A stretch of DNA of 33,972 nucleotides from Gammaproteobacteria bacterium (lineage in GTDB: Bacteria > Pseudomonadota > Gammaproteobacteria > Acidithiobacillales > Acidithiobacillaceae), in NCBI GenBank assembly GCA_023381645.1, contig JAMCRJ010000015.1, positions 1 to 33,972 on the forward strand, written 5' to 3'. Under the pieces are notes generated by a model. That model worked only from the letters and a program-made list of their open reading frames with translations, was not told the DNA's origin and searched no databases. Below, in pieces: positions 1-33,972 of the stretch. Made by a program: the position numbers and the translations under genes. Within the stretch, counting starts at the first letter, position 1, and the number at the start of each line of letters is the position of its first letter.

Positions 1-87
1 CTTTTTTTGGGGTTATGACTTTCCCATCCATCGAACTCCTACTGTGGCGCGACGCTCAGCATGCCCGCCGGCGATTTGTTGGAGCGC

Positions 88-1491
88 CTACTCCGGAAAC
101 CGTAATTCCACGACAGCCCCCCCGCCTTCCGCATCGCGGATCTGGATCGTCCCACCGTGCGCACCCATGATCGCGGCTGCAATCGCGAGCCCCATCCCGA
201 CGCCACCCGAATCGTCGCGCCGGATGTGGCTGAACCGCCGCGAAATCACCTCGCGCTTCTCAGCCGGTATGCCAGGCCCGTGATCGCGGACCGAGAGCAT
301 CGGGCCGGGCCCGCTCGCCACCATCACGGCGGTGCCGGGGGGTGTGTGAGCGATGGCGTTGTCGATGAGGTTTCGCAGGGCGCGGCCGATGGCGTCCGGG
401 AGGCCGCGCACGGTCGCCGCACCGCGCGCATCATAGACGATAGGCCGGTTGTGCGAAACGGCGAGCGGCGTCATCGCGGCAGCAACGTCGCTCGCGATTT
501 GGCCGAGATCCGCCCGCGCATCCGCCGGAATGTCGAGCGCCGCCGCGCGCGCCATGTCCAGCATCTGATCGACGAGCCGGCTCATGCGCTGGACGTCGCC
601 AAGTAACGCAGCTCGCTCGGCCGAATGGGGCAGGCGCCGGATTCCGAGCGTCAGAATGGCAAGCGGCGTGCGCAATTCGTGTGCCGCATGGCCCGCAAAA
701 TCGCCGAGCATTTGCAGCGTGCCCTCGAGCCGCGCGAGCATGTGATTCACCGCCTGGGTGAGCGCCTGTGCCTCCCAGGATGACGACGTGGTCGCGATAC
801 GCGTGGATGTTTGCGCGGCGTCGATCCGGTTGACAGCGTCGATCGCGGCCTTCAGCGGCTTGAGGGCATGGCGCACAACGCTGAAGTTGAATATCAGCAG
901 CAACAGCGACAGGGCAACAAGCGGGACGATCACATGAAAACGGATCTCGTCCAGGATTACCGGAATGAAAGGCCGCCAGCCGCTGCCCGCAATGGCGACC
1001 GTGATCCACAACGTGCGGCCTCCTACGTCCATCCGGCGTGTGCCGGTAATGAGGAACCGGTCACCCCACGTCTCCCGCTGGGTGCGGATGACGAGGAATG
1101 ACCGCGGCGCGACATCTTCCATCAGCAGGTCGCCGTCATTGTAACGCGCGACGACACGTCCCCCGCGCTCATGGATGATGAACGAACGCAATGTGCCCGG
1201 TGCGATCGACGATCGGAGTGCCGATGGGATCGTCTGCGGCGTTGCCTTACTGTGCGCGTACTGGTCCGCGATGCGATTGGCTTCGGCGCTGATCAGGAGT
1301 TGATCGAGCTCGGGCGTGTTGGTCGCGTACATCCGGACGACGAGCAGCACCTGCAGGATCAGGAACGCTACGGCGACGAAGGCTAGTCGGATCGATATTT
1401 TGAAGAACAGCATGTCGCGCCAGCGTGGGCGTTGGCCACGCTCAGGCGGGGGCTGGGCGGGCGCGGCATTAGCGGCCGGCGCTTTTTTCAT
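88..1491 (-). CDS. two-component sensor histidine kinase (QseC-like class)
   Basis: Membrane-bound sensor kinase that would phosphorylate the response regulator encoded just upstream. From the chosen start (467 residues) there is a basic, proline-rich N-terminus, a first membrane segment at about residues 32-53, a periplasmic sensor region of about 130 residues, a second membrane segment at about 186-206, a HAMP-like linker, the H-box with HELRTPLA (phospho-accepting His near residue 271), and an HATPase domain with RNLIDNAIAHTPPG (N-box), DHGPGIP and GVGMGLAIAAAI (G-boxes). The ATG at 1491 lies inside the end of the regulator gene (23-base overlap), so translation is probably coupled; an internal Met at 1413 is a possible alternative start. 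The signal sensed is unknown. The class is clear; resemblance to QseC/PmrB-type kinases is general only. Confidence 0.9.
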   Translation of the reverse strand: MKKAPAANAAPAQPPPERGQRPRWRDMLFFKISIRLAFVAVAFLILQVLLVVRMYATNTPELDQLLISAEANRIADQYAHSKATPQTIPSALRSSIAPGTLRSFIIHERGGRVVARYNDGDLLMEDVAPRSFLVIRTQRETWGDRFLITGTRRMDVGGRTLWITVAIAGSGWRPFIPVILDEIRFHVIVPLVALSLLLLIFNFSVVRHALKPLKAAIDAVNRIDAAQTSTRIATTSSSWEAQALTQAVNHMLARLEGTLQMLGDFAGHAAHELRTPLAILTLGIRRLPHSAERAALLGDVQRMSRLVDQMLDMARAAALDIPADARADLGQIASDVAAAMTPLAVSHNRPIVYDARGAATVRGLPDAIGRALRNLIDNAIAHTPPGTAVMVASGPGPMLSVRDHGPGIPAEKREVISRRFSHIRRDDSGGVGMGLAIAAAIMGAHGGTIQIRDAEGGGAVVELRFPE

Positions 1492-2164
1492 TTTGTAGAG
1501 GTGTGAGCATGTAGCCGATGCCATGCACCGTATGCAGCGTGACGGCGGCCTGCGCGGCGGCAAGCCTGCGCCTCAGGCGCGAGACCGCCGCTTCGAGTGC
1601 GTTGGGCGTAACTTCGGCAGACAACGCATACAGCGCGTCTTCCAGCGCCCGTTTGGTGACGACGTGGCCGACACGGCGCATCAACCGCTCGAGCAGATCA
1701 AGCTCGCGTGGCGGCACCGCGACCGGCGCGCCGTCGATACGCACCTCCCGCGCTGCGGTGTCGAGCTCCAGGTTCGCCACGGAGAGCGTCACCCCGAGAC
1801 ACGCACCTGGCCTGCGCAGGAGCGCCCGGCAGCGGGCAGCGAGTTCAGGCAAATCGACTGGCTTGACGACGTAGTCGTCAGCGCCCGAATCGAGCCCAAG
1901 CACGCGGTCGTTTGGACCGTCGCGCGCGGTGATGACGAGGATCGGGGTGGTGAGGCCCATGCACCGTGCCGCGCGGATGAACGCGACACCATCGCCGTCG
2001 GGCATCCCGAGGTCGAGCAGCACGAGATCGTGGCCACCCGTCGCGAGCGCCGCGCTCGCATTCGCCAGCGTGCCCGCCGTGTCGACGGTGAAGCCTTCGT
2101 CGCCCAACCCTGCTGCAATCAGCGAGGCGAGCCGGGCGTTATCTTCTGCGAGCAAGACGCGCAT
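1469..2164 (-). CDS. OmpR/PhoB-family response regulator
   Basis: DNA-binding partner of the adjacent kinase, 231 residues. The receiver domain begins MRVLLAEDN, carries the phospho-accepting Asp in LLDLGMPDGDG (about residue 51), the conserved Thr/Ser in VITARD and the Lys in YVVKPVD. A winged-helix Trans_Reg_C domain occupies the second half, with the usual TVHGIGYML ending. The ATG at 2164 begins exactly at the conserved receiver motif; no good ribosome-binding site precedes it. It is divergent from the exported rubrerythrin gene, so it may control that gene and the cytochrome b gene as well as itself; this is inference from position. Confidence 0.9.
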   Translation of the reverse strand: MRVLLAEDNARLASLIAAGLGDEGFTVDTAGTLANASAALATGGHDLVLLDLGMPDGDGVAFIRAARCMGLTTPILVITARDGPNDRVLGLDSGADDYVVKPVDLPELAARCRALLRRPGACLGVTLSVANLELDTAAREVRIDGAPVAVPPRELDLLERLMRRVGHVVTKRALEDALYALSAEVTPNALEAAVSRLRRRLAAAQAAVTLHTVHGIGYMLTPLQNEKSAGR

Positions 2165-2330
2165 AATAGTGCATATCGGTTCCGATTGCCGGGCGTTTGC
2201 GCCCATTGATCATCCTGATCTTTGGATTATTCCGATACCATGCGCTTTCGGCAAGCGCCAATATCAAAATGTATCGCCGCTAGCGCGACGCCAGGTAGGT
2301 CGGGCTGGCGAACGCATGTGCAGACTGAAT

Positions 2331-2361
2331 CCTGACCGCCTGCTTCGAATTTTTGGTCAGG
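2331..2361 (+). promoter_or_regulatory. inverted repeat in the divergent spacer
   Basis: A 7-base inverted repeat, CCTGACC ... GGTCAGG with a 17-base centre, followed on the plus strand by TTTTC. It lies in the 271-base spacer between the response regulator and the exported ferritin-like gene, 75 bases before the latter's start. It could be an operator or an RNA hairpin in the leader; the sequence does not decide. I see no convincing -35/-10 pair elsewhere in the spacer. Confidence 0.35.
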
Positions 2362-2435
2362 TTTTCGTCAAGCCCGCAGCGCATCATGGCATCGTCGTCG
2401 ATCCGGCGACGTCGACCCAAAACGGAGTACTACCG

Positions 2436-2915
2436 ATGAAACACGTATCGATTGGCTTGTCCGCCATTGCGGTGGCTGTAATGGCATTTTCGGCGCCCGC
2501 CGCATTCGCGGAGCCGCAGCTCAAGCCGCAGACGAAGCAGAACCTTGAAGCCGCGATGCACGGCGAGGCGTATGCCCATCTCAAGTACAAGGCATACGCG
2601 GACGCAGCGCGCAAGAATGGTCATCCCGAGCTCGCGCGGGTGTTCGATGAAACGGCGAACGTCGAGGCGAACGAGCATTTCGCAAGCGAAGCGGCTGCGC
2701 TCGGGCTGGCGAAAAGCGAACGCGCGAATCTGCTCGACAGCATGGCCGGGGAGCATTACGAGAACACGAAGATGTACGTGAAGTTCGCAAAGCAGGCCGA
2801 AGCGGCAGGCGACACCAAGGTGGCGGGATTGTTCCGCGAGATCGCAACAGACGAAGGCGATCATTACGAAAAGTACAAGGCGGAACTCGACAAGCTGCAG
2901 ACATCAGCGCAATGA
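2436..2915 (+). CDS. exported rubrerythrin/ferritin-like diiron protein
   Basis: 159-residue protein with an apparent Sec signal peptide (MKHVSIGLSAIAVAV..., cleavage near AFA-EP at about residue 23), then one four-helix ferritin-like domain. Likely metal ligands appear as Glu/His pairs on successive helices: GEAYAHLKY, DETANVEANEHF and DEGDHYEKY. It lacks the C-terminal rubredoxin domain of classical rubrerythrins. Related proteins reduce peroxide or handle iron; here the protein would act in the periplasm. GGAG lies about 10 bases before the ATG. Its place between a two-component system and a cytochrome b suggests a role in periplasmic redox stress, with the cytochrome as a conceivable electron donor; that link is inference. 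Confidence 0.85.
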   Translation: MKHVSIGLSAIAVAVMAFSAPAAFAEPQLKPQTKQNLEAAMHGEAYAHLKYKAYADAARKNGHPELARVFDETANVEANEHFASEAAALGLAKSERANLLDSMAGEHYENTKMYVKFAKQAEAAGDTKVAGLFREIATDEGDHYEKYKAELDKLQTSAQ

Positions 2916-3105
2916 GGTGGTGGCGTGCATGCATCGGCGGCCCACGGCACGAAGATGGACTGGACATGATGATGCACGCCGACCCGCGCAAGGGCGAAGC
3001 GGCGACGTCCGCTCCGTTGGCGAGCTAGGGCGCGCGTCAATCCTGCTCGCCTGAAACCCACCTGTACCGTCGGCTTTCAGAGATACCGTTCAGATCGAGG
3101 AAACG

Positions 3106-3837
3106 ATGATGAACCATACTTCTGCCCCCCACGCCGGCAGTGAACCAAGCGCTTCCGGAAAAATCCGGATACTGGTTTGGGACGCGCCAGTGCGCGTGTT
3201 CCACTGGCTGATGGTAGCCTCGTTCGCGGGGGCCTGGCTTACCGCCGAAGCGGAGCAGTGGAGCTTCGCGCACGCGGCGCTTGGCTACACGATGGTAGGG
3301 CTGGTCGCGTTTCGGATCGTCTGGGGGCTGGGGGGGACGCGGTACGCGCGGTTTTCCGCATTCGTGCGCTCGCCGGCGGCGGTTTTACGCTATGTCGCAA
3401 GTCTGATTTGGCGACGCCCAGAGCGGTACCTCGGACACAACCCGGCGGGCGCGATCGCGATCATCGCGATGTTGCTCCTCACATTGGTTATTGGCGTGAC
3501 CGGCTGGGCCCAGTATCACGGCGCGGGCGGGGAAGGGTTCGAGGAATGGCACGAGGGTGCGGCCAACGCGATGCTGGCGCTCGTGGCCATTCACGTCACG
3601 GCGGTGGTCGGCAGCAGCCTGCTGCACCGGGAGAACCTGATCGGTGCAATGCTAACAGGCTACAAGTGGGGCCACGCATCCGATGGCATCCGATCCGCGC
3701 GCTGGAGCTTGGCGGTCGCGCTGCTCGTGGCGGCGCTCGGGTGGTGGTGGATGCAGTGGCAGTCGACGCCGCAGCCGGGGCCGGCGGATTCACCCTCCAC
3801 GGCGTCTGCCCCAATGCATGCAGACGAAGACGATTAA
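3106..3837 (+). CDS. cytochrome b561-type membrane protein
   Basis: 243-residue integral membrane protein of the bacterial cytochrome b561 / Ni-hydrogenase b-type class. Four core helices carry candidate haem-ligand histidines: VFHWLM (helix 1), FAHAALGY (helix 2), EEWHEGA and AIHVTAVV (helices 3-4). A fifth hydrophobic stretch near the C-terminus (LLVAALGWWWMQW) is followed by a short acidic tail. GAGG sits 5 bases before ATG 3106; the next codon is also ATG, so the start may be 3109. Proteins of this class pass electrons between the quinone pool and periplasmic partners. In related clusters I recall a dihaem cytochrome c and a SHP haem protein alongside; neither is present here, and the only exported redox protein nearby is the ferritin-like protein. 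The 190 bases upstream (2916-3105) hold no gene I can support. Confidence 0.85.
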   Translation: MMNHTSAPHAGSEPSASGKIRILVWDAPVRVFHWLMVASFAGAWLTAEAEQWSFAHAALGYTMVGLVAFRIVWGLGGTRYARFSAFVRSPAAVLRYVASLIWRRPERYLGHNPAGAIAIIAMLLLTLVIGVTGWAQYHGAGGEGFEEWHEGAANAMLALVAIHVTAVVGSSLLHRENLIGAMLTGYKWGHASDGIRSARWSLAVALLVAALGWWWMQWQSTPQPGPADSPSTASAPMHADEDD

Positions 3838-3901
3838 CGGTCATCAAACGAGCGAAGGCAAATACGTCGGCTGGATGCGATAACTAGATGCCATGCGCTC
3901 C

Positions 3902-4144
3902 TCACAAGCTGAAATACAAAGCAAGCAATGGCACCAGATTGAGCAGGAGTATACCGATCTTATAGACGGCCATTCCGGCGTAATGGACGGCGTCAAAAGT
4001 TTCGGATGATAGCTTGAACCAACGGCTATGCAGCCTGTACATCCAGTCATGGGCCCAGATGAACGCACCAGCCCAAATAAGGAGTAACGCATAGTTAATG
4101 CCAAGGGACCAAAGCAGAACGGTCTCCATTTCCTTTGCGTGCAT
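3902..4144 (-). CDS. small two-helix membrane protein (DUF6868-like)
   Basis: 80-residue protein with two hydrophobic segments, LLWSLGINYALLLIWAGAF and MAVYKIGILLLNLVPLLALY, joined by a polar loop with HDWMYRLHSRWFKLS and FDAVHYAG. This pattern matches small conserved proteins I know as DUF6868; no function is established. ATG 4144 is chosen because GAGGTG lies just upstream, whereas the ATG five codons later has no room for a ribosome-binding site. The gene faces away from apt and towards the cytochrome b gene. Base composition is closer to the downstream chromosome than to the GC-rich block on its left. Confidence 0.75.
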   Translation of the reverse strand: MHAKEMETVLLWSLGINYALLLIWAGAFIWAHDWMYRLHSRWFKLSSETFDAVHYAGMAVYKIGILLLNLVPLLALYFSL

Positions 4145-4460
4145 GACACACCTCGCGCCGCAGAAATTGCCGTTGTAACACTTTACACAGGCCATGGAAC
4201 AGCTACACCTCCAACGCAATTTGGGCAGCATACTTACCGCACCATCCATATGCCCCAGTGCGTCAAGTGACCCCAAAAGCACCTGCTACTCATCCGCGTC
4301 GTTAGTACTCACTTCTGTCGTAGAATCTACTACGGCTCATAGCATTACACAATCCAACCCGTGATTCTGCAGTATCAAACGGCTTTTCTTGGAAGACCCC
4401 CACCACTGAGCTACCCACCCCCCCTTCCCCTATGGCAGAATGCACATAAAAGGAGCGCCC
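4145..4460. other. 316-base spacer, no supported gene
   Basis: Separates the divergent DUF6868-like gene and apt. It contains a short palindrome, GTAGA-A-TCTAC (about 4319-4329), and a C-rich run before apt. Promoters for both flanking genes are expected here but I cannot assign -35/-10 elements with confidence. A stretch around 4398-4435 resembles a tRNA D-arm on the minus strand, but there is no matching T-arm or acceptor stem. Confidence 0.5.
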
Positions 4461-5030
4461 ATGACCCACACCGATAGCCACAGCAGCACCTACCCCCTCC
4501 ACATCAACGGGGTGCAGCGCCACCTCCCCCTTTTTAAAGTGCAACCGGACCTGGCCATCGCCGTCCTCAACATTCTCGGCGATACGGAACTGACTGAGGC
4601 TGCAGCCCACGCCCTGAACGGGCGCATGGCGGACATCTCCTATGATGTGATCGTCACTGCGGAGGCCAAGAGTATTCCCCTGGCCTACGCCCTGTCGGTG
4701 CACAGTGGGCGCCCGTATATCGTCCTGCGCAAGAACTACAAGTCCTACATGGGCGAGGCCTTGTCCACGGAGACCCTGTCCATCACCACCGGCAAGCCCC
4801 AGACCCTGTATCTGGATGCCAAAGATCGCACAACGATCAGCGGCAGGCGGGTGGTGCTGGTGGATGATGTGGTGAGCACCGGCTCGACCCTGGCGGCCAT
4901 GCGCGCACTTATGGCGCAAGCCGAGGCGGAGATTGCCGCCGTCGCGGCCATCTGTACGGAAGGCGATATGGCCCAGTGGTCGGAAGTGATCGCCCTGGCG
5001 CACCTGCCGCTCTTTCCACTCTCCGCATAG
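4461..5030 (+). CDS. apt: adenine phosphoribosyltransferase-type PRTase
   Basis: 189-residue type I phosphoribosyltransferase. The PRPP-binding loop is VVLVDDVVSTGSTLAAM (about residues 133-149), and the substrate-side segment VIVTAEAKSIPLAYAL fits adenine PRTases. The reaction is adenine + PRPP to AMP + PPi, in the cytoplasm. AGGAG lies 6 bases before ATG 4461; an upstream in-frame ATG (4440) lacks a site and is not used. The gene ends 10 bases before sat-cysC, so the two are very probably co-transcribed. AMP and PPi, the products, are also nucleotides of the sulfite/APS/ATP-sulfurylase route, which makes the pairing notable. Hypoxanthine or xanthine PRTase activity cannot be excluded from sequence. 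Confidence 0.85.
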   Translation: MTHTDSHSSTYPLHINGVQRHLPLFKVQPDLAIAVLNILGDTELTEAAAHALNGRMADISYDVIVTAEAKSIPLAYALSVHSGRPYIVLRKNYKSYMGEALSTETLSITTGKPQTLYLDAKDRTTISGRRVVLVDDVVSTGSTLAAMRALMAQAEAEIAAVAAICTEGDMAQWSEVIALAHLPLFPLSA

Positions 5031-5040
5031 GGACCCGCCC

Positions 5041-6714
5041 ATGTCCACCCTACCGGTTCATGTACTGACGGCGCGCCAGCGCTGCGACCTAGAGCTGTTG
5101 CTGACCGGCGCTTTTGCCCCATTGGAGGGTTACCTGGACGCAGCGGACTGGCAGTCCGTGCTGCAACACATGCGTCTGGGTAACGGCGCGCTTTGGCCCA
5201 TTCCCGTGGTGCTTGATGTCGGCGCGGCGCTCGGCCAATCTTTGGCGGCAGGGGATACTTTGCGACTGGAGCGCAGTGACGGTACCCCCATCGGCTCTGT
5301 TGCCGTCAGCGCCTGCTATCGTCCGGATAAACTGCTGGAGGCCGCAGCGGTTTATGGGACGACCGATTCCAGCCATCCGGGTGTGGCCGAGTTGCTGGCG
5401 CGTGGCCCTTACTATGTGGCAGGGCGCGTGTCGGCTTGGGATGCGGACACCCTGACTCGCGCTGCCGCCGTCGAATTTCCGCCCGAGTATCAGACCCCGG
5501 CCATGCTGCAAAGGCACTGGAGTAGAACGCATCCGGTTGTCGCCTTTCAGACCCGCAACCCGCTCCATCACGCCCACATTGCCGTGACTCAGGCGGGATT
5601 GGAACAGGCGGGTGCGGGCGCGCGCCTGCTGCTGCATCCGGCTATCGGCCCCACCAAGCCCGGTGATGTGGAGGCATCCTACCGCATGCGCGTGTATCGT
5701 GCGGTGCTGGGCCATTATCCGGAAACGACCGCCCTGCTCTCGCCCCTGCCCTTGGCCATGCGTATGGCCGGCCCACGGGAGGCGCTCTGGCACGCGCTGA
5801 TTCGCCGCAATTATGGCGCCACCCATTTCATCATCGGTCGTGGTCACGCCGACCCTGGCACAGCGGCGGGCGGTCTGTTCTACCCGGCCTTTGCGGCACA
5901 GGAGCTTTTTGCCCGGCATGCCGACGAGATGGGCATTGCCGGCATTTTCCTGCCCGAGTATGCGTATTCCCGGACCCGGCGCCGTTATGTGCCGGTGGAA
6001 GAGGCCAACGGCGAGGCCCTGGCGGGCATTTCCGGTACGGAGTTGCGGCGGCGACTGGCCAGCCGGGAGGACATCCCCGAGTGGTTCTCCCCGCCGGAGG
6101 TCATTCAGATATTGCGCCAGGCCTACCGCGGCGCGGACCGGCGCGGACTGGTCATCTGGTTTACCGGACTGTCTGCCAGCGGCAAAAGCACTCTGGCGGG
6201 GATGCTGGCGCGCACTCTGGAAGCGGATGATGAGCGCGCCGTGACCCTGCTGGATGGCGATGTGGTGCGGCGTTTTCTGTCCAAAGGTTTGAATTTCAGC
6301 CGCGAAGACCGCGACGAGAATATCCGCCGCATCGGCTTCGTCGCCAGTCTGGTGGCACGCCACGGCGGCATTGCGGTGGTCGCCGCCATTTCGCCCTATC
6401 GTCAGGCCCGGGCCGATGCGCGTCGTCTGGTGGAAGAAGCCGGTGGTCTATTTATCGAAGTCCATGTGGCCACCCCGCTGGAGGTCTGTGCCGAGCGCGA
6501 TCCCAAAGGCCTTTATGCCAAGGCCATGCGCGGCGAAATCACCGGCTTTACGGGTGTGGACGACCCCTACGAGGCGCCGGAGCATGCGGAGTGTGTACTG
6601 GACGCCAGCCTGCAAAAGCCGCCGACAGCGTTGGCAATGCTGATGGGAGTGCTGCGCAGCTTGGGCGCGGTGACAGACAAGCCGTTGGTGATCGAGGCGC
6701 GCAAAGAGGCATGA
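5041..6714 (+). CDS. sat-cysC: bifunctional ATP sulfurylase / APS kinase
   Basis: 557-residue fusion. Residues 1-360 are ATP sulfurylase: a PUA-like N-terminus (LLLTGAFAPLEGYL) and the nucleotide-binding QTRNPLHHAH motif. Residues about 370-540 are APS kinase with P-loop GLSASGKST, LDGDVVRRFL, the DENIRRIGFVA segment and DPKGLYAKA. The enzyme makes APS from sulfate and ATP and then PAPS; in sulfur oxidisers ATP sulfurylase can also run backwards to make ATP from APS and PPi. Two motif deviations are visible: GRGHADPG where the family normally has GRDHAGxG, and an Ala in the P-loop where GLSGSGKS is usual. The gene follows apt by 10 bases. A fused Sat-CysC is known in chemolithotrophs, and the domain assignment is secure. 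Confidence 0.93.
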   Translation: MSTLPVHVLTARQRCDLELLLTGAFAPLEGYLDAADWQSVLQHMRLGNGALWPIPVVLDVGAALGQSLAAGDTLRLERSDGTPIGSVAVSACYRPDKLLEAAAVYGTTDSSHPGVAELLARGPYYVAGRVSAWDADTLTRAAAVEFPPEYQTPAMLQRHWSRTHPVVAFQTRNPLHHAHIAVTQAGLEQAGAGARLLLHPAIGPTKPGDVEASYRMRVYRAVLGHYPETTALLSPLPLAMRMAGPREALWHALIRRNYGATHFIIGRGHADPGTAAGGLFYPAFAAQELFARHADEMGIAGIFLPEYAYSRTRRRYVPVEEANGEALAGISGTELRRRLASREDIPEWFSPPEVIQILRQAYRGADRRGLVIWFTGLSASGKSTLAGMLARTLEADDERAVTLLDGDVVRRFLSKGLNFSREDRDENIRRIGFVASLVARHGGIAVVAAISPYRQARADARRLVEEAGGLFIEVHVATPLEVCAERDPKGLYAKAMRGEITGFTGVDDPYEAPEHAECVLDASLQKPPTALAMLMGVLRSLGAVTDKPLVIEARKEA

Positions 6715-6749
6715 GCATGTTGCCAGTGCGCGTGGCTTAGCTTCGACAG

Positions 6750-8276
6750 ATGGACACCTTGCAACTCGCCGCCACCGCCCAGTGTTTGGACCGCCAACTC
6801 GCGCGGCAGGCCATCCAGGGCGTCAGCGATGCGCCAGGTGGGATTTATCTGCACACCGCCAAAGCACATCTTGCGCTGATCGCGCAGCGCGCCCCTCTGG
6901 GGCTCTGGCAGGATACCGCATTCCATAAGTCGGACGCATTAACCACTTGGAGCAGTCCGCTCAATCAGCGTTTGGCGGGTTTTCGCATTCAGCGCATCAG
7001 CGTGCCCTGGGCGGATCGCATCGTGCGCATGGATTGCCGCCGCGTTCATATCAGCAAGCGGGTGGATGAGGTCAGTCTGATTGCCGAATGCTTTGGCGGA
7101 CGCGGCAATATCGCCCTGCTCGACGCGACGCAGCATATTCGCTGGGCTTGGCGCTGGGACAGTCTCGACGGCAAGGCCACGCCGCGCTTCCTGCCCGGCG
7201 TGGTATATGTACCGCCGGAAGATAGTCTGCCCTTTGCCCAGCCCTTACCGAGTGCCGCCGCCTGGCTGCGCCGCGTCGCACCCCGTTATCGCCCGCAGCA
7301 CACAGCCGAGCAGCAGGCCATGCAGGAGGCCTGGTCGCAGCGCGCAGATCCCTGCGCGCCCTGGTGGCGGTCTTCGGCGGAAGCCGATCAGCCCGTTCTT
7401 TACCCCGTGCCCCTACCCGACTGGGCACCGATGCAGGAGATTCCGGCTCAGGAAGCGCTGCGCTTTGTGCCCCCCGCCGCACACCCGGCGCCCTCAGCAC
7501 AGGATCGGACCCTGGGCTTGCAGCGGGAGCGTCTGCAACACCGCATCCAGAAAATGCGCCAGGACATGGCGCGCTGGGATGACCCGGAGGTGTATCGTAC
7601 CCAGGCCTTCGCCCTCTTCGCCCTGCCCGACACGATGGCGTCAGACACTCAGATCAGCGCCCCAGACCACACCAGCGCAGCAGGAGCGCTCCTGACTATT
7701 GCCGTAACGCCGGGCAAGTTTCTGCACCAGCAGGCGCAGTGGTATATGCAGCAGGCGCAACGCAGTCAGCGCGCACAGCGGGAAATCACCAGCCGCCTGC
7801 AAGAGGCAGAGAAGCTGCTGCAACGACTTGCGGGTAGCAAATTACAGCCACCGTCCGTGGACGGTTCGGCAACCCACACGTCGCCCACGTCAAGAAGCCC
7901 GGCAAAAAAAGGGAAACCGGAGGATGCCACATTCAGTCAAACCGTCATCGACGACTTCACGATCCTCTGGGGTAAAAATGCCAGGGAGAATGACCGCCTG
8001 ACCTTCCGCACCGCCAAACCTTGGGACCTGTGGTTTCATATTCAGGATTTGGGCGGCAGCCATGTGGTGTTGCGCCGGGAGAATGGTCAGACGCCGGTGC
8101 CCGAGCCGGTGCTCGCCGCCACCGCACGCATTGCCCTGCAGCAAAGCCAGTCCCGCGCCATCAGCGGCGAGGTGGACTGGACGGAAATCCGCCATGTCCA
8201 CCGTAAACCGAGCGGCGGCCCCGGACAGGTGACCTACCGCCACTTTCAGAGCATCCGGGTACGCCGCGACGGCTGA
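6750..8276 (+). CDS. NFACT-family (RqcH/Fbp-like) RNA-binding protein
   Basis: 508 residues. An NFACT-N-type N-terminal region (GIYLHTAKAHLALIAQRAP ... GRGNIALLD ... RFLPGVVYVPP) is followed by a coiled-coil middle (about 330-370, Gln/Arg/Leu-rich) and a C-terminal NFACT-R/DUF814 domain with WFHIQDLGGSHVVLRR and VTYRHFQSIRVRR. Bacterial members (RqcH) bind stalled 50S subunits and add alanine tails to arrested nascent chains; others were first named fibronectin-binding proteins. Its start, ATG 6750, has only a weak upstream purine stretch. It lies 35 bases after sat-cysC, possibly in the same transcript. Family membership is firm; whether this copy is an active ribosome-quality-control factor is inference. 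Confidence 0.85.
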   Translation: MDTLQLAATAQCLDRQLARQAIQGVSDAPGGIYLHTAKAHLALIAQRAPLGLWQDTAFHKSDALTTWSSPLNQRLAGFRIQRISVPWADRIVRMDCRRVHISKRVDEVSLIAECFGGRGNIALLDATQHIRWAWRWDSLDGKATPRFLPGVVYVPPEDSLPFAQPLPSAAAWLRRVAPRYRPQHTAEQQAMQEAWSQRADPCAPWWRSSAEADQPVLYPVPLPDWAPMQEIPAQEALRFVPPAAHPAPSAQDRTLGLQRERLQHRIQKMRQDMARWDDPEVYRTQAFALFALPDTMASDTQISAPDHTSAAGALLTIAVTPGKFLHQQAQWYMQQAQRSQRAQREITSRLQEAEKLLQRLAGSKLQPPSVDGSATHTSPTSRSPAKKGKPEDATFSQTVIDDFTILWGKNARENDRLTFRTAKPWDLWFHIQDLGGSHVVLRRENGQTPVPEPVLAATARIALQQSQSRAISGEVDWTEIRHVHRKPSGGPGQVTYRHFQSIRVRRDG

Positions 8277-8302
8277 CTGGCCATCGTGCCTGAGAAGAAC
8301 CT

Positions 8303-8974
8303 TCAATAAATGGCGGACCTGCTCTGCGACCTCCGCAACGACAGGTAAGCAGCCAGCACCCCAAGCACCAGTCCCGCCAACACATCTACGGCCACATGCT
8401 GGCGTAGGGCCAGGGTGGAATATGCTATGCCCGCACACCAAATCCAATTGCAGAGGACTATCCACAGCGGCGCACCGAAGCGTCGCAGCAAATAATGTAG
8501 CCAGATACCCGAAAAAACCGCGGTAGCGACGTGTAGCGAAGGGCAGGCATTGCCAGAGGCGTCCATGTTTTTAAGGAGGTCCACATCTGGATACAGAGCC
8601 CAGTCAATATGGGCCACGGGCACCGCGGTGGGCCAGAAGTAGAAGATGATCAGCCCCACAAGGCAGGTTCCAGCTACGCTCATGGCATAGTCAACCAGTT
8701 CGCGCCGCGTGGCCAATAATGCCGGGGGAAGGGAAACATAAAACCACAGTGACAGGTAGAAAGGTAACGACAGTGGCTGAAAGCCGATCAGGTGATCCAG
8801 CCAGATTCTCGGCATCACCGTTACCGGGTATGCCGGATCTTTGAGCAAGTAGAAGTATGCAACGAAAAATATGCTGATAAACGTCGTCGTTCCGATAAAT
8901 TTGAGATACGCATGCCTGGGGATCACCTCTGCAGCTTGACGGAACCAGGGCCTCTCCCGACTGTTTTCATTCAA
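8303..8974 (-). CDS. PAP2-superfamily membrane phosphatase
   Basis: 223-residue protein with about six hydrophobic segments and the PAP2 signatures: CPSLHVATAVF (PSxH motif) and LALRQHVAVDVLAG (the R-x5-H-x3-D motif appears as RQHVAVDVLAG with the catalytic His/Asp pair). Such enzymes dephosphorylate lipid phosphates or undecaprenyl pyrophosphate at the membrane, or act in inositol-phosphoceramide-type transfer. The start is TTG 8974, with GGAGAAGAAG just upstream; there is no in-frame ATG before the first membrane helix. It lies downstream of prk on the same strand and converges on the NFACT gene with a 26-base gap. The substrate cannot be read from the sequence. Confidence 0.8.
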   Translation of the reverse strand: MNENSRERPWFRQAAEVIPRHAYLKFIGTTTFISIFFVAYFYLLKDPAYPVTVMPRIWLDHLIGFQPLSLPFYLSLWFYVSLPPALLATRRELVDYAMSVAGTCLVGLIIFYFWPTAVPVAHIDWALYPDVDLLKNMDASGNACPSLHVATAVFSGIWLHYLLRRFGAPLWIVLCNWIWCAGIAYSTLALRQHVAVDVLAGLVLGVLAAYLSLRRSQSRSAIY

Positions 8975-9020
8975 GACTTCTTCTCCAGGGGCACCAATAT
9001 ATCCCTGCCATAACCAGCAA

Positions 9021-9048
9021 TCCCGCGGCGGCTACAGCCACCACGGGA
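9021..9048 (-). other. strong hairpin between prk and the PAP2 gene
   Basis: On the minus strand the two 12-base arms (TCCCGTGGTGGC and GCCGCCGCGGGA) pair fully, counting two G-U wobbles, around a TGTA loop. No T-run follows, so it is not a canonical terminator. It may be an mRNA-stability element or attenuator between prk and the phosphatase gene. A 30-codon frame beginning TTG near 9039 also crosses it, encoding one hydrophobic stretch and ending at the phosphatase start; I do not call that a gene. Confidence 0.4.
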
Positions 9049-9081
9049 TCATGGTTCAAAAGCCAGGAAACCTGTGCAGCC

Positions 9082-9954
9082 CTAAATAGTGAGATGCATA
9101 TCTTCCAGCATCCGCTCGATACGCGGGCCGAGAATGAGTTCCATCGCGTAGCCCATCTTCGTCCCTGGGATCACCAGGGTATTGGAACGCGACATAAAAC
9201 TGCCCGGCAACATCTGCAGGAGGGTGGGGAAATTCTCTTCCTTGGGATCCCGGAAGCGGATGACCACCATGCTTTCGTCCGGAGTCGGGATGTCGCGGGC
9301 AATGAAAGGATTGGAGGTATCCACCAGCGGTACACGCTGGAAATTGATGTGCGCACGGGAGAACTGCGGGGTGATGTAGTGGATATAGTCAGGCATGCGG
9401 CGCAGGATGGTATCCACAATCGCCTCGGCCGAGTAGCCGCGCTGGGCATTGTCACGGTGAATCTTCTGAATCCACTCCAAATTGACCACCGGCACCACAC
9501 CCACCAGCAGATCGACGTAATTGGTTACATCCACAGCGTCCGTCTTCACGCCACCATGTAACCCTTCGTAAAACAGCAGGTCGGTCCCCAGAGGGATATC
9601 CTGCCAAGGGGTGAAGGTGCCCGGTGCGCTGCCCCGCAGTTCTGCCTCCGGTTCGTCGTGGACGTAGTAGCGCATCTGCCCATGGCCGCTCTCGCCATAC
9701 TCGCGGAACAGGCGCTCCAACGCTTCAAAATCATTGCCTTCCGGGCCGAAATGACTGATGGTTTTACCATCGGCCGCAGCTTTGGCAATGGCTTCGCGCA
9801 TCTCGTTGCGGTTGTAACGATGGAAGCTGTCGCCTTCAATGACGACCGGGTCAATTCTCAGGCGCCGGAAAATGTCATGGAAGGCATGTTTGACGGTGGT
9901 GGTACCCGCCCCTGAGGAACCAGTCACGGCAATGACGGGATGTTTTTTGGACAT
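9082..9954 (-). CDS. prk: phosphoribulokinase
   Basis: 290 residues, the normal length for the proteobacterial (class I) enzyme. P-loop GSSGAGTTTV at about residues 12-21, followed by IEGDSFHRYNRNEM, HFGPEGNDF, the LLFYEGLHGG segment carrying the catalytic-base region, and FSRAHINFQRVPLVDTSNPF. The reaction is ATP-dependent phosphorylation of ribulose 5-phosphate to ribulose 1,5-bisphosphate, the Calvin-cycle step that supplies Rubisco. ATG 9954 is preceded by GAGG at suitable spacing; upstream in-frame codons have none. A consensus-like promoter sits about 70 bases upstream. The neighbours are the methyl-cycle genes metF, ahcY and metK rather than other Calvin-cycle genes, which agrees with what I recall of the cbb4 region of A. 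ferrooxidans (cbbP in that nomenclature). Confidence 0.95.
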   Translation of the reverse strand: MSKKHPVIAVTGSSGAGTTTVKHAFHDIFRRLRIDPVVIEGDSFHRYNRNEMREAIAKAAADGKTISHFGPEGNDFEALERLFREYGESGHGQMRYYVHDEPEAELRGSAPGTFTPWQDIPLGTDLLFYEGLHGGVKTDAVDVTNYVDLLVGVVPVVNLEWIQKIHRDNAQRGYSAEAIVDTILRRMPDYIHYITPQFSRAHINFQRVPLVDTSNPFIARDIPTPDESMVVIRFRDPKEENFPTLLQMLPGSFMSRSNTLVIPGTKMGYAMELILGPRIERMLEDMHLTI

Positions 9955-10024
9955 GGAAATATAACCTCTTTGGTGAAGAAAACCTGCAGCGACCCGTGCT
10001 GTGGATAAAAACATCCTTCGCGCC

Positions 10025-10052
10025 AGTTTAACAAAGGGTGCCGTCTCGTCAA
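10025..10052 (-). promoter_or_regulatory. sigma70-type promoter for prk
   Basis: Minus strand TTGACG, 16-base spacer, TAAACT, ending about 70 bases before the prk start. It lies in the 104-base gap after the metF stop, so prk can be expressed separately from the metK-ahcY-metF transcript. Confidence 0.6.
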
Positions 10053-10058
10053 TATTGG

Positions 10059-10877
10059 CTAAAAACCGAGATTACGCCAGATCGCCGCCGTCGCCTCGGC
10101 CTGATTCAGGGTGTAAAAATGCAGGCTCGGTGCCCCCTCCCGCAGCAGCAATTGACACTGCCTGCTCAGCAACTCGATTCCCAACTGATATTGGGATTGC
10201 GGATCGGCGGCGTACGCATCCATCCGCCGCCGCAGGTATTGGGGAATATCGGCGCCGCACATGGCAGAAAAACGGGAGATCTGTTCAAAATTGGTGATGG
10301 GCATGACGCCGACCACCAAGGGCACTTCAACGCCCTCCCGCTGCAACTCGTCGCGCAACTGCAAGTAGGCGTCGGGATTGAAAAAGTACTGGGTGATAAT
10401 CGCATCCGCCCCGGCCCGCACCTTGGCTGCCAAGTGCATCACGTCATTCCGGGCGGAGGTCGCGCGGGGATGAATGTCCGGATAGCCCGCCACATACACC
10501 TCGAAGCCCCCGAAGTGACGGATGAATGCAACCAGATCCGCAGCGTGCTGAAAGTGGCCAGGATTCTCCATGCCTTCTGGCAAATCACCGCGCAGGGCCA
10601 CGATACGGCGTATGCCCTGCTTCCGGTAATCTTCGAGAATCTCCTGGATCCCGGCTTCCGTAGATCCAATGCACGAGAGGTGCGGCACCGCCTCCAGGCC
10701 ATAATCCTGACGGATCATGGCCACCGTCGCAAAAGTACGTTCACGGGTGGACCCGCCCGCCCCGAAGGTCACCGAAGCATACTCGGGACCCAAGGGGAGA
10801 AGCGCGGTTATCGCCTCCCGCAGACGTTCCTCACCCGCTGCATTTTTGGGGGGAAAGAACTCGACGGAATGCGCCAT
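10059..10877 (-). CDS. metF: 5,10-methylenetetrahydrofolate reductase
   Basis: 272-residue TIM-barrel flavoprotein that reduces methylene-THF to 5-methyl-THF, the methyl donor for methionine synthesis. Seen: the N-terminal VEFFPPKN (catalytic Glu region), VTFGAGGSTRERT, LRGDLPEG, GYPDIHP, KVRAGADAIITQYFF and PLVVGVMPITNF. It is slightly shorter than the E. coli protein (about 296), lacking some terminal residues only. The start ATG shares one base with the ahcY stop (TGATG), so the two are translationally coupled. Confidence 0.95.
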   Translation of the reverse strand: MAHSVEFFPPKNAAGEERLREAITALLPLGPEYASVTFGAGGSTRERTFATVAMIRQDYGLEAVPHLSCIGSTEAGIQEILEDYRKQGIRRIVALRGDLPEGMENPGHFQHAADLVAFIRHFGGFEVYVAGYPDIHPRATSARNDVMHLAAKVRAGADAIITQYFFNPDAYLQLRDELQREGVEVPLVVGVMPITNFEQISRFSAMCGADIPQYLRRRMDAYAADPQSQYQLGIELLSRQCQLLLREGAPSLHFYTLNQAEATAAIWRNLGF

Positions 10878-12283
10878 CAGTAGCGGTACGCATCCGCTTT
10901 GAAGGGGCCATCGGCAGACACGCCGAGGTACCTGGACTGCGCGTCGGTCAGACGGGTCAACACCCCCGCGAAGCCTTCCACCATATAGCGGGCCACCTCT
11001 TCATCCAGCGCCTTGGGCAGGACGGTAACGGAGATATGACCGGCCTTCTCCGCCGCAGGCAGATCGGCAAAACGTTCGCCGTACAGATGAATCTGCGCCA
11101 GCACCTGGTTGGCGAAAGAACCATCCATGATTCTGCTGGGGTGCCCCGTCGCGTTGCCCAGGTTCACCAGACGCCCCTCAGAAAGCAGGATCAGGTAATC
11201 ATCACTATCGGGATCAAAGGACTTGCCGGCACCCATATCCCGATAGACCTTGTGAACCTGCGCCTTCACTTCGTCCCAGGCCCAGGTTTTACGCATGAAA
11301 GCGGTATCGATTTCGTTATCGAAATGGCCGATGTTACAGACCACTGCGCCCTTTTTGAGCGCCTTGAGCATGCCGGCGTCACAGACGTTGAAGTTGCCGG
11401 TCGCAGTCACCAGCAAATCTATCTGGCCGAGCAGGCCGCGATCGATGCAGGCATCCGTGCCATCGTTGATGCCGTTCTTATAGGGCGACACGACTTCATA
11501 ACCATCCATGCAGGCCTGCATGGCACAGATGGGGTCCACCTCGGTGACGCGAACAATCATCCCTTCCTGACGCAGGGAGGCCGCCGAACCCTTGCCCACG
11601 TCGCCATAACCCAGCACCAACGCGCGCTTACCGGAGAGCAGATGATCGGTGGCCCGCTTGATGGCATCACTCAAAGAATGGCGGCAACCATACTTGTTGT
11701 CGTTCTTGCTCTTGGTCACAGAGTCGTTGACGTTGATGGCGGGGATTTTCAGGCTGCCTTCCCGTGCCATTTCCCAGAGGCGATGTACACCAGTAGTGGT
11801 TTCCTCGGAGACGCCGTGGACGACGGCCAGCAATTCCGGATATTTCTGGTGCAGCAGGCCGGTGAGGTCACCGCCGTCATCCAGCAACATGTTCGGGCGC
11901 CAGCCGTCAGGCCCGGCAATGGTCTGTTCGACGCACCACCAATATTCATCTTCGGTCTCACCTTTCCAGGCAAAAACCGGGATGCCCGCCGCCGCGATCG
12001 CCGCCGCCGCCTGATCCTGGGTGGAGAAAATGTTGCAGGAGGACCAACGCACTTCCGCGCCGAGCGCCACCAGCGTTTCGATGAGCACCGCAGTCTGGAT
12101 GGTCATGTGGATGCAGCCAGCGATACGCGCACCCTTGAGGGGTTGTTGCGCCTGGTATTTGCGGCGAATGGCCATCAGTGCCGGCATTTCCGTTTCGGCA
12201 ATGCGGGTTTCTTTACGTCCCCAGTCGGCAAGGGAAATATCGGCGACTTTGTAATCAGCGGAACTTTTGAGCACAGCATTCAT
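10877..12283 (-). CDS. ahcY: S-adenosylhomocysteine hydrolase
   Basis: 468 residues. It reversibly cleaves S-adenosylhomocysteine to adenosine and homocysteine, relieving product inhibition of methyltransferases. Seen: [26 protein letters not shown], the [14 protein letters not shown] catalytic Lys/Asn segment, the NAD-binding glycine motif [13 protein letters not shown], and the C-terminal PFKADAYRY that reaches the neighbouring subunit's NAD site. ATG 12283 is chosen because AAGGA lies at good spacing; the in-frame ATG three codons upstream would abut it. A SAH riboswitch occupies the leader, so the gene, with metF coupled behind it, should respond to its own substrate. Confidence 0.96.
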
Positions 12284-12307
12284 GTAAGTCATTCCTTGAG
12301 CATGAAA

Positions 12308-12436
12308 GCGAGCGCGGTTTTACAGATGGGAAGCATAGGTCGAGCCTGATCGTCGCCCCCGCCGCCTTTCCGGCCGGGAAAGCATCCAGCCGGGACGGCA
12401 AAGCGAGGTATGACGACTGCAGCGCCCCTCGACCCG
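12308..12436 (-). promoter_or_regulatory. SAH riboswitch upstream of ahcY
   Basis: On the minus strand the leader carries GGGTCGAGGGGCGCTGCAG at its 5' side, a variable stem, then CAGGCTCGACC closing the P1 helix, and CGCGCTCGC further down. The GCGCT of the first segment and the downstream GCGC-type segment can form the pseudoknot expected for this class. These features match the SAH-element consensus as I remember it (Wang and Breaker, proteobacterial ahcY leaders). Binding of SAH is expected to raise expression. It ends about 25 bases before the ahcY start. Confidence 0.85.
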
Positions 12437-12444
12437 ATCTTCCA

Positions 12445-12461
12445 GCGGGGAAAACCCCCGC
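12445..12461 (-). other. GC hairpin between metK and the riboswitch
   Basis: GCGGGG-GTTTT-CCCCGC hairpin (minus strand), 11 bases after the metK stop. No T-run follows on the minus strand, so it may be a 3'-stability hairpin rather than a terminator; readthrough from metK into ahcY remains possible. Confidence 0.4.
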
Positions 12462-12471
12462 CAAGGCATTT

Positions 12472-13641
12472 TTACCGTAGTCCGGCAGCGTCACGCAAGA
12501 CGGCGGCCTTGTCGGTCCGCTCCCAGGTAAACTCGGGCTCTTCGCGACCAAAGTGACCATAGGCAGCCGTTTTGGCATAGATGGGCCGCAACAGGTCGAG
12601 CATCTGGATGATGCCTTTGGGGCGCAGGTCAAAGTGCTCGTGTACCAGAGCGGCGATCCCGTCGTCATCGATCACGCCAGTACCGAAAGTGTCCACCATC
12701 AGGCTCACCGGCTGCGAGACGCCGATCGCATAGGCCACCTGCACTTCGCAACGCCTGGCGAGGCCTGCGGCCACGATGTTCTTCGCCACATAGCGTCCAG
12801 CGTAGGAGGAAGAACGGTCCACCTTGGAGGGGTCCTTGCCGGAGAACGCACCGCCGCCATGGCTACCCTGACCGCCGTAAGTGTCCACAATGATTTTGCG
12901 CCCGGTCAAACCGCAGTCACCCACGGGCCCGCCGATCACGAAACGGCCGGTGGGATTGATGAGGTACTTGGTATCCTTATGGATCATCTCACGAGGCAGG
13001 ACGGGCTTGATGATTTCCTCGCGCACAGCTTCGACGAGATCTGCATGGCTGATATCCGGGCTATGCTGGGTAGAAAGCACCACGGTATCAATGGCGACTG
13101 GGCGACCATCCTCGTAGCGTACCGTCACTTGACTCTTGGCATCGGGACGCAGCCAAGGCAGGCGACCATCTTTGCGCACCATCGCCTGCCGCTCGGTCAG
13201 ACGGTGGGCAAAGTAGATGGGCGTCGGCATCAGCACATCCGTCTCATCACAGGCAAAGCCGAACATCAGGCCTTGGTCACCGGCGCCCTGATCGAGGTCA
13301 AGGCCGGCGCCTTCGTCCACGCCTTGAGCGATGTCAGGAGATTGCTTGTCCAAGGTCTGCACCACCGCGCAGGAGGCCCAGTCAAAACCCATGTCCGAGG
13401 AGTTATAACCGATCCGGCGCACGGTCTGGCGCGCCACATCCGCATAATCCACCACCGCTGAGGTGGTAATTTCACCCGCGAGCACGATCAGGCCGGTAGT
13501 AATCAGCGTCTCGGCCGCCACGCGACCACGGGGGTCCTGAGCCAGAATTGCGTCGAGGATGGCATCGGAAATCTGATCCGCCACTTTATCGGGGTGACCT
13601 TCGGAAACAGATTCAGAGGTGAAAAGATGACTTTTGGACAT
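12472..13641 (-). CDS. metK: S-adenosylmethionine synthetase
   Basis: 389 residues, full family length. It forms SAM from methionine and ATP in the cytoplasm. Seen: the [20 protein letters not shown]-terminal motif, the [14 protein letters not shown] substrate loop, [19 protein letters not shown], and the P-loop-like [23 protein letters not shown] 13641 has GAGGAG at about 10 bases. It is first in the minus-strand order metK-(riboswitch)-ahcY-metF, so SAM formation, SAH removal and methyl-THF supply are grouped. Confidence 0.97.
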
Positions 13642-13669
13642 GCACTGGGCTCCTCAATAGCTAGGCCGA

Positions 13670-13707
13670 CCTGTCGCAGCGCGACAGGGACAGCGCGCAC
13701 TATATCA
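13670..13707 (-). promoter_or_regulatory. metK extended -10 promoter and leader hairpin
   Basis: TGATATAGT (13699-13707) is an extended -10 element; the -35 region is weak. About 10 bases downstream the transcript would contain a perfect 8-base stem, CCTGTCGC-AGC-GCGACAGG in plus-strand terms (13670-13688), and then the GAGGAG ribosome-binding site. The leader is therefore only about 50 bases long with one tight stem near its 5' end. No known SAM riboswitch class is recognisable in it. Confidence 0.5.
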
Positions 13708-13784
13708 AAGGAAAGCGCCACAAGCGAAGTGAAACCCGCTCACCGCAAAGGCAAAATTGGCTCAAGCGGGGCGGATGTGCGGCC

Positions 13785-14390
13785 TCAAGAGCGCGCCGGA
13801 CCAACTACCGGAAAGGAGGACTTCTTGCTGCCACCCCAAAAATAGGAAATACCACCCGTTACCTGGACATCGTTGAGGTTGGAAGCATTCGGCGTAGGGG
13901 TATTGAAGAGCAGTTGATCCCGCACATCCAGGCGCAGCCCCAGGTGATCATTTACGAGATACTGATAGCCTACACCGAAGACGCCCATCAACGAAGTTCC
14001 CCGGCCGAGTCGGCTGTTAAACAGGTCGCTGGACGCCCCCAAACCCAAGGAGACATAGGGGGTGTCAGGGCTGCCAAGCGCGTAAAGATTACCTAGGATC
14101 GCGCCACTGTACTGATTGGCACCGACGGCATGTGCAGGGCCCTGCAGATGGGCAAAGGCTGCCGCCACCTGCGCCTCCACTCCCACGTGCGCATCTATCC
14201 GACGCCCCAAGCGCAAGCCGACGACTCCGGCATTGCCACCGTTGTCCAGACCGCTTGAGGCATCAAAAAAGGTATTCCCCCCAAAAAGGTTGATGTAGGT
14301 CTCGTCATGCACGGGCCGCTCGGCCGCCCACACCGGAACGGCGAGGACGAGACCGGCGAACACCAGCACCACGCGCAACCCCCACTCCAT
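13785..14390 (-). CDS. outer-membrane beta-barrel protein
   Basis: 201 residues with a signal peptide (hydrophobic core VVLVFAGLVLAVPVWA, cleavage after AWA or WAA) and an alternating glycine/aromatic pattern typical of small porin-like barrels (OmpA-N/OmpW-like size): YINLFGGNTFF, LGLRLGRR, YVSLGLGASS, FGVGYQYLVN, LGLRLDVRDQLLF and GGISYFWG. Function is unknown; similar barrels are annotated only as outer membrane beta-barrel domain proteins. ATG 14390 has GAGGTG upstream. It is divergent from adenosine kinase (120-base spacer with a TATGAT -10-like element near 14435) and upstream of metK on the same strand, separated by the metK promoter. Confidence 0.75.
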   Translation of the reverse strand: MEWGLRVVLVFAGLVLAVPVWAAERPVHDETYINLFGGNTFFDASSGLDNGGNAGVVGLRLGRRIDAHVGVEAQVAAAFAHLQGPAHAVGANQYSGAILGNLYALGSPDTPYVSLGLGASSDLFNSRLGRGTSLMGVFGVGYQYLVNDHLGLRLDVRDQLLFNTPTPNASNLNDVQVTGGISYFWGGSKKSSFPVVGPARS

Positions 14391-14510
14391 GACCCTGCAC
14401 CTCGTATATGGCAGCACTGCCCAATAAAACCTGTTATGATCATAGCTCGGTTTAGATACATTTACCACAATTCTCTGTCCGTTTTGCCGAAAAACCAACA
14501 AGGAGCTTTC

Positions 14511-15452
14511 ATGTCCACTCTCGTCTGCGGTTCTCTGGCCTTTGATACCATCATGGTCTTTCAGGACCGTTTCAAGGCGCACATTCTGCCCGATCAGGTA
14601 CATATGCTGAACGTGTCCTTTACCGTCCCGCAAATGCGGCGCGACTTCGGCGGCTGTGCCGGCAACATCGCATACAACCTCAAATTGCTGGGCGCCAACC
14701 CGCTGATCGTCGGCACAGCAGGTCAGGACTTCACGCCTTATCTCGATCACCTAAAGGCACAGGGATTGGACACCGGGCTGCTGCGGATTCTCCCGGACCA
14801 CTACACCGCACAAGCCTTCATCACTACCGATCTGGACGACAACCAGATCACCGCCTTTCACCCCGGCGCGATGTTTCAGGCCCAGGAAAACCATCTGGCG
14901 GGGCGCATCCCCGAGAATGTGCGTTGGGCCATTGTCGCACCGGATGGACTCGGCGCCATGGTGCAGCATCTGGAAGACCTTACGAATGCCGGCATCCCCA
15001 CGCTGTTTGATCCGGGTCAGGGTCTGCCGCTCTTCGATGCGAAAACCCTGACCCGCCTGATTGACCGGGCGGACTACCTTACGGTCAACGATTATGAATG
15101 CCAGATGGTACAGGCGCGCACCGGCCTCGGCCTCAACGAACTTCGCCAGCGCCTCAAGGCGCTGATCGTCACCCGCGGCGAGCATGGCTCGGTGATCTAT
15201 CATGACGGCCGGGAGACGACCATTCCGGCGGCCAGGCCCAAAGCGGTTACAGACCCCACCGGATGCGGGGACGCCTATCGCGCGGGGCTGCTGTACGGCC
15301 TGGAACACGAACTCGGCTGGGAAACCAGCGGCAGGGTCGCCTCACTGATGGGCGCCTACAAAATTGAACAAGCAGGCACCCAGAATCACCACTTTACCTG
15401 GCCGGAATTCCAGGCCCGCTATCGCGAGAACTTCGGCGAGACGATCGGCTAG
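14511..15452 (+). CDS. adenosine kinase (PfkB family)
   Basis: 313-residue PfkB-type sugar/nucleoside kinase. Seen: GGCAGNIAYNLKLLGANP (PfkB signature 1 region), GTAGQDF, and the C-terminal anion-hole/catalytic motif DPTGCGDAYRAGLLYGL (signature 2, catalytic Asp in GCGD). Bacterial proteins with this DPTGCGDAYRAGLL form are adenosine kinases. It would convert adenosine, the product of the nearby ahcY, to AMP, pulling SAH hydrolysis forward. AAGGAG precedes ATG 14511. Another nucleoside or sugar substrate is possible, but the methyl-cycle neighbourhood favours adenosine. Confidence 0.85.
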   Translation: MSTLVCGSLAFDTIMVFQDRFKAHILPDQVHMLNVSFTVPQMRRDFGGCAGNIAYNLKLLGANPLIVGTAGQDFTPYLDHLKAQGLDTGLLRILPDHYTAQAFITTDLDDNQITAFHPGAMFQAQENHLAGRIPENVRWAIVAPDGLGAMVQHLEDLTNAGIPTLFDPGQGLPLFDAKTLTRLIDRADYLTVNDYECQMVQARTGLGLNELRQRLKALIVTRGEHGSVIYHDGRETTIPAARPKAVTDPTGCGDAYRAGLLYGLEHELGWETSGRVASLMGAYKIEQAGTQNHHFTWPEFQARYRENFGETIG

Positions 15453-15464
15453 GCCTCGGCTGGC

Positions 15465-15851
15465 TCAGGAAACGACGGGCTTGTCCTCGGCATCCCAGAC
15501 ATTGATACCGCCACCCAGGTTATAGACTTCGGTGAAGCCCATCTCCTGCAGGGTTACCGCTGCCAGCGCCGAACGTGTTCCGCCGTCGCAGTACAGGACA
15601 ACGACTCGATCGCGCGCAGCGGCCAACTCCGGATGGCAATGGCCGTAATCGGGGTCCGCCAGTGCCTCCAGATAACCGCGAGGCACATGGATGGCGCCCG
15701 GCAGATGCCCCTCCACATAGGCACTGGACTCCCGGACATCCACCACCAGCACATCGTCCCGGCTCCGCAGCCAATCCTCCAACGTATCGCAGTCTATTTC
15801 GCGAATCTGACTGCGCGCCGCCCGTATAAAGTCTGCAAGAGATTTCCCCAT
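15465..15851 (-). CDS. single-domain rhodanese-like sulfurtransferase
   Basis: 128 residues. The rhodanese fold motifs are VLVVDVRESSAYVEGHLPGAIHVP and the active-site loop YCDGGTRS, with the catalytic Cys and the Arg at the loop end, followed by LQEMGFTEVYNLGGGINVW. It transfers sulfane sulfur or acts as a thiol carrier in the cytoplasm (no signal peptide). The start is taken at ATG 15851, preceded by GGAAGG; an ATG four codons earlier lacks a site. It converges with adenosine kinase (12-base gap). Single-domain rhodaneses are abundant in sulfur oxidisers, but a specific role cannot be assigned. Confidence 0.88.
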   Translation of the reverse strand: MGKSLADFIRAARSQIREIDCDTLEDWLRSRDDVLVVDVRESSAYVEGHLPGAIHVPRGYLEALADPDYGHCHPELAAARDRVVVLYCDGGTRSALAAVTLQEMGFTEVYNLGGGINVWDAEDKPVVS

Positions 15852-15884
15852 GACCTTCCCCATTGCATTAAAAGCGGCCCACCC

Positions 15885-16334
15885 TCATGGACACATGACC
15901 TGGGCGAGATGCTTACTGAGCTCCTCGATACCGACATAGGTATAATCCTTGCTCAAAGTGCCTGAAATCATTGCGCTGGTAGGTGCATCCAGTTTTTCGC
16001 GCAGCAAACCCAGAATATGCGGAGAAGCGACCAGCACCAGGTGTTGGAAAGCATTCTGCTTTCGCGCCGCGCCCAAATAGGTCGCCAGCTCATTGGCGAA
16101 GTTCAGCATTTCCGCCTCCTTGGGACTGGTTTGCCATTCGATACCAGGCCGTGCTCCCGCAGCGAAGCTCTGCTGAACGCGCCCTCCCGCATCCGTCACC
16201 AGTTCGTCCTGGTGCTTGCGGCTGTCGGGATGCTGCCAATCCTGTACCAGATGCAGTCCGGTATTGCAGCCTTCATTTTTAAAGAGACGCGCCTCTGCGG
16301 CGTTACTCACCAGTACCCAAGTCACGTTAGCCAT
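15885..16334 (-). CDS. host-attachment-family protein (COG5622-like)
   Basis: 149-residue soluble protein beginning MANVTWVLVSNAAEARLF, with GRVQQSFAAG, FANELATYLGAARKQNAFQHLVLVASPHILGLLREKL and SKDYTYVGIEELSKHL. This is the pattern of the family labelled 'protein required for attachment to host cells'. The name comes from a plant-associated bacterium and need not apply to a chemolithotroph; the fold resembles peptide-release-factor/Dom34-type domains. AAGGAGG precedes ATG 16334. It is divergent from glgP. Confidence 0.7.
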   Translation of the reverse strand: MANVTWVLVSNAAEARLFKNEGCNTGLHLVQDWQHPDSRKHQDELVTDAGGRVQQSFAAGARPGIEWQTSPKEAEMLNFANELATYLGAARKQNAFQHLVLVASPHILGLLREKLDAPTSAMISGTLSKDYTYVGIEELSKHLAQVMCP

Positions 16335-16410
16335 CTCACATCCTCCTTTTTCGACTGATCCCTGACATAGATGGATACGGCAATGACGAAAAACAAGCAA
16401 CGGTTTTTCC

Positions 16411-16440
16411 TTCCCTGATTTGTAGAATCATTCTATGATG
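16411..16440. promoter_or_regulatory. divergent promoter region with a palindrome
   Basis: TAGAAT-C-ATTCTA palindrome at 16423-16435 overlaps a TATGAT -10-like element (16434-16439) for glgP. TTCCCT lies 17 bases upstream as a weak -35. On the other strand CATAGAAT and TACAAA could serve the attachment-family gene. A dimeric regulator could bind here; this is a suggestion only. Confidence 0.4.
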
Positions 16441-16477
16441 GCCTGGCCTGCTACCTGCCCTTGAGGAATTTCTGACA

Positions 16478-18964
16478 GTGCCCTCCCAACACCTCAGCAA
16501 AACCGCATGCCCCCTACCGCCCTTGGGCATGGATGCCCTCAGTCTGCGCATGGACACCTGCCATTATCTGCTGCGCACATTGGGTGCCGAAGAAACAGCG
16601 GAGTCTGTCAACAGCGTTTATACGGCGCTGGCCATGAGCCTGCGTGACCGTCTGGTCGAACGCTGGAAAAACACCCAGAAAAAGGTGGCAGCCGAAAGCG
16701 GCAGGCGCACCTTTTATCTTTCTCTGGAGTTCCTGCTCGGGCGAGCGATGGGCAACGCCCTGCTGAACCTGGGTCTGGAAGACGCGGCGCGCGAGGCGTT
16801 GACCTGGGAGCATCGCGAACTGGTGGACATCATGGAACTTGAGCCCGACGCTGGTCTGGGTAACGGTGGGCTGGGCCGTCTTGCAGCCTGCTTTCTCGAT
16901 AGCTGCGCCTCTCTCGGTCTGCCGGTCACGGGTTATGGCATTCGCTACAGCTATGGCATGTTCCGTCAGGAAATTCGCGGGGGCGAGCAGGTGGAGGAAC
17001 CTGACCACTGGCTGAGGAATGGTTGCCCCTGGGAACTAAAACGACCGGAACGGGTACGCCGCGTTCACTTTTTCGGGCGCAGCGACGGATATTACGATGC
17101 CCAGGGAAGGTTCCATCAGCGTTGGGTCGACACCCACGACGTGCTTGCCGTACCTTACGATATTCCCATCCCCGGTTATCGCAACGAGGTGGTCAATACC
17201 CTGCGTCTCTGGCGGGCGGCGGCCACCGACATCTTTGATCTCGGCGAATTCAACGCCGGCGCCTACCCGGAAGCCGTCGCAGCCAAAAACAACGCCGAGC
17301 ACATCAGCATGGTGCTCTATCCTAACGACAGCAGTGAAAACGGTAAGGAACTGCGCCTGCGCCAGCAGTATTTCCTGGCTTCCGCGAGCCTTCAGGATGT
17401 GGTCGCGGACTGGGTTGCCATCCACGGTGAAGATTTCCGCAATTTTGCCGAACATCACTGCTTCCAGCTCAATGATACCCATCCCAGTTGTGCCGTGCCG
17501 GAACTGATGCGCCTGCTGATGGACGAGCACGGCCTGGGCTGGGAGGAAGCCTGGGACATCACTAGCCATACCATGGCGTACACCAACCACACCCTGCTGC
17601 CCGAGGCACTGGAACGGTGGTCGGTGCGTTTGTTCCGGCAGCTCCTCCCGCGTCTGCTGGAAATCGTCATGGAAATCAACGCACGTTTTCTGCAGGAAGT
17701 GGCACGGCGCGCACCGGGCAACACCGGCCTGCTGCAACGATTGTCCATCATCGAGGAAGGCGAAGAGCAGATGGTGCGCATGGCGCACCTCGCCGTGGTC
17801 GGCAGTTTTTCGGTAAACGGGGTCGCGGCCCTGCACACCAGACTCCTCCGTGAGGACCTTTTTGCCGACTTCCACCACCTCTGGCCGAAGAAATTCAACA
17901 ACAAAACCAATGGGGTGACACCGCGACGATGGTTGCAATGGGCGAACCCCGGGCTGCATGACCTTGTTACCGAGCGTATCGGCCCGGACTGGAAGCACGA
18001 CCTGGAACGGCTGCGGGATCTGGAGCCGGCAGCGGACGATGCGAAGTTCCGCAAGCGCTGGGCGGAGGTGCGTCGCGCCAACAAGGAACGGCTGGCGGCA
18101 CTGGTGCATCAGCATACCGGCGTCACTTTCATCCGCGATGCCCTAGTGGACGTGCAGGTAAAGCGGATCCATGAATATAAAAGGCAACTGCTCAATGCCC
18201 TGCATGTCATCCATCTCTACGACCGCATCAAGCGCGGCGAAGCGGACCAGGTGACCCCCCGCAACGTCCTGTTTGCGGGCAAAGCGGCACCCGGTTACTT
18301 CATGGCCAAGCGCACCATCAAATTCATCAACAATATCGCCAATGTCATCAATCACGATCCGGATACGGAAGGCTTGTTGCGCGTGAGCTTTCTACCGGAT
18401 TACCGGGTCTCCCTCATGGAGCAGATCTGCGCGGCGACCGACCTCTCGGAGCAGATATCCACGGCAGGCAAGGAGGCCTCCGGCACCGGCAACATGAAGT
18501 TTATGATGAACGGGGCCCTGACCATCGGCACCCTGGATGGCGCCAACATCGAGATCCGCGACGCGGTAGGTGCTGAGCACTTTTTCCTTTTCGGGTTGAA
18601 TGCCGAGGAGGTCAGCCAATTGCGCAGGCATTACAATCCGGAGTTATATATCCAGGCGGACCATGATTTGTCACGGGTCATGGACCTGTTGCAGAGCGGC
18701 TATTTCAACGCGTTCGAACCGGGCATTTTCGACCCCATCGTCCATGCCGTCACCCATCCCCATGACCCGTGGATGGTGCTCGCCGATTTCACCAGCTATA
18801 AAGTCAAGCAACGGGAAGCGGCAGAGGTCTGGCATGATCAAACCGAATGGCAACGGCTGAGCATTCTCAACACCGCGGCCAGCGGGATCTTTTCCAGCGA
18901 TCGGACCATTGCTCAGTACAACACGGACATCTGGCACCTGAAACCTCTGGTCATGACCCCATGA
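16478..18964 (+). CDS. glgP: glycogen/starch phosphorylase
   Basis: 828 residues, the normal length. It releases glucose 1-phosphate from glycogen or maltodextrin using phosphate and pyridoxal phosphate. Seen: RRTFYLSLEFLLGRAMGNAL, DAGLGNGGLGRLAACFLDS, GYGIRYSYGMF, NDTHPSCAVPELMRLL, TNHTLLPEALE, NKTNGVTPRRWL, RIHEYKRQLLN and the PLP-lysine segment EASGTGNMKFMMNGALTIG. The start is GTG 16478, with GAGGA about 11 bases upstream; an internal ATG at 16529 would still keep all catalytic parts. It is followed by gpmI, so stored glycogen feeds lower glycolysis. Confidence 0.96.
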   Translation: MPSQHLSKTACPLPPLGMDALSLRMDTCHYLLRTLGAEETAESVNSVYTALAMSLRDRLVERWKNTQKKVAAESGRRTFYLSLEFLLGRAMGNALLNLGLEDAAREALTWEHRELVDIMELEPDAGLGNGGLGRLAACFLDSCASLGLPVTGYGIRYSYGMFRQEIRGGEQVEEPDHWLRNGCPWELKRPERVRRVHFFGRSDGYYDAQGRFHQRWVDTHDVLAVPYDIPIPGYRNEVVNTLRLWRAAATDIFDLGEFNAGAYPEAVAAKNNAEHISMVLYPNDSSENGKELRLRQQYFLASASLQDVVADWVAIHGEDFRNFAEHHCFQLNDTHPSCAVPELMRLLMDEHGLGWEEAWDITSHTMAYTNHTLLPEALERWSVRLFRQLLPRLLEIVMEINARFLQEVARRAPGNTGLLQRLSIIEEGEEQMVRMAHLAVVGSFSVNGVAALHTRLLREDLFADFHHLWPKKFNNKTNGVTPRRWLQWANPGLHDLVTERIGPDWKHDLERLRDLEPAADDAKFRKRWAEVRRANKERLAALVHQHTGVTFIRDALVDVQVKRIHEYKRQLLNALHVIHLYDRIKRGEADQVTPRNVLFAGKAAPGYFMAKRTIKFINNIANVINHDPDTEGLLRVSFLPDYRVSLMEQICAATDLSEQISTAGKEASGTGNMKFMMNGALTIGTLDGANIEIRDAVGAEHFFLFGLNAEEVSQLRRHYNPELYIQADHDLSRVMDLLQSGYFNAFEPGIFDPIVHAVTHPHDPWMVLADFTSYKVKQREAAEVWHDQTEWQRLSILNTAASGIFSSDRTIAQYNTDIWHLKPLVMTP

Positions 18965-19031
18965 CAGCATTCGCCTGATCTGTTCTAATGCGCATCATTA
19001 ACGGAGTGCGTACGCTGCGCAGAGGAAGCTG

Positions 19032-20561
19032 ATGACTCAAAAACCACGTCCGGTATTGCTCCTGATCCTCGATGGATGGGGCTACCGGGAGGATTCCGAA
19101 GATAACGCCATTGCCCAGGCGCGCACCCCAAACTGGGATGGCTGGTGGCAAAATTGTCCCCATGGTCTCATCAACGCTTCCGGGGCTTCTGTGGGGCTTC
19201 CCGGCGGACAGATGGGCAACAGCGAAGTCGGGCATATCAATATCGGCGCGGGTCGCGTGGTGTACCAAGAGTACGAGCGCGTGAATCTTGCCATCGCCGA
19301 TGGCAGTTTCTACTCCAACGGCACCCTCTGTGCAGCGGTGGATGCCGCCGGGGCACAGGGCGGTGCCGTCCATATCCTGGGCCTGCTTTCAGCGGGTGGG
19401 GTGCATTCTCACGAAGAACATATCCTCGCCGCGCTACGTCTGGCGCGGGGCCGGGGCGCTGAACGGGTCTATGTGCATGCCTTTCTGGATGGCCGCGATA
19501 CCCTGCCGCGCTGCGCGGAGTCATCCCTGAAACGGCTGGATGCCGAGATAAGCACCTACGGTGGCGCTCTGGCCTCGGTGATCGGCCGTTTTTACGCCAT
19601 GGATCGTGACCACCGCTGGGATCGGGTCCAGCAGGCCTATGATCTGCTTACCCTCGGCAAGGGAGAGCACTATGCCACAGGTTTAGAGGCGCTTGGCGCT
19701 GCCTACCTCCGTGGCGAAAGCGACGAGTTTGTCGCTCCATCGCGGATTGGTGCCAATCCCGCCTGCATCGGCGATCACGATGCAGTGTTATTCATGAACT
19801 TTCGCTCCGATCGCGCCCGCCAGATCACCCGACCGTTTGTCGAGGCGGACTTCGATGGCTTCACCCGACAGGTCAAACCCCGACTTGCAGACTTCGTCAC
19901 CCTCACAGAATACAGTGAGTATTTTGATGCACATGTCGCTTACCCCCCCACTCGTCTGAAAAACACCTTTGGCGAATGGGTATCCCAATTCGGCCTGCAT
20001 CAGTTGCGCATTGCCGAAACCGAAAAGTACGCTCATGTCACCTTTTTCCTGAGTGGCGGTGACGAACAGATATTCCCCGGCGAAGATCGCGTATTGATCC
20101 CGTCTCCCAAGGTCACCACCTACGATCTGCAACCGGAAATGAGCGTGAATGAGCTGACCGATGCCCTGGTCGCCCGCGTTGAAAGCCGCCGGTACGATAC
20201 CATCATCTGCAATATCGCCAATCCCGATATGGTCGGCCACAGTGGTAAACTGGCTGCCGCCATTGCCGCTGTCGAAGCGGTAGACCGCAGCCTCGGGCGT
20301 ATCGTCAGCGCCGTGCGCGCCGTAGGCGGCGAAGCGCTGATCACAGCAGATCATGGCAATGTCGAGCAGATGCGGGATGTCGGGAGCGGTCAGGCGCACA
20401 CCTCCCACACCTGTAACCCGGTGCCTCTGCTCTACATCGGGCGCCCTGCAGAGATTATATCCGGGGGGGCGCTGGAGGACCTCGCGCCCACCTTGCTCCG
20501 GCTCATGGGCTTGCCGGTGCCTCCTGAAATGGGCGGCAAAAACCTGGTGCAGTTCCTCTGA
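19032..20561 (+). CDS. gpmI: 2,3-bisphosphoglycerate-independent phosphoglycerate mutase
   Basis: 509 residues, alkaline-phosphatase superfamily, manganese-dependent. It interconverts 3- and 2-phosphoglycerate. Seen: [17 protein letters not shown] (metal Asp), the phosphoserine motif [56 protein letters not shown], and the C-terminal metal sites NPDMVGHSG and [21 protein letters not shown] precedes ATG 19032. The envC-like gene starts 3 bases after its stop; gpmI-envC-ctpA is a common proteobacterial order. Confidence 0.97.
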
Positions 20562-20564
20562 CCC

Positions 20565-21917
20565 ATGTCCCTTCTGTCCCGTCCCCGCGTCGGCGCGCTG
20601 CTTGCCTTGATCTTTCTCCTTCCGGCCGGTGCGGGAGCGGCAACACTTCAGGAAAAAATAGAAAATAGTCAGAAGAAACTAGAACATATACACGAGAACC
20701 TAGGGCAGGTACAGGCGCATCTCGCGGCTGGGCAGAAAACCCAGGCGCAACTGCGCGTAGAAATCAGCGCACTCGATCAGCGGGTTGTTGCGACACAAAA
20801 GAAGCTGGTCGGAATCCAGCAGCAGCAACACTCGGCACAGGCGCAACTGGCCGAACTGCGGGTAAAAATCAACGCACTGCAGGCGGAACTGGGTCAACAG
20901 AAAGGTATCCTCGCCCGGCAGCTTCGCGGCGCATACATGCTCGGCGGAGTTACCCCACTGGCCGTCTGGCTGCAAACGGAACGCCCGGGAGAACTGGGGC
21001 GCATGAGCGTCTTTTACAAGTCCCTGGCAAGGGCGCGCAGCGCACTGATCGTCAAAACCCAAGGCACCGCGCAACAGATAGGGCAGACCCGGCACGAGGT
21101 GCAAATCCACGAAACCCATCTCGCTCAGTTGGCACAACAGGTGAGAGCGCAGGAACAAACGCTCCGGCAACAGCGTGCGGTTCACGCCGCTCTGGAAAAC
21201 CAGCTCGCAACCCGCATTGCCGCCGACAAGACGAAGATCGCAGAATTACAGGCGAATGCCAATATTCTCAATGGATTGGTAAGCCGTCTGACCGTTCAGT
21301 TCCGCCATCAGGAAGAAGTCGCCCGCACCAAAGCTGCCGCCGAAGCACGACGCAAGGCCGCTGCTGCGGCCGCGGCCCGTCGTGCAGCGGCAATCTCAGC
21401 ACAGCGGGTGCAGGAAACGGAGCGGGCGCAACAGGTTCAACGTGCGGTACATGCACAAAGGCAGCCACCCACCACCGTAGTTCGTCCGCCAGTGATAGTC
21501 GCCGCTCCCGCATCGCCCGCAACCCCCATCGTTGGGCACGGCAACTACCCCGCGCCGGTAAGCGGTCCGATTACCGCACGTTTCGGCGCACCCCGGGTGA
21601 CCGGCGGACTCGATTGGCAGGGCATCACCTTTCAGGCCCCGGTAGGGACAGCGGTTCGCGCCATCGCGCCGGGCATGGTACTTTATGCGGGGCCTTTGCG
21701 CGGCTATGGACAGATTGTCATCGTGCAGATCGCACATAGTTTATTGTCTATATTCGGGCACCTGGGCGCCACCGATGTCCACGTTGGAGAGCAGGTTTCT
21801 ACCGGACGCCAAGTCGGCAGCGTGGGCAGCGGCGGCGAACTGGGGAATGATGGTCTCTATTTCGAGATGCGGAATGCTGGCCACCCGGTCAATCCGTTGG
21901 ATTACATCCACAACTGA
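20565..21917 (+). CDS. envC: EnvC-like murein hydrolase activator
   Basis: 450 residues: signal peptide (LLALIFLLPAGAGA), a long coiled coil to about residue 230 (heptad-rich, Gln/Leu), an Ala/Arg-rich linker, a proline-rich stretch, and a C-terminal LytM/M23 domain from about residue 325 (YPAPVSGPITARFG ... GMVLYAGPLRGYGQIVIVQ ... LYFEMRNAGHPVNPLDYI). The zinc-ligand motifs of active M23 enzymes (HxxxD and HxH) are incomplete: GGLDWQGITF and FGHLG remain. This fits EnvC, which activates amidases AmiA/AmiB at the division septum and is not itself a hydrolase. Three bases separate it from gpmI, so it is co-transcribed. Confidence 0.88.
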   Translation: MSLLSRPRVGALLALIFLLPAGAGAATLQEKIENSQKKLEHIHENLGQVQAHLAAGQKTQAQLRVEISALDQRVVATQKKLVGIQQQQHSAQAQLAELRVKINALQAELGQQKGILARQLRGAYMLGGVTPLAVWLQTERPGELGRMSVFYKSLARARSALIVKTQGTAQQIGQTRHEVQIHETHLAQLAQQVRAQEQTLRQQRAVHAALENQLATRIAADKTKIAELQANANILNGLVSRLTVQFRHQEEVARTKAAAEARRKAAAAAAARRAAAISAQRVQETERAQQVQRAVHAQRQPPTTVVRPPVIVAAPASPATPIVGHGNYPAPVSGPITARFGAPRVTGGLDWQGITFQAPVGTAVRAIAPGMVLYAGPLRGYGQIVIVQIAHSLLSIFGHLGATDVHVGEQVSTGRQVGSVGSGGELGNDGLYFEMRNAGHPVNPLDYIHN

Positions 21918-21980
21918 GAATCACGCTGCCGGTTCTGCCAAGCGCCCTGTGCTGGACCCACACATTTGGAGATTTTATCT

Positions 21981-23426
21981 ATGTCCGTTCCCCGCTTCCC
22001 CAAGCCGCGCTCCGGTACCCTGCTGGGCGTCAGCGTCGGGCTCGTTCTGGGTGTCAGCGCCAGTTTTGCCGTCACCGTTCACGCGGCAAAGGATCAGAAT
22101 AGTATCCCTCTGGAACAGATCCAGACCTTTAGTCAGGTCTTCGGGGTCGTCAAATCTCATTATGTCGACCCCACTTCCGACAAAAAACTGATGGATGGCG
22201 CCATCAACGGCATGGTCAGCGCCCTGGACCCCCACTCTGCCTATCTGACGCCTAAAGAATTCAAAGAAATGCAAGTGTTCACCAACGGCAAATTTGGCGG
22301 GCTGGGCATTGAAGTGACTGGCGAGCACGGCGTACTCAAGGTCATCAGCGCCATTGACGGTACGCCGGCCGCCAAGGCTGGCATCGAATCAGGCGATATC
22401 ATTGTCAAAATTGACCATAAGGCCCTGCAGGGCATCCCCCTGCAGAAAACCGTGGACATGATGCGTGGCAAGCCCGGAACACAGGTAACCCTGACTATTT
22501 TGCGGCCGCATCAGACGCAACCCCTGACCCTGACCCTGACCCGCGCCATCATCAAGGTGCAGAGCGTGCGCTCTGCCATGCTGGCGCCCGGTTATGGCTA
22601 CATCCGCGTCAGTCAGTTTCAGGAAAATACCGGCAGCGCAACCCGCAAGGCGGTGGAGCATCTGGAGCAGGAAGCCAACGGGCACCTCAAAGGTCTGATC
22701 CTCGACCTCCGCAACAATCCAGGGGGAGTGCTCGGAGCAGGGGTCGAGACGGCGGACACCTTCCTCAACAAAGGGCTGATCGTCTATACCAAAGGGCGCA
22801 CCGACGACAGCGACATGCGTTTCTCCGCCCACGGACCCGATTACCTCCACGGCGCCCCCATGATCGTACTCGTCAATGGCGGATCGGCTTCGGCAGCGGA
22901 AATCGTTACCGGCGCGCTCAAGGATGACCACCGCGCCCTGATCATGGGTCAGCGCACCTTTGGCAAGGGATCGGTACAGACGGTAATACCGCTGAGCAAC
23001 GGCGGCGCCCTCAAACTGACGACGGCACTTTATTACACCCCGGCAGGCTGCTCCATCCAGAGCGAGGGCATCGTCCCCAACATCGAGGTGCAGCCATCCA
23101 ATGCGCGGCTGCGCGCACTGGATGCGGATCTCCTGAAGGAATCGGAACTACACGGCGTGCTGAAAGCGCCGGACGAGTGCCGCAAGGCCACACCCCGGTA
23201 CACCATCGCCCTGCCGGCTTCCGCCACAGTCTCGACACCGACCGCCACCGAATCCACGGCGGCAGACGAGGCCATAGCCGCCAGCAGCATCCTGAAACCG
23301 GATCTGGTGAGGGATTACCCCCTGCGCGAGGCGCTCGCCATTCTGCAAAACCAGGCGGTCCCGGTGCAGGAAAATGGGCATAGCGTCACCGTGGTGATCC
23401 CCCTTCCGAAGGCAGTGGGACAATGA
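21981..23426 (+). CDS. ctpA: carboxyl-terminal processing protease (S41)
   Basis: 481 residues. An N-terminal signal/anchor (LGVSVGLVLGVSASFAVTV) is followed by a PDZ domain (about 85-175: GGLGIEVTGEHGVLKVISAIDGTPA) and the S41 catalytic domain. The catalytic Ser is in VNGGSASAAEIV and the Lys in FGKGSVQTVIPL, with LRNNPGGVL between. It degrades or trims periplasmic proteins, including cell-wall enzymes in related bacteria. ATG 21981 has GGAG at 9 bases. It follows envC by 63 bases. The C-terminal 90 residues are less conserved, Ala/Thr-rich and lack a recognisable domain. Confidence 0.93.
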   Translation: MSVPRFPKPRSGTLLGVSVGLVLGVSASFAVTVHAAKDQNSIPLEQIQTFSQVFGVVKSHYVDPTSDKKLMDGAINGMVSALDPHSAYLTPKEFKEMQVFTNGKFGGLGIEVTGEHGVLKVISAIDGTPAAKAGIESGDIIVKIDHKALQGIPLQKTVDMMRGKPGTQVTLTILRPHQTQPLTLTLTRAIIKVQSVRSAMLAPGYGYIRVSQFQENTGSATRKAVEHLEQEANGHLKGLILDLRNNPGGVLGAGVETADTFLNKGLIVYTKGRTDDSDMRFSAHGPDYLHGAPMIVLVNGGSASAAEIVTGALKDDHRALIMGQRTFGKGSVQTVIPLSNGGALKLTTALYYTPAGCSIQSEGIVPNIEVQPSNARLRALDADLLKESELHGVLKAPDECRKATPRYTIALPASATVSTPTATESTAADEAIAASSILKPDLVRDYPLREALAILQNQAVPVQENGHSVTVVIPLPKAVGQ

Positions 23427-23564
23427 TCCGGCCAGAGCTGTTTTGTTCTGATATGCGTTGATCATGGATAAATTCTGCATCATCATGGTCCAACCCAACG
23501 TGATTTCCCAATTTGTCAGCGGGGAAGCGGTCGTGCATTTTTTCTCAATAGGAGCAAGGCGCCA

Positions 23565-24176
23565 GTGACTTCTGCCATACAGGTGCTGATCCCCGTAGCG
23601 GATGGTTTTGAGGATATGGAGGTAGTGATCTCCTGCGATATTCTGCGACGGGCGGGTTTGCAAGTGGTCCTCGCCGGACTGGAAACCGGTTTGGTCACCG
23701 GTGGACGGGGGCTGCGCCTGCAACCAGATGCGCTGTTCGCCGATGTGGCCAGCGCAGATATCGATGTGATCCTGCTTCCCGGCGGGATCGGGGGTGTGGA
23801 ACGCATGGCAAAGCATCGGCCGCTCATCGGGCTCCTGCAGGAAAGAACCCGGCAGGGGCAGATCATAGCCGCCATCTGTGCCGCACCCGGCATGCTGGCA
23901 GCCCATCACCTGCTCGATGGCCGTCAGGTCACCGCTTATCCCGGCACCCTCGATCCCCAGAGCCGGGATTATACCTACCAGGAAAATGCCGTGGTGGTCG
24001 ACGGTCCCCTGATCACATCCCGCGGACCGGGTACAGCCATGGATTTTGCCCTTACCCTGGTGGAATTCCTCCTCGGCCCTGAAAAACGTCAGGAAACGGA
24101 GGCACCACTACAACGTAGCACCCCTGAGACTTCCCCTTTGTCCGCCACTATGGATAATAGGGCCAGCATCACTTAA
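23565..24176 (+). CDS. DJ-1/PfpI-family protein (YajL-like)
   Basis: 203 residues. Flavodoxin-like DJ-1 fold: IQVLIPVADGFEDMEVV (the conserved Glu of the DJ-1 site), DVILLPGGIGGVERM, the nucleophile elbow AAICAAPGML with the reactive Cys, and TSRGPGTAMDFALTLVEFLLG. This spacing matches YajL/ThiJ-type proteins (about 190 residues), proposed chaperones or deglycases; the biochemical role is disputed. The start is GTG 23565 with AGGAG and AAGG upstream. The 138-base gap before it (23427-23564) contains no gene I can support. Confidence 0.87.
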   Translation: MTSAIQVLIPVADGFEDMEVVISCDILRRAGLQVVLAGLETGLVTGGRGLRLQPDALFADVASADIDVILLPGGIGGVERMAKHRPLIGLLQERTRQGQIIAAICAAPGMLAAHHLLDGRQVTAYPGTLDPQSRDYTYQENAVVVDGPLITSRGPGTAMDFALTLVEFLLGPEKRQETEAPLQRSTPETSPLSATMDNRASIT

Positions 24177-24191
24177 CCTGAAGGAAAATTT

Positions 24192-24968
24192 ATGAAACTT
24201 CGCGTGGTCATTCTTGCTGCCACTGTCAGCGCTTTTGCTATACCTGCTTTTGCTGCCCCCGTCGCCACCGTCAATGGCGCCACCATTGATAACAGCGAGG
24301 TGCAGGCCATCATGTCCATGAGCCCGGCGCTTGCCAAGGAGCCCAATGCCCGCGAGCAGGTGGTGCAGAATCTGGTCAACATGGAAGTGCTTTCGCAGTA
24401 CGCCGTCAATCACAAGCTGGGCCAGACCGCTGACGTGAAAGAGCGCCTGGCCATGGCCAAGCGTCAGATCCTGGCCGATGCGGCGGTCGAACAGTACGTG
24501 AAAGAGCACCCCATTCCGGAAACTGACATTCAAAACGCCTACAACAAATTCGTTCAGGCCATGGGCAAGAAGGAATTTGAAGTGCGGCACATCCTGGTGA
24601 AGACAAAGTCCGAGGCCGACAAGGTCATGGGCGATCTCAAGGCCGGTCAGAAGTTCTCCGCTCTGGCCGAAAAATACTCCATCGACAAGGCCAGCGCCGC
24701 TCATGGTGGCGAGCTGGGGTGGATTGTCCCCGGTATGGTCGTTCCGCCCTTCGCCCAGGCCATCGAGACAGCGCCTATCGACAAGCCCGTTGGCCCGGTG
24801 CAGACCCAGTTCGGCTACCATGTGATCGAGGTGCAGGCGACGCGTGCCCTGACCCCCCCGCCACTGAGCGCCATGAAGGATCGCATCAAGATGCAACTGC
24901 AGCAGCAGGAGGCCGCCAAGTTCGTCTCCGACCTGCGCAGCCAGGCGAAGATCAATATCACCAAGTAA
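24192..24968 (+). CDS. periplasmic parvulin-type peptidyl-prolyl isomerase
   Basis: 258 residues: a signal peptide (VVILAATVSAFAIPAFA), a SurA-like N-terminal helical chaperone segment (about 24-125), and one parvulin domain at about 130-225 (EVRHILVKTKSEADKVM, GGELGWIVPGMVVPPFAQA, TQFGYHVIEV). It catalyses cis-trans isomerisation of prolyl bonds in exported proteins and assists folding. AAGGA precedes the ATG. It follows the DJ-1 gene by 15 bases and ends before a clear terminator, so it closes a transcript. PpiC/PrsA-like naming is possible; SurA is longer, with two parvulin domains. Confidence 0.9.
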   Translation: MKLRVVILAATVSAFAIPAFAAPVATVNGATIDNSEVQAIMSMSPALAKEPNAREQVVQNLVNMEVLSQYAVNHKLGQTADVKERLAMAKRQILADAAVEQYVKEHPIPETDIQNAYNKFVQAMGKKEFEVRHILVKTKSEADKVMGDLKAGQKFSALAEKYSIDKASAAHGGELGWIVPGMVVPPFAQAIETAPIDKPVGPVQTQFGYHVIEVQATRALTPPPLSAMKDRIKMQLQQQEAAKFVSDLRSQAKINITK

Positions 24969-24989
24969 TTTGGATATCGCCCAAACCAA

Positions 24990-25021
24990 AAGCGCCGGGA
25001 ATTTCCCCGGCGCTTTTTTTT
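24990..25021 (+). terminator. intrinsic terminator after the parvulin gene
   Basis: Stem AGCGCCGGG / CCCGGCGCT with a 6-base loop, followed by a run of eight T. It lies about 20 bases after the stop codon. The A-run before the stem could make it weakly bidirectional. Confidence 0.92.
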
Positions 25022-25082
25022 CACCGCCCGCGCGCCCACCTTCGAAGGACGTGGCTGATGCGGAGTTGGCTCATGGGACACC

Positions 25083-25111
25083 TTGCCAGCGCAGAAGGCA
25101 GGCGCCACAAT
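25083..25111 (+). promoter_or_regulatory. candidate clpS promoter
   Basis: TTGCCA, 17-base spacer, CACAAT, 35 bases before the clpS start and downstream of the preceding terminator. Spacing is ideal but the -10 is imperfect. Confidence 0.35.
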
Positions 25112-25145
25112 GACAGCGAATAGTAAACATTATGGAGTGCAGGTC

Positions 25146-25454
25146 ATGGGTAGAACGCAACATCGTCGCAGTACCATCCTGGAGCGCGAACCGCAGGCAC
25201 AGGAGCCCCGTATGTACCGGGTACTACTGGTAAATGATGATTTCACTCCCATGGACTATGTCGTGCATATTCTTGAAGCGTATTTTCACAAGCCCCATGA
25301 CGAGGCAGTGGCAGTGATGATGGCCGTCCATCAACAGGGCAAGGGATTGTGCGGGATTTTTCCTTATGATCTCGCAGAAACCAAGGTGGCCCTGGTCACT
25401 GCCGACGCACGGCAACACCAGCATCCACTGCGCTGTATCATGGAAAAGGAGTAA
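25146..25454 (+). CDS. clpS: ClpS adaptor protein
   Basis: 102 residues. It binds N-degron substrates and delivers them to ClpA. Seen: the flexible N-terminus, MYRVLLVNDDFTPMDYVVHIL (the binding-pocket NDD-T-MD motif), AVAVMMAVHQQGKGLCG, and a C-terminal HPLRCIMEKE. ATG 25146 is chosen because GGAG and AGG lie just upstream and the length then fits the family; earlier in-frame starts (25083 TTG, 25110 ATG) lack good sites. clpA follows after 3 bases. Confidence 0.94.
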   Translation: MGRTQHRRSTILEREPQAQEPRMYRVLLVNDDFTPMDYVVHILEAYFHKPHDEAVAVMMAVHQQGKGLCGIFPYDLAETKVALVTADARQHQHPLRCIMEKE

Positions 25455-25457
25455 ACC

Positions 25458-27716
25458 ATGATCGACAAACCCCTGGAACAGTCCATCAATCAGGCCTTCC
25501 AGATTGCCCGCCAGTACGGACATGAATATGCCTCCGTGGAACATCTCCTACTGGCCCTGCTGGACAACCCCGACGGTATGGACGTGCTCAGCGCCTGCGG
25601 CGCCGACCGCACCCATCTGTCTGTGGAACTACGGCAATTTCTGGAACGCAAAGTGCCCGCCATGGGTCCGGCGGGCACCGTCAATACCCAACCGTCCGTG
25701 GGTTTTCAGCGGGTCATTCAGCGCGCGCTCTACCATGTGCAGTCGGCGGGTAAGGATGCGGTTTCGGGGGCGAACGTCATTGTCGCCATCTTCGCCGAAA
25801 GGGAATCCCACGCTGTTTATTTCCTACAGAAAGAACATGTGACAAGACTCGATGTGGTCAATTTTCTGGCGCACGGCATGCGCAAGGATGACGTCATGGA
25901 TGAGGAAGAAGAGGAAGTCGAGGGTACCACGGAAAAGAAAGGGGATAGCAAGGACCCGCTCACAGCTTATGCGCGCAACCTCAACGCCATGGCGCGGGCA
26001 GGACGGCTGGACCCACTGATCGGACGCCAGGATGAGTTGATCCGGGCCCTGCAGGTGCTGGCACGGCGCCGGAAAAACAATCCCCTCTTCGTCGGTGAAC
26101 CAGGCGTCGGGAAAACCGCTATCGTCGAGGGCCTTGCGCGTGCCGTTGTCGCCCGCAAGGTGCCGGAGATGCTGGAAAATGCGACGATTTATGCCCTGGA
26201 TTTGGGGGCGTTGATCGCCGGATCCCGCTACCGGGGTGACTTTGAAGAACGCCTGAAAGGGGTGCTGAAGGCGCTGCGCAAAAAACCCAACAGCATCCTG
26301 TTCATCGACGAGATTCACACCCTGATCGGCGCCGGAGCCGCTTCGGGTGGCGCCATGGATGCCTCCAATCTGCTGAAGCCGGCTCTCGCCTCCGGTGAAC
26401 TGAAATGTATCGGGGCGACCACTTATCAGGAGTTCCGCCAGTATTTTGAAAAGGATCGCGCGCTAACCCGCCGCTTCCAGAAAATTGACGTGCCGGAGCC
26501 CTCTCAGGAAGAGTCCGTGCAGATTTTGCGCGGACTGAAGGGGCAATTTGAACAGCATCATGGCCTACGTTATACCGACACGGCGTTGCGTGCGGCGGTG
26601 GAGCTGTCCGTCAAGCACATCCACGATCGTCATCTACCCGACAAGGCCATTGATCTCATCGACGAGGTGGGTGCCGCGCAAGCGCTTTTGCCAGCCTCCC
26701 GACGCAAGAAGAGCATCGGTGTGCATGACATCGAAGAAATGGTCGCCCGGGTGGCCCGTATTCCGGGCAAGAGCGTCTCTACCGATGATCGGCAGGCCCT
26801 GAAGAATCTGGAGCGGGATCTGGGATTCGTCATCTATGGTCAGGAAAAGGCCATCCACGAACTCTCCGCGGCCATCAAAATGGCGCGGGCAGGCCTGCGC
26901 CACCATGAAAAGCCGGTGGGGAGTTTTCTCTTCTCCGGCCCGACCGGCGTGGGTAAGACCGAACTCAGCCGGCAGTTGGCCAGCCTGCTCGGCATTCCGT
27001 TACTGCGCTTCGACATGAGTGAATACATGGAACGGCATACGGTGTCACGGCTCATCGGTGCACCGCCAGGATATGTCGGGCATGACCAGGCCGGACAACT
27101 GACAGAGGCAGTGAGCCGCAATCCACATGCGGTGCTGTTGTTGGATGAAATTGAGAAGGCGCACCCGGATATCTTTAATGTGCTCCTGCAAGTGATGGAT
27201 CACGGCAAGCTGACGGATGCCGGCGGGCGCACGGTGGACTTCCGCAATGTGGTGCTCATTATGACCACCAATGCGGGCGCCGAGTCGCGCGGCAAGGCGA
27301 ATATTGGTTTCATGAACACCCCCCAGAGTGATGGCGGACAGGAAATGGAGACCATCCGCCGGGTCTTCGCGCCGGAGTTCCGCAATCGCCTGGATGCCGT
27401 CGTACCCTTCACACCGCTTTCCAAGGAGACGGTGCTGCACGTGGTGGACAAGTTCGTCATGGAGCTGGACGAGCAGTTGCTGCAAAAGGGCTATAGCCTG
27501 GAAATCAGCGCTGAACTGCGGCAATGGCTGGCGGACAAGGGCTACGACCCGCAGATGGGCGCACGGCCGATGACGCGGATTATTCAGGAGCACCTGAAGA
27601 AGCCGCTGGCGGAGCATATTCTCTTTAGCGACCTGCCCAAGGGCACACGAATCACTGCACGTCTGGAAGGCGGTGAGGTGAAGCTGGAGATACCCGTGCC
27701 CGCACATCAAGACTGA
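25458..27716 (+). CDS. clpA: ClpA ATPase, Clp protease unfoldase subunit
   Basis: 752 residues. Double Clp-N repeat (1-145), an acidic linker with [11 protein letters not shown]+ module 1 (Walker [14 protein letters not shown], Walker [10 protein letters not shown]) and module 2 (Walker [12 protein letters not shown], Walker [14 protein letters not shown]), then a ClpB_D2-small domain ([10 protein letters not shown]). The middle domain of ClpB is absent, which with the clpS neighbour identifies ClpA. It unfolds proteins and feeds them to ClpP; the IGL-type ClpP loop appears as NIGFM. GGAG precedes ATG 25458. Confidence 0.97.
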
Positions 27717-27719
27717 CGG

Positions 27720-29195
27720 ATGGATAAGGCATTATTGCATTTTGACAATACCTATGCGCGCGATCTGGAGGGTTTTTTCGCCCCCTGGCAGGCCGCCGCT
27801 GCTCCGGCGCCCCGATTGCTGCTATTGAACTACGCGCTAGCCGAAGAACTGGGGCTCGATAGCGCGGCGCTGGATAGCGATCTCGGCGCCGCCATTTTCT
27901 CGGGAAACGAAGTGCCGGAAGGGTCGCATCCGCTCGCCCAGGCTTATGCAGGGCATCAATTCGGTCATTTTTCCCCGCAGTTGGGCGATGGACGGGCCCT
28001 TTTGCTCGGCGAACTGATCGATCGCCACGGTCGGCGCCGGGATATGCAACTGAAAGGCTCCGGTCGCACGCCCTTTTCGCGGGGCGGCGATGGCAAGGCG
28101 GCACTGGGGCCGGTGCTGCGCGAATATGTCATCGGCGAAGCCATGCATGCGCTGGGTATTCCCACGACCCGCGCGCTGGCCGCCGTCACGACAGGGGAAA
28201 CCATCCGTCGGGAAACAGCGCTCCCCGGCGCCATCCTCACCCGCATCGCCGCCAGCCATATTCGCGTGGGCACCTTTCAGTTCTTTGCCGCACGCAACGA
28301 AAGTGCCAGGGTCAAACAGTTGGCCGACTACACTATTGCTCGCCACTACCCCGCCTTGAAAGAGGCCGATAATCCCTATCTCAGCCTCTTTGCTGCGGTA
28401 TCCGCCGCACAGTCCGCGCTCATCGCACGCTGGATGCTGGTCGGTTTCGTTCACGGTGTGATGAATACGGACAACATGAGCATCGCCGGCGAAACCATCG
28501 ACTACGGCCCCTGCGCCTTCATGGACGCCTATGATCCGGAGACCGTTTTCAGCTCCATCGACACCCAGGGCCGCTATGCCTACGCCCACCAGCCGTTGAT
28601 TGCACAGTGGAATCTCACGCGCCTCGCCGAAACCCTGATTGATCTGGTTCACCCCGACCCCGATGAGGCCGTGCGCCTGCTGACCGGACAAATCAACGAA
28701 TTTCCCAAGCTCTACACCCGCCACTGGCTCGATGGCATGCGCGCCAAGATGGGCCTGGCCACGGCGGAGGACGGCGATCTCGCGCTGGCGCAAGCTCTTC
28801 TGTCCGCCATGGAAGGCCAGAATGCCGATTACACCCAGGTCTTCCGCGGTTTATCAACGGCAGTGCGCGGTGATCCGGCGCAGGTTCGCGCCCACTTTGC
28901 CAACCCGGCGCCGTTTGATCTTTGGTTGGCGCAATGGCAGGCCCGGCTGGCGCACGAAAGCACCACCGCGGAAGCGCGCGCCGAGGCTATGGATCAGGTC
29001 AACCCGCTCTACATACCCCGCAACCACAAAGTCGAGGAAGCCTTGGCCGCCGCTACGCAGGACCAGGACCTCACCCCGTTCAAAGCGCTGCTGGCGGTGC
29101 TGGAACAACCCTTCGCGGAACGTCCGGGGCTGGAGAGCTATGCCCAGCCCGCCCCCGAGAGTTTTGGTCCTTTCAAGACCTTTTGCGGGACGTAA
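27720..29195 (+). CDS. selO: SelO-family protein adenylyltransferase
   Basis: 491 residues, pseudokinase fold that transfers AMP to Ser/Thr/Tyr hydroxyls of target proteins. Seen: YAGHQFGHFSPQLGDGRALLLGE, QLKGSGRTPFSRGGDGKAAL, REYVIGEAMHALGIPTTRAL, VHGVMNTDNMSIAGETIDYG (metal-binding Asn/Asp) and the C-terminal FCGT with Cys three residues from the end, the position occupied by selenocysteine in animal SelO. It starts 3 bases after the clpA stop, so it shares the clpSA transcript. SelO is linked to redox stress and S-glutathionylation in other bacteria; here the location suggests a connection to protein quality control. Confidence 0.93.
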   Translation: MDKALLHFDNTYARDLEGFFAPWQAAAAPAPRLLLLNYALAEELGLDSAALDSDLGAAIFSGNEVPEGSHPLAQAYAGHQFGHFSPQLGDGRALLLGELIDRHGRRRDMQLKGSGRTPFSRGGDGKAALGPVLREYVIGEAMHALGIPTTRALAAVTTGETIRRETALPGAILTRIAASHIRVGTFQFFAARNESARVKQLADYTIARHYPALKEADNPYLSLFAAVSAAQSALIARWMLVGFVHGVMNTDNMSIAGETIDYGPCAFMDAYDPETVFSSIDTQGRYAYAHQPLIAQWNLTRLAETLIDLVHPDPDEAVRLLTGQINEFPKLYTRHWLDGMRAKMGLATAEDGDLALAQALLSAMEGQNADYTQVFRGLSTAVRGDPAQVRAHFANPAPFDLWLAQWQARLAHESTTAEARAEAMDQVNPLYIPRNHKVEEALAAATQDQDLTPFKALLAVLEQPFAERPGLESYAQPAPESFGPFKTFCGT

Positions 29196-29228
29196 CGCAT
29201 TACCATAACGCCGTTCCTGAACGCCACG

Positions 29229-29837
29229 TTAACGGTCCTGCGCAAGCACCTCGGCCACGCGCGCCTGAAGCACCGGAATGAGTTCTTCCTCGAACCACGG
29301 ATTGCGCTTCAGCCACAGATTATTACGCGGGCTGGGATGCGGCAGCGGTATCCGGTTGGGCCAGTTTTCGCGCCACGCATGAACCACCTCCGTCAGCGTT
29401 CCGACCTCGGCGGGAAGGTGATAAGCCCGGGCATACTGGCCGATGACCAGGGTGAGTTGCAGATGCTGCAAATGCGGCAGTAATTCCCCATGCCAGGCAC
29501 GAGCGCACTCTGGCCGCGGCGGCAAGTCTCCGGATGTTCCGGTGCCTGGGTAGCAGAATCCCATGGGCACGAGCGCCACCCGTCGGGCGTCGTAGAATAC
29601 CTCTCTGGAGATCCCCAGCCACGCACGAAGCCTATCGCCGCTGGCATCGTTGAAGGGAATACCTGTTTCATGCACCTTCCTGCCCGGTGCTTGCGCAGCG
29701 ATCAAAATACGGGCGCGCGAATCCATCTGCAGCACCGGACGCGCACCAAACGGCAGGTGCCCGGCACAAAGTTCGCAATGGCGAACTCGGGTGAGTAGCG
29801 CGGCGAGAGGATCACCGTACGTTGCGGGGTCAGGCAT
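29229..29837 (-). CDS. uracil-DNA glycosylase-family protein
   Basis: 202 residues, uracil-DNA-glycosylase-like (COG1573-type) fold. Motif 1 appears as AAQAPGRKVHETGIPFNDASGDRLR and motif 2 as HPSPRNNLW. Cysteines CELC near the N-terminus and two more in FCYPG and PECARAW (15 residues apart) are placed like the 4Fe-4S ligands of family-4 enzymes. It may remove uracil from DNA or have another base substrate; some members are uncharacterised. It converges with selO (33-base gap). ATG 29837 begins a plausible N-terminus, with a weak ribosome-binding site. Confidence 0.75.
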   Translation of the reverse strand: MPDPATYGDPLAALLTRVRHCELCAGHLPFGARPVLQMDSRARILIAAQAPGRKVHETGIPFNDASGDRLRAWLGISREVFYDARRVALVPMGFCYPGTGTSGDLPPRPECARAWHGELLPHLQHLQLTLVIGQYARAYHLPAEVGTLTEVVHAWRENWPNRIPLPHPSPRNNLWLKRNPWFEEELIPVLQARVAEVLAQDR

Positions 29838-29926
29838 CCAAACATTAACCGGGATGGGGGAGGTTCTCACAATCCTACGCCCCCTGGCAAACTGGATTTG
29901 GAAACGGCCTGAGCCCAAATTCTCGA

Positions 29927-30139
29927 TTATTTATTGTCAGAACCCGTTTCACGCTTGTAGTTTTCGTACGTCGTGTTGGTATTGCTCAAGCATTTTTCAC
30001 GCTCGCCTTGACCGGGCACATGTAGGCATTGGTTGCGTTGGTAGGACTGACCAGCAGCATAGAGCTGCTGGGAGGTGCAACCGGAACAAAGGCTAAGGGA
30101 AACGGAGGCCAGAACAAATCCAAAAAATCTCTGTGTCAA
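29927..30139 (-). CDS. small lipoprotein
   Basis: 70 residues starting at TTG 30139, with AGGGGG 6 bases upstream. A short hydrophobic signal ending LSLCSGC gives a lipobox-like site with lipid-accepting Cys at about residue 21. The mature part is polar (QLYAAGQSYQRNQCLHVPG, EREKCLSN, YENYKRET), with two further Cys that could form a disulfide. Similar small conserved lipoproteins of unknown function occur in other Proteobacteria. A TATACT -10-like element at about 30188-30193 (minus strand) may drive it. Confidence 0.65.
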   Translation of the reverse strand: MTQRFFGFVLASVSLSLCSGCTSQQLYAAGQSYQRNQCLHVPGQGEREKCLSNTNTTYENYKRETGSDNK

Positions 30140-30235
30140 AACGACCCCCTATATAAAAGTTGCGTTCTCGTGCCGCGCGATATGGACCAGTATAACTTAA
30201 AAAATCGCGTAGGCATCGTCTGCTAGCCCTGCTGG

Positions 30236-31267
30236 CTAGTTCACAATAATCACGTCGTCAATGGGGCGACGTAAGCTGAAGGGCGCCGTGGGCCCATGGC
30301 CGAAACGCACCATGAGCAGCGCGTGTTCTTCACTGAGGTTCAGCCACGATTCGAACTGCGTCCGCAACGGACGCACTTCGATCGGCTGGTTGATGAAGGC
30401 GGTGCGGACATTAAGCGCGGTCGCTTGCAAGGCGAAGCGCTCGTACGCGCGGCCGGCTTCGACCCACGCGGCCTTATCGTCTTGGCGTGACACGAAAACC
30501 GCCACGCCGGCTGAACTTCTGATGTTCGTGGCATCGGTCTCGGCTTGCCCTTTGGGGGTGAGCACCAGCCCGATGATCCATTTCGCCAACCAGGTCGGCA
30601 ACGCCGGTTGGCCACTGGTTCGCCCGGACAGGCCATCGCCCGTGCGTATTGCCTCACCAGGATTGAAGCGAATCCAGGAAACGAGTTCGTCTCGAAAGGC
30701 TCGATCAGTCAGTTGGGCGACATTTCCCCGAGTGACGTGGTCGATGACCGCGCCCTTCTGCGCCGCCGACAACAACATGATTACACGGACGTTCCGCCCT
30801 TCACCCGCTTTCTCCAGCATTTCGAGCTCCGGCGCCTCAAGTGGCGTGCCGTCATAGGCCGTCCTCACGCACTGGCGCTTGGTAATGGCCCGATAGAGAT
30901 CCGTTGCATGAGCCGAGGCGTCACGGGTCAGAAGAACGATAACGCCGTCTTCGCCGGGGTCGAATCGTACATCAGCCGAGAAACCTTGCGCTGCAGCTGC
31001 ATGAACGAGATTCTCGGCTGCGCAGCCCAGGCTCTTGAAGAGGTGACTGTCATCTGGATCGACCGCCGGGCAACGCCGTGAGAAGTCGGGCAGGATGGTG
31101 ATCGAGTCTTGCTGAATGCGGAACCTCCAAGGCTGGGTGTTGTGACTGGAGGCCGCGAGCGTGGCATGCCGAATCAGCTCTCTGGTATCCAGCACCCCGT
31201 CTGCCTGCGCAGTTCCCGGCCGCCGAATGTCGCTTGCTGCTTTGTCGTAATCGTCGGTCGACGACAT
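30236..31267 (-). CDS. nitroreductase-family (Acg-like) oxidoreductase
   Basis: 343 residues. Two nitroreductase-like halves: the N-terminal half has the typical SSHNTQPWRF FMN-contact motif, and the C-terminal half has VAVFVSRQDDKAAWVEAGRAYERFALQATAL with FINQPIEVRPLR. This double layout resembles Acg-family FMN-binding proteins, some of which may have lost catalysis. The start is ATG 31267, preceded by GGAGGA; an open frame continues upstream to 31426 but crosses the attC site. It is the first gene beyond the last attC of the cassette array and I find no attC after it; a 6-base inverted repeat (CTAGCC/GGCTAG, 30224-30240) spans its stop. Confidence 0.8.
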   Translation of the reverse strand: MSSTDDYDKAASDIRRPGTAQADGVLDTRELIRHATLAASSHNTQPWRFRIQQDSITILPDFSRRCPAVDPDDSHLFKSLGCAAENLVHAAAAQGFSADVRFDPGEDGVIVLLTRDASAHATDLYRAITKRQCVRTAYDGTPLEAPELEMLEKAGEGRNVRVIMLLSAAQKGAVIDHVTRGNVAQLTDRAFRDELVSWIRFNPGEAIRTGDGLSGRTSGQPALPTWLAKWIIGLVLTPKGQAETDATNIRSSAGVAVFVSRQDDKAAWVEAGRAYERFALQATALNVRTAFINQPIEVRPLRTQFESWLNLSEEHALLMVRFGHGPTAPFSLRRPIDDVIIVN

Positions 31268-31308
31268 TGTTCCTCCGCTAAGAGCCGTCGGAATCAGCGT
31301 TCCTTGAC

Positions 31309-31377
31309 GCCGAACGTCTGAATTAACCGGCTGGCGCGGCTTTATGCGCAAGGCCCGGTGGAATGACGGGTTAGGGC
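31309..31377 (-). other. attC recombination site (BrnTA cassette)
   Basis: 69-base site. On the minus strand it opens with GCCCTAAC (R'') and closes with GTTCGGC (R'), with imperfectly complementary arms ACCCGTCATTCCACCGG and CCGGTTAATTCAGACGTT around a GC-rich centre. The closing core deviates from the GTTRRRY consensus at one base. The brnA stop codon lies inside R''. Confidence 0.75.
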
Positions 31378-31595
31378 TTGGTCGGCCAAGCAATTTGCAC
31401 TTGGCGATGCTGCGTAACGCAGTCACGAAGATATAGGTTGATAAGGCTCTGGTATGGAACCCCAGCCTCTACAGCCATATCTTTAAAATAGGTAACCACA
31501 TCTTCAGAAAGACGCATGGTGACGGGTTTCTTGAGCTTCGATGCGTAAGGATTCCTGCGCGATTTCATGGTGGAAAGATCGTATTCAGCTTTCAT
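31371..31595 (-). CDS. brnA: BrnA-like antitoxin
   Basis: 74 residues. A basic N-terminus is followed by a ribbon-helix-helix-type region: LKKPVTMRLSEDVVTYFKDM, AGVPYQSLINLYLRDCV. BrnA proteins neutralise BrnT and repress their own promoter. Its ATG overlaps the toxin stop (ATGA, 31592-31595), giving toxin-first, coupled translation as usual for brnTA. The last codon and stop fall within the attC R'' core, marking it as the 3' gene of a cassette. Confidence 0.85.
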   Translation of the reverse strand: MKAEYDLSTMKSRRNPYASKLKKPVTMRLSEDVVTYFKDMAVEAGVPYQSLINLYLRDCVTQHRQVQIAWPTKP

Positions 31596-31879
31596 GGCAT
31601 TTCACTTCCGTAAAAAGTGCTTTCAGTTTTGGTGGCCTTGCGGGCAGAGATGATGCGGATGATGTTGCCTGCTTCACGCTCGCAATGGCAGACAAGAAGC
31701 AAACGCCCTCCTGTGCTCATGCCCAACAACAGAAAACGTTCCTCGCTCGTCGAATGCTCCTCGTCGAAAAATTGGACAGCAAACTCGTCATAGAAAACAG
31801 ACTGGGCTTCCTCGAAGGAAACCCCGTGCTTCTTGATGTTTACCGTAGCCTTGGCCGAATCCCACTCGAACTCAATCAT
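31592..31879 (-). CDS. brnT: BrnT-like ribonuclease toxin
   Basis: 95 residues. Seen: FEWDSAKATVNIKKHGVSFEEAQSVF at the N-terminus, EERFLLLGMS in the middle, and IIRIISARKAT at the C-terminus, all standard BrnT/COG2929 signatures (RelE-like fold). It would cleave RNA under stress when BrnA is depleted. The ATG lies only about 7 bases downstream of the -10 element, so the transcript is nearly leaderless. The toxin and antitoxin form one integron cassette; TA cassettes are known to stabilise arrays. Confidence 0.9.
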   Translation of the reverse strand: MIEFEWDSAKATVNIKKHGVSFEEAQSVFYDEFAVQFFDEEHSTSEERFLLLGMSTGGRLLLVCHCEREAGNIIRIISARKATKTESTFYGSEMP

Positions 31880-31885
31880 ACATAC

Positions 31886-31913
31886 AGTGTATTGAAATGC
31901 TATCGGATGTCAA
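31886..31913 (-). promoter_or_regulatory. brnTA promoter with palindromic operator
   Basis: TTGACA, 16-base spacer, TACACT on the minus strand. The -10 overlaps the palindrome ATAC-AGT-GTAT (31882-31892), a likely BrnA/BrnTA operator. The promoter starts 4 bases inside the cassette from the attC junction, so the module carries its own expression signal. Confidence 0.75.
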
Positions 31914-31917
31914 GAAA

Positions 31918-32009
31918 GCCCTAACGCTTGAGCTAAGCGGCGGCCGCCGCGATGCCTGACATTCTACCGCAACCGACCCGCAGCCATCCGCTTGCGCGAA
32001 TAGTTATAC
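31918..32009 (-). other. attC recombination site (methyltransferase cassette)
   Basis: 92-base site. Minus-strand GTATAAC (R'') and GTTAGGGC (R') cores; the arms CTATTCGCGCAAGCGG and CCGCTTAGCTCAAGC are largely complementary. The segment GCGGCGGCCGCCGCTTAGCTC near the R' end is typical of attC sites. Confidence 0.85.
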
Positions 32010-32173
32010 GTTGCCACCACAGTTGGTTGAAAGCACTTAGGGCAGGACCCTGGCCAGCGCCAAGAATGGAACCTTGATGAGTAGCTCCGGCGTGAGCGCA
32101 CCCAAGACAAAGCATGTCCAACCCAATCCTACCAAGGCGGCCTGTTTCAAGCCGGGTTCTTTTGCACTGTTTT
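32010..32173 (-). other. non-coding tail of the methyltransferase cassette
   Basis: 164 bases between the methyltransferase stop and its attC. A frame of 85 codons (31933-32190) runs through it into the attC but overlaps the upstream gene, lacks a ribosome-binding site and matches no family I know. It could be an eroded second gene. Confidence 0.4.
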
Positions 32174-32647
32174 TCACAACTTGCGCACAAGTGTCAACCC
32201 ATCCGCAAGGGGTAGCATAGTTGCGTCAACACGGGGATCGTTCTTGACCTTCTCGTTTAGGTTCCGCATTGCGTCGATGTCCGCATCGCTGATCCTCGAC
32301 CTGAGATCAGCATCAAGTACGCTTGGATCAACCACTGACCCGAACAGAAGAACATTGTCGATCGCAATGACTCCACCGGGCCGAAGCAATGAAATGGATT
32401 TTTCATAATAGTGGTCGTAGTTTCCTTTGTCTGACCCAGTATAAGTGCCTATCTCCAGCGCCATATTGGCGCCTAAGACCTTCACAAGAAATGACATGAA
32501 CTGCCCTTGCTCGGGCGGTATCTGCATTATGGCGTTCGGGTCTCTATCTGTTTCTTCTCTCAGACACTTCAGTACCTCCGATTCTCGGAGCGATGACAAA
32601 ACGTAGTCACGAAGCCCTTGAGAAAATTGGATTTCCGACTTCTCCAT
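32174..32647 (-). pseudogene. O-methyltransferase with internal deletion
   Basis: 157 codons, reading frame open. The N-terminal part (LREETDRDPNAIMQIPPEQGQFMSFL, ALEIGTYTG) and the C-terminal part (DKGNYDHYYEKSISLLRPGG, VIAIDNVLLFGSVVDP, PLADGLTLVRKL) match class I SAM-dependent O-methyltransferases of the caffeoyl-CoA OMT type, which are about 220 residues. The segment that should lie between GTYTG and DKGNYD (roughly 60 residues, including the acidic SAM-ribose and metal residues) is missing without a frameshift. It is probably inactive. ATG 32647 has GGAGAGAAGG upstream. It is the gene of an integron cassette. Confidence 0.8.
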
Positions 32648-32662
32648 AACCTTCTCTCCGAA

Positions 32663-32726
32663 ACCTAACGTGAAAGCTCAGGGGCGGCGCGCTTTTTGCG
32701 GCGTCCCTTGGAGCGCCTTGTTAGGC
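32663..32726 (-). other. attC recombination site (VOC cassette)
   Basis: 64-base site, the clearest of the four. Minus strand: GCCTAAC core, AAGGCGCTCCAAGGG arm, central GC stem, CCCCTGAGCTTTCAC arm, GTTAGG core. It overlaps the last 49 bases of the VOC gene. Confidence 0.92.
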
Positions 32727-33220
32727 AGTAGACGCCAAAAAGTAAAGTCCGGGTGTTTTTCAATCCATGCTTTCACTTGAACCCGTGACCGCCGTATCTC
32801 TCGAACCGCCGGAAGAAATGGAACATATGCCAATTCCCAACGGATGCCGCTAATGTCTTCAAAAAACACCGCATAGTAGCCAGGGCTATATTGCGGATAT
32901 TCTGCCGGTGGATCTGTGACTTCTACGCCTTGACTTCGCAGAAACTCATAGAATCTTCCCACTTCTTTACGACTCTTGGCCCACAAAGCCAAGTGATGAA
33001 TCCCGGCTCCGCCTTTACTTACTGGCACTGCTTCAGGAGCGGCACGGTGTACTCCAATTGCGCTGTGAGGAAAGGCTAAGTAATAAACTGCTTCGAACCC
33101 GCCTGCATCCGCCTTGAAACTCCAATAACCAAGCCAACCGAATATTGCGTCATAGACTTTGATTGACCTGTCATAATTAAGGACGGTGATATCGACATGG
33201 TTTATTCCTCGTAGCCGCAA
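32678..33220 (-). CDS. VOC/glyoxalase-bleomycin resistance-fold protein
   Basis: 180 residues. Vicinal-oxygen-chelate fold: N-terminal RGINHVDITVLNYDRSIKVYDAIFGWLGY with a metal His, GIHHLALWAKS with a second, and SGIRWELAYVP with a metal Glu. Members isomerise, cleave or bind small electrophiles, antibiotics or fosfomycin-like compounds; the substrate here is unknown. The start is TTG 33220, preceded by AAGGGG at 7 bases; the ATG in GGAATAAACCATG lies in another frame. The last residues (NKALQGTPQKARRP) are encoded by the attC site, a common hallmark of cassette genes. Confidence 0.85.
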   Translation of the reverse strand: MRLRGINHVDITVLNYDRSIKVYDAIFGWLGYWSFKADAGGFEAVYYLAFPHSAIGVHRAAPEAVPVSKGGAGIHHLALWAKSRKEVGRFYEFLRSQGVEVTDPPAEYPQYSPGYYAVFFEDISGIRWELAYVPFLPAVREIRRSRVQVKAWIEKHPDFTFWRLLPNKALQGTPQKARRP

Positions 33221-33243
33221 TTTGTTGCCCCTTTATTTTTAAC

Positions 33244-33316
33244 GCCTAACACGTTCAAGGTAACCGGCGCTCCGCCGGCTTTTCGGCAGAGCGCCCGGTT
33301 GACCGCAGGGTTGGGC
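33244..33316 (-). other. attC recombination site (SMR cassette)
   Basis: 73-base site. Minus strand: GCCCAAC core, TGCGGTCAACCGGGCGCTC arm, central loop, GAGCGCCGGTTACCTTGAACGT arm split by mismatches, GTTAGGC core. It lies 8 bases after the SMR stop. Confidence 0.9.
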
Positions 33317-33324
33317 GTCTCGGC

Positions 33325-33657
33325 TCATGAGTGAGAGACGGTGGTTGAAAACAGGTTGAGGACGACAACACCGGCGACAATGAGCGATATCCCTATGATT
33401 GCCGGAAGATCGAGAGCTTGCCCATAGAGAACCCACGCGATTAACGCAATTAGGGCAACACCCGCGCCCGACCAGATTGCGTAGGCCACCCCAATCGGAA
33501 TTGTCTTGAGTGTGAGTGAAAGGAAATAGAACGCCGACGCGTAGCCAATGACAACGATCGCCGAAGGCCATAAGCGCGAGAACCCTTCCGATGCCTTCAA
33601 GGCGGACGTGCCGATAACCTCACTAATAATTGCTACGGCGAGAAATATCCATTTCAT
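33325..33657 (-). CDS. Qac-type small multidrug resistance efflux protein
   Basis: 110 residues, four membrane helices. SMR signatures: [22 protein letters not shown] with the proton/drug-coupling Glu at residue 13, [22 protein letters not shown] (helix 2), [19 protein letters not shown] (helix 3) and [14 protein letters not shown] (helix 4). It exports quaternary ammonium and other lipophilic cations in exchange for protons, as a dimer in the inner membrane. Length and motifs are close to integron-borne QacE/QacF/QacH proteins as I recall them. The start is ATG 33657; an upstream in-frame ATG (33687) falls at the intron junction. Confidence 0.92.
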
Positions 33658-33686
33658 TCGTGTGATCCTCAGTATGGAGCCGCCCA

Positions 33687-33972
33687 ATCGGGATAGGAAG
33701 AAGCCTCACGGCCCCTCCCTCCCACACCACCGAACGTACGGATCACGTATCCGGCGGTTCGATGGATTGAATTCTTACCGGGCCGCAAGGCTCGGCACCC
33801 CCAGGTTCTTGAAGTAGCACAATGGTAACGCCAACGCCGTGGCGGCTGTCTTCGACAGCCGCCACGGCCCATGCGCCAACTTGCTGGTGTTCCACGCGGG
33901 AGGAATGACGGGTTGGGCCTACAGGTCACCGGGTTTTAACCCCGTATGTTTGGAAATGCGGGCAAGCATACG
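33687..33972 (-). mobile_element. 3' end of a group II (IIC-like) intron, runs off the window
   Basis: On the minus strand the segment contains the maturase C-terminus, then a domain V-like hairpin (33727-33760: ACCG ... CGGT lower stem, CGGAT/ATCCG upper stem, CGC triad as in class IIC), then a domain VI hairpin (about 33689-33722) with a bulged A in CCTATCCC eight bases from the 3' end CCCGAT. The intron would end at 33687, followed directly by TGGGC, the inner part of an attachment core (GTTGGGC). The 5' part lies outside the window, so intactness is unknown; an in-frame stop in the maturase suggests a degraded copy. Confidence 0.7.
33775..33918 (-). pseudogene. group II intron maturase, C-terminal remnant
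   Basis: The open stretch encodes AWNTSKLAHGPWRLSKTAAT followed by ALALPLCYFKNLGVPSLAAR and a stop. The AHGPWRLS...YF.LG.P.L pattern is the extreme C-terminus of group IIC-type intron reverse transcriptase/maturases. In the same frame, TAG at 33919-33921 interrupts the reading, and the 50 bases beyond it contain two short inverted repeats (CGTATG/CATACG and GGGTTAAAACCC) rather than maturase-like sequence. The protein is therefore probably truncated or rearranged here. Confidence 0.65.

Follow-up and report, generated by a model that had tools for sequence, protein, structure and literature searches.

Is the run of small genes at the right end of a 33,972-nt stretch of Acidithiobacillus DNA (hereafter the window, meaning the whole stretch that was analysed) an integron cassette array, and to which kind of integron would it belong when no integrase gene is in view? 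A first-pass annotation had read four attC-like sites, each behind a same-strand gene or gene pair, between positions 31,309 and 33,316. Our analysis favours, with a probability of about 0.75, a chromosomal integron at the udg locus of an Acidithiobacillus species, of which the array would form the distal (oldest) end. The integrase, if kept, would lie beyond the right edge of the window.

Recombination sites of the array

The attC search was based on a covariance model (R1) with 24 training sites located beside integron integrases of other bacteria. None of the training loci is titled Acidithiobacillus, and the sites of the window are absent from the training set. R1 took the place of the IntegronFinder model proposed earlier and was applied to the full 34-kb window on both strands with filters switched off. 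It recovered all four annotated sites (E ≤5.6e-5) and returned exactly these four matches at E<1e-3, all of them on the minus strand and thus on the strand of the genes:

33244-33316, minus strand: attC of the SMR cassette (R1 40.9 bits, E 1.6e-7; strict scan 50.5)
32663-32726, minus strand: attC of the VOC cassette (R1 42.2 bits, E 7.5e-8; strict scan 41.5)
31918-32009, minus strand: attC of the O-methyltransferase cassette (R1 29.5 bits, E 5.6e-5; missed by the strict scan)
31309-31377, minus strand: attC of the brnTA cassette, ending the array, with GTTCGGC as R' (R1 41.3 bits, E 1.2e-7)

The next-best match, at the 33244 site but on its reverse strand, reached 13.4 bits (E 0.25). Four sites are packed into 2.0 kb in a single orientation, and the order of gene then attC expected of integron cassettes was borne out. 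A strict core-and-stem scan of the window matched just two sites, 33244 and 32663, whose cores fit RYYYAAC...GTTRRRY. The other two deviate: site 32009-31918 has a long loop and GTATAAC as R'', and the R' box of site 31377-31309 departs from GTTRRRY. Minimum-energy folds gave a clear hairpin for two of the four sites; sites 32009-31918 and 31377-31309 fold without a clean attC hairpin, and theirs is seen only via the R1 alignment.

The strict scan yielded 0.13 matches per window on 30 dinucleotide shuffles at its own threshold and none on 30 further shuffles at a threshold of 40. On integrase loci used as a control, it found 41 matches in 289 kb on the array side of intI versus 3 in the 666 kb facing away from the array. 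No attC-type match was obtained from Rfam, either at the gathering threshold in the window, where the sole match is a SAH riboswitch, or at E up to 1 in 30000-33972, where an intron alone was found. The four sites, observed directly together with their strand, are real integron recombination sites.

Cassette genes and left flank

The genes between the sites were called as follows:

33325-33657, minus strand: SMR efflux cassette gene, 110 aa from ATG (Pfam PF00893, E 5.9e-34)
32678-33220, minus strand: VOC-family cassette gene (PF00903, E 5.1e-13)
32174-32647, minus strand: O-methyltransferase cassette gene (PF01596)
31886-31913, minus strand: possible own brnTA promoter, TTGACA-16-TACACT (such sites are at chance level in this region, with 2 found and 2.3 expected)
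31592-31879, minus strand: brnT, type II toxin, RNase (PF04365, E 6.9e-30)
31371-31595, minus strand: brnA, antitoxin (PF14384, E 4.7e-9)

The gene families named in the first-pass annotation were retained, with three corrections to the calls. The O-methyltransferase, described there as truncated, instead carries an internal in-frame deletion of 71 residues (157 aa versus 228 aa in relatives such as P0122 and P0125). The VOC frame enters its own attC, with the final 15 residues inside the site; a relative (P0003, 68%) has the C-terminal end FWRKLPDSSLS. For the SMR gene, the ATG at 33657 is the more likely start, and its product scored 156.6 bits against NF033137 (SMR_qac_int), under the cut-off of 188. 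In brnTA, the toxin gene comes first and overlaps the antitoxin gene by 4 bases, and both the BrnT and the BrnA domain are present; judged by these domains and the gene order, the pair is a BrnT/BrnA type II toxin-antitoxin system.

The cassette genes have a GC content of 0.49-0.53 versus 0.602 for the backbone. Among 57 relatives, the VOC protein has matches in only two at E ≤1e-10 (34-35% identity), one of them within the array of genome G012. The nearest BrnT in this set (83%) is encoded between other attC sites in a genome of the same genus, G017, whose brnTA cassette is 81% identical to that of the window over 550 nt. These distributions rule out a conserved operon, which the first-pass annotation had named as one possible refutation of its reading. 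Alone among the four cassettes, brnTA is seen to move independently of its neighbours. A plasmid search with the array DNA matched 126 records; in 20 of these, none of them from the group at 90-95%, all matches fall into the SMR gene, with 19 annotated as SMR/qac and one unannotated.

To the left, two genes follow the last attC:

30236-31279, minus strand: Acg-family nitroreductase (NF047509, 284.9 bits)
29229-29855, minus strand: udg, uracil-DNA glycosylase family (PF03167)

Because the nitroreductase gene has a backbone-like GC content (0.608) and no R1 match follows it in the window at E up to 10, it is not favoured as a further cassette and is probably none. Located between array and udg, it was not found in 17 Acidithiobacillus genomes. 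The proteins profile-scanned beside the array include no transposase.

Intron remnant and probable fifth cassette at the right edge

While the four sites stood, the extent given for the array was too small. It continues rightward past the SMR gene with three elements that had been missed:

33687-33897, minus strand: 5'-truncated group IIC-type intron, last 211 nt with the end of the maturase frame and domains V and VI (91.9% to an intron in locus L166)
33898-33918, minus strand: left half of the attC of a fifth cassette, R'' GCCCAAC and L'' (sequence by eye; right half lost)
33919-33972, minus strand: end of a fifth gene, 17 residues to the stop, running off the window (frame read)

The remnant corresponds to nt 1621-1831 of the L166 intron (1831 nt in full) and scored 37.8 bits (E 4.8e-5) against RF00029, for which the gathering score is 40. 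Its 3' junction is directly observed: the intron is seated in the R' box, the remaining TGGGC of which follows. The R1 match at 33873-33918 (10.2 bits, E 1.3) is too weak by itself, so the half site was called by eye. The window reaches 75 bases past the remnant, and the fifth gene would belong to a cassette as well.

The udg locus and integrases in relatives

No integrase gene had been seen in the window, in agreement with a tblastn search using the G012 integrase (best E 1.1). At least one attC (E ≤0.001) is present in 15 of the 17 Acidithiobacillus genomes, and seven have intI over the cut-off. Thiobacillus, Gallionella and Sulfuricella also yielded integrase loci. The earlier view of such arrays as unusual in chemolithotrophs is not upheld.

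In three relatives (G012, G015 and G014), an array reads towards udg, which forms the syntenic flank past the array end; these udg-adjacent integrons are direct observations. Among these three, an intact intI is found in G012 only (locus L035, C1:1662405-1663343), 13 kb from udg, encoding an integrase with 469.6 bits against TIGR02249 and the motifs H.LRHSFATH and YTH. Between intI and udg, seven attC sites (E ≤0.05) all point to udg, and the cassettes include SEC-C, cyclase, PFIN, VOC (35%), tautomerase, GNAT and others. This array and the region past its end contain transposase genes of the IS66 and ISL3 types. The last attC of the window and a G012 site share 90.6% identity over 64 bp. G015 is arranged likewise, with eight same-strand attC, a broken intI (fragment) and a left flank 95% identical to that of G012 over 2.1 kb. 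In G014, five attC sites, all on one strand, lead up to udg, and the best intI match is half a gene on a separate contig.

The nearest genome, G001, is 95% identical to the window over 24111-29860 and then diverges just before udg; it has one attC and no intI over the cut-off. G013 has 13 attC and likewise no intI over the cut-off, and G017 has intI fragments only. Overall, udg is present in ten genomes of the genus and adjoined by attC in three. Upstream of udg, no attC was found in about 18 kb in G007 and G017 or in 3.5 kb in G013, and the contigs of G001, G008, G010 and G016 stop 2 kb or less from udg.

The intron family and its target

Relatives of the intron have an attC match (E<1) at 17 of 23 junctions, none of them reversed. 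For 36 distinct 5' junctions (23 from relatives, 13 class-level), the attC was on the same strand in 23 at E<1 and on the opposite strand in none. The family inserts into the top strand of attC at R', mostly CGT/T, and runs along the cassettes; it does not show the bottom-strand insertion opposite to the cassettes that characterises canonical IIC-attC introns. It was present in 12 of 29 Acidithiobacillaceae genomes examined and also elsewhere in the class, and a reverse transcriptase (RT) search of 80 intI loci gave matches in KUB_Bin07 only. Longer relatives match RF02001 and RF01998 and some of them RF00029; the IIC label follows published class 1 cases and background on these introns.

These data suggest, at roughly even odds, a group IIC intron lineage with the attC top strand as its main target, entering the R' box in sense to cassette transcription and acting as a cassette-freezing element. 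The same-orientation introns of clinical class 1 integrons would be a branch of this environmental family and no isolated oddity, since it is common in Acidithiobacillaceae and occurs elsewhere in the class. As insertion destroys R', the introns would lock cassette boundaries, and, if spliced, would leave the cassette transcript intact. Repeated across species, the family reveals that group IIC introns can use attC in another way, on the opposite strand. It is the part that deserves specialist attention, and its full-length copies allow direct tests of strand choice, splicing and cassette locking.

Origin of the array

Under the preferred reading of a chromosomal integron end, the four complete cassettes and the partial fifth one would each have been captured as a circle by the integron integrase, and would read towards udg. 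An integron integrase recombines the folded bottom strand of attC. Transcription would start to the right, at a promoter close to the integrase, and brnTA may have a promoter of its own. A group IIC-type intron may then have entered the top strand of the R' box in the fifth attC, and a later deletion would have left only the 3' end of the intron and the left half of that site, which probably puts the boundary before the SMR gene out of reach of integrase cleavage. An integrase position beyond the right edge, this sequence of events, the block on excision and any activity of sites and genes are inferred.

The main competitor, which we regard as distinctly less probable, is a CALIN, i.e. real cassettes whose integrase was lost or which moved off, and which are now fixed. 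The window and its nearest genome, G001, lack intI (over the cut-off in the latter), as does G013 with its 13 attC, and G015, G014 and G017 retain fragments only; the truncated intron and the deletion within a gene point to an array that is old and in decay. However, 7 of the 17 genomes have intI over the cut-off, that of G012 lies at the udg locus in the expected direction, and the window stops short of the position where an integrase would be expected.

Insertion of a mobile integron or transposon-borne array beside udg is improbable. It could account for the divergence of G001 and the window just upstream of udg, and the transposase genes in and beyond the G012 array would suit it, but none was detected among the proteins scanned beside the array, and the same locus carries attC arrays in three relatives. 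Practically negligible is a reading of the cores as chance palindromes separating unrelated operon genes. Imperfect cores and unclean folds in two of the four sites would speak for it, but the R1 E-values of all four in one orientation, the strict scan and the shuffles rule this out, and the genes are not co-conserved.

Comparison with known systems

Sedentary chromosomal integrons are found in Vibrio, Xanthomonas and others and likewise hold one-way chromosomal cassettes separated by attC, including toxin-antitoxin cassettes and those of unknown function. In contrast to these, the array described here is short in view and without a visible integrase. Vibrio attC repeats are very uniform, whereas the four sites of the window are only 36-60% identical to each other. 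The G012 integron is of the same genus, has the same direction to udg and shares the one closely similar attC, but its cassettes differ. The array adds one more chromosomal integron, from acidophilic chemolithotrophs, to the environmental cassette pool; the parts of the literature surveyed say little on integrons in such organisms.

The CALIN of Halorhodospira halochloris also combines BrnT/BrnA cassettes with group II introns in the array (PMC7923331), but in another host and with introns of group IIB. Group IIC-attC introns such as S.ma.I2 are reported to use R'' of the bottom strand (TTGT/T) and to run opposite to the cassettes (PMC7923331, PMC8876359). Like the intron of the window they are group II introns seated in attC sites of cassette arrays, whereas the family described here uses the top strand at R' (mostly CGT/T) and runs along the cassettes. 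A same-orientation group IIC intron is noted in E. cloacae (Rodriguez-Martinez 2012, as cited in PMC7923331), and the group IIc intron Kl.pn.I3 is reported from an attC (PMC5027574). Relatives in the same orientation are found in the clinical class 1 integrons of pR148 and pPp47. These introns share with the family of the window the strand, the CGT/.../TAGAT junction and the CTATCCCGAT end, and their RT is 60-62% identical; they reside on multidrug plasmids, whereas the family described here is found in chromosomal integrons and its copy in the window is a dead 211-nt remnant.

Identification of attC sites

The sites and genes at 31309-33316 form an integron cassette array with no integrase gene in view, as the first-pass annotation had proposed. 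An attC covariance model (R1) run over the whole window with filters off returned four matches, all on the minus strand (E 7.5e-8 to 5.6e-5) and exactly at the four places claimed; the next-best match had E 0.25. The features of the region, read from right to left on the minus strand, are:

33897-33687, minus, 5'-truncated group IIC-type intron
from 33657 (ATG), minus, SMR efflux gene
33316-33244, minus, attC
32726-32663, minus, attC, following the VOC gene
32647-32174, minus, O-methyltransferase gene
32009-31918, minus, attC, upstream of brnT/brnA
31377-31309, minus, last attC
31279-30236, minus, Acg-family nitroreductase gene
30139-29927, minus, small lipoprotein-like frame

The training set of R1 originated from a strict scan, which required R'' RYNNAAC, R' GTTRRRY, an L-box stem and pairing of no fewer than 5/7 R-box positions. 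Checked at 73 of 80 loci of the integron integrase gene intI (seven left out), the scan gave 41 matches across 289 kb of array-side sequence vs 3 across 666 kb on the opposite side of intI. Of these 41, 26 lay on the minus strand and measured at most 80 nt, and 24 served for training after two irregular ones had been dropped. None of the training loci is titled Acidithiobacillus, although several are MAGs named just to phylum or class, and none came from the window. Applied to all 33,972 bases, the strict scan found two sites only, 33244-33316 and 32663-32726; at the threshold used here, 30 dinucleotide shuffles gave 0.13 matches per window, and a further 30 shuffles at threshold 40 gave none. 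The remaining two sites are imperfect, with R'' GTATAAC and a long loop in 32009-31918 and R' GTTCGGC in 31377-31309, and the minimum-energy folds of both lack a clean hairpin. In integron theory, a site retaining the original attachment sequence is expected to have an odd last R', and the odd R' of the last attC would agree with this expectation.

Cassette genes

The interpretation of the four genes or gene pairs between the sites as integron cassettes is right; their proteins were scanned against Pfam and NCBIfam. The SMR gene encodes 110 aa and its top NCBIfam model is an integron-type Qac family, under the cut-off. According to reading frame and site coordinates, the final 15 residues of the VOC frame, PNKALQGTPQKARRP, are encoded by the attC itself (32678-32726, minus); the closest VOC relatives have FWRxLP near the end in common, and a relative with 68% identity stops shortly afterwards. 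The O-methyltransferase comprises 157 aa vs 228 aa in relatives, 71 internal residues being absent in frame, presumably around the SAM-binding region. These 228-aa relatives (P0122-P0125) show 88-93% identity over the aligned 57% of the query. A sequencing error in the window is an unlikely cause of this gap, because a metagenomic protein of 157 aa (P0121, 94% identical) shares the gap, with full identity downstream of it. Both domains of BrnT and BrnA were detected by profile scan, and a promoter-like TTGACA-16-TACACT stands directly ahead of brnT, such sites occurring in the region at chance frequency. By term search, the main text of a paper on A. ferrooxidans toxin-antitoxin systems names neither BrnT nor attC (PMC4226512). 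The GC content of the cassette genes is 0.49-0.53 vs 0.602 in window 1-29000.

A conserved operon in relatives as the source of this gene order is ruled out by the distribution of VOC and BrnT among 57 relatives' genomes. VOC matches occur in two of them (34-35% identity), one inside the array of genome G012, and the top BrnT match (83%, one TGA counted within the stretch) is found in G017, where a brnTA cassette (81% over 550 nt) is flanked by attC at 1825-1894 and 984-1029 of locus L205.

Genomic context of the array

Such an array had been called unusual in a chemolithotroph, and this claim of rarity is not supported: the genus is Acidithiobacillus, and attC were detected by R1 at E<=0.001 in 15 of 17 of its genomes, the counts being lower bounds from 150 first-look candidates scored per genome. 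Integrases above the TIGR02249 cut-off are present in 17 of the 57 relatives, including seven of the genus, among which the copy of G010 runs off a contig end and that of G004 is in pieces. Integron integrases are also mentioned in one A. ferrooxidans genome paper (PMC6736930).

Window 24111-29860, the part set against the nearest of the genomes compared, G001, is 95% identical to it as far as the beginning of the uracil-DNA glycosylase-family gene udg; from there the two sequences diverge. This gene is present in 10 of the 17 genus genomes. In G012 (locus L035), intI (3400-4383) points away, and between 5106 and 12341 there are seven attC at E<=0.05, each on the plus strand and heading to udg at 17433; G015 carries eight attC, all plus, with an intI fragment, and in G014 five attC on a single strand lead to udg. 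Since the window shares this polarity, with attC and genes directed at udg, the preferred interpretation is that it represents the distal end of an integron at the udg locus, in which case intI would lie to the right, if still there. An attC array beside udg is not universal: none was found in ~18 kb upstream of udg in G007 and G017 or in 3.5 kb in G013, and in G001, G008, G010 and G016 the contig ends at most 2 kb from udg or inside it.

Between array and udg, the nitroreductase gene has no match among the 17 genus genomes, and the lipoprotein-like frame, located where the window departs from G001, has no Pfam match. Elsewhere in the window, a SAH riboswitch was detected at 12303-12436 (minus; RF01057, 46.3 bits vs a gathering score of 37).

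A group IIC-type intron in attC

The less ordinary part of the region is the group IIC-type intron, and it is the intron, rather than the array, that carries the testable question. The remnant lies upstream of the SMR gene within an attC R' box, shares the strand of the cassettes, and is 91.9% identical to the final 211 nt of a 1831-nt intron in the relatives' locus L166. Its domain V/VI scores 37.8 bits, slightly below the Rfam gathering score. Ahead of it, immediately after a stop codon, stands the left half of an attC, GCCCAACCCGTCATTCC; the 3' end, CTATCCCGAT, is directly followed by TGGGC, the remainder of the R' box.

In a relative's genome, KUB_Bin07, the intron begins after ...TTGAACGT and ends before TAGGC. 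Joining the flanks across the intron by script yields a complete attC in KUB_Bin07 and in L166. Altogether, two of six joined end pairs gave a scan match; the flanks of locus L167 are attC-like by eye (R' GTTAGCG) with no scan match, and the other three gave none. A second group II intron, carrying a long RT frame, splits the attC-borne intron of KUB_Bin07 (locus L038, 8547-12264), with matches to RF01999 at 9797-9915 and to RF00029 at 11541-11616.

Fourteen of the 57 relatives carry the intron family at E<=0.001 (G029 and G038 weak), 12 of them among the 29 Acidithiobacillaceae genomes. At class level, where a maximum of two candidates was scored per genome, 20 of 369 genomes have it at E<=1e-10. 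A same-strand attC match ends at 12 of 23 distinct 5' junctions of the relatives at E<0.01 and at 17 at E<1; the class-level figures are 4 and 6 of 13. Opposite-strand matches are absent from all 23 and all 13. Six and seven junctions, respectively, lack a same-strand match at E<1, and those without a match include unrelated sequence and a tandem intron in G015. There, two family copies lie head to tail (L036, 17755-17756), the second being a 5' piece adjoining udg; intron 5' pieces occur near udg in G001 and G012 too.

Comparison with known attC introns

IIC-attC introns are described as targeting R'' TTGT/T in the bottom strand, in the orientation opposite to that of the cassettes, with one same-orientation case from E. 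cloacae cited in the same article (PMC7923331), and a group IIc intron in attC is reported from a clinical integron (PMC5027574). Among the matches listed from non-subscription literature, titles and abstract openings describe neither this locus nor this intron family in Acidithiobacillus. The closest plasmid maturases show 60-62% identity. Nine plasmid maturase records reach at least 60%, and the context was examined in two, pR148 and pPp47: in both, the intron resides in a class 1 integron, in cassette direction and at the same junction.
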